64,000 nucleotides of DNA from Pseudodesulfovibrio aespoeensis Aspo-2 (GCF_000176915.2 NC_014844.1:868001-932000), one strand, 5' to 3'. Numbered from the stretch's first letter, positions 1 to 64,000 are shown. Numbers and translations: made by a program. Notes: generated by a model not told the origin, from the sequence alone.

Positions 1-2114
1 CCTCCCGAGAGGATCGGGTCGTCCTTGTAGCCGAGCTTCTTGAAGTCGATGTAGTCCGTGGTGCCGATCAGGGAGCCGACATCGCGTCCCTTGAGCCGCA
101 GGTGTTCGAAGTCAGCGCCTTTTTCCACCAGTTCGCGGAACTTGGCGTTGCGGCCATCCTGGTGGCAGCGGTCGCAGGTGCGATCGCCCTTGAGGCTCGT
201 GTGGCATTGCACGCAGGACAGGGCGTGCTCCTTGGGCATGACTTCATGCTCGATGCGCCAGTACATGTTCGTGGCGACCCACATGTACTCGCCGCTGTAG
301 GGCAGCTTGGCCTTTTTCATGCCTTCCTCGAAGGCAGCCTGCCAATCCGCGCTCACCCAGAATGCCGTTTTGTCTTCCTTGTCATAGGGGAACGTGTGGG
401 GGACAAGCAGATGCCGATGCTCGGCATCGGCGGGCTGGATGGCGGCCATGATCTTGAAGGGCGTGATCTTGGAGTGCGGGTCCTTCATCGAGCCGATGGG
501 TTCGGTGATGTTGGTCTTCACCAGGGCGCGCTTCTGCGCATAGGTCAGTTCCTCGCCCGGCCTGAAGCCCACGGCGTCGGGGTTGATGGTGTCGCCCAGG
601 ACGTGCCGCTTCATGAATCCGTTGTACCACGCGTATTCCGGCTTGGCGGATTCCTTCCACTCAAAGGTTCCCTTCATCCAGTTGTAATCCTCCTTGCCGT
701 ACTTGTCCTTCTGGGCCTTGCGATCCCTGTCTCCGGCAGTGGACCAGTCCCACCATGTCTTGGTGGCGAGGCATTTGGAGTATACGGGCGAGTGGCAGGT
801 GTTGCAGCCCACCGTGTCGCAATGCTTGTTCAGGTGATGGTCGAGCAGGCTGTCGCCGTAGTGCGGGGCCGAGGTGTGGCAGTCCTCGCAGGCGCGGGAC
901 CCCTCGACCACCGGGGCGGACGTGGAGCGGCCCGATATCTTGTGATTTCGGGTTTGATGGCATTCCACGCACTGGAAGTCATACCCGCCCATGTGGATGT
1001 CGCAGTCGCGGCTGGGCCAGTTCAGTTCCGAGCTCATGTCCGCGTGCTTGACCGCGTCGCCGCCGCCGCCGCTGAAGTGGCAGGTGCCGCACGAACTGCG
1101 GCTGGTGGGGCCGACATTTTGCGCCACATGGGGCAGATCGACCTTGGGGTCGGGCATGCCCGCCTTGGGCGGCGCCTTGACGTAACTGCCGGTGGTGTCA
1201 TGGCAGACCAGGCAGTCGATGTTTTCGGTTTTGCTGAAGTCGAAGGTGTCGTCCTTCCAGCCGTATCCGGCATGGCATGACGTGCAGCGGGCCTCGTTGC
1301 TGAGGATGGAGATGCAGAAGTTGTTGATCGTTGTCGTTCCCTTGCCCGACATGACGTCCTTCCTCTGCTCGGTCGTAAAGGGCGAAGGGCCGCGCCACAG
1401 CCAATGGGCCGAGGTCAGCATGTCCTTGCCCGCGTCCTCGTGGCAGCGCAGGCACTCCTTGGTCACTTCCTGAGGTGTGGGGTTGGCCGGGAGCTTGACC
1501 AGTTCCTTGTGATCCACAGGACGCGTGGCATGGCATCCTTCGCAACTGACCGGCCCCTTCTTCATGTCGGCATGACACCCCATGCACTGGATGTGGTAGG
1601 CGGCCTTGAGGCCGAGGCGCTCCTGGTCGCCGCCAGAAAACGCCTCCTGGTGACAGGATCTGCAGGCCACGGTTTCAGCAGCCTCGGGGTCGGCGGGACG
1701 GTAATGGTGACACGCCGCGCAGTCTCCGTCCAGCGATGCCGCATGCTTTGCGTGCATGAACCGCACCGGGCCATACTTTTTGTCGTAGGTGTCGACGTAG
1801 GGGCTGTCGAGAAGGATGTAGCTGCGCTTGATATCCTTGAACCCGATGTCAATGTTGCGCAGCCGCTGTTGCCTGAGCGGCAGGTCCTCCATGAGCACCT
1901 TCTCCACATACGGATACGTTTTCCTGGCCAGTTCTTCGGCCTCCTGCTGATCCGGAGCCACCCAGCCTTCCGGCTTGGGGGTCAGGTCCTTTCTGGATTT
2001 TTCAACCGGTTTTTGTGCCTCTGCGGGGGGTGCCGCAGACCATGCGGAGGCCGTGACCCACACCATCAGGGCAACGGCGGCGAAGGCCAGCCATTGCAGT
2101 GTGTTTCTCTTCAT
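1..2114 (-). CDS. Multiheme c-type cytochrome, octaheme tetrathionate reductase (OTR) family, 3' end outside window
   Basis: The minus-strand frame stays open from the ATG at 2114 to base 1, so at least 704 residues are seen and the C-terminus is missing. The start has an AGGAGG site and overlaps the stop of the upstream gene (ATGA). Residues 1-28 look like a Sec signal peptide, which places the protein in the periplasm. Thirteen CXXCH heme motifs begin near residues 132, 151, 177, 191, 221, 277, 301, 342, 382, 409, 437, 634 and 647. The block from about 220 to 440, including CTSCHAGYGWKDDTFDF near 277, is what I recognise as the tetrathionate reductase-family octaheme cytochrome. The four hemes at 132-195 look like an added N-terminal domain. 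It probably receives or donates electrons through the FeS and NrfD subunits encoded just upstream. The substrate (tetrathionate, nitrite, hydroxylamine or other) cannot be read from the sequence. Confidence 0.88.
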   Translation of the reverse strand, partial: MKRNTLQWLAFAAVALMVWVTASAWSAAPPAEAQKPVEKSRKDLTPKPEGWVAPDQQEAEELARKTYPYVEKVLMEDLPLRQQRLRNIDIGFKDIKRSYILLDSPYVDTYDKKYGPVRFMHAKHAASLDGDCAACHHYRPADPEAAETVACRSCHQEAFSGGDQERLGLKAAYHIQCMGCHADMKKGPVSCEGCHATRPVDHKELVKLPANPTPQEVTKECLRCHEDAGKDMLTSAHWLWRGPSPFTTEQRKDVMSGKGTTTINNFCISILSNEARCTSCHAGYGWKDDTFDFSKTENIDCLVCHDTTGSYVKAPPKAGMPDPKVDLPHVAQNVGPTSRSSCGTCHFSGGGGDAVKHADMSSELNWPSRDCDIHMGGYDFQCVECHQTRNHKISGRSTSAPVVEGSRACEDCHTSAPHYGDSLLDHHLNKHCDTVGCNTCHSPVYSKCLATKTWWDWSTAGDRDRKAQKDKYGKEDYNWMKGTFEWKESAKPEYAWYNGFMKRHVLGDTINPDAVGFRPGEELTYAQKRALVKTNITEPIGSMKDPHSKITPFKIMAAIQPADAEHRHLLVPHTFPYDKEDKTAFWVSADWQAAFEEGMKKAKLPYSGEYMWVATNMYWRIEHEVMPKEHALSCVQCHTSLKGDRTCDRCHQDGRNAKFRELVEKGADFEHLRLKGRDVGSLIGTTDYIDFKKLGYKDDPILSG

Positions 2115-3274
2115 CGGGAAACCTCCTGTCTCCGGGCCGAGAGCACCGGGAAATGGGTGACGAACACCCGGTAGAGGAAGAAGATCGTGGCCACGGCTCC
2201 GACCGTGACGATGATCTCGCCGATGGCCGGATAGTAGGGCCCGGTCGCATAGGGTGCCTTGAAGGAGACGACAAAGACGTTGAACCGGTTCAGCATGACC
2301 CCGGCTACCACCAGAAGCGCGGCTATGAAGAGAAGCCGCCGCGACCGGCGCACTTTTCCGAAGAGGAGCATGAGCCAGGGCAGGACAACGCCCAATCCGA
2401 CTTCGATGAGAAAGGAATTGCTCTGGGCCGATCCGTCCAGGAGCGTGACATACGCGTCCCGGTATACGAGATCGCCGAGCTTGAGGACCATGTAGATGCC
2501 GAGCAGCAGGATGGTGATCCTGGAAAGCGGCGTCAGGATGTGCATTTCCGATTCGAGCTTCAGCGACGAGGTGGCGATGGCGGTCTCCACCACGACCATG
2601 GGATAGCCCACGGCAAAGGCGGAGGTGAGGAACAGGAGCGGTTGCAGCGGCGTGTACCACAATTCCGACATCTTGGTGGGGGCAATGACCAGCAGGGTGC
2701 CGAGGCTGGATTGATGCATGCAGGAAAGCACCACTCCGAGGAGGATGAACACCCACATGGTCTTGTCCAGGATGCGGTCAAGGAACCTGAGCAGGGGGAT
2801 TTTCTCCCCGAGCCGCTCTGCCAGTACCGGGATGAACTCGATCCACAAGACCGTGACATAGGCCATCACGCACATGGCGACCTCGAACAGGGCCGAGTTG
2901 TGGTTCTGGTAGACAACCGCCTTCCAGATGGCCCAGGACCGGCCTATGTCGATGAACACGGCTATGGCCACAAAGGTGTATCCCAGCGCCGCTGTCAGGA
3001 GCGCGGGCCTGGTGATGGCTTCGTAGTAGTGGCGTCCCATGATGTGGGCGAGGAAGGCGGTGGTGAACCCGCCTGCGGCCAGGGCGACCCCGGACGCGAC
3101 ATCAAGGCCGATCCAGATGCCCCACGGGTAGTGGTTGTCCAGGTTGGTCACGGCGCCGAGCCCGTATGTGTACCGAAAGACCAGGGTCACGGCGGCTGCG
3201 AACATGAGGGCCGCCATAACCAGGGTGCCCGGTGTCCAGAAGGGCGCGTCGATGGGTTGCGGCTTATGACTCAT
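2111..3274 (-). CDS. NrfD/HmcC-like polytopic membrane subunit of the cytochrome complex
   Basis: A 387-residue protein with about ten hydrophobic segments. The N-terminal part ([16 protein letters not shown], then [20 protein letters not shown]) is typical of NrfD/PsrC-family quinone-interacting subunits, and the GRHYYE stretch follows helix 2. A longer in-frame start exists, but the ATG at 3274 gives a normal NrfD N-terminus and follows a GGAGG-type site. The gene overlaps the end of the ferredoxin gene by 11 bases and ends in an ATGA overlap with the cytochrome gene, so all three are probably translated as one coupled operon. The inferred job is to exchange electrons between menaquinone and the periplasmic FeS and heme subunits, as in the Hmc, Nhc, Ohc and Tmc complexes of sulfate reducers. 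Confidence 0.9.
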
Positions 3275-4172
3275 GGTTCGCCTCCTTGTCGGATTTGCGG
3301 GATGTGAGGCGCATGATTCCTCCCAGTACGCCGAACAGGACCAGGGGTGACCAGAGATAGCTGAACAGCGAATGCTGAATGGTCTCAGTGATCTTGGGCA
3401 TGGGCTGGCTGGGCAGCTTCTGAAAGCCGACCTTCTCAAAGTCCACGCCCGAGACATACAGCCAGCTCGTGCCGCCGACTTCCGATTCGCCGTAGACGTG
3501 GTCCACGTATCGGGCCGGATCGCTGTCGATGCGCGTATGGGCCAGGGTCAGCAGTTGCGAGCGCTTGCCAAAGGTGATCGCCTCCACCGGGCAGATGGAG
3601 GCGCAACCGGGCTTGCCCCCTTCCTTTTCAATGCGTTCATAACAGAAGGTGCATTTGCGCACCCTGGGCGTGATCGGCTCGTGATATTCGTAGGCCGGGA
3701 TCTCGAAGGGGCAGGCCGCCATGCAGTAGCGGCAGCCGATACACTTGTCGACATCGTAATGGACCGTGCCATTCTCTTTCTTTGTGAGCGCCCCGGTGAT
3801 GCACGCCGAGACGCACGCAGGATCCTGACAGTGCATGCACTGCACCTTGACATAGGTGGGCACAGGCTTGTCGTTGTCGTCCAGCCGCCCCGAATAATGG
3901 CGGTTGATCACCGTGAAGCTGTCGTGCTCGGGACGGCGCTTGATGTCCAGAATTGTCAGGTCGTCGAACCTGACGGCTAACGCAGGCAGGCTGTTGACTT
4001 CCGAGCAGGCCTGTTCGCACTTGCGGCAGCCCACGCAGCGGGTCAGATCGACCAGACAGCCATAGGGGTCCGGCGGGGCCTTGGATTGCCATGCCTGAGC
4101 ATCCCTTGGGGTAGTGGCGGCCACTCCCGCAACCCCAAGTGCGCCCATGAATAACCTTCGTGATATTTCCAT
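3264..4172 (-). CDS. Periplasmic four-cluster ferredoxin-like subunit (HmcB/DsrO type) with Tat signal and C-terminal membrane anchor
   Basis: 302 residues. The N-terminus has a twin-arginine motif (SRRLFMG) followed by a hydrophobic stretch ending in AQA, so folded export is expected. Four cysteine groups follow in the order [37 protein letters not shown] and [17 protein letters not shown], the pattern of four [4Fe-4S] clusters in NrfC/HmcB/DsrO proteins. Near the C-terminus a single hydrophobic helix ([15 protein letters not shown]) can anchor it beside the NrfD subunit. It is the first gene of the three-gene operon, with a GGAGG site before the ATG. It should carry electrons between the NrfD-like subunit and the multiheme cytochrome. 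Confidence 0.92.
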
Positions 4173-4221
4173 GACTCAGTCCTCCAGCTATATTAACTGG
4201 TTACACATTATTCACGCACAA

Positions 4222-4263
4222 AGCATAGGGGAATTCCTGGTTTGGCGCATTGATAATGATCAA
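4222..4263 (-). promoter_or_regulatory. FNR-type box (4250-4263) and -10 element of the cytochrome operon
   Basis: TTGATAATGATCAA at 4250-4263 is a perfect TTGAT-N4-ATCAA palindrome, the FNR consensus. On the minus strand a TATGCT hexamer lies at 4227-4222. If that is the -10 box, the start point is near 4215 and the palindrome centre sits at -41.5, the class II activator position for CRP/FNR proteins. There is no good -35 box, as expected for an activator-dependent promoter. The box also lies about 20 bases before the likely start of the divergent regulator gene, so that gene may control itself. Confidence 0.7.
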
Positions 4264-4283
4264 TTTCTGTGAAAAAAAAGGGC

Positions 4284-4946
4284 ATGAACGCTTACGAACT
4301 GCTGCGCCAGATTCCTCTCCTGGCGAATCTCGATGACGACGCCGTCCAGGCGTTGGCCGAGAGAGCCCGCACGCGGGTCTATGGTCCTGGCGAGCGGATC
4401 GTGAGCCAGTCCGACAATATCCAGGCGTTTTTCATCGTCCTTTCGGGTCACGTCAAAATTTTCAGAAGCAATGAGGATGGCAAGGAACAGATCCTGTATC
4501 TTGTGCAGGAAGGGCAGCCGTTCTGCTTTTGCACGGCGTTCACGGACAGGCCGTATCCGGTCAATGTCACCGCCCTGGAGAAGAGCCAAGTGGCCACCAT
4601 CCCTGCCGCGGACATGGAAGATATGGCCCGCAGGGAGCCGCTGTTGCTGCTCAAGATCATGCAGACCCTGGCCGGGCGTCTGCTGGAGGCCATGAACATG
4701 GTGGAATCCCTGGCCCTGCATGGCACCCAGGAACGCATCGCCCATTTCCTCATGCACGCGGAAACCTGCTCGGCTTCAGGGCCGGGCGAATCCTTCCGCC
4801 TGCCGGTCTCCCACAGGGAACTGGCCAAGATCGTGGGAACAACGCCGGAAACCCTCTCCCGCGTCATTCAAAAATTCAAACGGAACAAGACAATAGAAGC
4901 CAACGGCAAAACCATCCGCATCCTCGACCGCAACGCGCTGGTGTAG
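4284..4946 (+). CDS. CRP/FNR-family transcriptional regulator
   Basis: 220 residues from the ATG at 4284; an in-frame GTG at 4269 would add five residues, and neither start has a clear ribosome site. The first 140 residues form a cyclic-nucleotide-binding-type beta-roll (YGPGERIVSQSDNIQAFFIV). A dimer helix and a winged helix-turn-helix follow, with recognition helix TTPETLSRVIQKFKR. The E-x-x-S-R signature is the one FNR uses to read TTGAT half sites, and such a box is found just upstream. No N-terminal cysteine cluster is present (only FCFC near residue 81), so this is probably not an oxygen-labile FNR of the E. coli kind; the effector is unknown. Divergence from the cytochrome operon suggests it controls that operon. 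Confidence 0.88.
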   Translation: MNAYELLRQIPLLANLDDDAVQALAERARTRVYGPGERIVSQSDNIQAFFIVLSGHVKIFRSNEDGKEQILYLVQEGQPFCFCTAFTDRPYPVNVTALEKSQVATIPAADMEDMARREPLLLLKIMQTLAGRLLEAMNMVESLALHGTQERIAHFLMHAETCSASGPGESFRLPVSHRELAKIVGTTPETLSRVIQKFKRNKTIEANGKTIRILDRNALV

Positions 4947-4957
4947 GGTGAGAGATT

Positions 4958-4993
4958 CCGGGGGGAGAACTTTTGAAAAAGTTTTCCCCCCGG
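4958..4993 (+). terminator. Hairpin after the CRP/FNR gene
   Basis: Two 17-base arms (4958-4974 and 4977-4993) pair with a single G-T type mismatch around a 2-base centre. The arms are C/G-rich outside and A/T-rich inside, a layout shared with the palindrome at 5221-5250, so it may be a dispersed intergenic repeat that also works as a terminator. Confidence 0.55.
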
Positions 4994-5317
4994 ACCCCCC
5001 TTTCCAAACTTTTTGGGTCTACGCCGCCAGGAAGGGCAGACGGGCAAGCAAGGGCTTGATGGCGGCGTAGGGGGCTGTCGTTAGCAGGAAGGTGGGCCTC
5101 TTTTTTTCAAAGAGAAAGGAAGGGTGCCTTTTCGCGCATCCACGCCCTCTCCGCCGCTGTCCGTCTTTTTGCGTCCCCCAGCCTCGCCTTGCGGCGGAGT
5201 CACAAAGAGTTTTGGAGAGTCCAGAGAACCTTTTCCAAAAGGTTCTCTGGCCGCCGGAGGCATCACTCCGCAAGCGCGTCCATTGACACCCATCTTGAGC
5301 AGCCGTACCTTCCGGGC
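4994..5317. other. Intergenic region with a repeat-like palindrome
   Basis: No convincing gene lies here. The short open frames have no ribosome site and no recognisable family. The stretch holds a perfect 14-base-arm palindrome at 5221-5250 and C/T-rich sequence. The promoter of the lactate dehydrogenase pair must lie here, but I cannot point to clear -35/-10 boxes. Confidence 0.5.
5221..5250. repeat. Perfect 30-bp palindrome
   Basis: Left arm CCAGAGAACCTTTT, two-base centre, and the exact reverse complement on the right. The AACCTTTT/AAAAGGTT core resembles the AACTTTT core of the hairpin at 4958, suggesting members of one small intergenic repeat family. Confidence 0.6.
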
Positions 5318-6715
5318 ATGACTGAATATGCCACTTTCTTGACCGCTGCCCACGCGGCGTTTTTGCGCGACCTGTTCCCTGGGGACGGGTGTGTCCTGTC
5401 GCCCGAGGGGTTGGCCGCGTTTTCCACGGATGCCAGCCGGGAGCGGGCCATGCCCTGGGCTGTGGTCCGGCCCCAGGGGCGGGCGCAGGTGGTGGAACTG
5501 CTGCGCTGGGCTGATGCGGAGCGGATGCCCGTGTATGGCCGGGCGCGCGGCACCGGGCGGGTGGGCGGCGCGGTACCGTCGCTGGGCGGGGTGGTGGTCT
5601 CCATGCTGCGCATGGCGGGCGAACCGGTGGTGGATGCGGACGATTTCGTGGCCGTGGTCCAGCCTGGGGTGATCACCGCCGATCTCCAGGCGGCGTGTGC
5701 GGCCAAGGGGCTTTTTTATCCGCCGGACCCGGCCAGCGTGCGTTTTTCGACCATAGGCGGCAATGTGGCCACCTGCGCGGGCGGGCTGCGCGCCGTCAAG
5801 TACGGGGTCACGCGCGACTGGGTGCTCGGGATCGAGGCCGTGCTGCCGGGCGGGCGCGTCCTGCGGGCGGGCGGGCGGTCGCACAAGGACGTGGTCGGGC
5901 TGGACCTGACCCGGCTTTTCGTGGGCAGCAACGGCAGGCTCGGCCTGATGACCGAGATCATTGTCAAACTCATTCCCCTGCCCGAGACCTCGGCCTCGGC
6001 GTTGGTGGGCTTTGCCGATCTGGCGTCCTCCCTGGCCGGGGCCGGGGCCGTGTTCCGCGCGGGCGTCCTGCCCTCGGCCTGCGAGTTCATGGACCAGGGC
6101 ACGCTTGAGGCGGTGCGCATGGGACCGGGCGGGGATTGCATCCCCCTGGCGCAGGGCGCGCGGGCCGCGCTGCTCTTCAAGCTCGACGGCACCGGGCCGG
6201 GCGTGGCTGCCGAGATGGACAGGCTGATCGCGGCTCTGGCGCCCCTTGGTCCGGTGTCTGTGGAGGTGGGACGGGGCGAGGCCGAGGAGGCTGTCTGGGC
6301 TGTGCGCCGGTCCGTTTCTCCGGCGACCTTCAGGATCGCGCCGGACAAGCTGGCCGAGGACATCGCCGTGCCGCGCGGCCGTGTGGCCGAGGCCGTGGAG
6401 CGCGCCCGCAGGATCGGACAGGCCCACGGGTTGACCGTGCTCTGCTTCGGCCACCTGGGCGATGGCAACATCCATGTCAATATAATGCATGATCGGTCGC
6501 AGCCCGGCGTGGCGGATGCGGCGCACCGGGCCGCCGACGAGATTTTCCGGCTGGCCGTGGAGCTGGGCGGCACCATTTCCGGCGAGCACGGTACAGGCCT
6601 GACCAAGGCTTCGTTTGCCGACGAGCAGTTGGGCCGCGATGCAGTGGAACTGATGCGCGGCGTGCGCCGGGTCTTCGACCCCCATGAGATCATGAACCCC
6701 GGCAAGGGGTGGTAG
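5318..6715 (+). CDS. FAD-linked oxidase, D-lactate/glycolate dehydrogenase subunit (GlcD type)
   Basis: 465 residues from the ATG at 5318. The frame is open further upstream, but that part is not conserved-looking. The PCMH-type FAD-binding domain covers roughly residues 30-210, with RGTGRVGGAVPS and PDPASVRFSTIGGNVATCAGG typical of GlcD/Dld proteins. The C-terminal FAD-oxidase domain contains FGHLGDGNIHVNIM and the ISGEHGTGL motif with its conserved histidine. It oxidises a 2-hydroxy acid, most likely D-lactate in a sulfate reducer, and passes electrons to the FeS partner encoded two bases downstream. Lactate is the standard Desulfovibrio electron donor. Confidence 0.9.
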   Translation: MTEYATFLTAAHAAFLRDLFPGDGCVLSPEGLAAFSTDASRERAMPWAVVRPQGRAQVVELLRWADAERMPVYGRARGTGRVGGAVPSLGGVVVSMLRMAGEPVVDADDFVAVVQPGVITADLQAACAAKGLFYPPDPASVRFSTIGGNVATCAGGLRAVKYGVTRDWVLGIEAVLPGGRVLRAGGRSHKDVVGLDLTRLFVGSNGRLGLMTEIIVKLIPLPETSASALVGFADLASSLAGAGAVFRAGVLPSACEFMDQGTLEAVRMGPGGDCIPLAQGARAALLFKLDGTGPGVAAEMDRLIAALAPLGPVSVEVGRGEAEEAVWAVRRSVSPATFRIAPDKLAEDIAVPRGRVAEAVERARRIGQAHGLTVLCFGHLGDGNIHVNIMHDRSQPGVADAAHRAADEIFRLAVELGGTISGEHGTGLTKASFADEQLGRDAVELMRGVRRVFDPHEIMNPGKGW

Positions 6716-6717
6716 GC

Positions 6718-7860
6718 GTGGCGGGCGAGTGCATCCTGTGCGGCAAGTGCCTTGAGGTCTGTCCGCTGCTGGCCGCCACTGGGCGCGAGGAGCTGGGGCC
6801 GCGCGCCAAGGCGGACCTGTGCGCGCTCCTGGCCGGGGATGAGTCCCTGCTGGCCTCGGCAGACGTGGCCCGGCTGGCCGGGCTGTGTCTGGGCTGTGGC
6901 CGCTGCGCGACCGTCTGCTCCCAGGGCGTGGACGTGCCCGGTCTGGTGGCCGGGCTGCGGGCTGCGCACCCGGATTTCAAGGGCTGGCTGTGGAAGACGT
7001 GGCTGACCCATGCCAAGACGCTCTGGCCTGCGGGTTCCGCTGCGGCCCGACTCGTCCCGGAATCGTTGCGGCCCGACAGGTTCGGCCCCTTGCTCAAGAT
7101 GCTGGCCGGGCTTGGGGCCGGGCCGGGGCTGACTCCGACCTTGGCCCCGTTCCTGACGCCGACCTCCTTTCCCGGCACCCACCGGGGCGAGCGGATGCTC
7201 CTGTTCGCGGGCTGCACAGCCACCTTGGTGCGCCAGCAATGGCTGGCCGCTGCCCGCAGCCTGCTCGACGGGCTGGGCGTGGACATCCAGTCCGGAGATT
7301 TCCGCTGTTGCGGCGGCGGGTTGAAGACCGCCGGATTCGTGGACGAGGCGCGGGCCATGGCCCTGCACAACATCGCGGTCTGGCGCGGGGCGGGCAGGCC
7401 GAAGGTGGTGACGTTCTGCGTGTCCTGCCTGTCCGGGCTGCGGGGGTACGACGCGCTCTTCGGCGATCCCGCCGAGGCCGAGGTCTGGCGGAACTCCATG
7501 ACAACGTTATCAATTCTTGCAAAGGATACCGACTTCGTGATATCCGGGGCCGTCCCGGCGCAGATCGCCTATCACCGCCCCTGCCATGCGCATGGCGCGG
7601 ACAGCGACTTCCTGTTGCTGAAAGCCGCCCTGGGCGACCGTTTGGTCGCGTCCACGGACCGGCAGTGCTGCGGGTTCGGCGGGGTCATGTCCCTTGGCGC
7701 GCCGGAGCTGGCCGACCGGGTCAACGCCCGGTGTTGGGACCAACTGGCCGGGGCCGAACTGGTCCTGACCGGCTGCTCGGCCTGCGTGGCGCGGCTGGCC
7801 GCCACCGCGCCCCAGGGCGTGGCCGTGGGCCACTGGCTGGAGACTGTCGAAATCACATAA
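6718..7860 (+). CDS. Fe-S subunit of the lactate/glycolate dehydrogenase (GlpC/LldE-like, two CCG domains)
   Basis: 380 residues from the GTG at 6718, which follows GGGGTGG; a GTG at 6709 is also in frame. Two [4Fe-4S] motifs, CILCGKCLEVCP near the start and CLGCGRCATVCSQ near residue 60, are followed by two cysteine-rich CCG domains (FRCCGGGLKTAGF near residue 200 and QCCGFGGVMSL near 320) of the heterodisulfide reductase HdrB/GlpC type. It starts almost on the stop of the GlcD-like gene, so the two form an operon. It should take electrons from the flavoprotein and pass them toward the quinone pool or another carrier. Confidence 0.88.
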   Translation: MAGECILCGKCLEVCPLLAATGREELGPRAKADLCALLAGDESLLASADVARLAGLCLGCGRCATVCSQGVDVPGLVAGLRAAHPDFKGWLWKTWLTHAKTLWPAGSAAARLVPESLRPDRFGPLLKMLAGLGAGPGLTPTLAPFLTPTSFPGTHRGERMLLFAGCTATLVRQQWLAAARSLLDGLGVDIQSGDFRCCGGGLKTAGFVDEARAMALHNIAVWRGAGRPKVVTFCVSCLSGLRGYDALFGDPAEAEVWRNSMTTLSILAKDTDFVISGAVPAQIAYHRPCHAHGADSDFLLLKAALGDRLVASTDRQCCGFGGVMSLGAPELADRVNARCWDQLAGAELVLTGCSACVARLAATAPQGVAVGHWLETVEIT

Positions 7861-7873
7861 TTTGGAGGGTGGC

Positions 7874-8686
7874 ATGGCACGGGTCGGGCTTGGAGCGGTG
7901 TTCAGGGAGAGTGTGGCGTTGTGCCGGTTCCGGGCCAGGTTTCTTGCCGGGATGTTTGCCGTCATCGTGGCGCTCATGCTGCCTTTCCTGTGGGTGAGGG
8001 TGGTCGAACCGCCTTCTTCTGCATTGCTGGCCGTGCTTATGGCATGCGTTCTCCTCTACTTCCTCGTCGCCACAGCCCTTCAGGTGAGCGTGTTTCACAC
8101 CCTGATCACGACTCTGCGCGGGCAGGCCTCGCCGATTGTCCCTGCCGGGCTGATTCCCAGGACATTGCGGACGCTCCTTGCCGAGTTGAAGGTGGTGTTG
8201 GCTGTCATCATCCCTGGCGCGCTGATGTTGTTGCTGGCGGGATTCATCACCGTGATCTTCCTCACCTCGGAGGAAGGGCTTGCGTATCCGTTGCTCGCGG
8301 GGGTCATCAGCTCTTTCGGCCTGTTTGCCGTTGGCGGGTGGTTCAGTGTGCGCCTGGGAGCGGGCATCGCTTCCGCTGCCGTGGGGGAGAGGCTTTCGTT
8401 CAAGGATTCCTGGCGCATGACCCGGGGGCACTCCCTGGCCCTGCTCGTTTCCATCCTTCCCTTTGCCGTGGCCCCGCAAATTGCTTCCTATTTGCTGGCG
8501 GACGGGGCTAGCCCGCTGGGTTCGGGCTTATCGGCAGGGATGCTGGTAAGCATGCTTGTGAACGGTGTGGTTTACATGTTCACCTATGCTGTCCTGTCCG
8601 TATGGTATGTCCGGCTCAAGGAGCGCTACGACGTGGAACGGGAGGCTGCCGTTGCAGTCGCCGAGGCCGGACACGGAGCCAGCTGA
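7874..8686 (+). CDS. Uncharacterised polytopic membrane protein
   Basis: 270 residues from the ATG at 7874, which follows GGAGGG at a good distance. About six hydrophobic segments are seen, with a cytoplasmic amphipathic stretch (FKDSWRMTRGHSLALL) resembling bacterial multi-TM proteins of the YciC or DUF975 kind. I cannot assign a function. It lies 13 bases after the FeS subunit of the lactate dehydrogenase and could be co-transcribed, but the family gives no hint of a shared role. Confidence 0.75.
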   Translation: MARVGLGAVFRESVALCRFRARFLAGMFAVIVALMLPFLWVRVVEPPSSALLAVLMACVLLYFLVATALQVSVFHTLITTLRGQASPIVPAGLIPRTLRTLLAELKVVLAVIIPGALMLLLAGFITVIFLTSEEGLAYPLLAGVISSFGLFAVGGWFSVRLGAGIASAAVGERLSFKDSWRMTRGHSLALLVSILPFAVAPQIASYLLADGASPLGSGLSAGMLVSMLVNGVVYMFTYAVLSVWYVRLKERYDVEREAAVAVAEAGHGAS

Positions 8687-8790
8687 TCGCACGCGGGTGG
8701 CCCCTGATCAGGCCTTTTACTGTCTTCCTCCTTTGTGCTATTGCAGGACGCGCCGGGGTTGCAGCCCGTCCGCTTTTTGGCCCTGGCGCG

Positions 8791-8818
8791 TTGACTTTGC
8801 CGGGCAAAGACCTATTTT
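8791..8818 (+). promoter_or_regulatory. Predicted sigma-70 promoter for secA
   Basis: TTGACT at 8791-8796 and TATTTT at 8813-8818 are separated by 16 bases, about 60 bases before the secA start. It is the best match in the gap after the membrane protein gene. Confidence 0.5.
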
Positions 8819-8878
8819 TTGTGGCAACGCCCGGTTGAAGCCGCGCCCCGCATACGATTTTCAGGAGAACCCCCCAGC

Positions 8879-11425
<2,547 letters not shown>

Positions 11426-11426
11426 C

Positions 11427-11550
11427 CAGGCTGTTGAAAAACGGCGATCTGCTGCGTTGCTTCGAAAAGGGCAAACCCTCGCGTAGGAAGACTACGCGTC
11501 GGTCTTGCCCTTTTCTCGCGTCTTGCATCGCACCATTTTTGAACAGCCTG
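11427..11550. repeat. 124-bp MITE-like inverted-repeat element, copy 1
   Basis: The element begins CAGGCTGTTGAAAAA and ends with the near-exact inverted form (TTTTTGAACAGCCTG). Long internal arms pair around a GCGTAG...CTACGC centre. A second copy of exactly the same length and orientation lies at 12245-12368. It contains no coding sequence. Size, terminal inverted repeats and dispersal fit a non-autonomous transposable element or a mobile intergenic palindrome. Its position right after secA means it may also serve as a terminator. Confidence 0.75.
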
Positions 11551-11603
11551 CAGTTGTGATATTGTCAAGAGCCTGTACGGGCCGCGCCGCCGAAGCTGAC
11601 AAT

Positions 11604-11634
11604 CAGGCCCGCGAACACGTTGTTCGCGGGCCTG
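11604..11634. terminator. Hairpin between convergent secA and DUF486 gene
   Basis: A 14-base perfect stem (CAGGCCCGCGAACA and its complement) with a 3-base loop lies between the converging ends of the two genes and could stop transcription from both sides. The T-tracts beside it are short. Confidence 0.6.
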
Positions 11635-11642
11635 CTCTATTC

Positions 11643-11984
11643 TCATGATCTGAAGATGAAATAGACCGCGCCGAGCAGGCACAGGGAGGCCCAGAGGTAG
11701 TCCCATTTCAGCGGCTGGTTCATGTACAGGATGCAAAAGGGCGCGAACACGGCCAGGGCCAGCACCTCCTGCATGACCTTGAGCTGGGGCAGGGTCAGGG
11801 CGGTGTAGCCGAGCCGGTTGGCCGGGACCTGGATCATGTACTCGAACAGGGCGATGCCCCAGCTGACCAGGGCGGCGATGTACCACGGGCGCTGGTTCAG
11901 CTCCTTGAGATGGGCGTACCAGGCAAAGGTCATGAAGATGTTGGATGCGGTCAGCAGCAGCGCGGTGTACAACGGTATTCTCAC
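11643..11984 (-). CDS. DUF486 / DMT-like small membrane protein
   Basis: 113 residues from the GTG at 11984. Four transmembrane helices are visible, and the motifs ASNIFMTFAWYAHLKELN, SWGIALFEYMIQVPANRLGY and LKVMQEVLALAVFA match my knowledge of the DUF486 family. This is a small drug/metabolite-transporter-like membrane protein with no established substrate. Longer in-frame starts upstream read into poorly conserved sequence, so the GTG with an AGG site was chosen. It stands alone between two repeat copies. Confidence 0.85.
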   Translation of the reverse strand: MRIPLYTALLLTASNIFMTFAWYAHLKELNQRPWYIAALVSWGIALFEYMIQVPANRLGYTALTLPQLKVMQEVLALAVFAPFCILYMNQPLKWDYLWASLCLLGAVYFIFRS

Positions 11985-12413
11985 AGCAACCTCGCCATGA
12001 AAGAGGGATCGTGGAAAAGGGCGTCCCGACCGGACGGCAGAGCGTAGGGCAAGTCGGTCCCGCAGTCCACTGTTTCCGGCGCGGGCGCAGGGGCGCGGCC
12101 TCCCAAACTTCTCGACGGACCGGCCCGGCTCGTGGTAGGAAGGCGCAAAAAAGAGGGGGGCTTCACGGTTTCCGTCTTTTTCCCGCCCGGCACCTTGACC
12201 ATGTTGGTCCAGGCCATTTCCCACCGGGCGGTTTTTCCGTTTGGCAGGCTGTTGAAAAACATCCGATTGCTGCGTTGCTTCAAAAAGGTCAAATCCTCAC
12301 GTACCGGGAGTACGCTTCGGCCTTGCCCTTTTTTCGCGCCTTGCACTCGAACATTTTTGAACAGCCTGCGAAAAGAATTTTTCAACGGTCTCTGAACCTT
12401 TTGGAGCATCGGC
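11985..12413. other. Intergenic region holding the second 124-bp repeat
   Basis: No gene is supported. Short open frames in this stretch run through the repeat copy and show no family resemblance. The stretch must contain the promoters of the divergent DUF486 gene and of the small gene at 12414; no clear boxes stand out. Confidence 0.5.
12245..12368. repeat. 124-bp MITE-like inverted-repeat element, copy 2
   Basis: Same terminal inverted repeats (CAGGCTGTTGAAAAA and its mirror), same length and same internal palindrome as the copy at 11427-11550, with scattered substitutions in the middle, several of them matched on both arms. Compensating changes suggest the folded form is kept by selection or that the copies derive from different family members. 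Confidence 0.75.
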
Positions 12414-12671
12414 ATGGACAAGTACCAGAAGCAGGCCCTGCAGGTCGCCAAGGAAGTGGTGATCAAGTTCATCGAGGTCGGGCGCATCTCCCCGGCCAAC
12501 TTCGGGCAGAATTTCGACGTGATCTTCAAGGACATCATGCGCACCGTCACCGGAGTGACCGCTGGCGACGGCTCCCGCGAGGCCGAGCTGGCCATGCGGG
12601 CCGACATGGAAGGCGACACGGAAGGCGACATGGACGACGACGCTGACGATGCCCCGGAGCGGAGCGAATAA
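12414..12671 (+). CDS. Small conserved-type protein upstream of ubiE/menG, function unknown
   Basis: 85 residues beginning MDKYQKQALQVAKEVVIKF. The first 55 residues look like a folded helical domain, and the last 30 are strongly acidic (repeated D/E after residue 60). The ATG of the menG-like gene follows its stop codon directly (TAAATG), so the two are translated together. The TTTTGGAGCATCGGC before the ATG supplies a ribosome site. I do not recognise the family. Tight coupling to the methyltransferase is the only functional clue. Confidence 0.75.
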   Translation: MDKYQKQALQVAKEVVIKFIEVGRISPANFGQNFDVIFKDIMRTVTGVTAGDGSREAELAMRADMEGDTEGDMDDDADDAPERSE

Positions 12672-13628
12672 ATGGCCGGGGACCAGTGCCAATCGGCCAC
12701 CGGAGCCAGCACCCCGGACGAACATGGGCGGCGCGTGGCCGACATGTTTGGCCGCATTGCCGGGTGGTACGATTTTCTCAACCACGCCCTGTCCGCCGGG
12801 CAGGACATCTACTGGCGCCATCGCCTGGTCCGGGCCGCCCGGCCCGCGCCCGGCGAGATGGTGCTCGATCTGGCCGCCGGGACCATGGACGTGTCTGTGG
12901 GGCTGGCCCGCCAGTATCCGGAGTGCCGGGTGGCCGCCCTGGATTTCGCCCTGCCCATGCTCACGCAGGGCAAGGGGCGCAAGCTCAAGGACGGCCTTGA
13001 GAAGCGCATCTTCCCGGTCCAGGCCGACGGGCGTGCCCTGCCCCTGCCCGACGCCAGCATGGGCGCGGCCACCATCGCCTTTGGCATCCGCAACATCCTG
13101 CCCCGCCAGGACGCCTACCGCGAATTTTATCGCGTGCTCAAGCCGGGCGCGCGGCTGTGCATCCTCGAATTCGGCACCGGCAGCCGCCGGGTCTGGAAGG
13201 GGCTTTACAATTTCTATCTCAACACCCTGCTGCCCTTTATCGGCGACCGCGTCTCGGGCGATCCGGGCGCGTACCGCTATCTGGCCGAGAGCATCAAGAC
13301 CTTTCCCGACGAGCGCGCCCTGGCCCGCGAGCTGATGGACGCCGGGTTCGACCGCGTCTACCATGTGCCCATGATGTCGGGCATCGTCTATCTGCACGTG
13401 GCCGAGAAGCCGGGCAAGGCGGTGGTGGCTGCGGCTGATGCCTCTGCCGAGCCTCCCGTGTCTCCTGCCGAGCTTGCCGCAAAAACGACGGCTCCCAAAA
13501 AGACGGCGGCTCCCAAAAAGGCGGCTCCCAAAAAGGCGGGTGCAAAGAAGGGCGGGGCAAAGAAAACGGTTTCAAGGAAGGCCGGGAAACCCGCTGCAAA
13601 AGGGGCGTCGGCCAAGGGGACGAAGTAG
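12672..13628 (+). CDS. ubiE: Demethylmenaquinone methyltransferase (UbiE/MenG family) with lysine-rich histone-like tail
   Basis: 318 residues. Residues 1-245 are a UbiE/MenG-type methyltransferase: MFGRIAGWYDFLNH, the SAM-binding motif VLDLAAGTMDVSVGLA, ALDFALPML, and IAFGIRNILPRQDAYREFYRV. It C-methylates the quinone ring in the last step of menaquinone synthesis, which fits mqnB and a polyprenyl synthase close by. After about residue 265 comes an unusual low-complexity tail of repeated AAPKK / AKKGGAKK units, like histone H1 or bacterial histone-like tails. This is absent from ordinary UbiE, which ends near 230-260 residues. The tail is in frame with no sign of error. Confidence 0.9.
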   Translation: MAGDQCQSATGASTPDEHGRRVADMFGRIAGWYDFLNHALSAGQDIYWRHRLVRAARPAPGEMVLDLAAGTMDVSVGLARQYPECRVAALDFALPMLTQGKGRKLKDGLEKRIFPVQADGRALPLPDASMGAATIAFGIRNILPRQDAYREFYRVLKPGARLCILEFGTGSRRVWKGLYNFYLNTLLPFIGDRVSGDPGAYRYLAESIKTFPDERALARELMDAGFDRVYHVPMMSGIVYLHVAEKPGKAVVAAADASAEPPVSPAELAAKTTAPKKTAAPKKAAPKKAGAKKGGAKKTVSRKAGKPAAKGASAKGTK

Positions 13629-13666
13629 GGAGGGGGATGGCTCAGGCCTCTGTGGACAGACGTTCC

Positions 13667-13873
13667 TTATGAGGATAAGGAGCGGCCAAAAGAGATGATG
13701 AGCAGGCCGAGGATGATGGCAGCCAGTCCGATGAAGCGCAGGAATTTCGGCGGCTGGGTGGCCAGCCTCAGCAGCATGCGCGGCATGCGTTCGGCAAAGA
13801 GAAAATAGGGGAGCCCCTCGAAGACGAAGGCCAGCCCCACGGCTGCGATCAGCAATGACCAGTCGATGTTCAT
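13667..13873 (-). CDS. DUF2065 small membrane protein
   Basis: 68 residues with two transmembrane helices: one at residues 5-20 (LLIAAVGLAFVFEGLPYFLF) and one at 46-62 (IGLAAIILGLLIISF). The central FEGLPYFLFAERM/RMLLRLATQP pattern is what I know of the DUF2065 family, found widely in proteobacteria with no assigned function. It is read from an ATG at 13873, diverges from the nucleotide-sugar dehydrogenase and converges on ubiE. Confidence 0.82.
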   Translation of the reverse strand: MNIDWSLLIAAVGLAFVFEGLPYFLFAERMPRMLLRLATQPPKFLRFIGLAAIILGLLIISFGRSLSS

Positions 13874-13934
13874 ACGCCCTTACTAGCCGGGAACACGGCC
13901 CGTGTCCACCCGACCCATACATGGAGACTCTTTC

Positions 13935-15257
<1,323 letters not shown>

Positions 15258-15338
15258 CGGCCACGGATCCGCATTGAGCCCTGATGTTTTCCGCTTGCCC
15301 TCTGAACACTGTACGAACACCCGTCACAAGGGGAGAAC

Positions 15339-16037
15339 ATGATCATAGTCGTCACGGCCACGTCCAGGGAGATGCAGTCCGCCTTCGGAGCCGTGGGCGC
15401 GCCTGCGGTGGAGCAGGGCGGGACAGCGGAGTTTTCCCTTGGCGGGCATGACCTGCTGCTGGCCGTGAGCGGGGTGGGGCTGGTCAACACGGCCCTGGCC
15501 GCTGGCAGGCTCCTGGCCCTGCCCTTTGTCACCGGGGTGGTCAACCTCGGCATCGGCGGGGCGTACGATGTGGAGGAGTTCCCCATCGGCACCAGCGCCT
15601 ATGCCTGGCAGGAGACCTGGCCGGAGTACGGCCTGCTCGACGAGGAGGGCAGGGTGGACCCCAAGGCCATCGGCTTTCCCCAGGGCGAGGTCCGGGGCAA
15701 GCCGGTGTGGAACCGGGTCCAGCTCAATCCGGTTAACGACGCGGCGGCCATGGGCCTGTCCCTGCCCGCGGATTGCGCCCGGGGCTCGTTCGTCACGGTC
15801 AGCAGCGTCACCGGCACCCCGGAGCGGTCTGGCTGGCTCAAGACGGCCTGCAACGGGGATGTGGAGAACATGGAGGGGTTTGCCCTGGCCTTTGGGACCA
15901 TGCGGGCGGGCCTGCCCTTTTTGCAGGTGCGCAGCGTGTCCAACAGGGTGGGCTCGCGCCAGCCCGAGGACTGGGACCTCAAGGGCGCATTCCGGACGCT
16001 GGGCGACCTCGCCCCGCGCCTTTTCCTTGGGAAGTAG
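15339..16037 (+). CDS. mqnB: Futalosine hydrolase
   Basis: 232 residues of the nucleoside-phosphorylase fold: IIVVTATSREMQSAFGA at the start, SGVGLVNTALAAGRLL, VNLGIGGAYDVEEFPIG, and the C-terminal ENMEGFALAFGT with RSVSNRVGSR. This pattern fits MqnB, which splits futalosine into dehypoxanthine futalosine and hypoxanthine in the alternative menaquinone pathway. The next gene encodes an isoprenoid chain synthase and a menG-like methyltransferase lies upstream, which supports a menaquinone role. A plain 5'-methylthioadenosine nucleosidase is the main alternative, but length and context favour MqnB. Confidence 0.88.
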   Translation: MIIVVTATSREMQSAFGAVGAPAVEQGGTAEFSLGGHDLLLAVSGVGLVNTALAAGRLLALPFVTGVVNLGIGGAYDVEEFPIGTSAYAWQETWPEYGLLDEEGRVDPKAIGFPQGEVRGKPVWNRVQLNPVNDAAAMGLSLPADCARGSFVTVSSVTGTPERSGWLKTACNGDVENMEGFALAFGTMRAGLPFLQVRSVSNRVGSRQPEDWDLKGAFRTLGDLAPRLFLGK

Positions 16038-16079
16038 AAGGCTTTACTCCTTGCCCGCAACCTGACATAATTACCCGAT

Positions 16080-17048
16080 ATGAACGAACTGCTGCGCTAC
16101 TTCCAGAGGGAACTCCCCGGAATCAACCAATTCCTTGACGCCGAGGCCGAGGCCCTGAATGGACTGGTGCGGGATGTCGCCAAGCACATCATCGGCTCCG
16201 GCGGCAAGCGCATCCGGCCCATGCTGACCCTGCTCTTTGCCCGCGCCATGGGTTATGATCGGGATGATTATCACGCCATCGCCTGCTCGCTGGAGCTGCT
16301 CCACTCGGCCACCCTGCTGCACGACGACTACCTGGACGATGCCGAACTGCGGCGTGGCCGGTCCGCCGCGCATCTGGTCTTTGGCCGCACCGAGACCATC
16401 CTGGCCGGCGATGCCCTGCTGGCCCTGGCCAATGAGATGGGCGCCCGCTACGGCAACGCCCGGCTCTGCTGGCTGCTGGCCCGGGGGATCATGGAGACCG
16501 CGGTGGGCGAGATCGAGGAGATCCGGTTCTCCAAGCATCCCACCCTGGACCGCGAGGCGTACATGAACATCATCATCGGCAAGACCGCCCGGCTCATCGA
16601 GTGCGCCTGCCGGTGCGGCGCGGCCCTGGCCGGGGCCACCCCGGAGCAGGAGGACGCGGCGGGCGAATATGGCCTCAACCTGGGCATCGCCTTCCAATTG
16701 GTGGACGACGCCCTGGACTACGCCTCGCCCACCTCGGAAACGGGCAAGCCAGAGGGCGGCGACCTGCGCGAGGGCAAGGTGACCCTGCCCCTGATCCTGT
16801 TCATGGAGGACGGCGACGAGGCGGCCAGCGAGACCCTGCTCGGCCTGATGCGCGACGGCGAGTTGACCGAAGAGCAGTGCGCCGAGATCCTGGCCCAGGT
16901 CCAGGACGCGGGCTGTCCGCAGCGCACCCGCGACGAGGCCGCCCACTACGTCGAGCGCGCCAAGGCATGCCTTGCGGGCTTCCCCCCTGGCGAGCCGGTC
17001 ACCGTGCTCGGGCAGGCCGCGGATTACGTGCTGACCAGAACCAAGTGA
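16080..17048 (+). CDS. Long-chain polyprenyl diphosphate synthase (IspB/heptaprenyl-type)
   Basis: 322 residues. The first aspartate-rich motif is LLHDDYLDDAELRRG near residue 80 and the second is FQLVDDALDY near 207, both needed for Mg-diphosphate binding in trans-isoprenyl synthases. GSGGKRIRPML lies near residue 39. It builds the side chain of menaquinone from FPP and IPP. It begins 42 bases after mqnB, so a menaquinone operon is likely. Chain length cannot be told from the sequence alone. Confidence 0.92.
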   Translation: MNELLRYFQRELPGINQFLDAEAEALNGLVRDVAKHIIGSGGKRIRPMLTLLFARAMGYDRDDYHAIACSLELLHSATLLHDDYLDDAELRRGRSAAHLVFGRTETILAGDALLALANEMGARYGNARLCWLLARGIMETAVGEIEEIRFSKHPTLDREAYMNIIIGKTARLIECACRCGAALAGATPEQEDAAGEYGLNLGIAFQLVDDALDYASPTSETGKPEGGDLREGKVTLPLILFMEDGDEAASETLLGLMRDGELTEEQCAEILAQVQDAGCPQRTRDEAAHYVERAKACLAGFPPGEPVTVLGQAADYVLTRTK

Positions 17049-17055
17049 TTTCAGG

Positions 17056-17095
17056 CCGGCCCGGTCGCACACGCGAGACGGGCCGGTTTCTTTTC
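17056..17095 (+). terminator. Rho-independent terminator after the polyprenyl synthase gene
   Basis: Arms beginning CCGGCCCG and ending CGGGCCGG pair around a short loop and are followed by TTTCTTTT. It separates the menaquinone genes from purL. Confidence 0.75.
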
Positions 17096-17119
17096 AGATT
17101 TCCAAGAAGGAGTATCCAG

Positions 17120-20116
17120 ATGCTGTGCCGTGTCGTTGTCGGACTGAAAGAGGGCGTCCGTGACGTGGTGGGCGAGAAAGTCGCCCGCAAGATCAGGAGC
17201 GAGCTTGGGGTGGAGGTGGGCGATGTGCGCATCGTCAGCGTCTTCACCCTGGAGGGATTGACCCAGCTGCAAGTGGACACGGCCCTTGAACGGGCTGCTC
17301 TGCACGATCCGGTGCTGCACGAGGTCTCCCTGGCCCCCCTGGCGCGCGATTTCGACTGGATTCTCGAAGTGGGCTTTCGGCCCGGCGTCACGGACAACGA
17401 GGGGCGCACCGCGCGCGAGACCCTGGGCGTGGTCCTTGGCCTGTCCAAGGTCGGGCTGGAGTCGGTCAAGGTCTACACCTCGCGCCAGTACCTGATCCGG
17501 GCCGGGCTCGACGAGGCGGGCATCCGCCACATCGCCGCCGACCTGCTGGCCAACGAGCTGATCCAGCGGTTTGAATACAAGTCCGCCGCCCAGTGGGCCG
17601 CTTCGCCCGGATTCGAGGCCCGCGCGGCCAGGGTCACGGGCCAGGCCAGCGACGAGGTGGGCACCGTGGCCATCTCCACCATGACCGATGCAGAATTGAT
17701 GGATTTCTCCAGGGCCAACACCCTGGCCCTGTCCCTGCGCGAGCTGCACGACATCCGCGCCTATTATGCCGACCCGGCGGTGCGCGCCGCGCGCGAACAG
17801 GTGGGTCTGACCGGCGAGCCCACGGACGCCGAGATCGAGGTGCTGGCCCAGACCTGGTCCGAGCACTGCAAGCACAAGATCTTCGGCGCGAAAATCGCCT
17901 ACAAGGACCGCGAGACGGGCCGGACCTCGCACTATTCGAGCCTGTACAAGACCTTTATCCAGGGGTCCACCAAGGCCTTGCGCGCGCGCAACGCCGAATC
18001 CGGCCCCCATGGCGACTACTGTTTGTCGGTGTTCAAGGACAACGCGGGCGTGATCGCCTTTTCCGAGACCCTCAATGTCTGCGTCAAGATGGAGACGCAC
18101 AACTCGCCCTCGGCGCTCGACCCCTACGGCGGAGCGCTGACCGGCATCGTGGGCGTCAACCGCGACCCCATGGGCACCGGCCTGGGCGCGAACCTGCTGT
18201 GCAACACCGATGTCTTCTGCTTTGCCTCGCCCTTTCACGAGGGCGGGCTACCGCCCCGGTTGCTGCACCCGCGCCGCGTGTTCGAGGGCGTGCGCGAGGG
18301 CGTGGAGCATGGCGGCAACAAGTCCGGCATCCCCACGGTCAACGGGTCCATTGTTTTTGATGAGCGCTACCTGGGCAAGCCCCTGGTCTACTGCGGCACC
18401 ATCGGCACCATGCCCGTGACCGTGGCGGGCCGTCCCTCCCACGAGAAGCAGGCCCTGCCCGGCGACCTGATCGTCATGTCCGGTGGGCGCATCGGCGCGG
18501 ACGGCATCCACGGTGCGACGTTCTCGTCCGAGGAGCTGCACGAGGGCAGCCCGGCCACGGCGGTGCAGATCGGCGACCCCATCACCCAGCGCAAGATGTA
18601 CGATTTTCTCATGCGCGCCCGCGATCGCGGGCTGTACAACGCCATCACCGACAATGGCGCGGGCGGCCTGTCCTCGTCCGTGGGCGAGATGGCCGGGGAC
18701 ACGGGCGGGTTCGAGATGGACCTGGCCAGGGCACCCCTCAAGTATGATGGGCTGAGGCCCTGGGAAATCCTCATCTCCGAGGCCCAGGAGCGCATGACCA
18801 TGGCCGTGCCGCCCGAAAAGATCGACGAATTCCTGGCCCTGTCCGCCGAGATGGACGTGGAGTCCACGGTGCTTGGCACCTTCACGGATTCCGGCAAGTA
18901 CCTGGTCCGCTACGGCAAGCGGATGGTCACCTGCCTGGACATGGAGTTCCTGCACGACGGCGTGCCGCAGATGGAGCTGGACGCGGTCTGGGACCGGCCC
19001 GTGATCGCCACCGAGCCGGTGCCCGAGGTCGCGGACCAGGGCGGGTTGCTCAAGGCCATGCTTGGCCGCCTGAACATCTGCTCCAAGGAGTATGTGGTCA
19101 GGCAGTATGACCACGAGGTCCAGGGCAAAAGCGCGATCAAGCCCATGGTGGGCGTCAAGGCCGATGGCCCGTCGGACGCGGGCGTGCTGCGGCCCGAGCT
19201 TGAAAGCGAGCGCGGGCTGGTGGTCTCCCACGGCATCTGCCCGCAGTATTCCGACCTCGACACCTACTGGATGATGGCCAACGCCATTGACGAGGCCATC
19301 CGCAACGCCGTGGCCGTGGGCGGCGATATCAGCTACATGGCCGGGTGCGACAACTTCTGCTGGTGCGATCCTGTCCAGTCCGAAACCACGCCCGACGGCC
19401 ATTACAAGCTGGCCCAGCTGGTGCGCGCCAACCTCGCCCTGGCCCATTACTGCCTCGGGTTCGGAGTGCCCTGCGTCTCGGGCAAGGACTCCATGAAGAA
19501 CGATTACAAGGGCGGGGGGCGCAAGATTTCCATCCCGCCCACCGTGCTCTTCTCGGTCATCGGCGTGATTCCGGATGTGAACAAATGCGTCACCTCGGAT
19601 TTCAAGGCTCCCGGCGATCTGGTCTACCTGCTCGGCCTGACCAGGCCAGAGTTTGGGGGCAGCGAGGTCGCGGCCCAGCTCGGCTTCTCCCATGGGAGCG
19701 TGCCGCAGGTGGACCTGCTCACGGCCAAGGCCCGGTATGAGACGGTGTTCGCGGCCATCCAGGCAAGGCTGATCAGCGCCTGCCACGATTGCTCTGACGG
19801 CGGTCTGGGCGTGACCCTGGCCGAGATGTGCATCGGTGGTCGCCTGGGCGCGGCCATTGACCTCGCCGCCGTGCCGGTCAATGGCGAGCTTGGCTCCACT
19901 GGCCTGCTCTATGCCGAGTCGGCCAGCCGTTTCGTTGTCTCCGTGCCACCGGCCCATCGCGACGCCTTTGAGGGGCTGTTTGCCGGGCAATGGTTCGCCC
20001 GCATCGGCGTGGTGGACGGCTCCGGCGCGCTGACTGTCTCCCACGAACAGCGCCAAATCCTGTGTGAGAATGTTCACGATCTGGCGTCCGCTTTCAAGAA
20101 GACCCTTGACTGGTAA
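17120..20116 (+). CDS. purL: Phosphoribosylformylglycinamidine synthase, fused PurS-PurL
   Basis: 998 residues from the ATG at 17120, which follows AAGGAG. It makes FGAM from FGAR in purine synthesis. The first ~170 residues resemble PurS-type repeats, and the rest is a PurL synthetase with QTWSEHCKHKIFGAKI near residue 250, ETHNSPSALDPYGGA near 328, and LPGDLIVMSGGRIGADGIHG. The chain ends in SAFKKTLDW without any glutaminase domain, so ammonia must come from a separate PurQ encoded elsewhere. The size is intermediate between the ~740-residue small PurL and the ~1300-residue large PurL. Confidence 0.95.
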   Translation: MLCRVVVGLKEGVRDVVGEKVARKIRSELGVEVGDVRIVSVFTLEGLTQLQVDTALERAALHDPVLHEVSLAPLARDFDWILEVGFRPGVTDNEGRTARETLGVVLGLSKVGLESVKVYTSRQYLIRAGLDEAGIRHIAADLLANELIQRFEYKSAAQWAASPGFEARAARVTGQASDEVGTVAISTMTDAELMDFSRANTLALSLRELHDIRAYYADPAVRAAREQVGLTGEPTDAEIEVLAQTWSEHCKHKIFGAKIAYKDRETGRTSHYSSLYKTFIQGSTKALRARNAESGPHGDYCLSVFKDNAGVIAFSETLNVCVKMETHNSPSALDPYGGALTGIVGVNRDPMGTGLGANLLCNTDVFCFASPFHEGGLPPRLLHPRRVFEGVREGVEHGGNKSGIPTVNGSIVFDERYLGKPLVYCGTIGTMPVTVAGRPSHEKQALPGDLIVMSGGRIGADGIHGATFSSEELHEGSPATAVQIGDPITQRKMYDFLMRARDRGLYNAITDNGAGGLSSSVGEMAGDTGGFEMDLARAPLKYDGLRPWEILISEAQERMTMAVPPEKIDEFLALSAEMDVESTVLGTFTDSGKYLVRYGKRMVTCLDMEFLHDGVPQMELDAVWDRPVIATEPVPEVADQGGLLKAMLGRLNICSKEYVVRQYDHEVQGKSAIKPMVGVKADGPSDAGVLRPELESERGLVVSHGICPQYSDLDTYWMMANAIDEAIRNAVAVGGDISYMAGCDNFCWCDPVQSETTPDGHYKLAQLVRANLALAHYCLGFGVPCVSGKDSMKNDYKGGGRKISIPPTVLFSVIGVIPDVNKCVTSDFKAPGDLVYLLGLTRPEFGGSEVAAQLGFSHGSVPQVDLLTAKARYETVFAAIQARLISACHDCSDGGLGVTLAEMCIGGRLGAAIDLAAVPVNGELGSTGLLYAESASRFVVSVPPAHRDAFEGLFAGQWFARIGVVDGSGALTVSHEQRQILCENVHDLASAFKKTLDW

Positions 20117-20119
20117 TAA

Positions 20120-20146
20120 CCGCCCCTTCGCGTTGCGAAGGGGCGG
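20120..20146 (+). terminator. Hairpin after purL
   Basis: A perfect 12-base stem (CCGCCCCTTCGC and complement) with a GTT loop starts four bases after the purL stop. The following T-run is poor, so termination may be partial. Confidence 0.6.
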
Positions 20147-20198
20147 ACCCACTTTACCTGTTTGAAAAAACCATCTATAGACCCAAGGAGTCTTTCAG

Positions 20199-20747
20199 AT
20201 GGCGAGGTGCGGGTTTCTCCTGCGGAATCGTCGCGTTTCAGACTTTTACGGGGGGTGGTTAATGCTGTTTTCTTCTGCGTGGTCCAGGGGTTGTCTGCTC
20301 TTTTTTGTTGCCACGGCGATCGTTGTCATCGGGACGGCCACGGTCGGGCGGTCCAACTCAGGTCGGTATGTCGGATCAGAGGCTTGTGCCGACTGTCACG
20401 AGGATGAGTTCGACAACTTCAAGAAATTTTCGAAAAAGGCCCATTCAGGCGACTCGGTCAAGGTCATGGCGGGAGACCTGGCCAAGGACGAGCTGGAGGA
20501 ATGCTTTACCTGTCACATGACCGGGTTCGGCAAGCCGGGCGGGTTTGTCAGCTTCGAGGCAACGCCCAAGATGGCCGATGCCGGGTGCGAGGTCTGTCAC
20601 GGGCCGGGTTACGACCATGTCGAGTCCGGGGGTGACACCGACCTGATCGTGGGCAAGCTGAGTGTCGCCGATTGCGAGCATTGCCACAACCCGGAGCGGG
20701 TGGCCGCCTTTGACTTCAAGCCGCTGCTCTACGGCGGGGCGCACTAG
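20199..20747 (+). CDS. Tetraheme periplasmic c-type cytochrome
   Basis: 182 residues from the ATG at 20199, which has AAGGAG eight bases upstream. A shorter start at 20262 would give a cleaner signal peptide (MLFSSAWSRGCLLFFVATA). A hydrophobic signal or anchor spans about residues 33-48. Four CXXCH motifs follow: CADCH at 63, then CFTCH, CEVCH and CEHCH, with extra histidines able to act as distal ligands, as in cytochrome c554/NapC-like small multiheme proteins. It lies nine bases before a chemoreceptor gene whose sensor domain also carries a heme motif. The two may therefore form a redox-sensing pair rather than a purely respiratory unit. Confidence 0.88.
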   Translation: MARCGFLLRNRRVSDFYGGWLMLFSSAWSRGCLLFFVATAIVVIGTATVGRSNSGRYVGSEACADCHEDEFDNFKKFSKKAHSGDSVKVMAGDLAKDELEECFTCHMTGFGKPGGFVSFEATPKMADAGCEVCHGPGYDHVESGGDTDLIVGKLSVADCEHCHNPERVAAFDFKPLLYGGAH

Positions 20748-20756
20748 GAGACGATC

Positions 20757-22772
20757 ATGAAAATCATCAATCAGTCCCTGGGCGTCAAGGTCATACTCCT
20801 GTCATCGCTGCTCACCATCATCGCGTTTACAGGGCTTTTCATTTACAATTCCTACTCCACCTACACGCACACGCTCCACGAGGTGGAGGTGGCGGCCGAG
20901 CGCGTGGGCGACATGCTCTACATGGCCATCGAAGATCCCATGGGCGTGGGCGACAACGAAGGCACGGCCCGCAAGTTCCAGGAACTCTCGGAGCGCTACG
21001 TCGACACCAGCGCCTATCTCACCGACTACAAGGGCGAGATCACCTACTCCACCAAGGCGGATGTGGTCCGCAAGGACATATTTGAAGTCCGGCAGGAGAA
21101 CGGCCTGCCCGACATGATGCGCGAGGGGCTGGAAACCCCGGTGATCAAGGGCGAGCTCATGGAGATCGACGGCAAGCTCCAGTTTGCCGAGGTCAAGACC
21201 ATCGAGAACAGTCCGTCGTGCTACCACTGCCACGGCAAGACGCGCAAGATCCTGGGCGCCCTGGTGCTGACCGTGGATGTCAGCCCGCAGTTCGACGCGC
21301 TCAAGGCCAACCAGATCCGGTCTGCGGGCATCTCCGTGCTCGGCGTGGTGGCCCTGCTGACCGCCCTGATCGTCTTCATGCGAAAGAGCGTGGTCAACCG
21401 CATCACCAGCATCGCCTCCACCACCGAAGAAGTGAGCAAGGGCAATCTTGAGGCCAAATTCACCGTGTCCGGCGAGGACGAGCTGGGCAGCCTGTCGCGC
21501 TACCTGGGCGAGATGGTCTCCCAGATCAAGGACCAGCTCCAGTACAACAAGAGCGTGCTTGATGGCATCGTGGTCCCGCTCTTCGTGACCGATGCCGAGG
21601 AGAGGCTCCAGTTTGTCAACGAGCCGTTGCAGGAGATCCTGGGCCTGACCGGGGCGGACGTGAAGGGCCGCAGGGTGCCGGACGTGTTCGAGTGCGAGCC
21701 CGGCGACGAGACCTGCGACGCGGCCCATGTCATCGCCAGCGGCGTGACCATATCCGGCAACTTCCACTATCGCAGGGCCGACGGCACCACCTTCCCGCTC
21801 CACTTCGAGGCGTCGCCGCTCAACGATGCCGAGGGCAGGACCGTGGGCGCCATCTGCGTGCTCATCGACCTGACCCGCGAGGAGCAGGACCGCAAGAATA
21901 TAGAGGCCCAGCAGGAGAACCTGCTCGTGGTGGCCAACCAGGTGACCGAGGTTGCCAACAAGCTCAATGCGGCTTCGGACGTTCTCTCGCAGCAGATGGC
22001 AAATCTGGCGCGCGGGGTGGACACCACCGCCGACCAGACCAGCCAGGTGGCCACGGCCATGGAGGAGATGAACGCCACGGTTCTTGAGGTGGCCAAGAAC
22101 GCCTCGGAGACGGCGGATGCCTCGGGCCGGGCCAACAAGGTGGCTGCGGACGGCGGCATAGTGGTCGGCAAGACCGTGGCCGAGATCAACACCGTGGCCG
22201 AGATCACCGAGAGTTTGGCCGAGGCGTTGGCATCACTCTCGACCCGGGCCGAGAACATCGGCAAGGTCATGGCCGTGATCAACGACATCGCAGACCAGAC
22301 CAACCTGCTGGCGCTCAACGCGGCCATCGAGGCTGCGCGCGCGGGCGAGGCGGGCCGCGGGTTCGCCGTGGTCGCCGACGAGGTGCGCAAGCTGGCCGAG
22401 AAGACCATGACCGCCACCAAGGAAGTGGAGGGGGCCATCTCGCTCATCCAGCAGTCCACCACGGCTGTGGTCAAGGAGATGGACACGGTCAAGGAGCGCG
22501 TGCTCAACACCTCGGGCATGGCCAAGGAGGCGGGCGGCGTGCTCGACCAGATCGTGACCCATTCCGATTCCATCGCCGACATGGTGCGCGGCATCGCCAC
22601 CGCGGCGGAGCAGCAGTCGGCCACCTCTGACGAGATCAACACCAGCGTCACCCACATCAATGAACTCTCCCAGGAGATCCTGACCGGCATCCGCGAATCC
22701 AACAAGGGCATCCAGGAGGTCTCGGAAATGGCCCAACACCTCTCCGAATTGGTGGCGAAGTTTCGCAACTAG
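20757..22772 (+). CDS. Methyl-accepting chemotaxis protein with c-heme-binding periplasmic domain (DcrA-like), HAMP and PAS
   Basis: 671 residues. TM1 is near residues 9-29, and a periplasmic sensor domain runs to about 180 with one heme motif C155-Y-H-C158-H159. TM2 is near 187-207, followed by HAMP, a PAS domain (about 265-375, [21 protein letters not shown]) and the MA signalling domain with hairpin tip [20 protein letters not shown]. The Desulfovibrio vulgaris receptor DcrA is known to hold a periplasmic c-heme and to respond to oxygen and redox; this protein shares that layout. It signals to CheA/CheW, encoded elsewhere. It follows the tetraheme cytochrome gene closely and is followed by a strong terminator. 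Confidence 0.92.
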
Positions 22773-22795
22773 CCGAAACAGAAAGTGATCCACTA

Positions 22796-22827
22796 GCGGC
22801 CCGGCTCCATGCCGGGCCGCTTTATTT
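22796..22827 (+). terminator. Rho-independent terminator after the heme chemoreceptor gene
   Basis: GCGGCCCGGC, a five-base loop, the exact complement, then TTTATTT. Confidence 0.85.
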
Positions 22828-22985
22828 GGCGGGCAGGCAGGGGACATGAACGTATGCGACGCCCGTGAGACTGGACCGTCTGCCGGGGGCAGAGGCCGGA
22901 TTATCGGGAATGGGCGGCAGGATTTGCGCGTTTTGAGAAACTGGGATAAGGACACCCATTCAATCTGTGGAGAACGCCCCCCCCC

Positions 22986-23023
22986 TTGACATCGGGACGT
23001 CGATTGAATAGTAATCATTATTA
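22986..23023 (+). promoter_or_regulatory. perR promoter with overlapping PerR/Fur-type operator
   Basis: TTGACA at 22986-22991, 17 bases, then TAGTAA at 23009-23014 form the promoter. TAGTAATCATTATTA at 23009-23023 is a 7-1-7 inverted repeat with one mismatch, the PerR/Fur box layout, and it covers the -10 box. A repressor bound here would block polymerase, so self-repression by PerR is likely. The same arrangement recurs before rubrerythrin. Confidence 0.75.
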
Positions 23024-23044
23024 TGATCGGAACGGAGGTGGCCC

Positions 23045-23443
23045 ATGGTGGCTAATATGGGTTTTCGGCTGTCCAAGCAGCGCAAGGTGATTCTTGAGGA
23101 ACTCAGGAAGGTGACGTCACACCCCACGGCGGACGAGGTGTACGACATGGTGCGCAAAATCATTCCGCGCATCAGCCTTGGCACCGTGTACCGCAACCTG
23201 GAGTTTTTGTGCACCAAGGGGCTGGCCATGAAGCTTGGCGCTCCCGGCGCGCAGAAGCGGTTCGACGGCATGGCGGAGCCGCACCCGCACATCCGTTGCG
23301 CAATTTGCACCAACGTGGTCGATGTAGAATGCGATGTGATCCTGCCGCAGATTCCGAGCGAGTGCGCCGCAGGGTATGATATCCTGAGCACCAACGTGGA
23401 GTTTGTGGGCATCTGCCCCCAGTGCCAGGCAGCCCGCCAATAG
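23045..23443 (+). CDS. perR: Peroxide-responsive Fur-family repressor PerR
   Basis: 132 residues from the ATG at 23045, preceded by GGAGGTG. The N-terminal winged helix (RLSKQRKVILEELRKVTSHPTA, then ISLGTVYRNLEFL) reads DNA. The dimerisation domain holds HPHIRCAICTNVVDV with the conserved histidines and a structural CXXC, and a second CPQC pair lies at the end. These are the four zinc cysteines of Fur/PerR. PerR rather than Fur is inferred because the genes downstream are peroxide and superoxide defence genes and share its operator. Metal-catalysed oxidation would release the repressor. Confidence 0.9.
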   Translation: MVANMGFRLSKQRKVILEELRKVTSHPTADEVYDMVRKIIPRISLGTVYRNLEFLCTKGLAMKLGAPGAQKRFDGMAEPHPHIRCAICTNVVDVECDVILPQIPSECAAGYDILSTNVEFVGICPQCQAARQ

Positions 23444-23510
23444 TCGCTCAAATGCCCGTCAGGGGCGACCCTGCCTCCCCGCGAGGGAGGACAGAGTACA
23501 GCGCCCGAAG

Positions 23511-23549
23511 AACCGGGCGGCCCGCGTCACCGTGGGCCGCCCGGTTTTT
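23511..23549 (+). terminator. Rho-independent terminator of perR
   Basis: A perfect 13-base stem with arms AACCGGGCGGCCC and GGGCCGCCCGGTT, followed by T residues. Confidence 0.8.
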
Positions 23550-23584
23550 CGGTGTGCGGGGGGAAGATTTCTTTGGCGCGCGGG

Positions 23585-23622
23585 TTGACAGTGCGCGTTC
23601 TTCTATGTAGTAATAATTCTCA
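23585..23622 (+). promoter_or_regulatory. rubrerythrin promoter with PerR-type operator
   Basis: TTGACA at 23585-23590, 17 bases, TAGTAA at 23608-23613. The sequence TAGTAATAATTCTCA (23608-23622) matches the perR operator in TAGTAATNATT and in a following ATGA. Spacing and overlap with the -10 box are identical to the perR promoter. Confidence 0.7.
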
Positions 23623-23794
23623 TGAAGTCGATAGCCATTCGATATTACAGGAAAGGCAGCGTGCTGACATGAAGCGAATTGGTGGTTTTTGTGAAAAAGT
23701 GCCGCTTGGCGGTGTACATTGTCCCTCCATGTGCTATGTTTCGGCTTAATGGGAAAGTTCTCTCTTGTTAATAATGAAAGACCAGGAGGATAAC

Positions 23795-24367
23795 GTGTCG
23801 CTCAAAGGAACCCGTACCGAGAAGAATCTGCTCATCGCCTTTGTGGGCGAGTCGCAGGCCCGCAACAGATACACCTACTTCGCCAGCAAGGCCAAGAACG
23901 AAGGATACGTCCAGATTTCCAAGATATTCGAGGAAACGGCCAACCATGAGAAGGAACACGCCAAGCGGCTCTTCAAGTTCCTTGAGGGTGGCGAGGTGGA
24001 GATCACCGCATCCTTCCCGGCGGGCGTCATCGGCTCCACCCTGGAGAACCTCAGGGAGGCCGCCGCTGGTGAGAACCATGAATACACCGAGATGTACCCG
24101 GAGTTCGCCAAGATCGCCCGCGAGGAGGGCTTCCCGGCCATTGCGGCGGTCATGGAGCACATCGCCATCGCCGAGAGATATCACGAGGAGCGCTACAAAT
24201 CCCTCATCGCCAATATCGAGAACAACCGCGTGTTCACCAAAGACAGTCAAATCGTCTGGCGGTGCCAGAACTGCGGATACAATCACACCGGTGTGTCCGC
24301 CCCTGACCGTTGCCCGGCTTGCGACCATCCCCAGGCCCATTTCGAGATCAAGGACACCAACTGGTAA
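23795..24367 (+). CDS. rbr: Rubrerythrin
   Basis: 190 residues from the GTG at 23795, placed five bases after AGGAGG. This start gives SLKGTRTEKNLL, the usual rubrerythrin beginning. The four-helix diiron domain has the metal-binding glutamates in AFVGESQARNRY, ETANHEKEHAKRLF and EYTEMYPEFAKIA..AIAERYHEERY. The C-terminal rubredoxin-like domain has CQNCGYNH and CPACDHP. It reduces hydrogen peroxide in the cytoplasm using electrons from rubredoxin. It is the first gene of the rbr-dfx-rubredoxin-roo cluster under a PerR-type promoter. Confidence 0.97.
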   Translation: MSLKGTRTEKNLLIAFVGESQARNRYTYFASKAKNEGYVQISKIFEETANHEKEHAKRLFKFLEGGEVEITASFPAGVIGSTLENLREAAAGENHEYTEMYPEFAKIAREEGFPAIAAVMEHIAIAERYHEERYKSLIANIENNRVFTKDSQIVWRCQNCGYNHTGVSAPDRCPACDHPQAHFEIKDTNW

Positions 24368-24385
24368 ACCCAAAGGAGCTGCCAT

Positions 24386-24775
24386 ATGGGCATCAAACTC
24401 GGTGAAGTCTACAAGTGTAACGTCTGCGGAAACATCGTCATGGCCATCCACGAAGGCAAGGGCGACCTCGTCTGCTGCGGGGAGGACATGAAGCTGATGA
24501 AGGAAAACACGGTCGACGCCGCCGTGGAGAAGCATGTGCCGGTCTGGACCAGGGACGGCGACAAGATCACGGTCAAGGTCGGTTCCGTGGCCCATCCCAT
24601 GGAAGAGAAGCATTACATCGAATGGATCGAGGTCATGGTGGGCGACACCGTGATGACCAAGCTGCTCAAGCCCGGACAGGCCCCGGAGGCCGAGTTCTGC
24701 ATCTGCGGGCTCAAGGGCGACGTGTCGGTCCGCGAGTACTGCAACATCCACGGTCTCTGGGCTGCCAAGAAATAG
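24386..24775 (+). CDS. dfx: Desulfoferrodoxin (superoxide reductase, 2Fe type)
   Basis: 129 residues. The N-terminal desulforedoxin-like domain carries CNVCGN and VCCGEDM. The catalytic domain carries the centre II ligands in [29 protein letters not shown] and EYCNIHGLW (four histidines and a cysteine). It reduces superoxide to hydrogen peroxide without making oxygen, using rubredoxin as donor. It lies 18 bases after rbr with AAGGAG before the ATG, so the two are co-transcribed, and rubrerythrin removes the peroxide formed. Confidence 0.97.
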
Positions 24776-24850
24776 GCGCAGCCGGACCAGAAATATAGTG
24801 GGAGGGCGGACCGCACGGTCCGCCGCCTTCTCCCGCGCCCCGGAGGCGGC

Positions 24851-25312
24851 ATGGCCCGATCCACCACCCGTCCGGAAGACCTGTGGCAGTGCCAGACGGT
24901 GAATTGCGGATTCATCTACAACCCCGACAGGGGCGACCGCAAGGGGCGGATTCCCAAGGGGGTTCTTTTCGAGGACCTGCCCGATACCTGGAGATGCCCG
25001 GTCTGCGGCGGCACCAAGCGGTGCTTCAGGCCGCTCGTTGGTCCGGGTTCCACCATGGCGGATTGCGAATTGCCTGTGCAAACCGGCGCGGCCACGTTGA
25101 CAGCCAGGGCCGCTGCTGCAAAAGTGACTGATCAAAAGGAGACAGACCCCATGCAGAAATACGTGTGCGAGATTTGCGGCTATGTGTACGACCCGGCCCA
25201 GGGCGACCCGGACAGCGACATCCCGGCTGGCACCAGCTTTGACGACCTGCCCGACGACTGGACCTGCCCGGTCTGCGGCGCGACCAAGGAAAACTTCGTC
25301 CCCGAAGCCTGA
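24851..25312 (+). CDS. Tandem rubredoxin: CX4C rubredoxin-like domain fused in frame to a standard rubredoxin
   Basis: 153 residues in one uninterrupted frame. The first domain has an unusual C14-x4-C19 spacing ([14 protein letters not shown]) with [11 protein letters not shown] as its second half, like the Rdl/Rd2 rubredoxins of some Desulfovibrio. After an alanine-rich linker of about 45 residues comes a classical 53-residue rubredoxin starting at an internal ATG (25151): [10 protein letters not shown] and [12 protein letters not shown] strong AAAGGAG site lies before that internal ATG, so a free rubredoxin is probably also made from the same mRNA. The products should carry electrons to Dfx, Rbr and Roo, encoded around it. 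Confidence 0.9.
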
Positions 25313-25410
25313 TCCCGACAGCCCGAATCACCGGGCAGGAGGCGCGCGCCGTTTGGTCCGCGCTTCTTTTTGACACAACGGTTGACCGACCGTTCAATGT
25401 GGAGTGAGAC

Positions 25411-26613
25411 ATGAGACCTGTTCAGCTAAAAGACGGTGTGTACTGGGTCGGGGTCGTGGACTGGAACCGTCGAAATTTCCACGGCTATTCCAAGTCACCC
25501 ATGGGCACGACCTACAACAATTTCCTCATCCTCGACGACAAGGTGACCCTGGTGGACACCGTGGCCGAGGAGTTCTGGGGCACCCTCCAGTGCAATGTGG
25601 CCCAGGTTCTGGGCGCGGACCGGAAGATCGACTATTTTGTCATCAATCACCTGGAGCCGGACCACGCGGGCTGCCTCGCCCTGGCCATTGAGAAATACCG
25701 GCCCGAGAAAATTTACACCTCGCCCATGGGCCAGAAGGCCATGATGGCCCACTTCCACTATAAAGACTGGCCGGTCGAGGTGGTGCCCACCGGCAGCTCC
25801 ATCAGCCTGGGCAAGCGCACCCTCAAGTTCATCGAGGCGCGCATGCTCCACTGGCCCGACTCCATGCTGACCTATTGCCCGGAAGACAGGATTCTTTACT
25901 GCAACGACGCCTTTGGCCAGAACTGGGCCACCAGCGAACGCTGGGCCGACGAGGTGGACCGCCATACCCTTGAGGAGCTGATGAAGGCTTACTACGCCAA
26001 CATCGTGCTGCCCTACTCGCCGGTGGTGCTCAAGATCCTGGCCGCGCTGGCCGAGATGAAGCTTGAGATCGACATGATCTGCCCGGACCATGGGCTGATG
26101 CTGCGCGGCGACGATGTGCCCTGGGCCATTGCCAAGTACATCGAGTATGCGGAACAGAAGCCGAAGAACCGGGCCGTCATCGTCTACGACACCATGTGGC
26201 ACTCCACCGAGAAGATGGCCGGGGCCGTGGCCAGCGGACTGGCCGACGCGGGCGTGTCCGTGCGCATCATGTCCATGAAGGCAAATCATCACTCCGAGGT
26301 CATGGCCGAGGTGTTCGACGCCGCTGCCGTGATTTTTGGCTCGCCCACGCACAACAACGGCATCCTGCCGCTCATGGCCGACATGCTGACCTACATGAAG
26401 GGGCTGCGGCCCCAGAACAAGATCGGCTCGGCCATTGGCTCGTTCGGCTGGTCCGGCGAGTGCACCAAGATCCTGACCCAGTGGATCGAGGACATGGGCA
26501 TGGAGCTGGTGGCCCCGGTCAAGGTCAAAAACGTGCCTGATCACGAGGCCCTGGCCCAGTGCTATGAACAGGGCAAGGCCATAGCCGAGGCCATCAAGGC
26601 CAAGCTCAATTAA
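25411..26613 (+). CDS. roo: Rubredoxin:oxygen oxidoreductase (flavodiiron protein)
   Basis: 400 residues. The N-terminal lactamase-like domain carries the diiron ligands (INHLEPDHAGC near residue 78, the histidine in MLHWPDSML, and the aspartate in YCNDAFGQ). The C-terminal flavodoxin domain begins near residue 255 (AVIVYDTMWHSTEKMA) with the FMN loop FGSPTHNNGILP. In Desulfovibrio, Roo reduces oxygen to water with electrons from rubredoxin and also reduces NO. Its place directly after the rubredoxin gene matches that pairing. Confidence 0.97.
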   Translation: MRPVQLKDGVYWVGVVDWNRRNFHGYSKSPMGTTYNNFLILDDKVTLVDTVAEEFWGTLQCNVAQVLGADRKIDYFVINHLEPDHAGCLALAIEKYRPEKIYTSPMGQKAMMAHFHYKDWPVEVVPTGSSISLGKRTLKFIEARMLHWPDSMLTYCPEDRILYCNDAFGQNWATSERWADEVDRHTLEELMKAYYANIVLPYSPVVLKILAALAEMKLEIDMICPDHGLMLRGDDVPWAIAKYIEYAEQKPKNRAVIVYDTMWHSTEKMAGAVASGLADAGVSVRIMSMKANHHSEVMAEVFDAAAVIFGSPTHNNGILPLMADMLTYMKGLRPQNKIGSAIGSFGWSGECTKILTQWIEDMGMELVAPVKVKNVPDHEALAQCYEQGKAIAEAIKAKLN

Positions 26614-26636
26614 ACCACTCCCCGAAAGTCAACTGA

Positions 26637-26670
26637 AGAAGCCCGGTTCACCCGAACCGGGCTTCTTTCA
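26637..26670 (+). terminator. Rho-independent terminator of the oxidative-stress cluster
   Basis: Stem AGAAGCCCGGTTC with its exact complement, a four-base loop, then a short T-run. Confidence 0.8.
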
Positions 26671-26733
26671 TAACCCTGCCGGAGGCACCCCTGGGGTCCA
26701 GAGGCCTCTTTCTTGTGCAATTGCTGCCGGTTG

Positions 26734-27189
26734 TCAGCCCTGCTTCTCGCAACGGGTCAGGAACCGGTCGAGCTGGTTGGTGAATTCCTGCTTGTCGCGC
26801 GGGCCGATGGGCGCGGGGCCGCCGGCGACCATGCCTGCGCCGCGCAGCTCCTCCATGAGGTTGCGCATGCGCAGCAGTCCCTTGATGTTGTCCGGGGTGT
26901 ACAGCTCGCCCCTGGGGTTCAGGCCGGTGGCACCCTTGTCCACGATGCGGTCGGCCAGGGGGATGTCGGCGGTCACCACCAGGTCTCCTGTTTCGGCCAG
27001 CCGCGCGATCTCGTCGTCCGCCTCGTTGAACTTGTTGCCGACGCGGACCGTGTCGATGAGCGGGGAAACAGGCACGGCGAGCGGGGTGTTGGCCACCAGC
27101 GTCAGCCGCACGCCCCGGCGCATGGCGGTCTTGTAGAGCACGTCCTTGATGACCACCGGGCAGGCGTCGGCATCAACCCAGATGCGCAT
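26734..27189 (-). CDS. YaiI/YqxD family protein (DUF188, UPF0178)
   Basis: 151 residues. The start MRIWVDADACPVVIKDVLYKTA, the motif GNKFNEADDEIARLA, and DLVVTADIPLADRIV followed by LNPRGELYTPDNI are the conserved blocks of this family, which has a PIN-like nuclease fold with several conserved aspartates. No biological role is established. Its start lies six bases beyond the stop of the YwbE-like gene, and both read on the minus strand. Confidence 0.88.
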   Translation of the reverse strand: MRIWVDADACPVVIKDVLYKTAMRRGVRLTLVANTPLAVPVSPLIDTVRVGNKFNEADDEIARLAETGDLVVTADIPLADRIVDKGATGLNPRGELYTPDNIKGLLRMRNLMEELRGAGMVAGGPAPIGPRDKQEFTNQLDRFLTRCEKQG

Positions 27190-27195
27190 GCGGCC

Positions 27196-27411
27196 TCAGC
27201 CTGCCTGTCCGGGAGTGTGGACCAGGATGTGCTTGACCCGGCCCACCTGGCCGTTGGTCAGGCGGACCTTGATGCCGTGGGGATGGGTGGGGGATTTGGT
27301 CAGGAGCGCGGCGACGGTGCCACGGGTGAGGGCGCCGGTGCGCTGGTCCTTTTTCAGGACGATGTCCACGGTCATGCCGGGCGCGAGGTTCTTGCGTATG
27401 GTGCCTTCCAT
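27196..27411 (-). CDS. YwbE family protein (DUF2196)
   Basis: 71 residues from the ATG at 27411, which follows GGAG. The sequence VDIVLKKDQRTGALTRGTV, then ILTKSP-like LLTKSPTHPHGIKVRL and GQVGRVKHIL, is the whole conserved core of the YwbE family. The function is unknown; the fold is thought to be a small beta barrel. The gene pairs with the DUF188 gene as a two-gene unit. Confidence 0.86.
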   Translation of the reverse strand: MEGTIRKNLAPGMTVDIVLKKDQRTGALTRGTVAALLTKSPTHPHGIKVRLTNGQVGRVKHILVHTPGQAG

Positions 27412-27440
27412 GGATCTCCGGACGGCCTGCGCGGCCAAAA

Positions 27441-27465
27441 AAAAGCGGGCGCGTGGCCCGCTTTT
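27441..27465 (-). terminator. Rho-independent terminator on the minus strand
   Basis: AAAAGCGGGC and its exact complement enclose a five-base loop. Read on the minus strand it is followed by eight T residues, so it ends the transcript of the secreted-protein gene at 27486-28007. Confidence 0.8.
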
Positions 27466-27485
27466 CTTCGTGGTGGAAAAAGTGG

Positions 27486-28007
27486 CTATTGCCAGGAGCC
27501 TTGTTTGAAACTGAAGATGTGCCGGTTGGGAATGACCGCCACCGGGATGAACTGGGCGGTACGGCAGAGGTCGGGCGAAGTGGCCACGGCCTCGAATATC
27601 CGCTCTTTGTAGAAGAGGACTCCCACATAGGGGATGGTGGTGGACGAGGAGCGGCGCACATTGCAGACCAGGGATTCGCTGTCGATGGTATGGAAGCGGG
27701 CGCGGTAGGTGCCGTTGGACTGCCGCTCGATCTGCATGCGGCTGCGGGAGAGATTGTGGTTCTGGTTGAGGGAGCGGACCTTGGATTTCGCGAAATTGGA
27801 AAAGTCGGCGTGTTTCTTGACGAGGTCCTCATCAAGGTAGGTCGGGAGGTTCGCGGAATTCACGGGCGTGTTCGACGGTGCGGCCACGGCCACATCGATG
27901 GTCTGTGTGACAACCACATCTCCCGGCTCCTCGGCCAGAACGCGGGGAGCGAGAGCTGTCACGACCAGGGCCACAGCCAGGATGGAAAAAAGAATGTGTT
28001 TATGCAT
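27486..28007 (-). CDS. Secreted protein of unknown function
   Basis: 173 residues. A clear Sec signal peptide (MHKHILFSILAVALVVTALA, likely cut after VLA near residue 25) sends it to the periplasm or outside. The mature part has two cysteines (LVCNVRRSSS and DLCRTAQFIP) that could form a disulfide, and a beta-rich C-terminal half (YVGVLFYKERIFEAV). I recognise no family. It lies downstream of the vWA-OmpA gene on the same strand, beyond a hairpin at 28044-28070. Confidence 0.7.
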   Translation of the reverse strand: MHKHILFSILAVALVVTALAPRVLAEEPGDVVVTQTIDVAVAAPSNTPVNSANLPTYLDEDLVKKHADFSNFAKSKVRSLNQNHNLSRSRMQIERQSNGTYRARFHTIDSESLVCNVRRSSSTTIPYVGVLFYKERIFEAVATSPDLCRTAQFIPVAVIPNRHIFSFKQGSWQ

Positions 28008-28043
28008 GGCGTTATGTTCTCTGGCCTGCGTGAGGCCGGGTAT

Positions 28044-28070
28044 CGGTCGGGCGGCGGCGCCGCCCGACCG
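28044..28070 (-). terminator. Hairpin between the vWA-OmpA gene and the secreted-protein gene
   Basis: An 11-base perfect G/C stem (CGGTCGGGCGG) with a five-base loop. There is no T-run on the minus strand, so it may only weaken read-through or stabilise the upstream mRNA. Confidence 0.5.
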
Positions 28071-28084
28071 AAAGAACCATAGCC

Positions 28085-29143
28085 TTACTTGGTCTGAATT
28101 TCAACCCTGCGGTTGAGCTTGCGGCCCTCGGAAGTGGCGTTGTCGTACTTGGGCGACAGTTCGCCATAACCCTTGGACTCCAGGCGGGACGTGTTCACGC
28201 CGTTGGCGACCATCCATTCACGGACGGAACCGGCGCGGCGCTCGGACAGCCCCTGGTTGTAGGCATCGGGGCCGGTGGAGTCGGTGTGTCCCGCGATGAT
28301 GTAGGAGGCAGAGGGATTCTCGTCCAGAATGATCTTGGCCTGTTCGAGCACCGGGATCATCTCGTCGGTGATCTGGTACTTGTCAAAGCCGAAGTGCAGG
28401 CTGAAGGTGATGGTTTCCTTGCCCATGGTATCGACCGGAGCCGCGACCGGAGTCACGACCGGGGCGTCGGCCACGTTGCTGTAGAAGACATCCCTGGCGT
28501 ACTGGTCCATGGCGCCGGGGGCGGTCAGGGAGGTGTAGTCGGCCACCACGGTGCAGGAGGAGAGGGCGCGGACATCGTCGATGATCATCTGGCCCTTGGC
28601 GTGGTCCGCGAAGCTGACCACATGGATGCACAGCTTGTTGCCGTACTTGGCGTAGAGCGCACGGGCCTGGGCCACGGGGTCGGCACCCAGGTTGGAGAGG
28701 CCGTCAGTGAACATGATCAGCGCGGTGGTGCCGCGGAGGCCGGCGATGACCGGGTCGAGGTCGATCAGGCCGTTGCCCATGGGGGTGAGACGGTTGAAGA
28801 TGTCGAAGTCGGTGTTGATCGAGCCGATGGCGTTGCTCATGGCCGCCTTGTTGTAGAGACCGGGCTGCAACTTGGCCTCAAAGGGGGCGAAGAGGAACAG
28901 GGAGGCGTTGTAGTCCAGATTGGGAATGACCTTGTTCATGGCCTGCATGGTCTCGATGGCCATGTCGATCTTCTTGGTGTCCAAGGTCTTGTGCTTCTGG
29001 GCCATGGAGCCGGATTGATCGAGGAAGAAGATGAAGTTGTCAACATCCTTGACCATCTTTGCGCTGGCCGTGGTGGCGAAGGCAAAGGTCAAGGTCAGTA
29101 CCGCAGCGAGAGCCAGTAAAAGCAGTTTCTTGGATTGTCTCAT
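28085..29143 (-). CDS. Cell-envelope protein with von Willebrand A domain and OmpA-like peptidoglycan-binding domain
   Basis: 352 residues. A signal peptide covers residues 1-28. A vWA domain follows with the metal-site motif FFLDQSGSM near residue 40 and IMFTDGLSNLG near 145. After a proline/valine-rich linker comes an OmpA C-terminal domain (LHFGFDKYQITDEMIPVL, IAGHTDSTGPDAYN, LSERRAGSVREWMV, NRRVEIQ) that binds peptidoglycan. The protein is expected in the periplasm or outer membrane, with the vWA domain free to bind a protein partner. It has its own promoter (29207-29237). Confidence 0.88.
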   Translation of the reverse strand: MRQSKKLLLLALAAVLTLTFAFATTASAKMVKDVDNFIFFLDQSGSMAQKHKTLDTKKIDMAIETMQAMNKVIPNLDYNASLFLFAPFEAKLQPGLYNKAAMSNAIGSINTDFDIFNRLTPMGNGLIDLDPVIAGLRGTTALIMFTDGLSNLGADPVAQARALYAKYGNKLCIHVVSFADHAKGQMIIDDVRALSSCTVVADYTSLTAPGAMDQYARDVFYSNVADAPVVTPVAAPVDTMGKETITFSLHFGFDKYQITDEMIPVLEQAKIILDENPSASYIIAGHTDSTGPDAYNQGLSERRAGSVREWMVANGVNTSRLESKGYGELSPKYDNATSEGRKLNRRVEIQTK

Positions 29144-29206
29144 GATATAACTCCTTTAGAGATTTATGTGACCAAGTAGGTAGGTGGCGTGAGGGCTGCC
29201 AACAAC

Positions 29207-29237
29207 ATTATATATGCTTAATGGCTGAATGGTGCAA
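29207..29237 (-). promoter_or_regulatory. Promoter of the vWA-OmpA gene
   Basis: On the minus strand TTGCAC (29237-29232) is followed after 17 bases by TATATA (29214-29209), inside a longer TATATAAT run. It lies about 65 bases before the start codon. Confidence 0.6.
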
Positions 29238-29385
29238 GGGGTTGACATAAGATTGTTCGGTAATAGGTAAAAAATCCGTTGGGCAGATAGGTGGTGTCGC
29301 AGGTTGCGTCCTGGCCGTGAAATCAGTATAAAGAAGCGTTTACCGCTCGTGTTGGCGGCGTTTTCAGCGCAGACAAGGAGATCGC

Positions 29386-30366
29386 ATGTATATAGTCACC
29401 GGCGGCGCAGGGTTCATCGGCAGCGCCATGATCTGGAAGCTCAACCAGCTCGGCATCGACGACATCCTGGTGGTGGACAATCTGTCAACCAGCGACAAGT
29501 GGAGCAATCTCGTTGGGTTGCGCTACGAAGACTACCTGCATCGCGACCAGTTCCTCAAGTTCGTTCTCGAAGGCGACGACCCCTTCGACACCCAGGCGGT
29601 CATCCACATGGGGGCGTGCTCGGCCACCACGGAGCGCGACGCCGACTTCCTCATGGAGAACAACTACCGCTACACGCAATACGTCTGCCGCCATTGCCTC
29701 GCCCACGATGCCCGGTTTATCAACGCCTCAAGCGCGGCCACCTACGGCGACGGCGAGTGGGGGTTCGACGACGGCCACGAGGGCATCGACCGGCTGCGGC
29801 CCCTGAACATGTACGGCTATTCCAAGCAGCTCTTCGACCTCTGGGCCAGCAAGGGCGGCATGCTCGACCGCATCGTCAGCCTCAAGTTCTTCAACGTCTA
29901 CGGCCCCAACGAGTATCACAAGGACGACATGCGCAGCGTCATCTGCAAGGCCCACAGGCAGATCACCGAGACCGGCCAGCTCAAGCTCTTCAAGTCCTAC
30001 CGCGAGGAATACCCCGACGGCGGGCAGAAACGCGACTTTGTCTACATCAAGGACTGCGTGGACATCATGGCCTGGTTCCTGGCCAATCCTGACAAGAACG
30101 GCATCTTCAACATCGGCACCGGCACGGCCCGGACCTGGAACGACCTGGCCCGCGCCGTGTTCGCGGCCATGGACCGGGAGCCGGTCATCGAATACATCCC
30201 CATGCCCGAATCCATCCGCGACAAATACCAGTATTTCACCGAGGCGAGGATGGACAAGCTGGCCGCCGCCGGATGTGATGTGGTCATGACATCCCTTGAA
30301 GACGGCGCGGCGGATTACGTGCGCAACTATCTCAGCCGGGACAACCCGTATCTTCTTTCAAGGTAG
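29386..30366 (+). CDS. hldD: ADP-L-glycero-D-manno-heptose 6-epimerase
   Basis: 326 residues of the short-chain dehydrogenase superfamily. The NAD(P)-binding motif VTGGAGFIGSAMIWKLN is at the start, followed by HMGACSATTERDAD, the catalytic SSAATYG and YGYSKQLFD pair, and FFNVYGPNEYHKDDM. These are signatures of HldD/RfaD, which makes the L,D-heptose nucleotide for the LPS inner core. It is followed 13 bases later by lptD, consistent with an outer-membrane biogenesis unit. Confidence 0.95.
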   Translation: MYIVTGGAGFIGSAMIWKLNQLGIDDILVVDNLSTSDKWSNLVGLRYEDYLHRDQFLKFVLEGDDPFDTQAVIHMGACSATTERDADFLMENNYRYTQYVCRHCLAHDARFINASSAATYGDGEWGFDDGHEGIDRLRPLNMYGYSKQLFDLWASKGGMLDRIVSLKFFNVYGPNEYHKDDMRSVICKAHRQITETGQLKLFKSYREEYPDGGQKRDFVYIKDCVDIMAWFLANPDKNGIFNIGTGTARTWNDLARAVFAAMDREPVIEYIPMPESIRDKYQYFTEARMDKLAAAGCDVVMTSLEDGAADYVRNYLSRDNPYLLSR

Positions 30367-30379
30367 GTCGAGGTTTTTT

Positions 30380-32770
30380 TTGAAACGTACAGCGAAGCAC
30401 ATAGGGTTGCTGGGGTGCCTCGCGGCAGCCCTCATCCTGTGCCTGCCCTGGACACTGCTGGGCAAGAACCCCCAGCTCGACCGGGTCAGGCGGTATGTGC
30501 CCGAGACCCCTGTCAAGGAACCGGACCTCGACGAGTGGACCTTCTCGGCGGACCGCGTCAGCGGCGACCACACCAGCGAGTATGTGGAGGCGTTTGGAAA
30601 CTGCACCCTGGCCCTGGGCGACAACCAGTTGCGCGCCGATTTCGCCCGCTATTATCAGGCCACGGGCTGGGTCTTTCTCAAGGGCAATGTGCGCGCCCAG
30701 TGGGGCGGCGACTTTCTCCAGGCCGACGAGGGCGAGTTCGACCTCAACACCATGACCGGCTGGCTCAAGAACGGCAGGCTGTTCATGGCCAAGCCCCATG
30801 TCTATGTCGAGGCCGAGCGGGTGGCCAAGACAGTGGGCGATACCTATACCTTCAAGAATGCCAAGGTCACGGCCTGCGACGGTGAAAAGCCCGCCTGGTC
30901 CGTGACCAGCGAGGAGGGCGAGGTGCAGATCGACGGCCGCGTCAAGCTCTACCGCTCCGCCTTCCGCATCAAGGACGTGCCGGTCTTCTACTGGCCCTAC
31001 ATGTCGCTGCCCGGACGCAAGGCCCGTCAGTCGGGCTTCCTGCCTCCGAGCATCTCGTCGAGCGACAAGCTTGGCATGCAGGTCAACCTGCCATACTACT
31101 GGGTCATCAGCGACGAGGCGGACGCCACCTTTTACCAGAATTTCATGAGCCGCCGGGGCTACATGCAGGGCTTCGAGTTCCGCCATTCCGAGGATTCGGC
31201 CACCAAGGGGGTGTGGCAGGTGGACGCCCTCAAGGACAACATCCGGGCCGTGAGCGAGGCTGACGAGTGGAAGGACTACCGGGGCGACGGCATGGCCCGG
31301 CCCAACCGCAGCCGGTGGTGGGTGCGCAGCAAGTACGACGGCTGGCTGGGCAGCACTGATCTGAAGGTCAAGCTCGACCTCGACGTGGTTTCGGACCAGA
31401 ACTACCTGCGCGACTTCCAGAAGGGGCCCAACGGGTATGACAGCGTGAGCCAGGAATTCCTCGACACCTTTGGTCGCGACATCGACAAGAAGGACAGCGC
31501 CACGCGCACCAGTGTGGCCTATGCCAGCCGCAGCTGGGACCGGTTCGGGGCCACGGGCGCCCTGACCTATGTGGAGAACCTCGCCTTCATGAACGGCAAT
31601 GGCCGCGACCAGGACAACACCACGGTCCAGACCCTGCCCGAGCTGAACCTCTTCGGCTTTCAGCAACAGATTCCCGGCACGCCGCTGGAAGTCTCGGCAG
31701 ACGCCAAATACGACTATTTCACGCGCAACATGGGCGACACCGGCCACCGGGTGCGCCTGACCCCGGAGGTCAAGCTGCCTGTCAAAACCGACTATGTCAC
31801 CTTCATCCCGTCCCTGTCCGGCGATCTGACCTCCTACGATCTGACCCGGCGCGAGGGATACGGCAACCAGACCGTGGTGGACGACGGCGGGCGCACCCAG
31901 TACATCGACACCAACGCCACCAAGAGCGGCTTCCAGGCCCGCAATAGCTGGGGCGCGGGGTTCAGCGCCTTCAGCGAGATGACCAGGGTCTTCACCCTGT
32001 CCGACGAGGTCCGGCCCGATCCGGGGCTGGCCGGCACGTCGAAGTGGACGCGGCTCAAGCATTCCGTCGTTCCCAGGGTGGAGTACGGCTACACGCCGAC
32101 CATCACCGGCCAGGACGAACTGCCCTATTTCGACCGCTTCGACCGCATCCAGGGGCGCAACGAGGTCACCTATTCCCTGACCAACGTGCTCGACAGGCGG
32201 CGCGACACCGTGGTCCTCTCGCCCGGCAGCGGGGAGGAGCCGCAGGTCTCCACGGTCTCGGACTACCTCGACTTCCTGCTCTTCAGGGTCGAGCAGTCCT
32301 ATGACCGCAAGGAGGCCACCCGCAACGACGAGCTGGCGGTCTACAAGCGCAGGCCGTACTCGGACCTGATGACCGAGGTGGTGGTCAAGCCGGAAAACTT
32401 CATCGACCTCGTCAGCCGCGTCTGGTTCTCGCCCTACAAGACCAGCCTGACCCAGAACGAGAACTACGTGCGCCTGCACCAGGACGGGCTGGGCGAGATC
32501 ACCCTGGGCTACGACTATCTGGTCAAGATCGACGAGTACAAGCGGTACCGCGACAACACCATGTCCATCGTCTCCCTTGGCGCCAAGTGGGAGTTGAACG
32601 ACACCCTGACCCTGAACGCCAAGTACCGCCACGACTTCAACAGCGAGCGCGATCTGGAGCGCACCTTGGGCCTCTCCTGGGCTGCGGACTGCTACATCAT
32701 GCATGTGTCGGTCACCCAGAAATCCAGCGACACCCGCTTTGAGATCGGCTTCGACCTCTTCAACTTCTGA
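30380..32770 (+). CDS. lptD: LPS assembly outer-membrane protein LptD
   Basis: 796 residues from a TTG at 30380, preceded by a CGAGG site. The frame is open upstream but overlaps hldD, and this start gives a proper signal peptide (LLGCLAAALILCLPWTLLG). The N-terminal OstA/LptA-like jellyroll spans about residues 50-210 (GDNQLRADFARYYQATG and FLKGNVRAQWGGDFLQA). The C-terminal barrel begins near 215 (VPVFYWPYMSLPGRKARQSG) and ends with the aromatic strand IGFDLFNF, typical of outer-membrane beta barrels. It inserts LPS into the outer leaflet together with LptE. Confidence 0.93.
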   Translation: MKRTAKHIGLLGCLAAALILCLPWTLLGKNPQLDRVRRYVPETPVKEPDLDEWTFSADRVSGDHTSEYVEAFGNCTLALGDNQLRADFARYYQATGWVFLKGNVRAQWGGDFLQADEGEFDLNTMTGWLKNGRLFMAKPHVYVEAERVAKTVGDTYTFKNAKVTACDGEKPAWSVTSEEGEVQIDGRVKLYRSAFRIKDVPVFYWPYMSLPGRKARQSGFLPPSISSSDKLGMQVNLPYYWVISDEADATFYQNFMSRRGYMQGFEFRHSEDSATKGVWQVDALKDNIRAVSEADEWKDYRGDGMARPNRSRWWVRSKYDGWLGSTDLKVKLDLDVVSDQNYLRDFQKGPNGYDSVSQEFLDTFGRDIDKKDSATRTSVAYASRSWDRFGATGALTYVENLAFMNGNGRDQDNTTVQTLPELNLFGFQQQIPGTPLEVSADAKYDYFTRNMGDTGHRVRLTPEVKLPVKTDYVTFIPSLSGDLTSYDLTRREGYGNQTVVDDGGRTQYIDTNATKSGFQARNSWGAGFSAFSEMTRVFTLSDEVRPDPGLAGTSKWTRLKHSVVPRVEYGYTPTITGQDELPYFDRFDRIQGRNEVTYSLTNVLDRRRDTVVLSPGSGEEPQVSTVSDYLDFLLFRVEQSYDRKEATRNDELAVYKRRPYSDLMTEVVVKPENFIDLVSRVWFSPYKTSLTQNENYVRLHQDGLGEITLGYDYLVKIDEYKRYRDNTMSIVSLGAKWELNDTLTLNAKYRHDFNSERDLERTLGLSWAADCYIMHVSVTQKSSDTRFEIGFDLFNF

Positions 32771-34695
32771 TGCCAGACACCCATGAAATACGTGTCCTGC
32801 CTCCGGGGCTGAAGAACCAGATCGCGGCGGGCGAGGTGGTGGAGCGGCCCTCAAGCGTGGTCAAGGAACTGGTGGAGAACAGTCTCGACGCCGGGGCAAC
32901 GCGTGTGGACGTGACCGTGGAGCAGGGCGGGCGCGGCCTGATCGTGGTCCAGGACAACGGGCGCGGCATCGCGGCGGCTCAGCTTGAGCTGGCCGTCACC
33001 CGCCACGCCACCAGCAAGCTGCGCACCTTTGAAGATCTTTCGGCCATCGCCTCCTTTGGCTTCCGGGGCGAGGCGCTGCCCAGCATCGCCTCGGTCTCGC
33101 GGTTCACCATGATCTCCAGGGAGCAGGGCGCGGCAGACGCCGCCTTTATCGAGGTGCGCGGCGGCGAGGTGGCTGGCCGGAGAATTGCCGCCCTGGCCGC
33201 CGGCACCCGCGTCGAGGTCCGCGAATTGTTTGCCAACACCCCGGCCCGGCTCAAGTTCCTCAAGGCCGAGTCCACCGAGAACAAGCGCTGCCAGGACACG
33301 CTCATGCGCATCGCCCTGGCCCATCCCGGCTGCGGGTTCTCCCTGACCGTGAACGGACGCGAAGTCTTCAGGCTCCCGGCGGATCAGGATCTGGCGACCC
33401 GGTTGCGCACCTTCTGGCCGCCTTCGGCGTGTGAAGGGCTCGGCCCGTTCGATTTCGAGCGCCTGGGCTACCGCGCCCATGGCGTGGCCGGGTCTCCGGC
33501 CATGGCCCAGAGCCGGGGCGACCGCATCCTGCTCTACGTCAATGGCCGCCCGGTGCAGGACAAGCTCATGCTCGGCGCGGTGCGCCAGGCGTACAAGGGG
33601 ATGCTCCTTTCCCGCGAGTATCCCCAGGCGGTCCTTTTTCTCGAACTGCCGCGCGATGAAGTGGACGTGAATGTCCACCCGGCCAAGCTGGAAGTGCGCT
33701 TCATCGAGGAGAGCCGCGTCTTTTCGACCATCCGGGGTGGCATTGTCCAGGCGCTCGCCGTTCTGACCGATCAAGGCCGAGGGTATTTAGGTCCGGACAG
33801 TGGCCCGGACAGCGACCAGAGGGACCGCCGTGACGTTTCCGGCGCATACAGGCAGGATGACCGCCCGGATTACGGGCACCGCTCGCCGTCCGGCCCTGTC
33901 GGCCATGACGCCCCGTCCTTTCGCGAGAACGGCCAGAAATTTCCCTCCTACCGCGAGTATGCGGCCTTTGCGAGCCGTCCCGTACCCATGGACCTCGGTC
34001 CGGGTCGTGGAGGACTGGCCGGAGCCGACCCCGATCATGCGCCGGGGTATTCGTCGGAGCCTGATCCTGGGCTTGACCCCGCCCGCTTCAACGTGACCGA
34101 CGCAGCCCGCCCCGCGCCCCTGGCCGGAACCGATTACGTCTACCTTGGTCAGGTGGCCGACACCTATCTGGTGCTGCGGCGCGGCCAATCGCTGGTGCTG
34201 GTGGACCAGCACGCAGCCCACGAGCGGGTGTTGCTGGCCGCCATGCGCCGCGAGCGGACCCGTGGCGACTCCCAGCCCCTGGCCCTGCCCCTTGAAATGG
34301 ACCTGCATCCGAGCGAGGCCGAGACCCTGGACGGGCTGCGGGACGGCTTGCGCGCCATGGGATTCATCCTTGAAACCCGCGAGGCAGGCGAGTCGGGCGC
34401 TTCGGCGGCGCACAGGCTGCTGGTGCGCGGCATCCCGCCCACGCTGGATACGGGCCGGGCCAGGGAGTATCTGGCCGACGCCCTGGCCGCCAGGGCGCGC
34501 ACCCTGGACGATCTGTGGACCATGATGTCGTGCAAGACGGCCATCAAGGCCGGGCAGCCCCTGGCCGTGGACGAAGCCCTGGCGCTCCTCGATGTCTGGC
34601 TGCGCACCCCTGAGCGGGAATACTGCCCCCACGGCAGGCCCGTGGTGGTCTCCTGGAACCCCCAGGAGCTGGAAAAACTCTTCAAACGGAAATAG
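32770..34695 (+). CDS. mutL: DNA mismatch repair protein MutL
   Basis: 641 residues. Its ATG overlaps the lptD stop (TGATG). The GHKL ATPase domain shows VELVENSLDAGAT-type KELVENSLDAGATRVD near residue 33, VQDNGRGI near 58 and GFRGEALPSIASV near 95. The transducer domain covers about residues 210-330, a proline/aspartate-rich linker about 330-450, and the C-terminal dimerisation domain starts near 455 (YVYLGQVADTYLVLR). An endonuclease-type DQHAAHERVLLAAM motif is present near residue 480. It couples MutS to strand removal. Confidence 0.96.
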   Translation: MPDTHEIRVLPPGLKNQIAAGEVVERPSSVVKELVENSLDAGATRVDVTVEQGGRGLIVVQDNGRGIAAAQLELAVTRHATSKLRTFEDLSAIASFGFRGEALPSIASVSRFTMISREQGAADAAFIEVRGGEVAGRRIAALAAGTRVEVRELFANTPARLKFLKAESTENKRCQDTLMRIALAHPGCGFSLTVNGREVFRLPADQDLATRLRTFWPPSACEGLGPFDFERLGYRAHGVAGSPAMAQSRGDRILLYVNGRPVQDKLMLGAVRQAYKGMLLSREYPQAVLFLELPRDEVDVNVHPAKLEVRFIEESRVFSTIRGGIVQALAVLTDQGRGYLGPDSGPDSDQRDRRDVSGAYRQDDRPDYGHRSPSGPVGHDAPSFRENGQKFPSYREYAAFASRPVPMDLGPGRGGLAGADPDHAPGYSSEPDPGLDPARFNVTDAARPAPLAGTDYVYLGQVADTYLVLRRGQSLVLVDQHAAHERVLLAAMRRERTRGDSQPLALPLEMDLHPSEAETLDGLRDGLRAMGFILETREAGESGASAAHRLLVRGIPPTLDTGRAREYLADALAARARTLDDLWTMMSCKTAIKAGQPLAVDEALALLDVWLRTPEREYCPHGRPVVVSWNPQELEKLFKRK

Positions 34696-34698
34696 ACG

Positions 34699-35853
34699 AT
34701 GATCGACTACAACAAGATCCAGGTCGAAATATCCCTCGACAACCTGGCGGCCAATGTCCGCCGCTTTCAGGGGGTGTGCGGCACCGTCATCCCGGTGATC
34801 AAGTCCGACGCCTATGGCCACGGGCTGGCCGAGGTGACGCGGACGCTGGCCGCCGAGGGCGCGACCACCCTGGCCGTGGGCTACGTCAACGAGGCGGTCA
34901 AGCTCCGTTGCCTGGGCTGGACCGGGCGCATCCTGGCCCTGCTCGGCCCGGTGGACGAGGCGGACGCGGCGGCCCTGTGGGAGCACGACATCCTGGCCGC
35001 CATCGCCAATATGGACCAGCTCTCGCGTGTGGCCGGGGCCGCCCGGACCAGGGGACGGCTCGACATTTGCCTGAAATTCGATACCGGCATGCGCCGCCTC
35101 GGTTTCCGGCCCGAGGGGCTGGCCGCGTTGGTGGACGCCCTCAGGGCGAATCCGGCCCTGGTGCCGGTCATGGCCAGCACCCATCTCGCCTCGGCGGACG
35201 TGCCGGAGCATGAGGCCAACGTGACCATGCAGGCGGGCCGGTTCCAGTCCGTGCTCGACGGGCTGGAGCAGGCCGGATACCAGGTCGAGGCGAATATCGC
35301 CAACTCTGCCGGGGCCATGGCCCACAAGGCGTGCCGCATGGACAGCATGCGCCTTGGCATCGCCATGTATGGCGGCAACCCTTTCCACGGCACCTCCTGG
35401 GAGGAGAGGGGGCAGGGACTTCTGCCGACCATGCAGGTCTCGGCCCCGGTGCTCCATGTCCACACCCTCAGGCAGGGCGAAGGCGTCAGCTACGGCTGGA
35501 CCCATGTGGCCGGGCGTGACTGCGAGGTGGCCGTGGTGGGCGTGGGGTATGCCGACAACTACAGCCGGTCCCTGTCGAGTCGCGGCTTCATGAACATCAA
35601 GGGGTATCGCGTGCCCATCCTTGGACGGGTGTGCATGCAGATGACCGTGGTTGACGTGACCGGCCTAATGGGCGAAGGATTGGCCGGCGAGCTTGGCGAC
35701 GGGCCGGGCGTCAGGCCGGGCGATCAGGCCTGGCTGCTGGGCGGTCCCGCGCCGGGAACCATCACCCCGGAAGACCTGGCCGGGTGGTGGGGCACCATAC
35801 CCTACGAAGCTTTCTGTCTGCTCGGAATGAACCCGCGCAGCTACGGCAAATAA
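34699..35853 (+). CDS. alr: Alanine racemase
   Basis: 384 residues. The PLP lysine lies in IPVIKSDAYGHGLAEV near residue 36, and the catalytic tyrosine in the region GVSYGWTHVAG / GYADNYSRSLSSRG near 270. KFDTGMRRLGF and SNAGA-like NIANSAGAMAH support the call. It makes D-alanine for peptidoglycan in the cytoplasm. The gene follows mutL by three bases and leads into a small gene with its own ribosome site. Confidence 0.95.
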   Translation: MIDYNKIQVEISLDNLAANVRRFQGVCGTVIPVIKSDAYGHGLAEVTRTLAAEGATTLAVGYVNEAVKLRCLGWTGRILALLGPVDEADAAALWEHDILAAIANMDQLSRVAGAARTRGRLDICLKFDTGMRRLGFRPEGLAALVDALRANPALVPVMASTHLASADVPEHEANVTMQAGRFQSVLDGLEQAGYQVEANIANSAGAMAHKACRMDSMRLGIAMYGGNPFHGTSWEERGQGLLPTMQVSAPVLHVHTLRQGEGVSYGWTHVAGRDCEVAVVGVGYADNYSRSLSSRGFMNIKGYRVPILGRVCMQMTVVDVTGLMGEGLAGELGDGPGVRPGDQAWLLGGPAPGTITPEDLAGWWGTIPYEAFCLLGMNPRSYGK

Positions 35854-35876
35854 CTTTCAGCGCAAGGAGTACCGCG

Positions 35877-36098
35877 ATGCCCGCAGTGCAGGATGACGAA
35901 TGGACCATGGCCGAGAGCTATACCGTGGCCGACCTGGAGGCCCAGGGAATCAGCCCCAAGTGGCTTGAGCGCAAATGGATGAACGTGGCCGACGACATGG
36001 CCCTCGTCCCGGAGAACAATGTCCGGGTCATTGAGGAAAACGACATTGTTCGTGTCGAGGTGTCCGTGTATCTCATGGAGTGCATGCGCGGCTTCTGA
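35877..36098 (+). CDS. Small protein of unknown function downstream of alr
   Basis: 73 residues from the ATG at 35877, six bases after AAGGAG. A second in-frame ATG lies at 35907. It is acidic, with TVADLEAQGISPKWLERKW near residue 17 resembling a short helix-turn-helix or DNA-hook segment. I recognise no family. It is probably the last gene of the hldD-lptD-mutL-alr run and is followed by a terminator. Confidence 0.65.
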   Translation: MPAVQDDEWTMAESYTVADLEAQGISPKWLERKWMNVADDMALVPENNVRVIEENDIVRVEVSVYLMECMRGF

Positions 36099-36141
36099 CC
36101 GCTGCCGGAGATTCGGAGACTGTCATCCGGAGACAGGAATC

Positions 36142-36179
36142 AAGGGGAGACGCGCCGTGGCGCGTCTCCCCTTGCTGTT
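36142..36179. terminator. Bidirectional terminator between convergent genes
   Basis: A near-perfect 15-base stem (AAGGGGAGACGCGCC) with a two-base centre lies between the ends of the small gene (plus) and the chemoreceptor gene (minus), with a weak T-rich tail on the plus side. Confidence 0.75.
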
Positions 36180-36184
36180 TGCCG

Positions 36185-37852
36185 CTAGAACCGCTCGAAA
36201 TCCCCATCCGAACCGGCATCAAGGCTCAGGGTCACGCCGCCGTTGGTCGGCTTGGCCCGTGCCGTGGCCTTGGCCTGCCCGGCCTGGGGCAGCTGCGGAG
36301 CGGGGCGGGTCCGCTTGACGGTCTGGACCTGACGGGCATTGTCGAGCTTGAAGAAGGAGATGGACTCCTGAAGCTGCTCGGCCTGGGCGCTCATTTCCTC
36401 GGCGTTGGACGCGGTTTCTTCGGACACCGAGGCATTTTGCTGGATGATGGTGTCCAGATCCTGGATGGCCCGGTTGATCTGGGACGCGCCCGCATCCTGC
36501 TCGTGGCTGGCCGTCGAGATTTCCTGGATCAACGAGGCGGTGCGCTGGATGTCCGGGACCATCTTGTTAAGCATGGTCCCGGCCTTTTCTGCCACCTGCA
36601 CGCTCGATGAAGACAGTTCGCTGATCTCGCCCGCGGCGGTGCCGCTGCGCTCGGCCAGCTTGCGCACCTCAGCCGCGACCACGGCGAACCCCTTGCCGTG
36701 TTCACCAGCCCTGGCCGCCTCGATGGCCGCGTTGAGGGCCAGCAGGTTGGTCTGGCGAGCGATTTCCTCGATGATGGAGATTTTTTCGGCGATGAGCTTC
36801 ATGGCGCTCACGGTCTGGCCCACGGCTCTGCCGCCTTCCTCGGCGTCCGAAGACACGGATCGGGCGATTTTTTCCGTTTCTGCCGCGTTTTCGGCATTCT
36901 GGCGGATGTTGGCGGCCATCTGTTCCATGGACGAGGAAATTTCCTCGACCCCGGCGGCCTGCTGGGTGGCCCCCTGGGACAAGGTCTGCGAGGTGGAGGC
37001 GAGCTCCTCGGCCCCGGCGGTGACATTGCCCGAGGCAATCTGCACGTCCGTGACCACAGAACGCAGCCGGGAGACCATCTCGTTGAGCGCCGCAGCGAGC
37101 CTGCCCACCTCGTCATTCTGCTCGATGGGGATGTCCCTGGTCATGTCGCCCTCGGCCATGGCCCGCGCAAATTGCATGCTCAGGGACACGGGCGCGGTGA
37201 TGGTGCGCGCTATGATGAAGGTCATGACCCCGCCGACGATCAGACCGAAGAGGACGGTACAGATCAGAAAGGTCAGGTTCCGGCTGTAGATGGCCGCTGC
37301 GCTGGCGGCATCGTCGCTCGCATGGGTAAGGATGATGTCGGTGAGTTTGTCGAGGTGGTCGCGCATGGCCTCGTACTTGACCGCCGCCTCGCCGAGGCTC
37401 AGTGCCTCGGCTGCCTTGCGGCTCTCCTCGGTGCCTGCGGCAAATCCTGCGAGCACCTGACGCGAGATGGGTTCCCACACGCCCAGGGCGGTGTTGAACT
37501 GCGGGATGATGGCCTGCTCCTCGGGCGATGTGGCCTTGGCAGCGTATTTGCCGAACCGCGTCTTGGTCTGGCCGAGGTTGTCCTCGTAATCCTTTATCTG
37601 TTTCTTGAAGGCGTCCGATCCCGGCTCGGCAAAGGCGAGGGAGCGCTCGGCCACCAGGAGCTGGTGCAGGTCGCGGTCCGCTTCGAGCAGCAGGTTCATG
37701 CCGGGCAGGCGGATGTCGAAGACATCTTCCAGGTTGCCGTTGATGGCGCGGTTGCCCATGACCCCGACCAGGCCGGAGGCGGCGAGCAGGACGGCGAGCA
37801 GACCGAAAATCAGAGCGAGTTTTGTACCGATGCGGATGTCTTTCAGGCGCAT
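36185..37852 (-). CDS. Methyl-accepting chemotaxis protein with four-helix-bundle-type sensor domain
   Basis: 555 residues from the ATG at 37852, which is ten bases after AGGAGG; the ATG at 37861 sits too close to that site. TM1 is near residues 10-32, and a helical periplasmic domain runs to about 190. TM2 is near 190-213, then HAMP ([20 protein letters not shown]) and the MA domain with tip [20 protein letters not shown]. The chain ends DGDFERF, an aromatic tail that might act like the CheR-binding pentapeptide of E. coli receptors. The ligand is unknown. It has its own promoter region, shared with the divergent phoR. Confidence 0.92.
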
Positions 37853-38061
37853 GGAATGCATTCCTCCTAGGCCGTATTGGGTGGTTCTCCGGGATGGCTC
37901 CGTTGGCGCGTTTCTGGATTTATACTCTCCCTTTATGCCAGTGGCAGGCGAACAGGAATTATAAATTCATGATAAAAGGGTGACCACGACGCTTGAAAAC
38001 AGGAGCGGGGCATTCGTCACATGATTGCCACAATTGTCTGATATGCTTGCCAAAAGGTATT

Positions 38062-38114
38062 GTCACAGAACCGTAACACGATAGAGCGTTACAATTTGGT
38101 GACGATCATGTTAC
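38062..38114 (+). promoter_or_regulatory. Pho-box-like direct-repeat array upstream of phoR
   Basis: Five GTNAC units lie on the plus strand: GTCAC 38062, GTAAC 38073, GTTAC 38088, GTGAC 38099 and GTTAC 38110. Steps are 11, 15, 11 and 11 bases. PhoB binds TGTCA-type direct repeats at 11-base intervals, so this looks like two Pho boxes. A TACAAT hexamer at 38090-38095 could be the -10 box for the first pair. It lies about 80 bases before the phoR start. Confidence 0.65.
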
Positions 38115-38191
38115 AGAGCGCGGGCGCCGTGTGGCGGGGCCCGTCAGGACATCCGGCACACCCGGCAACGGACAAAACGAGGGCAACGGGA

Positions 38192-39973
38192 ATGAAGCTG
38201 CGTTCCTTTCAAATGCGCATTCTGTTGTGGACCTGGGCGCTCCTGCTCGTGGTTCTGGCGGTGGTGTTCTTCTACACCACCAGCATTGTTGGCAGCGAGT
38301 TGGTGCGCGAGACCGAGCGGCGGTCGCTCAACGAGCTTGAGACCCTCAAGTGGCTGATGGAGAACCATCGGCCCTTTGGGTCGGAAGAGGAATTCGCGGG
38401 CTGGGTGGACGCCATTGGGCTGAGGCTGGGCACCCGGGTCACCTTCATCGTCGGCGGCAGGGTGGTGGCCGACTCCGACGTGCCCTACGCCGAACTGGGC
38501 GGGGTGGAGGACCACAGCACCAGGCCAGAAGTGCTGGCCGCCATGCACAGCGAGCGCGGCACAGACATGCGCTACTCAGGCACCGTGCACACGGACATGC
38601 TCTATGTGGCCCAGCAGGTGGAGGCCGCGGCCGGGATGCCCGCCGGGGTGCTGCGGCTGGCCGTGCCCATCTCCAAGGTCAACGCGCGGCTGGCCATGCT
38701 GCGCGAGAATTTTTCCTGGATATTCTTCGTCACCCTGATCTGCGCGGGCGTGGTCAGCGCGCTCATGTCGCGCAACATGAGCCGCGACATCACGGCTTTT
38801 TCCGAACTGGCGCGGGCCATCGGCGAGGGCGACTACGCCAAGCGGCTGCGCGCCCTGCCCGGCGGAGAGTTCAAGCCCCTGGCCCAGTCGGTCAACGCCA
38901 TGGCCCAGTCCATCGAGCGCAACGTGCGCGTCATCGAGGACCAGAAGGGCCAGCTCCAGGCCGTGTTCGACGGCATGCGCGAGGGGGTCATGACCATCGA
39001 CACTGAAGGTCGCATCGAGTCCTACAACGGCGCGCTGGACGAGATGTTCAACCTGCCCGCCACCACCGTGGGCCGCACCCCCATCGAGGTCACCCGCAGG
39101 CTGGAGATACAGGATCTGGCCGACAGGCTGCTGGCCGACCGCGAGGTGAGCGAGGGCGGCGTCCAGATAGATCTGCTCGACTCGCGCACCGTGGAGGTCA
39201 GCGGGGTGCCCTTCTTCGACTACAAGGGCGTGCGCAAGGTCATTCTTGTCTTCTACGACATCACCGAGATGAAGCGCAGCGAGAAGGGCCTCAAGGACTT
39301 CGTGGCCAACGCTTCCCATCAGTTGCGCACGCCGCTGACATCCATCAAGGGGTACTCCGAAACCCTGCTCGACAATCCTCCGGCAACGCCCGAAGGGGGC
39401 CGCCAGTTCCTCGAAATCATCCTCAAGAACGCCGACCACATGGACAAGGTCATCTCAAGCATGCTCGCCCTGGCTCGATCCGAGCAGGTGGGCGAGGCGC
39501 TGGCCCTTGCCCCGGTCTCCGGGCGCGAGAGCATGGACCGGGCCGTGGCCGATGTCACCCCCTGGGCAGGAGAGCGCAACATCACCCTGCGAAGCCGGAC
39601 GCCTGAAAGCGAGATGCTCGTCATGGCCGAGCCGGACGGGCTGCTGCACGTCTTTCACAACCTGCTCAACAACGCGGTCAAGTACAGCCCCGAGGGCGGG
39701 GTGATCACGGTCAGCGCCGAGGACGACGGCGAGTCCATCGTCTTCTGTGTCGAGGACCAGGGGCCGGGCATCTCGCGCGAACACAGCATCAAGGTCTTCG
39801 AGCGGTTCTACCGCGTGGACGAGAACACCATCGACGGTTCCGGCAGCTCCGGACTGGGGCTGGCCATCTGCCGCCGCATCGTGCGGAATTTCGATGGCGA
39901 GATATGGCACGACGGCTATGGAGAGGACATCAGGGGAGCGCGGTTCTGCTTCCGTCTGAACAAACCGGCTTGA
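38192..39973 (+). CDS. phoR: PhoR-type sensor histidine kinase
   Basis: 593 residues from the ATG at 38192. TM1 is near residues 8-28, a periplasmic sensor domain spans about 30-165, and TM2 is near 172-190. HAMP follows (FSELARAIGEGDYAKRL), then PAS (about 250-350, AVFDGMREGVMTIDTEGRIE) and the HisKA domain with phospho-acceptor His376 in ASHQLRTPLTSIKGY. The ATPase domain has NLLNNAVKYSPEGG, EDQGPGIS and GSSGLGLAICRRI. PhoR identity is inferred from the next genes (Pit transporter and PhoU-like protein) and the upstream Pho-like repeats. No response regulator is adjacent, so its PhoB partner must be encoded elsewhere. Confidence 0.85.
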   Translation: MKLRSFQMRILLWTWALLLVVLAVVFFYTTSIVGSELVRETERRSLNELETLKWLMENHRPFGSEEEFAGWVDAIGLRLGTRVTFIVGGRVVADSDVPYAELGGVEDHSTRPEVLAAMHSERGTDMRYSGTVHTDMLYVAQQVEAAAGMPAGVLRLAVPISKVNARLAMLRENFSWIFFVTLICAGVVSALMSRNMSRDITAFSELARAIGEGDYAKRLRALPGGEFKPLAQSVNAMAQSIERNVRVIEDQKGQLQAVFDGMREGVMTIDTEGRIESYNGALDEMFNLPATTVGRTPIEVTRRLEIQDLADRLLADREVSEGGVQIDLLDSRTVEVSGVPFFDYKGVRKVILVFYDITEMKRSEKGLKDFVANASHQLRTPLTSIKGYSETLLDNPPATPEGGRQFLEIILKNADHMDKVISSMLALARSEQVGEALALAPVSGRESMDRAVADVTPWAGERNITLRSRTPESEMLVMAEPDGLLHVFHNLLNNAVKYSPEGGVITVSAEDDGESIVFCVEDQGPGISREHSIKVFERFYRVDENTIDGSGSSGLGLAICRRIVRNFDGEIWHDGYGEDIRGARFCFRLNKPA

Positions 39974-40022
39974 ACGGGCCGGATCACCCTCTAACCAACT
40001 CCCTCGCAAGAGGGGCCATGCA

Positions 40023-41261
40023 ATGGATATCTACGACCTTTTCTTCTATCTGTCTCTGGGAGCGGGCTTTCTCATGGCCTTCAACCTGGGAGCCAACGAT
40101 GTGGCCAACTCCATGGCCTCGGCTGTGGGCGCGCGGGCCATCTCCGTGCGCCAGGCCGTGTTCATCGCCAGCATCCTGAACTTCGTCGGCGCGGTGTTCA
40201 TGGGCTCGCACGTGACGGCCACGGTGAGCAAGGGGATCATCAACTCCTCGGCCATATCAGACCCCAAGCTGATGATGATAGGGATGTTCTCCGCCCTGCT
40301 GGCGGCGGCGCTGTGGGTGCTTGTGGCCACGCTCACCTCGCTGCCCGTCTCCTCGACCCACTCCATCGTCGGGGCGATCATGGGGTTCGGGCTGGTGGCG
40401 GGCGGGCCGGACGTGGTCAACTGGCTGAAGATGGGCGGCATTGTCCTCTCCTGGATCATCTCCCCGTTCTTTGCCGCCATCATCGCCTTCTCGGTCTTCT
40501 CCCACATCCGAAAATACATCCTCTACAAGCACCACTTCATCGAGCAGGCCAAGCGATGGGCCCCCATCTGGGCTGCCTTTACCATCCTGCTGATCGCCCT
40601 CTCTTTTCTCTACAAGACCCCAGCTGGCAAGTCGCTTGACCTGCATTGGGTCACGGCCTTGGTCATTGCCGCTGCCCTGGGCCTGCTGACCTGGCTTGGC
40701 ACGCGCGTGCTCGTCGGCAGGATGGTTATGGATCAGGAAGAGGGTGCAGAAGGGGTGGAGCGGGTGTTCCGGCGGATGCAGGTAGGCACCTCCTGTTACG
40801 TGGCCCTGTCCCAGGGGGCCAACGACGTGGCCAACGCCATCGGCCCGGTGGCGGCCATCTACCTGATCGCCAAGGAGCATCAACTCTACTCCCAGGCGGA
40901 CATCCCCATTTCCATGCTTATACTCGGCGGACTGGGCATCGCTTTTGGCATCAGCCTGCTCGGCCACAAGGTCATGGCCACCGTGGGCGAAAAGATCACC
41001 ACCCTGACCAACACGCGCGGCTTTGCCGTGGATTTCGGCGCGGCCTCCACCGTGCTGATCGCCTCCAACCTCGGCCTGCCTGTCTCCACCACCCACGCGG
41101 CTGTGGGCGGCGTGGTCGGCGTGGGGCTGGCGCGCGGGTTCAAGGCCGTGGATTTCCGCGTGCTGTTGCGCATCGTGGCCTACTGGGTGGCCACCGTGCC
41201 CATCGCGGCCCTGACCAGTATCATTTTCTTTGTGCTGCTGAAGTGGTTGTGTTACAGCTAG
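40023..41261 (+). CDS. pit: Low-affinity inorganic phosphate transporter, PiT family
   Basis: 412 residues, about ten transmembrane helices. The two PiT signature repeats are visible: MAFNLGANDVANSMASAVGA near residue 19 and ALSQGANDVANAIGPVAAIY near 264. Each is followed by an SLPVSSTHSIVG / GLPVSSTHA-like motif (LGLPVSTTHAAVGGVVG). It imports phosphate with a cation across the inner membrane. It lies 49 bases after phoR and 41 before a DUF47 gene, the classic partner of PiT transporters. Confidence 0.95.
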   Translation: MDIYDLFFYLSLGAGFLMAFNLGANDVANSMASAVGARAISVRQAVFIASILNFVGAVFMGSHVTATVSKGIINSSAISDPKLMMIGMFSALLAAALWVLVATLTSLPVSSTHSIVGAIMGFGLVAGGPDVVNWLKMGGIVLSWIISPFFAAIIAFSVFSHIRKYILYKHHFIEQAKRWAPIWAAFTILLIALSFLYKTPAGKSLDLHWVTALVIAAALGLLTWLGTRVLVGRMVMDQEEGAEGVERVFRRMQVGTSCYVALSQGANDVANAIGPVAAIYLIAKEHQLYSQADIPISMLILGGLGIAFGISLLGHKVMATVGEKITTLTNTRGFAVDFGAASTVLIASNLGLPVSTTHAAVGGVVGVGLARGFKAVDFRVLLRIVAYWVATVPIAALTSIIFFVLLKWLCYS

Positions 41262-41302
41262 GCTACGCTAATCTCTGAATAAACGTTCGCGAGGATAGAC
41301 AT

Positions 41303-41977
41303 ATGTTCATCAGAATGCCGTTTTTTGGTCTGCTTTCCAAGAGAGATCCCATGGAAGGACTCGTCGAGCACTACAACAAGATCGCCGAGTGCATCGCCAC
41401 CATCGACGAGTCGCTCGAATGCTATCTTGGCGGCGGGATGTGCCGTGAATTCGAGGAGTTGACCAGGACCATCGACGAGATCGAGAATCACGCAGACATC
41501 ATCAAGCGCAACATCCGCAACCACCTGCCCAGGGGCGTCTTCATGGCCGTGGAGAAACCCCTGTTCCTGAGCTACACCAAGAGCCAGGACAACATCCTGG
41601 ACTCGGCCCAGGACGCGCTCCACTGGCTGGCCATGCGCAAGGTGGAGATTTCCGAGGATATCCAGAAGGATCTCATCTTTCTGCTCGACGCGGTGGAGCG
41701 GACCACGATTTTGCTCGGCCCGGCCCTTGATGCCACCATTGCCCTGGTCAATGGCGAATCCCTGGACCGCGAAGGCACCAAGAACCACTATTGCAAGGTG
41801 CGCTTCGAGCGCGAGAATGTCCGCACCCTCAAGAATGAACTCCAGAAGGCGGTCTACGCCAAGGACATTGAGTTCAAGGACATCTATCAGCTCCTGCACT
41901 TCATCGACTGCCTTGACGACATGGCCCACAATACCGAAAACTGCGCCGACTTCCTGCGGGCCATGATCGCACGCTAG
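41303..41977 (+). CDS. DUF47 (PhoU-like) phosphate-transport regulator
   Basis: 224 residues, almost all helical. It starts MFIRMPFFGLLSKRDPMEG and contains IDEIENHADIIKRNIRNHLPR, DSAQDALHWLAMR and CLDDMAHNTENCADFLRAMI, the patterns of the TIGR00153/DUF47 family. Such proteins resemble PhoU and sit next to PiT genes, probably restraining transport. Order phoR-pit-DUF47 on one strand suggests a phosphate-responsive operon. Confidence 0.9.
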   Translation: MFIRMPFFGLLSKRDPMEGLVEHYNKIAECIATIDESLECYLGGGMCREFEELTRTIDEIENHADIIKRNIRNHLPRGVFMAVEKPLFLSYTKSQDNILDSAQDALHWLAMRKVEISEDIQKDLIFLLDAVERTTILLGPALDATIALVNGESLDREGTKNHYCKVRFERENVRTLKNELQKAVYAKDIEFKDIYQLLHFIDCLDDMAHNTENCADFLRAMIAR

Positions 41978-42001
41978 CCGGCCCTGCCCCGACATGAGTG
42001 A

Positions 42002-42034
42002 AACCGCCCTGTCCGCTAGCCGGACAGGGCGGTT
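42002..42034 (+). terminator. Rho-independent-type terminator of the phoR-pit-DUF47 operon
   Basis: A perfect 14-base stem (AACCGCCCTGTCCG) with a five-base loop, followed by CTGCGTTT. Confidence 0.7.
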
Positions 42035-42245
42035 CTGCGTTTCGCGGCCCGTGTCTTGCCGGATATCAGGCTCCGGGCTTATCTCCCATTGCGCCCTTTC
42101 TTTCCTCCATTTTCCGTCGCCGGGGCCCAGCGTCCCATCCAACCACCCCCGCCTGTCGGCTTGTCCTGCCGCGCTCTGTGTCGCCATCGCGCCGGTTGCA
42201 AATTGCCAGCTAGCGCAAGAGGCTGTTCCGCTGCGAGAAATATAT

Positions 42246-42274
42246 TGATATTGATTTTCAAAATCGATATATCA
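42246..42274. promoter_or_regulatory. AT-rich interrupted palindrome, possible operator
   Basis: TGATAT and ATATCA flank GATTTTCAAAATC in the one strongly AT-rich spot of this gap, about 80 bases before the HD-GYP gene. It could be a regulator site or part of the promoter; I cannot name the regulator. Confidence 0.4.
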
Positions 42275-42366
42275 GTCTTCCAAACGATGCGGGGAAGGGG
42301 CTGCCCGCCTGTACCGACCAGGAAATTTCAGGGAGACGCATATGCAGGAAATGGGTGGTGATCGTG

Positions 42367-43056
42367 ATGAATGAAGAGGCATTGCTCAAGGCAGGAGCAC
42401 TCGGGGCGGTACAGGCCGGGCAATGCGGGTCGTCGGCCCATTTCGTGACCACCATCCTGCACCAGTTCGCCGAGTCCCTGGGCTTTGCCATAGACGCCAA
42501 GGACCAGAGCACCCGGATGCATTCGGACGAGGTGGCCAGGATATCCCAGGTGCTGGCCCTGACCATGGGGCTGTCCGGCACCGAAGGGCAGATCATCCAT
42601 GTGGCCGGGCATCTGCACGACATCGGCAAGATCGGCGTGCCTGACGCGGTGCTCGGCAAGTGCGGCACCCTGACCCCTGCCGAGTGGAAGGCCATGCGCA
42701 GGCACCCGCAGGCCGGGGCCGACATCTTGCGCCCTGTGGCCGCCCTGAGCAATCTCGGCGTGGTGGATATGGTCCTGTTTCATCACGAGCGGTACGACGG
42801 GGCGGGCTACCCGCACGGTCTCAAGGGGCTGGCCATCCCGCTGGGCGCGCGCATCATCGCTCTTGGCGACACGCTCTCGGCCATGCTCCAGGATCGCCCC
42901 TATCGCAAGGCGCGCACCTTTGACGCGGCCCATGACGAGATCATCCGCTGCTCCTGCAGCCAGTTCGACCCGCGCGTGGTCGAGGCGTTCCGCGAGTCTG
43001 CGGGCAAGCTCGAATCCCTTGTGGAAAACGGCGCGGGCAAGACCCTGGCCGCATAA
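42367..43056 (+). CDS. HD-GYP domain protein, probable cyclic-di-GMP phosphodiesterase
   Basis: 229 residues from the ATG at 42367; a GTG at 42355 is also possible. Helical N-terminus, then the HD motif HVAGHLHDIGKIGVPD near residue 78 and the GYP motif VLFHHERYDGAGYP near 137, with later IIALGDTLSAML and DPRVVEAF as in HD-GYP enzymes. It lacks any receiver or sensor domain, so regulation must come from expression or a partner protein. It should hydrolyse cyclic di-GMP and thereby affect motility or attachment. Confidence 0.88.
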   Translation: MNEEALLKAGALGAVQAGQCGSSAHFVTTILHQFAESLGFAIDAKDQSTRMHSDEVARISQVLALTMGLSGTEGQIIHVAGHLHDIGKIGVPDAVLGKCGTLTPAEWKAMRRHPQAGADILRPVAALSNLGVVDMVLFHHERYDGAGYPHGLKGLAIPLGARIIALGDTLSAMLQDRPYRKARTFDAAHDEIIRCSCSQFDPRVVEAFRESAGKLESLVENGAGKTLAA

Positions 43057-43060
43057 GAAA

Positions 43061-43088
43061 GGCCGACCGGAACCATGTCCGGTCGGCC
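43061..43088. terminator. Bidirectional terminator between the HD-GYP gene and ilvD
   Basis: A perfect 11-base stem (GGCCGACCGGA) with a six-base loop lies in the 56-base gap between the two converging genes. Confidence 0.7.
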
Positions 43089-43112
43089 CAGGGAAGGCTG
43101 TGTCGCGGGCCG

Positions 43113-44774
43113 CTACCGCTCGAAGACCGCGCCCCTGGATGCGGAGGTGACGAGCCGGGCGTAGCGGCGCAGGAACGGGGAAGCAATTTCCTTGACCACG
43201 GGCGTGTAGGTCTTGCGCCGCGCTTCAAGCTCGGCGTTGTCCACCAAAAGGGTGATGGACCGGGCCGGGATGTCGATGGCGATCCTGTCACCGGTCTGGA
43301 TCAGCCCCACCGGGCCGCCCGCCGCCGCCTCGGGCGAGACATGGCCGATGGCCGCGCCGCGCGTGCCGCCTGAGAACCGGCCATCCGTGATCAGGGCCAC
43401 CGAGCCGCCAAGACCCATGCCGGAGATGGCCGAGGTGGGCGTGAGCATTTCGCGCATGCCCGGGCCGCCCTTGGGGCCTTCGTAAAGCACCACCACCACG
43501 TCGCCGGGCTTGATCTCGCCGCCCAGAATGGCCTGCACGCTTTCCTCCTCGGAGTGGAACACCCTGGCCGTGCCCGTGTTGACCATCATCTCCGGGGCCA
43601 CTGCCGACTGCTTCACGCAGCAGCCCTCGGGCGCGATGTTGCCGTAGAGGATGGCGATGCCTCCTTCCTCGGAATAGGGGGTGTCGATGGGCCGGACGAT
43701 GTCGTGATTGGTGACCTTGGCGCCGAGATCCTTGAGGTTTTCGCCCAGGGTCTTGCCGGTGACGGTCATTACGTCGAGGTTGAGCAGGCCGCGCTTGACC
43801 AGCTCGCTCATGACGCCGGGGATGCCGCCCGCCTCGTTCAGGTCTTCCATATAGTGCGGGCCTGCCGGGGAGAGCTTGCACAGGTTGGGCGTCTTTCTGC
43901 TGATCTCGTTGAACATTTCCAGGCTCAGGTCGAGGCCTGCCTCGGCAAAGAGGGCGGGCAGGTGCAGGGTGGTGTTGGTGGAGCAGCCAAGGGCCATGTC
44001 CATGGTCACGGCGTTGTGCACGGATTTCGCGGTCACGATGTCGCGCGGGCGGATGTTGCGCGCAAGCATTTCCATGACCTGCATGCCGGTGTGTTTGGCC
44101 AGGCGTATCCTGGCCGACATGACCGCCGGGATGGTGCCGTTGCCCGGCAGGGCCAGGCCGATGGACTCGGACAGACAGTTCATGGAGTTGGCCGTGAACA
44201 TGCCCGCGCACGAGCCGCAGGTGGGGCAGGCGGATTCTTCGAGCACGGTCAGCTCGTCCTCGTTCATGGACCCGGTCTTGACCCGGCCCACGCCCTCGAA
44301 GACCGTGATCAGGTCCGCGCTCTTCCGGCGTCCGGCCAGCATGGGTCCGCCGGAGACGATGATGGCCGGGATGTTCAGGCGCAGGATGGCCATGAGCATG
44401 CCGGGCACGATCTTGTCGCAGTTGGTGATGCAGACCAGGGCGTCAAAGGGATGGGCCGTGGCCATGATCTCCACCGAGTCGGCGATGATCTCGCGGCTGG
44501 GCAGGGACATTCGCATGCCTTCGTGGTTCATGGCCAGCCCGTCGCAGACGCCGATGGCCGGGAACTCCATGGGCGTGCCCCCGGCGTGGCGGATGCCGTC
44601 CTTGACGGCCCTGGCGATGGTGTGGAGATGGACGTGGCCGGGGATGATTTCGTTGGCGGCGTTGCACACGCCGATGAGGGGGCGGTTGAGTTCCTCTCTG
44701 GTCAGGCCGGTCGCGTAGAGGAGCGAGCGGTGGGGGGCTTTTTCCAGCCCGCCGGTCATGATCTTGCTGCGCAT
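43113..44774 (-). CDS. ilvD: Dihydroxy-acid dehydratase
   Basis: 553 residues, normal length. Cluster cysteines lie in [11 protein letters not shown] near residue 120 and [20 protein letters not shown] near 190. The C-terminal [23 protein letters not shown] is diagnostic of the IlvD/Edd family. It makes the 2-oxo acids for valine, isoleucine and leucine in the cytoplasm. The isoleucine/valine function is favoured over Edd by length and sequence. It is the last ordinary chromosomal gene before the inverted-repeat cassette. Confidence 0.96.
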
Positions 44775-44876
44775 GGGGTGACTCCTTCGTTGGTCGAAAT
44801 GCGGACGGTTACTTCACCGCCAATGGCAGCGCCTGTCAACTCATAATGGGGATGCGGGGGATGAGATGGGGAAGGG

Positions 44877-44975
44877 GGAGAGAGTCGGTCGAACCTGCGG
44901 TTCTCCCTCCAAGTTTATTGATTGCCCTCCCGGCGGGGTTACTTTCTTTTGCTGCCCCAAAAGAAAGTAACCAAA
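44877..44975 (+). repeat. Outer left inverted repeat of the AIPR cassette
   Basis: About 95 bases ending in a hairpin whose arms GGTTACTTTCTTTTG and its complement enclose GCTGCCC. The same sequence, inverted and about 90 percent alike by eye, lies at about 48491-48592. In the right copy the repeat continues without a break into the inner repeat. Here it is cut off after CCAAA at 44975 by the IS element. Confidence 0.85.
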
Positions 44976-45042
44976 TACCATGCTGGCCTTACCTGAGGTA
45001 GTCTGAGTTTGAACGACAACTTAGAACCGCAGGAGGCACAGC

Positions 45043-46110
45043 ATGGCAAAGTATTCAGTATCACGAATCAGCGATTTTCTGGAAGCGTTTGAAGGCCGGG
45101 AGATTCACGTCGGCGTGGACGTTCACAAACTCAGTTATCATGTGGCGGTGCGTCGCGAGGATGGGGCTTGTGAGACATGGGTAGCGCCTGCCAAGCCATA
45201 TGATTTGGTCCTGGCGTTGCTCGAATTGGGGCAGCCAATAGCACAGGTCACTTATGAATCCGGCCCAACGGGTTTTGGGCTATGTCGGGCCATGGAAGAG
45301 GCTGGCATAGATTGCTGCGTGGTTGCCCCGAGCAAGGTTCCCCGTGCTGTGGTTGCGGGGTCAAAGACAGATCGGTTGGACTGTATCAAACTGGCCGACT
45401 ATGCCGCCAAGGGCATGCTTAAGGGGATCGCCGTGCCTACTCCTGCCGAGGAAGGAGAGCGCAGCCTGATTCGCCGCAGGTCGCAGATTGTCGACAACAT
45501 CCGCCGCGCCAAGTTACGGATCAAGTCGTTGCTGCTTTACGTCGGCGCGGAGGAGCCGCCAGGGCTATCGCAGTGGTCCGGGCAAGCCGTTGGGAGACTG
45601 TCGACTCTTCAAATCGAGCCTGCCGCCAAGTTGACGCTGGACAGCCTGTTGCGCGAGTTGTCTTGGCAGAAGGTGGAGCTAAAAGAGATCGAGGCGACTC
45701 TGTCCATGATCATGGTAAAACGGCATGAAGAGGCTATGAAGCGGCTGCGGACGGTCCCCGGCGTCGGCCCGACGGTCGCCACCACGTTTTTGCTGGAGGT
45801 CTTTCGTCCGGAGCGTTTTCAGTGTCATGAACAGGTCGTGTCGTATCTCGGTCTTGCGCCGACGGTTCGCCAAAGTGGTGAGCGATCATCACGCGGCCGA
45901 CTTGTTCCTGTCGGACAAAAACGATTGCGAAGCCTCCTGGTCGAATCCGCTTGGATATGGCAGGCAAAAGTTCCTAAAATCAAAGAACGTTACAACCAGC
46001 TTGTCGCAAAAACAGGAGTGCCGCAAAAAGCCATTGCAGCCATAGCTCGCCTCCTGGCAATCGTTTTATGGCGTTTGAGTCTTTCGGGCCGTTGTTATCA
46101 AAGTTCATAA
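45043..46110 (+). CDS. IS110-family transposase (DEDD recombinase)
   Basis: 355 residues, AGGAGG before the ATG. The N-terminal RuvC-like DEDD domain shows HVGVDVHKLSYHVAV near residue 22, then VTYESGPTGFG and SKTDRLDCIKLADYA. The C-terminal Transposase_20 domain shows LRTVPGVGPTVATTFLLEV near residue 235, YLGLAPTVRQSG and the serine-containing SSRGRLVPVG. IS110 enzymes recombine double-stranded DNA guided by a bridge RNA encoded in the element's own non-coding end. The gene is complete and looks active. Confidence 0.95.
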   Translation: MAKYSVSRISDFLEAFEGREIHVGVDVHKLSYHVAVRREDGACETWVAPAKPYDLVLALLELGQPIAQVTYESGPTGFGLCRAMEEAGIDCCVVAPSKVPRAVVAGSKTDRLDCIKLADYAAKGMLKGIAVPTPAEEGERSLIRRRSQIVDNIRRAKLRIKSLLLYVGAEEPPGLSQWSGQAVGRLSTLQIEPAAKLTLDSLLRELSWQKVELKEIEATLSMIMVKRHEEAMKRLRTVPGVGPTVATTFLLEVFRPERFQCHEQVVSYLGLAPTVRQSGERSSRGRLVPVGQKRLRSLLVESAWIWQAKVPKIKERYNQLVAKTGVPQKAIAAIARLLAIVLWRLSLSGRCYQSS

Positions 46111-46269
46111 CCTGAATCACCAATCTGCGCGGGCGTTTTTCGGCTGTTTAGACAGCGTGAACCAAATGGCGCAATAATGATTTTGTACCGAACGAATGGT
46201 ACTTGGTGCCAGAGAGCACGAATAGGAAAAGGCTATACACAGATTCCCTTGACGGTGGGCCACATAGGA
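46111..46269 (+). ncRNA. Candidate bridge RNA region of the IS element
   Basis: The 3' non-coding end of the IS holds several small hairpins, among them GCTGT-TTAG-ACAGC and GTACC-N8-GGTAC followed by GTGC-N6-GCAC. IS1111-type elements encode their guide RNA in this position. No direct evidence of transcription can be read, and the guide loops were not matched to target and donor with certainty. Confidence 0.35.
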
Positions 46270-46436
46270 GAAAAGGGGCTTTCCCACGCTTATCCGCGAG
46301 TAAGCCCGGCCAAGAATCTGATCAAATCCGGTCTGCTCCCGAATCAAGTCCTCCGTTTCGCTCCGTCCGTGATTCGAAAAGCCGCAGCCTCGGCTTTGTC
46401 AGCTTCTAGGCCGCACTTACTAATCGCTCGGGTTGG
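46270..46436 (+). repeat. Inner left inverted repeat of the AIPR cassette
   Basis: From GAAAAGGGGCT through GCTTATCCGCGAGTA and GAATCAAGTCCTCCG to ATCGCTCGGGTTGG. It is the inverted match of 48324-48490, with a few substitutions. It contains short open frames that are mirrored in the other copy and are not taken as genes. Confidence 0.85.
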
Positions 46437-46529
46437 ATTTGACTTGAAATATCTATTCTTGATATGCTATATGTATTTAAGGCAAACATTCTAATATCAC
46501 TTGTTATCTCGAAGGGGTGTGGTGAAGTG

Positions 46530-48284
46530 ATGAAAGCCAGTCGGCAAGACTTTTCGCTTATAAACACAAGGCTTAAACAGTTGATGGAGATTCATGATAT
46601 TGAACATTTTCAAAATGCATTTTACTATTTAGTTCTAGAACTGTTGTTTGACCTCCAAGATGATGAAATTGATAATGCGGTAACAGATAGTTTTTATCTT
46701 TCAATGGCGTCAAACAATGCCTCTGGACACGATCGAGGTATAGACGCCATCTACATAGACGATAACTCGGCACCTCCGATTGTTCATTTGTTAAATTTTA
46801 AATATACTAGCAAATTTGACAACCTTTTGAGCCACTATCCTTCCCGTGAAATTGATAAGGTGCTCTCCTTTTTTCACGATTTGATGAGTGAGGGGATGGA
46901 TTCGTTTGAAAATGCTAATAGTGCGTTAAGGGATAAGATTAATGATATTTGGAAGTTGATGGACTCAGATACTCCAAGTTTCCGCATTCATTTTTGCAGT
47001 AACAGCTATAATGCTTTCGAGGAATCTGAGAAAAAAAGAATTGATAGCAAAATTTGCAATTATTCGAACACGTCAGTGGAATACCACTTAATGCCAGACC
47101 TTGTTGAAATAATGACCCACAAAAGCAAAACGATAATCAGCGGGAAAATTAAAGCTATTGACAAAAAGTTTTTTGAAAAGTCTGAGGGTGATATCCGGGC
47201 TTTAATATTGGAGGTTGATGCAAAGGATCTTCTTAGGATTGTATGTGATGATGAAGGGCTTAGGAATGACGCAGCTCTTGAAGACTATGAAGTGTTGAAG
47301 ACAAGAAAAATACTAGAGGAAGCCTTTGAGGATAATGTTCGTGTGTATTTAACACAGCGTTCAAAAATCAACAAAAACATCAGAAAAACGGCTCTTTCAG
47401 AAAGCAGTCACAGGTTTTTTTATTTCAACAACGGAATAACAATAACGTGTAGAAAATTTTCCTATCCAAACTATAGGGCTCCTATTGTAACGCTAGAAGA
47501 TGCACAGGTCGTAAATGGTAGTCAAACTATTCATGCTCTTTTTGAGGCATTTCTAAAGGATAGTTCTAAATTCGATCATATTCAAGTGCTTTGTCGAATT
47601 TATGAAACAACCAATGCGGTCTTAAGTTCAGAGATTGCTGAGAACACAAATAGCCAAAATCCAGTTAAGAGTCGAGATATACGGTCTAATGACTATGTGC
47701 AAAAGAAACTGGAAGTTGAGCTTCTGTCGAAAGGCTTCTACTATGAGAGAAAGCGTGGGCAACATAGAGACAAGAAAGGTGGTGTTCGAATTGATGCAGA
47801 GAAAGCGGGGCAGGCATTGATGTCTTTCTATAATAAATTACCAGCTGAGGCAAAAGATAAGAAGCGCTTAATTTTTGCAGAAAAATACGAAGATGTGTTT
47901 TGCGATAGCATTACATCTGAAGAGATTGTTTTGTCATATACTTGTTATCAGTTTGTAGAAAAAATGAAGAAGAAGTGGAGGCGTGAAGCTATTTCTACAG
48001 GTGAATTTGATCAAAAATCATATTTAATGCATGCCTCGTATTATATACTTTCATTGATGCGTGTGTTGGCTGAAGGTGATGGAGTTGATATTCGTTCATC
48101 TGATCACGTTAGAACAATTGAAGCTTGCTATGAAAAAGCAGCAAGGATTGTTGAGAAAGCTGTTGAAAAAGAAGTTGACCGAGTCAAGAATACAGGCGAG
48201 ACATACAGCAACCGGCTTTTCTTTAAAAGCGCCAGGCCCAAAAAATATATCTCTCAGCTCATTGATGATAAATATGAGTTTTGA
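46530..48284 (+). CDS. AIPR-family (abortive infection phage resistance) protein with nuclease-like N-terminus
   Basis: 584 residues from the ATG at 46530; an open frame extends to 46464. The central block RSKINKNIRKTALSESSHRF, then FFYFNNGITITCRKF near residue 300 and DAQVVNGSQTIHALFEAF, is the AIPR domain signature. The N-terminal part has GIDAIYIDDN near residue 70 followed by VHLLNFKYTSKF. This resembles a PD-(D/E)XK nuclease core in which the usual Q/E of the QXK motif is replaced by N. The gene is markedly AT-rich with A/T-ending codons, unlike its high-GC neighbours, so it was acquired. It is the only cargo between long inverted repeats. AIPR proteins are linked to abortive phage resistance; the target here is unknown. 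Confidence 0.88.
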   Translation: MKASRQDFSLINTRLKQLMEIHDIEHFQNAFYYLVLELLFDLQDDEIDNAVTDSFYLSMASNNASGHDRGIDAIYIDDNSAPPIVHLLNFKYTSKFDNLLSHYPSREIDKVLSFFHDLMSEGMDSFENANSALRDKINDIWKLMDSDTPSFRIHFCSNSYNAFEESEKKRIDSKICNYSNTSVEYHLMPDLVEIMTHKSKTIISGKIKAIDKKFFEKSEGDIRALILEVDAKDLLRIVCDDEGLRNDAALEDYEVLKTRKILEEAFEDNVRVYLTQRSKINKNIRKTALSESSHRFFYFNNGITITCRKFSYPNYRAPIVTLEDAQVVNGSQTIHALFEAFLKDSSKFDHIQVLCRIYETTNAVLSSEIAENTNSQNPVKSRDIRSNDYVQKKLEVELLSKGFYYERKRGQHRDKKGGVRIDAEKAGQALMSFYNKLPAEAKDKKRLIFAEKYEDVFCDSITSEEIVLSYTCYQFVEKMKKKWRREAISTGEFDQKSYLMHASYYILSLMRVLAEGDGVDIRSSDHVRTIEACYEKAARIVEKAVEKEVDRVKNTGETYSNRLFFKSARPKKYISQLIDDKYEF

Positions 48285-48824
48285 GTAAGATTCATTCAAG
48301 TGGTGAGAAAAACAACTGCAGACCCAACCCGAGCGATTAGTAGGTGCGGCCTAGAAGCTGACAAAGCCGAGGCTGCGGCTTTTCGAATCACGGACGGAGC
48401 GAAGCGGAGGACTTGATTCGGGAGCAGACCGGGTTTGATCAGATTCTTGGTCGCGCCTACTCGCGGATAAGCGAGCGCCAGCCCCTTTTCTTTGGTTACT
48501 TTCTTTTGGGGCAGCAAAAGAAAGTAACCCCGCCGGGAGGGCAATACAAAAAGCTTGGAGGGAGAACCGAAGGTTCGACCAGCTCTTTTCCTCATTTTCC
48601 TTTCTCAATCTTCTCTCAGCCCCCCTTACGCACCGCCACCACCGCCCCTCTTTCTTTCCGATTATCCTTCCTCTCGTCGGCCAGATGGGGTAGACTTCAA
48701 GGTAAATCGAAAATAGTAGCCATTCCTATTTAGCTATGATAAGAAGGCTCAAACGAGATGTTGAAAACATGCCGGTGGGCGCACCCCCCGTGTTCATCGG
48801 CCTAAAGCGTATGGAGGAAATACA
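48285..48824. other. Region between the AIPR gene and katA
   Basis: Contains the intact right inverted repeat (48324-48592) and then about 230 bases leading to katA. The latter part is rich in C/T and then AT-rich just before katA (ATAGTAGCCATTCCTATTTA at about 48713), where the katA promoter should lie. No gene is supported. Confidence 0.6.
48324..48592 (-). repeat. Intact right inverted repeat of the AIPR cassette
   Basis: Holds the inner part (48324-48490) and the outer part with the GGTTACTTTCTTTTG hairpin (48491-48592) in one continuous stretch. It shows what the left copy looked like before the IS inserted. Confidence 0.85.
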
Positions 48825-50342
48825 ATGGCAAAAAAGAAAAAAGAGACGTTGACCGGCGCGTTTGGCCACCCTATTGGCAATGACCTCAACTCCGTGACCG
48901 CCGGGCCGCGCGGGCCGGTACTGATGCAGGATGTGCATCTGTTGGAAAAGCTCTCCCATTTTGATCGCGAGCGCATTCCGGAGCGGGTGGTCCATGCCAA
49001 GGGCGCGGGTGCCTACGGCTATTTCGAGGTCACGGCGGACGTGACCAAATACACCAGGGCCGCCTTTCTCTCCAAGGTGGGCAAGAAGACCGACGTGTTC
49101 GCCCGCTTCTCCACCGTGGGCGGCGAAAAGGGCAGCGCCGACGCCGAGCGCGATCCGCGCGGGTTTGCCCTCAAGTTCTACACCGAGGAAGGCAACTACG
49201 ACATGACCGGCAATAACACCCCGGTCTTCTTCATCCGCGATCCGCTCAAGTTCCCGGACTTCATCCACACCCAGAAGCGCGACCCGGCCACCAACCTGAA
49301 AAGCCCGACCATGGCCTGGGATTTCTGGTCTCTGACGCCCGAATCCATCCATCAGGTGACCATCCTCTTTTCGGATCGTGGCACTCCGGCCACCTTCCGC
49401 AACATGAACGGCTACTCCAGTCACACCTATAAGTGGTATAATGCCAAGGGCGACTACTTCTGGGTCCAGTATCACTTCAAGACCGACCAGGGGATCAGGA
49501 ACCTGACCGGCCCGGAAGCCGCCGCCATGTGCGGCAAGGACCCGGATCACGCCACCCGCGACCTGCACGACGCCATCGCGCGCGGCGAGTATCCCTCCTG
49601 GACCCTGGAGATGCAGATCCTCACGCCCAAGCAGGCCGAGAAGTTCGGCTGGGACATCTTCGATATCACCAAGGTCTGGCCGCACAAGGAAGTCCCGCCC
49701 ATCACCGTGGGCAAGCTGGTGCTCAATCGCAACCCGGAGAACTATTTTGCCGAGGTGGAGCAGGCCGCCTTCAATCCGAGCAACCTGGTGCCCGGCATCG
49801 GCGTGTCGCCCGACAAGATGCTCCAGGGCCGCCTGTTCTCCTACCACGACACCCATTTGCACCGGCTCGGGCCCAACTACCACCTGATCCCGGTCAACCA
49901 GCCCAAGAACGCGCCTGAGAAGAGCTACCAGCGCGACGGTGCCATGCGCACGGACCACAACGGCGGGGGCGGCCCCAACTACTGGCCCAACAGCTTTGGC
50001 GGTCCGGCCCCGGACAACACCTCCATCGAGCCGCCCATCCCCCTGGACGGCCAGGGAGGCCGCCACGAGTTCGCCCACAAGAACGACGATTTCGTGCAGC
50101 CGGGCAACCTCTACCGCCATGTCATGACCGAGCAGGACCGGGCCAATCTGGTCAGCAACATCCTGGGTAGCCTGGGTCAGACGCCAAAGCCCATCCAGTT
50201 GCGCCAGTGCGCCCTGTTCTACAAGGCGGACGCGGACTACGGCACCCGTGTGGCCAAGGGGCTCGGCCTTGATCTGACCAAGGTCAAGACGCTGGCCTCC
50301 ATGACCCAGGAGGAGCGCGTGGCCGCCACGCCCGTCAAGTAA
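48825..50342 (+). CDS. katA: Monofunctional heme catalase, small-subunit type
   Basis: 505 residues. The distal histidine lies in [16 protein letters not shown] near residue 55, the distal asparagine region in [15 protein letters not shown] near 130, and the proximal heme tyrosine in [17 protein letters not shown] near 340. It splits hydrogen peroxide to water and oxygen in the cytoplasm. It begins with a lysine-rich MAKKKKE. The upstream AT-rich stretch has a loose TAGTAGCCATT similarity to the PerR sites of this window, too weak to call. A pair of hairpins follows the gene. Confidence 0.96.
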
Positions 50343-50359
50343 CATATTGTCCCGGATAT

Positions 50360-50430
50360 CCCGGCGGGCCGTTCCCGCCGGGCAGCCCGCTTCCCCAAAG
50401 GCCCCTGTCCGCACCCCCGGCAGGGGCCTT
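50360..50430 (+). terminator. Tandem hairpins after katA
   Basis: CCCGGCGGG / CCCGCCGGG at 50360-50382 and AAGGCCCCTG / CAGGGGCCTT at 50398-50430 are two separate stems. Neither has a strong T-run, but together they probably end the katA transcript. Confidence 0.6.
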
Positions 50431-50577
50431 GCCTTTGGCAGGGCGCCCGGTGGTCATCCGGGTTGTTCCCTGTCGCTCTTTGGCATATTTCACCCTTGTC
50501 TCGCGGCGGCTTTCAGCGTAGAACTTCGTGAAGTCTCAATAAAATCTAGACTTCGGGCCGCGTGACGCAGTCCGCCC

Positions 50578-53310
50578 ATGTCCGGCAAGGGCTTTGGGGC
50601 GGTGGCAGGCGGCCTGGACGACGGAGGCACGGTGAAGCAGCGCGTTCTCGCGGGAATCCCCGATGTCCTGGACGAACAGCGGTTCGCCCATGGCGGCAAC
50701 CTGCGCCGTCTGGCCGAGCAGGCCGGATGTCGGCCCGACGAGCTTCTCGACTTCTCGGCCAACGTCAATCCGCTGGGACCGCCGCCGTGGCTGGGCCAGG
50801 TGGTGGGGCAGGCGCTCCAGTCCGTGGATGCCTACCCGGACCCGGACTGCCACGATCTGCTCATGGCCGCTGCCGAGGCGTACAAGGTCTGGCCCACCCA
50901 GGTCATCGCGGGCAACGGCGCGTCCGAGCTGATCTTTGCCGCCGCTTCCCTGGGCGGATTCGGCCAGGCGGTCATCCCGTCGCCCACCTATGTGGACTAC
51001 GCCAGGGCGTGCAAGGCGCACCGGCTCAAGGTGGTCGAGACGCCGCTCGGGGACGACCTGAGCGTCAACTTTCCGGCCATGGGGCGGCTTTTGACTACGC
51101 CGTCGCTGGTTTTTCTGTGCAATCCCAACAACCCCACGGGCGCGCTTTTTTCCCCGGCCGACCTGCGCGAGGTGGCGGCCATGTTCCCCCGCTCCCGTTT
51201 TGTGGTGGACGAATCCTTTGCCGAGTTCCTGCCCGAGGAAGCCGACCGCCTCATCCGCGACAGGCCGTCCAACGTCATCACCGTGCTCTCCATGACCAAG
51301 TTTTTCGCCATCCCAGGCCTGCGCCTGGGGTTGGCCTTTGCCGACCCGGACGTGATCCTGCGCCTCAAGCAGGCCATGCCCGCGTGGTCGGTCAACACCC
51401 TGGCCCAGAAGGTGGGCGCGCGCTGCCTGCGCGACACGGCCTATGCGGCGCGCACCCGCGAGCAGACCGCGCTCCTGCGCGAGAATCTCGCCTCGGGCCT
51501 GCGCCATGTGCCGGGCATCCGGGTGTTGCCGGGCGTGGCCAACTATCTGCTCTGCCGGGTGGAGCGCGTGGGCCAGGATGCGGTGCCGCTCAAGGAGAGG
51601 CTGCTGGCGGAGCACCGCATCGCCATCCGGCTGTGCGGCAATTACGAGGGGCTGGACAACAACTGGTTCCGCGTGGCCGTGCGCGGCGGCGACGACAACG
51701 AGCGGCTGATCCGGGCCATGGAGGCGGTCAGCGGCACCGGGCGCGGGCCGGTGGTCCGGCGCACCAAGCGCACCCCGGCCCTGATGCTCCAGGGCACCAG
51801 CTCCAACGCGGGCAAGTCCGTGCTGGCCGCCGCGTTTTGTCGCATCTTTCTCCAGGACGGCTACAATGTGGCTCCGTTCAAGGCCCAGAACATGTCCCTC
51901 AATTCGTTCGTCACCGACGAGGGGTGCGAGATGGGCCGTGCCCAGGTGACCCAGGCCATGGCCTGCCGCCAGCGGCCCGACGTGCGCATGAACCCGGTGC
52001 TGCTCAAGCCGGGGTCGGACACCGGCTCCCAGGTCATCGTCATGGGCCGTCCGGTGGGCAACATGAGCGTGGGCGAATACGTGCGCTACAAGCCGCGCGC
52101 CTGGGAGGCGGTTGTGGCGGCCTACGACTCCCTGGCCAACGAGCACGACATCATGGTCCTTGAAGGCGCGGGCAGCCCTGCCGAGGTCAACCTCAAGCAC
52201 CACGACATCGTGAACATGGCCATGGCCCGCCATGCCGTCGCCCGCGTGCTCCTGGCCGGGGACATCGACCGGGGCGGCGTGTTCGCTTCCATGGTCGGGA
52301 CCATGAGCCTGCTCACCCCGGCAGAGCGCAGCATGGTCGAGGGGTTCCTCATCAACCGTTTCCGGGGCGACGAGTCGCTGCTCGAACCCGCCTTTGGCCA
52401 GATGTTCGAGCATACGGGCAAGCCGGTCCTGGGCACCATCCCCTATATCCATTCCCTGGGGTTGCCCGAGGAGGACTCGGTCTCGTTCAAGGAAGGGTTC
52501 CGGCCCGAGGCGCGCAAGCTGTCGCCCGACCAGTGCGTGGACATCGCGGTCATCGACCTGCCGCGCATCTCCAATTTCAACGACATCGACCCGCTCCACG
52601 CCGAGCCGGACGTGCGCGTGCGCGTGGTGTCCGACGCCCACGCCCTGGGCACGCCCGACGCGGTCATCATCCCCGGCTCCAAGTCCACGGTGCCGGACAT
52701 GAAGGCCCTGCGCGGGGCGGGCATGGCCGCGGCCCTGCGCGCCCTGGCGGGCAACGGCGGCAGGACGCGCGTCATCGGCATCTGCGGCGGCTTCCAGATG
52801 CTCGGCGAACTGGTGGACGACCCCTTTGGCCTGGAGTCCGAGACCACGCGCATGGACGGCTTCGGCCTGCTGCCCGTGCAGACCACCCTGGTGCCGGAGA
52901 AGACCCTGACCCGGACCTGGGGCACGCACGTCAAGTCGGGCTGCGCGGTTCACGGCTACGAGATCCACCACGGCCAGACCAAGCCCCTCTCGGACTCCCT
53001 GCGCGTGGCCCTGCGCGACAACGCGGGCCAGCCCCTGGGATACGCCAGGGACGATGGCCGGGTCTGGGGCACTTACCTGCACGGCCTGTTCGACGCCGAC
53101 GAGTTCCGCCGCTGGTTCATCGACCAGCTGCGCAGCGACAAGGGGCTGGCCCCGCTGGGCACGGTCCAGGTGCGCTTTGACCTTGAGGACGCCCTGGACC
53201 ATCTGGCTGGCGTGGTCCGGCAGGCGGTCTGCATGGAGAAGATATACAAGGCCCTCGGCTTCAGCGGCTGCTGCACCCAGGCCAGCCTGTTCCGCGCCGC
53301 GGGCGGCTGA
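50578..53310 (+). CDS. Fused CobC/CobD-type aminotransferase and cobyric acid synthase CobQ
   Basis: 910 residues. Residues ~30-395 are a PLP aminotransferase-fold enzyme of the threonine-phosphate decarboxylase type ([38 protein letters not shown] lysine in [14 protein letters not shown]). From about residue 400 an ATP-dependent CobQ begins ([32 protein letters not shown]). It ends with the glutamine amidotransferase domain ([11 protein letters not shown] and YEIHHGQT). The first half makes aminopropanol phosphate for the lower-ligand linker, and the second amidates cobyrinic acid diamide. Both act late in cobalamin synthesis, so the fusion is logical. A GTG at 50632 is an alternative start. 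Confidence 0.92.
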
Positions 53311-53690
53311 TCCCCGGTGCCGGAAAAAAGCATCGCGGTCGGCCTCCTGCGGATTTTCTTTGTCAAGGCACCATGCAAATACTGATTTAATTTTTTGTCA
53401 TTTTATCCAGTCAGGGAAGGGTGATAAGGTGCTCTTTGCAGCTTTCGCCTGTGCGGCTCGATATTTTTTTATTGGGTGAATGAAAAATATGTGTTGACTT
53501 TCCCTTGTCGATAGCGGATGAGTGGCTCTCAAACGCCAGCGACACCCGTGGAGGTGTGGTCCCCTTGTGGCTAGGCTGGTTGAAAACGAACAGGTATATC
53601 GAGGGGCAGCGTGCGCATCTTGTACGCTGCCCTGTTTTGATATAGGCGCATGTGCGCCACTGCAACACTACTTTCTCAGGAGAAAATTGA
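53311..53690. other. Long structured leader region of the RRM gene
   Basis: No gene is supported. It is AT-rich at 53375-53500 with TTGACT at 53494-53499 as a possible -35 box and no good -10. Then come several hairpins, including 53604-53632 followed by TGTTTT, and the palindrome GGCGCATGTGCGCC near 53644. AGGAG stands before the start codon. Confidence 0.55.
53604..53637 (+). promoter_or_regulatory. Attenuator-like hairpin in the leader of the RRM gene
   Basis: GGGCAGCGT pairs with ACGCTGCCC around an 11-base loop and is followed by TGTTTT, 55 bases before the start codon. It could terminate early or control translation. Confidence 0.5.
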
Positions 53691-53954
53691 ATGTCCAAAA
53701 AACTGTATGTCGGCAATCTGTCCTGGTCCTCCACTGAAGACGACGTCCGCGCCGCTTTCGAAGCCTATGGCGAAGTGACCTCTGTCAACCTCATCGAGGA
53801 TCGTGAAACCGGTCGTCCCCGTGGCTTCGGTTTCGTCGAAATGGACGATGCCGGCGCTCGCGAGGCGATCGCCGCTCTGGACGGCAAGGAATTCGGTGGC
53901 CGTAACATCAAGGTCAACGAAGCCAAAGCCCGTGAAGAACGCCCCCGCTGGTAG
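53691..53954 (+). CDS. Single-RRM RNA-binding protein
   Basis: 87 residues, one RNA recognition motif and a short basic tail. RNP2 is KLYVGNLSW at residues 4-12, and RNP1 is RGFGFVEMDD near residue 43. Proteins of this size in bacteria bind single-stranded RNA and are often induced by cold or general stress. The codon use (many ATC, CGT, GTC) hints at high expression. An AGGAG site precedes the ATG. The long upstream leader suggests control at the RNA level, possibly by the protein itself. Confidence 0.93.
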   Translation: MSKKLYVGNLSWSSTEDDVRAAFEAYGEVTSVNLIEDRETGRPRGFGFVEMDDAGAREAIAALDGKEFGGRNIKVNEAKAREERPRW

Positions 53955-54094
53955 TTCCCGTAGATAAGGATCCGTCCTGATATACGGCGCCCGCTTCCCC
54001 ACAAGGGAGGCGGGCGTTTCGCTTTTTTGTGGCCCGGGCTGGACAGGGCGGGCATGTCTGGTATGCTTCAGGCTGCATAACCCTGGAGGGATTC

Positions 54095-55183
54095 ATGGAA
54101 CCGTTGAACATTGTCGGCTGGCTGCTCCGGGCCGGGGTGGCCGTGGCCGTGCTGATCGGGTGCGTTGCTGCCATGCGCTGGCTCAAGGCCAGGCAGGGTA
54201 GCGGCGACCGACTTTGGACCGTGCTCGCCACCGCGCTCACGCCCAGGCTCATCCCCTTTGTCCTGACCGTGGCGGCGGTGGCGATCCTGTCCGCCCTGAT
54301 TCCGGTGGAGTCACTGGAGAAAGGGGCCGCGGTCCTTGTCCTCTCGCTCCTGGGTGGGGCGTGGGTCCTGCTCGCGGCCTGGGGTCTGACCATCGTTTCC
54401 TCTGGGTTGAGCGTGCTGGTGGACTGGAAATACGATGTCACGGTGGCCGACAACCTTGGCGCGCGGCAGGTGCAGACCAAGGTCAAGGTGCTCCAGCGTA
54501 TCCTCGTGGTCCTGATCTGGCTCGGCGCGCTGGCCGGGGTGCTGATGCAGTTCGAGCGCTTCCGGCTGCTCGGCGGCACACTGCTGGCCTCGGCAGGCGT
54601 GCTCTCCATCGTGCTCGGTCTGTCGGCCCAGAAGACCTTCGGGTCCATCATCGCGGGCATCCAGATCGCGCTCTCGCACCCCATCAACCTCGACGACGTG
54701 GTCATTGTCGAGGGAGAATGGGGGCGCATCGAGGAGATCACCTTCACCTATGTGGTGGTCCGGATATGGGACCTGCGCCGGTTGGTGGTGCCCATCACCT
54801 ATTTTCTCGATACCCCGTTCCAGAACTGGACGCGCAAAAGCGCCGAGATCATCGGCCCGGTCTCCCTGCATGTGGATTACGCCACGCCCCTGGCCCCGCT
54901 GCGCGCCGAGTTGCGCCGTCTGTGCGAGGCGGCGGGCGACCTGTGGAACGGCAAGACCTGCGGGCTCCAGGTGACCGAGGCCGGGCCGGAAACCATGACC
55001 GTCCGCGCCCTGGTCAGCGCGTCTGACGCCTCCAAGGCCTGGGATTTGCGCTGCCTTGTGCGCGAGGGGCTCATCGATTTCATGCGGGCCAACCACCCCG
55101 AACACCTGCCCAAGCGGCGGGTGCTGCTTGAGGATGCAGGGGCAGGCAGACCAAAGGCCGGGACCGGCAGCGAGCAGGCATGA
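54095..55183 (+). CDS. MscS-family mechanosensitive ion channel
   Basis: 362 residues from the ATG at 54095 after TGGAGGG. About five transmembrane helices; the pore helix region is LLASAGVLSIVLGLSAQKTF near residue 165, followed by GSIIAGIQIALSHPINLDD and the beta domain VIVEGEWGRIEEITFTYVVV typical of MscS proteins. It would release solutes on osmotic downshift. The C-terminal cytoplasmic domain is of ordinary length. It stands alone and converges with the bacterioferritin gene. Confidence 0.92.
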   Translation: MEPLNIVGWLLRAGVAVAVLIGCVAAMRWLKARQGSGDRLWTVLATALTPRLIPFVLTVAAVAILSALIPVESLEKGAAVLVLSLLGGAWVLLAAWGLTIVSSGLSVLVDWKYDVTVADNLGARQVQTKVKVLQRILVVLIWLGALAGVLMQFERFRLLGGTLLASAGVLSIVLGLSAQKTFGSIIAGIQIALSHPINLDDVVIVEGEWGRIEEITFTYVVVRIWDLRRLVVPITYFLDTPFQNWTRKSAEIIGPVSLHVDYATPLAPLRAELRRLCEAAGDLWNGKTCGLQVTEAGPETMTVRALVSASDASKAWDLRCLVREGLIDFMRANHPEHLPKRRVLLEDAGAGRPKAGTGSEQA

Positions 55184-55225
55184 AAAAGGCCGACCCCAAG
55201 AGGTCGGCCTCGCATTCGGCTGCGG

Positions 55226-55759
55226 CTATTGCCCCTTGGCCACGGTGAAGCCCTGCGGTTGCAGGCCCGTGGATGAGGGGGTTCCGGCGATGCGCGCCAG
55301 GTAGTTGTCGCCAAGCTTGTCTATGTGGCTGTTCACGCCGTCAAAGTAGTTGAAATGCTCCTGCTCCTCCTCGACGATGGTTTCGAGGAGCTTCTCGCTG
55401 ATGCTGTCGCCGTTTTCGCGACAGACGAGCAGGAACTGGTTGTACATGTCGATGGTCACATCCTCGAGGTTGGCGGAGAAGCCGAAAATCTCCTTCACGG
55501 CCTGTTCTCTGACGGTCTTGGCGTCAGGCTCGCTGACAGGCTCCCCGCCCAGCTCCTTGATCCGTTCCGCAAACATCTCTGCGTGGCGCATCTCGTCGAT
55601 GGCGATGAGCTTCATGTTTTTCGCCAGCTCGCCGTAGTCCATGTTGTCCAGCCCGTAGTGCTGGTTCATGTATTGCGAGATGGCGGTCAGCTCCATGGCC
55701 CGCGCCTTGTTCAGGGTTTCGATGACTTTCTTGCGCCTGGATTCCTTGTCTTTTGCCAT
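55226..55759 (-). CDS. bfr: Bacterioferritin
   Basis: 177 residues from the ATG at 55759. The ferroxidase ligands lie in ARAMELTAISQYMNQHYGL (residue ~22), IAIDEMRHAEMFAERI (~52) and EEEQEHFNYFDG (~130). The protein closely resembles the Desulfovibrio bacterioferritin known to bind an unusual iron-coproporphyrin heme, with the heme-ligand methionine likely in the ALIAIDEMRHAEM helix region. It stores iron as a 24-mer and limits Fenton chemistry. Confidence 0.92.
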   Translation of the reverse strand: MAKDKESRRKKVIETLNKARAMELTAISQYMNQHYGLDNMDYGELAKNMKLIAIDEMRHAEMFAERIKELGGEPVSEPDAKTVREQAVKEIFGFSANLEDVTIDMYNQFLLVCRENGDSISEKLLETIVEEEQEHFNYFDGVNSHIDKLGDNYLARIAGTPSSTGLQPQGFTVAKGQ

Positions 55760-55983
55760 GCTGCACGTCCTTTTTGTCGGTTTGAGGACATCCGTGTCCA
55801 ATAACCACTGTACCACAAGTCGCTCAAGGCAGGCAATGTGGGAGGGGCATTCTCATCTGGCGGGAACCTGTCCAGGGGCGGCCACGGGCCGGGGCAAGAC
55901 GATCAAGACCGACGCGTGGCTGCACCACGCGTCGGTCTTGATCGTCTCGCGGCAGGGCCGCATTCGTGAATATGATCAGGCTG
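55760..55983. other. Region between bfr and lepB
   Basis: Holds the bfr promoter region, for which no clear boxes are seen, and the strong hairpin at 55898-55946. Otherwise nothing recognisable. Confidence 0.5.
55898..55946. terminator. Very strong perfect hairpin downstream of lepB
   Basis: Two perfectly complementary 22-base arms (55898-55919 and 55925-55946) with a CTGCA loop. It lies 38 bases beyond the lepB stop on the minus strand and upstream of bfr. There is no T-run on either side, so it may act as an mRNA-stabilising or transcription-slowing structure, or be an intergenic repeat. Confidence 0.6.
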
Positions 55984-56601
55984 CTAGATGAACAGCGTCC
56001 CGATCCGGTTCAGGCGGATATCGGTGATGGAGCCCCAGGACCAGTAAATGACCAGGGCCTTGCCCACGATCTTTTCGCGCTTGACCGAGCCCCACCAGCG
56101 GGAGTCATGGGACGCCTCGCGGTTGTCGCCGAGCATGAAGTACTGGCCTTCTGGCACGACAAAGGGGCCGAAGTTGTCGCGCACCGGCTCTATGGTGTGC
56201 TTGGTGTGCCGGGTGTAAGGCTCGTCCAGGGGCTGGCCGTTGATGTAGACGACCTTTTCGCGGATTTCCAGGGTCTCGCCGGGCAGGCCGATGACCCGCT
56301 TGATGAAGTCCTTGGTTTCGTCCTCCGGGTATTTGAAGACGATGATGTCGCCGCGCTCCGGGTTGCCGGTCTGGTAGAGCACCTTGCCGTCGGTGGTGTC
56401 GAGGAAGACCGTGGAGGGCAGGCGCAGATCATAGGCGAATTTGCTGACCAGCAGGTGGTCGCCGATCTGGAGCGTTTCAAGCATGGAGCCCGAGGGAATC
56501 TTGAAGGCCTGGACCACGAAGGCGCGGATGACGAACGCGAGGAGCAGGGCCACCACGATGGCCTCGACCGTGTCGCGCAGGGATTTGAAGGAATTGTTCA
56601 T
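55984..56601 (-). CDS. lepB: Signal peptidase I
   Basis: 205 residues. A single N-terminal transmembrane helix (AIVVALLLAFVIRAFVV) is followed by the catalytic serine in FKIPSGSMLETLQIGD near residue 39 and the catalytic lysine in KDFIKRVIGLPGE near 100. The conserved C-terminal GDNREASHDSRWWGSV is also present. It cleaves Sec and Tat signal peptides in the membrane. It starts 25 bases beyond the stop of lepA, matching the common lepA-lepB order. Confidence 0.97.
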   Translation of the reverse strand: MNNSFKSLRDTVEAIVVALLLAFVIRAFVVQAFKIPSGSMLETLQIGDHLLVSKFAYDLRLPSTVFLDTTDGKVLYQTGNPERGDIIVFKYPEDETKDFIKRVIGLPGETLEIREKVVYINGQPLDEPYTRHTKHTIEPVRDNFGPFVVPEGQYFMLGDNREASHDSRWWGSVKREKIVGKALVIYWSWGSITDIRLNRIGTLFI

Positions 56602-56625
56602 GAGTATGCCTTATCAATGATTTGG

Positions 56626-58431
<1,806 letters not shown>

Positions 58432-58699
58432 GATTTCCGTATCTAGTGGTGACATGTCTCGCCGGTGCGGGCGCGGCCCGACGGCCAGGAGTATCGGAAG
58501 AGTCTTCTACGGCATTTGGTTGTGGTTGTCTAATATATATGGGCGGGGTCGGCGGGGGGAGAGATGCGGGCAGGATTTGATCGACCTGGGTAAGCCGTCC
58601 ATAGGCTACTGCCGTTTCTGCCCCCGCAGGCCGGGCTGTCAGTGACCCATCATCCGGCAGGTGGACACCAATAGATGAACGTCATTTTTCTTCTTGCGC

Positions 58700-58718
58700 T
58701 ATTCGCGATTCGCGAATA
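58700..58718 (+). promoter_or_regulatory. Inverted repeat directly before the winged-helix gene, possible autoregulatory operator
   Basis: TATTCGCGATTCGCGAATA is an almost perfect palindrome that also contains two tandem TTCGCGA units, eight bases before the start of the helix-turn-helix gene. Such a site is what an autorepressing antitoxin would bind. Confidence 0.5.
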
Positions 58719-58725
58719 AGAAATA

Positions 58726-59253
58726 ATGGTCATGTTGAAACCGCAAGACATAATCATTCTGCTCAAGCTGGCCATACAGCCCGTTCCGTACGAATGGTCC
58801 TACAGCCAGCTTGCGTATGAACTCCACATGAGTTCCTCGGAGATTCACAAGGGTGTGAGGAGGGCGGCCCATGCGCGATTGTTCGATCCCAACCGCAGGC
58901 GGCCCATTCGCAAGGCGTTGGAGGAATTCCTGATCCACGGAGTCAAATACGCCTATGCCGCAGAAATTGGCCCCATGACCAGGGGAATGCCCACCGCTCA
59001 TTCGGCCCCTGTGCTCATGAAGCATTTGGCTGTTTCGGATGGAGACGTGTATGTCTGGCCGCACCCGGAAGGGGTCAGCCGGGGCATGGCGTTGTCCCCG
59101 TTGTTCAAAACGGTTCCATACATGGCGGCCAGGGATGATCGTCTGTATCAGGCCCTTGCTGCACTGGATGCCATACGCCTGGGCCGGGCGCGCGATGTGG
59201 CGCTGGCGGAGTCAATTCTTTTGCAGCTCGTTCGTGGCGATGGACCGCAGTAG
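58726..59253 (+). CDS. Winged-helix-type protein, putative antitoxin/regulator partner of the nucleotidyltransferase
   Basis: 175 residues. The first 60 form a probable winged helix-turn-helix (IIILLKLAIQ, WSYSQLAYELHMSSSEIHKG, then VRRAAHARLFD). The rest is helical with no recognised family. The next gene, a nucleotidyltransferase, overlaps its end by 14 bases, so the two are translated together. A palindrome lies eight bases upstream. Order regulator-then-NTase resembles AbiE-like and MenAT-like toxin-antitoxin pairs. The ATG at 58732 is an alternative start. Confidence 0.7.
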   Translation: MVMLKPQDIIILLKLAIQPVPYEWSYSQLAYELHMSSSEIHKGVRRAAHARLFDPNRRRPIRKALEEFLIHGVKYAYAAEIGPMTRGMPTAHSAPVLMKHLAVSDGDVYVWPHPEGVSRGMALSPLFKTVPYMAARDDRLYQALAALDAIRLGRARDVALAESILLQLVRGDGPQ

Positions 59254-59956
59254 GTATCAATCCATAAGCCGGGTGGCCGATGTCGCGAGACTGCTGGGCG
59301 AGCTGGCGGGTCAGTGTGTCTTTGTCGGCGGAGCCGCAACCGGCTTGCTGCTGACTGATCCTGCCGTTGCGGATGTCCGTCCAACCTTGGATGTCGATGT
59401 GATAGTCGAACTGGTCACACGGGCGGAGTTCTACAAATTCCAGGATGCGTTGCGGGCCAGAGGGTTTGTTGAGGATTGCGAGTCAGGGGTGATCTGTCGC
59501 TGGCGGCATGAACCGATTGTCCTTGATGTGATGCCGACTGATCCAGAAATCCTTGGATTCGCCAATCGCTGGTATTCGAATGCCGTCCGGTTCGCCCACG
59601 AGTACGCGTGTGATGGCGTACGCTTGCGGTGCGTCAGTCCTGCCTATTTTTTGGCGACAAAGCTGGAGGCGTTTCGTGGGCGCGGCGAGGGCGACTACAT
59701 GCTCAGCCGGGATATGGAGGATTTTATAGCGGTAATCGACGGGCGGCTGGAGATTGTTGCCGATGTGGCTGGTGCCGATGACGAGGTCCGGGCCTACCTT
59801 GCGCAACAGGCTGCCGTCTTGCTGGCAGATGACGATTTTATCGACGCCTTGCCGGGGCATCTGCCGGGAGATGCCGCAAACCAGCAACGGGTGCCTTTGC
59901 TGGTGGGGCGAATGGAAGGAATTGCGGCAATGCAGTTCAAGAATCCAGAGGCCTGA
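59240..59956 (+). CDS. Nucleotidyltransferase-fold protein, putative AbiEii/MenT-like toxin
   Basis: 238 residues from the ATG at 59240, inside the end of the previous gene. The nucleotidyltransferase signature is CVFVGGAATGLLLTD near residue 25 and TLDVDVIVEL near 47 (GG...DXD), followed by ICRWRHEPIVLDVMPTDPE with a third acidic residue. The C-terminal part LATKLEAFRGRGEGDYMLSRD with MEDFIAVIDGR is typical of AbiEii/DUF1814-like proteins. Toxins of this class transfer nucleotides to tRNA or proteins. A tRNA-Sec gene lies 80 bases downstream. The toxin role is an inference. Confidence 0.78.
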   Translation: MDRSRYQSISRVADVARLLGELAGQCVFVGGAATGLLLTDPAVADVRPTLDVDVIVELVTRAEFYKFQDALRARGFVEDCESGVICRWRHEPIVLDVMPTDPEILGFANRWYSNAVRFAHEYACDGVRLRCVSPAYFLATKLEAFRGRGEGDYMLSRDMEDFIAVIDGRLEIVADVAGADDEVRAYLAQQAAVLLADDDFIDALPGHLPGDAANQQRVPLLVGRMEGIAAMQFKNPEA

Positions 59957-60000
59957 TTCCTTCGTGTTCTCCGCGATGTTAAGCCTGGTTTAAAAGCGAA

Positions 60001-60030
60001 TGGCCTGAAGAATTTCAGGCCATTTTTATT
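60001..60030 (+). terminator. Rho-independent terminator after the nucleotidyltransferase gene
   Basis: TGGCCTGAA, a four-base loop, TTCAGGCCA, then TTTTTATT. Confidence 0.9.
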
Positions 60031-60035
60031 AACAA

Positions 60036-60129
60036 TGGCGGAAGCGTACAGGAGTCGAACCTGCCTGTGACATCACTGCCACACATTGGTTTTGAAGACC
60101 AAGCGCCACACCGGTGACGAAACGCTTCC
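60036..60129 (-). tRNA. selC: tRNA-Sec (anticodon TCA)
   Basis: On the minus strand the 8-base acceptor arm GGAAGCGT pairs with ACGCTTCC, and CCA is encoded at the 3' end. The anticodon arm TTGGT-CTTCAAA-ACCAA gives anticodon TCA, which reads UGA. The variable region is long, and the T arm is CAGG-TTCGACT-CCTG. The 8-base acceptor and the 94-base length are hallmarks of bacterial selenocysteine tRNA. The cell therefore makes selenoproteins, probably formate dehydrogenases or hydrogenases encoded elsewhere. Confidence 0.95.
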
Positions 60130-60141
60130 ATTGGTCGGACA

Positions 60142-60170
60142 GAGGTAGCAAGTTTGGGGCGGGCGGACAA
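60142..60170 (-). promoter_or_regulatory. Predicted promoter of tRNA-Sec
   Basis: On the minus strand TTGTCC (60170-60165), 17 bases, then TACCTC (60147-60142). The start point would fall about six bases before the tRNA. Confidence 0.4.
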
Positions 60171-60361
60171 GGAGGAATGTTTTGACCACGGTTCTGACCC
60201 AGGGTGCCGGACTTGAGACCAGAGGTCCGGGCTGTACTTTTCGGGCATGGTGTCGTAATTGAGTGAGAATGGGGCTTGCGGGGTCGGCGTGGCCGGCCTT
60301 GCCAGCCGCGATTGGATCCGCACCAGCGGCCTGCGGGCCGCGCAAGAAGCCGGAGAGTGCC

Positions 60362-60655
60362 ATGATGGTTCGCAAAGTTCGATATGTTCTGGCCGGATGC
60401 GTGGTGGCCGGTGTTTTCGCCCTGGCCGGGGTGGGCGGCGCGTCCGACATCGGGCCGACCGTGAAGCAGTCATGTTCGCGGTGTCATACCACCAAGCGGA
60501 TATGCCTGAACCTGGGCGTCAAGAGCGACACTGCCTGGAAGGCCACGGTGGCCAGGATGGTCGAAAAGGGCGCGCAGCTTCCTGCCGGTCAGATCGACGC
60601 CGCTGCCGGGTATCTCACCGGTCTGGCTCCGGGCGGCGGGACCGTCTGCGAGTAA
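60362..60655 (+). CDS. Small monoheme c-type cytochrome
   Basis: 97 residues. The signal peptide is at residues 1-27 (LAGCVVAGVFALAGVGGAS). One heme motif CSRCH lies near residue 38, followed by a helical domain (WKATVARMVEKGAQLPAGQID) and a C-terminal helix (AAGYLTGLAPG), the layout of class I cytochrome c with a methionine (MVEK) as possible sixth ligand. It is periplasmic. Its partners are not evident from the neighbours. Confidence 0.82.
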   Translation: MMVRKVRYVLAGCVVAGVFALAGVGGASDIGPTVKQSCSRCHTTKRICLNLGVKSDTAWKATVARMVEKGAQLPAGQIDAAAGYLTGLAPGGGTVCE

Positions 60656-60685
60656 GCCGACGCCGGGGAGCCAAGCTGCTGCCGG

Positions 60686-61099
60686 TCAGGGCAACGGTGG
60701 CGGCGGGGGCAGTCGGAGGAACCCGAAGCGCGGGCCCTTGCGGTCGCGCATCATCTGCTCGAAGCGCACCCCCTGTTCGGGGGTGAGCATGGAGAGTATT
60801 TCCTGTTTGCCTGTGTTAAGGATGGCCTGGATCTTTGGCCCGTTCTCGGCCCTGTGCGCCTCCAGGGCGTCGAGGGTCTGATCCAGCGTCCGCTCAATGC
60901 CGGGCATGGCCGCCGGGTCTGGCCGCACCGTGTCGGCAATGTCGGCGAGCAGTCGGGCGCGGACGGTCTCGCGGAACCGCGCATGGTCCATGGGGTGGTT
61001 GAACTGCTGTTGCAGGACCAGGGCGAGCCCGGCCACGCCCACCACCACCCCGGCGGCGAACATGGCTGCAAAGGCCACCCATACTTTCCATTTTTTCAT
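60686..61099 (-). CDS. Membrane-anchored periplasmic protein, CnrX/Spy-like heavy-metal or stress sensor
   Basis: 137 residues. One N-terminal transmembrane anchor (VAFAAMFAAGVVVGVAGLALV) is followed by a helical periplasmic domain with HPMDHARFRETVRARLL, repeated helices and LTPEQGVRFEQMMRDRKG. The latter resembles the LTPEQR motif of Spy/CpxP and the metal-resistance sensors CnrX and ZraP. It ends in a proline-rich tail. It is third in a minus-strand operon after an ECF sigma gene and a one-TM protein, the gene content of CnrYXH-type signalling. Confidence 0.75.
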   Translation of the reverse strand: MKKWKVWVAFAAMFAAGVVVGVAGLALVLQQQFNHPMDHARFRETVRARLLADIADTVRPDPAAMPGIERTLDQTLDALEAHRAENGPKIQAILNTGKQEILSMLTPEQGVRFEQMMRDRKGPRFGFLRLPPPPPLP

Positions 61100-61113
61100 G
61101 GTGTCACCGTGCC

Positions 61114-61416
61114 TTACATGCTGAGGAAAGGCGATATGGCGTAGGTCTGGGCAGCGTAGGCTCCGTAGACCTGCGCTGGCAGGGCGCTCAGACTCAAGGT
61201 CGCGGCGATCAGGCCGAGACAGCACAGCGCGGTGGCCGCCACGGCGAACCTGGGGGCCAGTCTTTCCAGGTCCGAGGCCTGGGCCGGGCGCGGGTCGAGC
61301 CTGCGCACCTCGGCCATGACCGAGCTGCGCCAGTGGGGCGGCAGGGCTGGATCACAGTGGGTGGAATGGGCCGCCCGGAGCAGACGGCCAACGGTATTCC
61401 TCTCGTTACGAATCAT
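61114..61416 (-). CDS. One-TM protein, probable anti-sigma factor
   Basis: 100 residues from the ATG at 61416, five bases after AAGGAGG. The start overlaps the sigma gene's end by 11 bases. The cytoplasmic N-terminus (NTVGRLLRAAHSTHCDP, HWRSSVMAEVRRL) is followed by a single hydrophobic helix (FAVAATALCCLGLIAATLSL) and a short periplasmic tail. No zinc-binding anti-sigma motif is visible. Position between an ECF sigma factor and a periplasmic sensor suggests it ties the sigma factor to the membrane, as CnrY does. Confidence 0.7.
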   Translation of the reverse strand: MIRNERNTVGRLLRAAHSTHCDPALPPHWRSSVMAEVRRLDPRPAQASDLERLAPRFAVAATALCCLGLIAATLSLSALPAQVYGAYAAQTYAISPFLSM

Positions 61417-62005
61417 GCAGCCCTCCTTGGATGTCATGACGTTTCAAGAAGTCCTTGAGTTTCTTCCTGGCCCGGAAGGCGCGCACCTTGACGTTTGGCG
61501 CGCTGATTCCGAGCATCTCGGCTGTTTCCCTGACCGTGCGCTCTTCCAGAAAGGTCATGGTCAGGATCATTCTGTCGAGCGGGGTCAGCTGGTCCAGGAG
61601 CAGGGCGAGCAACTCGCGCGCATCCGCCTGTCGGGCCAGCTGCTCGAACCGTTCCGTCGATTCGGCGGCCAGGGCGGTCTCGATGAACAATTGTCCGTCC
61701 TCGCTCAGGTCGCTGGCAGGCGATTCCCTGCGCCGGTAGCGGTCCCGCCAGAAATCGTGGCAGCTGCGGGTCGCTATGGTGGACAGCCAGTGGGCAAAGG
61801 GCTTGACCGGCGCGTACCCTGCCAGCGACTTGTAGGCACGGACAAAGACTTCGTGCGCCACCTCGGCCACATGCTCGCCCGGCACATGCGCGGCCACCAG
61901 CCGGGCCACGCTGACCCCATGCCTCCGGAGCAAGAGCTCAAAGGCGTTCAGGTCACCGTTCAGAACAGCGGCGATGACCGTCATGTCGTCGGGTTTGCCG
62001 GTCAT
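61406..62005 (-). CDS. ECF-family RNA polymerase sigma factor
   Basis: 199 residues from the ATG at 62005. Region 2 contains AFELLLRRHGVSVARLVAAH, VAEVAHEVFVRAYKSLAGY and the aromatic FAHWLSTIATRSCHDFWR. Region 4 contains LLDQLTPLDRMILTMTFLEE, TVRETAEMLGISAPNVKVRAFRARKKL in two parts. This is a complete sigma2-sigma4 ECF factor. It is followed in the same operon by an anti-sigma-like membrane protein and a periplasmic sensor-like protein. Confidence 0.92.
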   Translation of the reverse strand: MTGKPDDMTVIAAVLNGDLNAFELLLRRHGVSVARLVAAHVPGEHVAEVAHEVFVRAYKSLAGYAPVKPFAHWLSTIATRSCHDFWRDRYRRRESPASDLSEDGQLFIETALAAESTERFEQLARQADARELLALLLDQLTPLDRMILTMTFLEERTVRETAEMLGISAPNVKVRAFRARKKLKDFLKRHDIQGGLHDS

Positions 62006-62245
62006 TGAATCCCTGTGTTCACGTCGCGTCCGCTTTCCGGCAAGTGTGCCTGATCGCGCCCGGTTCCACAAGGCCGCCCCCCATCCGGCAGAGTCGGAGT
62101 GTCGTCCGTTCGCATCAGAGTAATCGCGCCCGGATGCGGGAAGGTTACACCGGCATGGGGTTGTTGCCCGGCAGCCGCGGGCGTATACTGAGCCGGGGCG
62201 GCCATTGCCGCCAGAACCGGCAATGGCCGCGAAAAGGGGAGATTC

Positions 62246-62545
62246 ATGAGCGAATGCGTGTATGTGTCGGCAGTGGTGAGCGCCAGGGAAGGATGCGGGG
62301 CTGCGCTTGAGCGGGAGCTGGGCCGGGTGGTGCCCCTGGTCCGGGCCGAGGCGGGCTGTGCTCGCTATGATCTGCATCGGAGCGACAGCGGCGACGCCTT
62401 TCTCTTTTACGAGATATGGGAGAGCGATGCGGCCCTGGCCGCCCACGGCAGGACCGCGCACATGGCCGCCATGCGCGCGGCCACGGCAGAGCTGGTGGCA
62501 GGCCCGGCAGCGGTCGCCATCTGGCGCGCCCTGGACGTGGCCTGA
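62246..62545 (+). CDS. Antibiotic biosynthesis monooxygenase (ABM/YgiN-like) domain protein
   Basis: 99 residues, a single ferredoxin-like dimeric alpha-beta barrel domain: VYVSAVVSAREGCGAALERE, VRAEAGCARYDLHRSDS, FLFYEIWESDAALAAH and TAHMAAMRAATAEL. Such proteins oxidise quinol-like compounds or serve in small-molecule turnover; the substrate cannot be told. An AGGGGAG site precedes the ATG. It stands alone, divergent from the sigma operon. Confidence 0.88.
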   Translation: MSECVYVSAVVSAREGCGAALERELGRVVPLVRAEAGCARYDLHRSDSGDAFLFYEIWESDAALAAHGRTAHMAAMRAATAELVAGPAAVAIWRALDVA

Positions 62546-62662
62546 TCGGGACGGCCCGCTGTTTTTACATATCGCCGTGGGCATGGTATGGTGTGATACT
62601 CTGCCAAGCCGTTAAACTCCGCCAGTGTTTCCCGGCATGGCGCAAAACAGCCCCGGGCTGCC

Positions 62663-63931
62663 ATGGACCATGATCCGAATATGCGCACTGATCCGAGCAT
62701 AACCCCCTTGTCCGACACGGGCGATGTCATCGACGCCTGGAGCGATCTGGTGCTCTTTGCCGATGCTCAGGGCACGGTGCGCGCGACCAGGGGCCAGCCC
62801 TTGGGCTATCTGCCCGGCTGCGACCGGACGGGTGAGCCCTTTTGGCACGGATTGGCACTGGGCACCGGCTCGCTGGCCGAGACCCTGGAGCGGTTCCCGG
62901 CCATGAGCATCCACCATATCGCCTGCTCTGGGGGGCGGAATTATCTGTTGCGTATCATTCCGCTGTCCGATGTCGTGGCCCGCGAGGGCGGGTTTGTGGT
63001 CGTGGCCACGGACAACCGGCCCATGGAGACCCTGTACGAGAGCTACGAGGAGCGGCTGGGCGACAACATCTCGGCCCTGTCCGACTCCATCACCCTGTTC
63101 AACGCCCTATTCGACACGGCCAAAGACCCGACCTTTCTCATGAGTCCCGCCGGAGTGGTCTTGTCGGCCAATGCGGCAGCCGGGGCGCGTCTGGCCCAGG
63201 CCGGTCCCGACCAGTCCCGCGACATGCCGGGCCTGGGCATGGAAGCCGTGCTGGCGGGCGACTCCAGCCGGATCGTGCGCCGGGCCATGGACGCGCTCGA
63301 CCCCGGCAAGGTCTGGACAGGCCGTGTGACCGGGGCCGACGACGCGGGCGGGTTTCCTGCCGAGGCCACGTTGCGTCGCGTCCGGCTGACCGGTCACTCC
63401 CTGTTCCAGCTCATCCTGCACGATCTCTCGCCCCAGGTGGAGCTGCGCGCGGACCTGCGCGACCAGAAGGCCGAAGTGGAGAAGATGAACATCGCCCTGA
63501 CGCGGGTCATCAAGGCCGTGGAGGAAGACCGGCGGGAAATGCGCCAGACCCTGACCAGCCAGGTCCGGCAGCAGATGCTGCCCGCCTTGGACCGCATCGC
63601 CAGGGCCGAGGCCGCGGACGTGCGCGAGGGCTACCGGGCGGTCATCGAGGAGCGGCTGGCCGATTTGGCCGGGGGCGACTTTTCCGGGCAGGCCGGGGTC
63701 GGACAGGCCGGGGTCGGCCAGGACACGGCCCTCTACCGACTCTCCCCCCGCGAGATGGAGGTCTGCCAGCTCATCCAGCTCGGCAGGACCGGCGCGGAAA
63801 TAGCCGGGCTGCTCAACCTCGCCTTTGAGACCATCCAGACCCACCGCAAGAACATCCGGAAAAAACTCGGCCTGCGTGGCACCCGGACCTCGCTCCACGC
63901 CTACCTGCGCCAGAAGCCTCCCTTGTCCTGA
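62663..63931 (+). CDS. PAS-domain LuxR-family transcriptional regulator
   Basis: 422 residues. A poorly conserved N-terminal sensor region (about 20-140) may be a first PAS domain. A second PAS domain starts near 150 (LFDTAKDPTFLMSPAGVVLSA). A coiled-coil segment (about 260-310, RDLRDQKAEVEKMNIALTRV) and a short GQAGVGQAGVGQ repeat lead to the C-terminal LuxR helix-turn-helix (LSPREMEVCQLIQLGRTGAE, then TIQTHRKNIRKKLGLRG). It lacks a receiver domain. Such proteins sense small molecules or redox state and activate transcription; the signal is unknown. Confidence 0.85.
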   Translation: MDHDPNMRTDPSITPLSDTGDVIDAWSDLVLFADAQGTVRATRGQPLGYLPGCDRTGEPFWHGLALGTGSLAETLERFPAMSIHHIACSGGRNYLLRIIPLSDVVAREGGFVVVATDNRPMETLYESYEERLGDNISALSDSITLFNALFDTAKDPTFLMSPAGVVLSANAAAGARLAQAGPDQSRDMPGLGMEAVLAGDSSRIVRRAMDALDPGKVWTGRVTGADDAGGFPAEATLRRVRLTGHSLFQLILHDLSPQVELRADLRDQKAEVEKMNIALTRVIKAVEEDRREMRQTLTSQVRQQMLPALDRIARAEAADVREGYRAVIEERLADLAGGDFSGQAGVGQAGVGQDTALYRLSPREMEVCQLIQLGRTGAEIAGLLNLAFETIQTHRKNIRKKLGLRGTRTSLHAYLRQKPPLS

Positions 63932-63935
63932 TATC

Positions 63936-63957
63936 TCGGGTATCCCCGTATACCCGA
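63936..63957 (+). terminator. Weak hairpin after the LuxR gene
   Basis: TCGGGTA and TACCCGA enclose an eight-base loop five bases after the stop codon. There is no T-run. Confidence 0.35.
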
Positions 63958-64000
63958 AACATCCCCGCTTTCCCCCCTTGTTCCGCATCGCGTGATGGTG

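What the first reader, a model, noticed from the sequence alone, without database searches (positions are those of the whole stretch)
44877..48592. AIPR defence gene carried alone between long inverted repeats, later split by an insertion sequence
The right inverted repeat (48324-48592) is continuous. The left copy is broken into 44877-44975 and 46270-46436, and the break is exactly filled by an IS110-type element. Removing the IS restores a simple cassette: about 270 bp inverted repeat, AT-rich AIPR gene, inverted repeat. The cassette has no recombinase, so it is either moved in trans or assembled from repeats. A single-gene anti-phage module with long palindromic borders is not a layout I know as described.
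Basis: partly seen in the sequence, partly recalled or inferred. Interest (0 to 1): 0.8.

Follow-up and report, generated by a model that had tools for sequence, protein, structure and literature searches.

The report
Swappable defence-gene cassettes between inverted repeats
In this genus of sulfate-reducing bacteria, short AT-rich anti-phage genes sit snugly between two outward-pointing copies of a genus-specific repeat, and two nearly identical strains carry different defence genes between the same two repeats, so the repeats appear to mark exchangeable defence slots.

Summary
An intact AIPR/AbiU-type gene (46524-48284) lies between inverted arms (44876-44975 plus 46269-46441, against 48319-48591; 93% alike). 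An IS110 element splits the left arm. The arms belong to a structured repeat, 'R', found in 32 of 34 genomes of this genus (Pseudodesulfovibrio) and in none of 263 other genomes of the class. Most copies are solitary. Where two copies are less than 5 kb apart they usually point tails outward (50 against 5 inverted pairs).

Such pairs bracket compact AT-rich cargo in at least 12 places, mostly known or candidate defence genes. Upstream of lepA, seven species carry seven different cargos in such pairs. In two congeners with about 98% identical flanks the cargo is swapped (Old nuclease against dGTPase), with joints 20-46 bp inside the arms. In four of these species both arms are orthologous while the cargo differs.

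I read this as recombinase-free cassette exchange, most likely homologous recombination through the arms. How R itself spreads, and how new cargo first enters, is unknown. The lepA site also holds defence genes without R in two species. Closest known things are core defence hotspots and pdif/xrs modules. Defence activity is inferred, not tested.

The parts
44876..44975 (-). outer (tail) part of the left arm, one copy of repeat R
   Evidence: inverted repeats I2 and I3; nhmmer/blastn matches
44976..46268 (+). IS110-type insertion sequence inside the left arm (transposase 45043-46110)
   Evidence: Pfam DEDD_Tnp_IS110 and Transposase_20; the same IS lies in other R copies of this chromosome
46269..46441 (-). 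inner (head) part of the left arm
   Evidence: inverted repeat I1, 93% complementary to 48319-48491
46524..48284 (+). AIPR / AbiU-type gene, 586 aa (an in-frame earlier start at 46464 would give 606 aa)
   Evidence: Pfam PF10592 1.2e-47; PADLOC AbiU 4.1e-51; D70, D74, K93 conserved in distant relatives
48319..48591 (+). right arm, complete copy of repeat R (head at 48319, tail at 48591)
   Evidence: single-strand DNA fold z = -5.8
44937..44972 (.). tail palindrome of the left arm
   Evidence: palindromic repeat D2; helix 3 of the consensus with both-side changes
48494..48529 (.). tail palindrome of the right arm
   Evidence: same as left
43113..44774 (-). ilvD, left flanking host gene
   Evidence: Pfam ILVD_EDD; orthologues in 35 of 36 genomes of the genus
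48825..50342 (+). katA, right flanking host gene
   Evidence: Pfam Catalase
56629..58437 (-). lepA; its upstream region is the cassette hotspot in congeners, but holds no R cassette here
   Evidence: G000:C1:924629-926437; no R copy near it

Best explanation
The locus is a defence cassette: one compact gene with its own short promoter region, seated between two inverted, head-inward copies of a genus-specific structured repeat (R). The arms act as portable homology. DNA arriving from a congener with the same arms but other cargo can replace the resident cargo by crossovers inside the two arms, so no recombinase gene is needed. Because the arms are inverted, recombination within the chromosome can only flip the cargo, whereas direct repeats would delete it. 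SHOWN: the geometry, its recurrence, the defence-type cargo, the orthology of both arms at the lepA site across four species, and a cargo swap between two congeners with ~98% identical flanks whose joints fall inside the arms. INFERRED: RecA-type homologous recombination, delivery by phage or transformation, and anti-phage activity. UNKNOWN: how R copies spread and how a new gene first lands between two heads. The AIPR cassette probably came in with its own arms, since they resemble each other (94%) far more than any other copy (83% or less). IS110 then inserted into the left arm.
For: Recurrence and compactness: 12 cassettes, GC 0.32-0.45 against 0.46-0.62 for their loci, gaps between gene and arm mostly under 170 bp. 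Cargo: AIPR/AbiU (7), PDC-M30 A+B (26), ApeA with a PDB match of 1e-80, Old 4e-56, NsnA/PD-T4-2A 8e-60 with a HEPN gene, RmrA/capP-like, dGTPase 2e-63, Stk2/PD-T4-6-like kinase with PP2C (68). Geometry: of inverted neighbours under 5 kb, 50 point tails out and 5 tails in; at 400-2500 bp, 12 against 0. Cargo swap: G008 (strain SYK) against G007, flanks 97-98% identical up to both arms, then Old against dGTPase. Joints: 2.5-3% difference in the outer arms, but 15% in the last 46 bp of one head and 27% in the first 20 bp of the other. Tree: lepA-side arms of G007/G008/G033/G032 form one clade and far-side arms another. Inactive alternatives: no Y1 transposase gene in this genome or in G003, G005, G031, G033; no Xer, attC or target-duplication signature.
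Against: Only one recent swap was available at this resolution, so 'crossovers inside the arms' rests on one pair of genomes. The lepA site also carries defence genes without R in G004 (SIR2-STAND) and G026 (HEC-01), so R is not required for turnover there. Some tail-out pairs 3-5 kb apart simply flank host genes of host GC. The ilvD-katA site itself shows no exchange: relatives are empty there or rearranged. The fixed head end at which unrelated cargos begin would also suit a site-specific enzyme.
Confidence: 0.6

Rival explanations
1. The unit arm-cargo-arm is a non-autonomous transposon (R copies as very long terminal inverted repeats) or a site-specific cassette, moved in trans by an unidentified transposase or recombinase.
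For: Unrelated cargos begin at the same head end of R. In G031 empty units with a conserved ~120 bp spacer are dispersed as whole dimers, and the arms of the DUF3800 cassette belong to the same left and right arm subfamilies as the empty units. The AIPR arms look imported together. R has a strongly conserved, covarying fold as many transposase-recognised ends do.
Against: At lepA the arms are orthologous across species while the cargo differs, which is exchange, not fresh insertion. The joint positions differ between the two arms. No target duplication at the AIPR cassette and no Xer or attC motif. Y1 transposases are absent from several R-rich genomes. No autonomous member was found.
Confidence: 0.25
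2. Generic defence hotspots lie in intergenic regions that also collect dispersed repeats; the bracketing is incidental or a by-product of inversions and rearrangements at repeats.
For: lepA holds defence genes without R in G004 and G026. R copies are common (9 to 62 per complete genome) and mostly solitary. Gene order around ilvD and katA is scrambled among relatives.
Against: The bracketing is tight (cargo within tens of bases of both arms) and always head-in (12 against 0). It occurs at several independent sites and has no analogue for ordinary genes at this spacing.
Confidence: 0.12
3. R is chiefly a structured RNA or DNA insulator/terminator, and pairs are kept around foreign genes because they shield or regulate them; exchange is secondary.
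For: Two helices show compensatory changes (19 of 34 pairs; covariation score 0.345 against 0.145 shuffled). In the cassettes the tails always face the host genes.
Against: Most copies have no foreign gene beside them. No Rfam family fits. Neither transcription nor termination was testable here.
Confidence: 0.03

Closest known systems
Core defense hotspots (cDHS1/2) of Pseudomonas aeruginosa, PMC10250203
   Same: different defence systems at one site between conserved host genes, often with no mobile gene; homologous recombination through flanks proposed there
   Different: those sites are large (1-224 kb) and defined by core genes and tRNA/tmRNA; here single or paired genes sit within tens of bases of two inverted structured repeats, and the same repeats also bracket cassettes at other sites
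pdif/xrs modules of Acinetobacter plasmids (described in PMC12893667 and works it cites)
   Same: small gene modules without their own recombinase between inversely oriented short sites
   Different: those are short XerC/XerD sites on plasmids; R is ~250-280 bp, chromosomal, and has no Xer motif
Integron gene cassettes with attC sites
   Same: compact cassettes, recombination sites that fold as single strands with bulged bases, defence cargo known in integrons
   Different: no GTTRRRY/RYYYAAC arrangement in R (0 of 74 copies), no array in one orientation, arms inverted around one cargo
REP/BIME repeats and IS110 elements that target them (PMC1525189, PMC11208160)
   Same: dispersed extragenic structured repeats, often in inverted pairs, targeted by IS110
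   Different: R is much longer, brackets cargo, and shows no tie to Y1/RAYT genes
Minimal mobile elements of Neisseria (from memory; term occurs in PMC3388099)
   Same: cargo swapped between strains by homologous recombination through shared flanks
   Different: there the flanks are conserved genes; here the flanks are dispersed repeats that recur at several sites

Membership tests
AIPR / AbiU abortive-infection family (the cargo) | profile match over most of the protein | tested here: met
   Pfam PF10592 1.2e-47; PADLOC AbiU residues 38-596, 4.1e-51
AIPR / AbiU abortive-infection family (the cargo) | anti-phage activity | not testable with these tools
   needs plaque assays; PD-(D/E)XK-like D70/D74/K93 conserved and FokI is the top but weak fold match, E 0.05
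pdif/xrs module | XerC/XerD sites at both ends | tested here: not met
   1-2 of 74 copies match a Xer arm with two mismatches
Integron cassette | attC site with R'' RYYYAAC and R' GTTRRRY | tested here: not met
   0 of 74 copies
Composite transposon / mobile insertion cassette | target-site duplication at the outer ends | tested here: inconclusive
   none at the AIPR cassette, but the edges are not known to the base
Composite transposon / mobile insertion cassette | autonomous relative with transposase and the same ends | tested here: inconclusive
   none seen between the R pairs read; the search was not exhaustive
REP/RAYT system | Y1 (TnpA-REP) transposase in genomes rich in the repeat | tested here: not met
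   no PF01797 match in G000, G003, G005, G031, G033
Core defence hotspot | one conserved site, different defence cargo in different genomes | tested here: met
   upstream of lepA, seven cargos in seven species; not shown for the ilvD-katA site
Core defence hotspot | tRNA or tmRNA landing site at the flank | not tested
   -

The most novel reading that the evidence does not exclude
A genus-wide cassette system in which a dedicated structured repeat in inverted pairs serves as a standard socket: any congener's defence gene flanked by the same arms can be plugged in, at several chromosomal sites, without a recombinase of its own. The inverted geometry keeps cargo from being lost.
Probability: 0.45. 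Interest if true: 0.85.

Novelty: new variant of a known kind. Interest (0 to 1): 0.68.

Why it matters
How chromosomal defence genes turn over without visible mobile elements is an open question; hotspot papers can only suggest flank recombination. Here the borders are short, recognisable and reused at several sites, so exchange can be seen to the base and tested directly. R pairs also give a simple handle to find new defence genes: two cargos here (410 aa in G015, 156 aa in G013) match nothing in Pfam or PADLOC yet sit in the same kind of socket as Old, ApeA and dGTPase.

Tried and rejected
Xer, attC and target-duplication signatures were looked for and not found. RAYT/Y1 origin was rejected because several R-rich genomes lack the gene. 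Known RNA family: none. Phage or plasmid carriage: no phage match; two plasmid matches cover only the tail palindrome. IMG/VR pattern hits were coding sequences, not R. Literature searches by the palindrome sequence and by topic gave no description of this repeat or layout. Tail-out pairs 3-5 kb apart in G003, G005 and one in G013 (L152) enclose host genes of host GC and were not counted as cassettes. The strong orientation bias under 400 bp is partly non-independent, because whole dimers were duplicated.

Full report
WHAT IS THERE. The 273-nt inverted repeat is real: 46269-46441 against 48319-48491 (93%), with the remainder at 44876-44975 against 48491-48591, split by a 1.3-kb IS110 element at 44976-46268. 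Between the arms is one intact gene, AIPR in Pfam (1e-47) and AbiU in PADLOC (4e-51). The interval is 1,877 bp, GC 0.37 against 0.62 for the window; the gene starts 82 bp from one arm and ends 34 bp from the other. The protein keeps D70, D74 and K93 across distant relatives. A moderate AlphaFold2 model (mean pLDDT 73.6) has FokI as its best fold match, but only at E 0.05. A PD-(D/E)XK nuclease is therefore likely, not shown.

THE REPEAT. The arms belong to a dispersed family, called R here. A sequence-only model (A1/R1) finds 9 to 62 copies in each of 12 complete genomes of the genus. It finds R in 32 of 34 sampled congeners and in none of 263 other genomes of the class, with strict filters. 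R has a long imperfect stem (AGAAGCTGACCAA with TTGGATCAGATTCT, bulged bases included) and a tail palindrome. Of 34 consensus pairs, 19 show changes on both sides; 94.9% of cells pair, against 83.3% when shuffled and at most 55% when partners are slid. As single-stranded DNA it folds 5.8 sd below shuffles. It matches no Rfam family.

GEOMETRY. I call the end at 48319 the head and the end at 48591 the tail. Of neighbouring R copies less than 5 kb apart in 12 complete genomes, 50 pairs are head-in (tails out), 5 are tail-in, 29 are tandem; beyond 5 kb there is no such bias (12 against 19). Part of the 50 is non-independent: in G031 whole dimers with a conserved ~120-bp spacer have been duplicated. 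At spacings of 400-2500 bp, where cargo fits, it is 12 against 0, from about eight independent sites (p about 0.008).

CARGO. Head-in pairs enclose: AIPR/AbiU (this window); DUF5131 + TcmP = PADLOC PDC-M30 B+A (same chromosome, L023); ApeA (G033; PDB 9hxi, E 1e-80); Old (G008); dGTPase (G007); NsnA/PD-T4-2A-like GmrSD_N protein plus RiboL-PSP-HEPN (G032); HTH-ImmA protein related to RmrA/capP plus a 197-aa protein (G019); PP2C plus Stk2/PD-T4-6-like kinase (G024); DUF3800 (G031); an unknown 410-aa protein (G015); a small, possibly decayed 156-aa frame (G013); and a 127-aa protein with a weak PD-Lambda-6 match (G021, E 2e-4). Interval GC is 0.32-0.45; the arms mostly lie within 170 bp of the gene. 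Four tail-out pairs 3-5 kb apart hold host genes at host GC; they are not cassettes.

THE lepA SOCKET. lepA is present in all 36 genomes. I looked upstream of it in about 27. Seven species hold seven different cargos between head-in R pairs (G007, G008, G015, G019, G024, G032, G033). G018 has no repeat and no cassette there. G004 and G026 carry defence genes there (SIR2-STAND, HEC-01) without R. The site is thus a defence hotspot in its own right, and in one set of species R bounds it.

EXCHANGE. G007 and G008 are 97-98% identical up to position L124:8009 and again from L124:9805; between these lie 1.6-1.8 kb of unrelated DNA, dGTPase in one and Old in the other. Within the arms, differences are 2.5-3%, but 15% in the last 46 bp of the lepA-side head and 27% in the first 20 bp of the far-side head; three other R copies shared by the two genomes show no such head effect. 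In a tree of 74 copies the lepA-side arms of G007, G008, G033 and G032 group together, and so do their far-side arms. Cargo has thus been replaced between fixed arms. Unequal joints inside the arms fit homologous crossovers better than one fixed site, though this is a single pair of genomes.

THE AIPR LOCUS ITSELF. The two AIPR arms are 94% alike and at most 83% like any other sampled copy; their nearest outside relative is a copy in G029. They probably arrived together with the gene. In G021 ilvD and katA are adjacent without repeat or cargo. In the closest relative, G011, similarity upstream of ilvD runs to 44870, within 6 bp of the left arm, then stops; katA lies elsewhere in G011 and G001. 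The AIPR gene has no close homologue in the 35 congeners searched. So the site is empty or rearranged in relatives, and no exchange is shown here.

MECHANISM. Shown: geometry, recurrence, cargo type, arm orthology, one recent swap. Inferred: homologous recombination through arms, delivered by transduction or transformation; inverted arms spare the cargo from deletion. Not known: what multiplies R, and how a gene first comes to lie exactly between two heads. All cargos begin at the same head end of R, which leaves room for a site-specific step at birth of a cassette. No Xer, attC, target duplication or Y1 transposase supports a known enzyme.

COMPARISON AND VERDICT. Core defence hotspots (PMC10250203, read) share the turnover and the suggestion of flank recombination; lateral transduction with homologous recombination (PMC12829572) is a plausible carrier. 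pdif/xrs modules share small recombinase-free modules between inverted sites but fail the Xer test. I rate this a new variant of a known kind. Anti-phage function of any cargo here rests on homology only.

Noticed in passing
L186 (G004) 1804-4131 and L196 (G026) 3479-5265: The lepA upstream site holds a SIR2-STAND protein (GC 0.37) and a HEC-01 pair without any R repeat or long inverted repeat nearby.
   Followed up: partly
window 45043-46110; L023, L027, L028, L029: All six copies of this IS110 element in the loci held lie inside R repeats at about the same place beside the tail palindrome, like REP-targeting IS110 elements; bridge RNA not examined.
   Followed up: partly
11 complete genomes of the genus: R copies cluster in one half of the chromosome in 10 of 11 genomes tested (Rayleigh p 0.02 to 7e-7), but not in the window's own genome.
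   Followed up: partly
L167 (G031) 10255-14167: A cytosine methyltransferase and an NgoMIV-type restriction enzyme lie next to R copies, but not inside a head-in pair.
   Followed up: partly
L200 (Caballeronia sp. M1242 plasmid) 5540-6062: A ~520-bp inverted, tail-out unit ends in a similar palindrome (GTCACTTTCTTTG...CAAAGAAAGTAACC); dispersed in Caballeronia replicons, no cargo seen in the four places read.
   Followed up: partly
L124 (G008) 10534-10839: A 101-aa reading frame of unknown family lies beside the far-side tandem R copy; the DNA there is 93% identical in G033.
   Followed up: no
L023 7468-7875: A 135-aa secreted-looking protein (GC 0.43) lies between two tandem R copies next to the PDC-M30 cassette.
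   Followed up: no
L101-L104, L118-L122: In G021, G025 and G034 R forms tandem arrays (period about 345-380 or 740-770 bp), one of them next to a flagellin gene, mostly without cargo.
   Followed up: no
window 60040-60129: Selenocysteine tRNA gene (Rfam tRNA-Sec, 82 bits).
   Followed up: no
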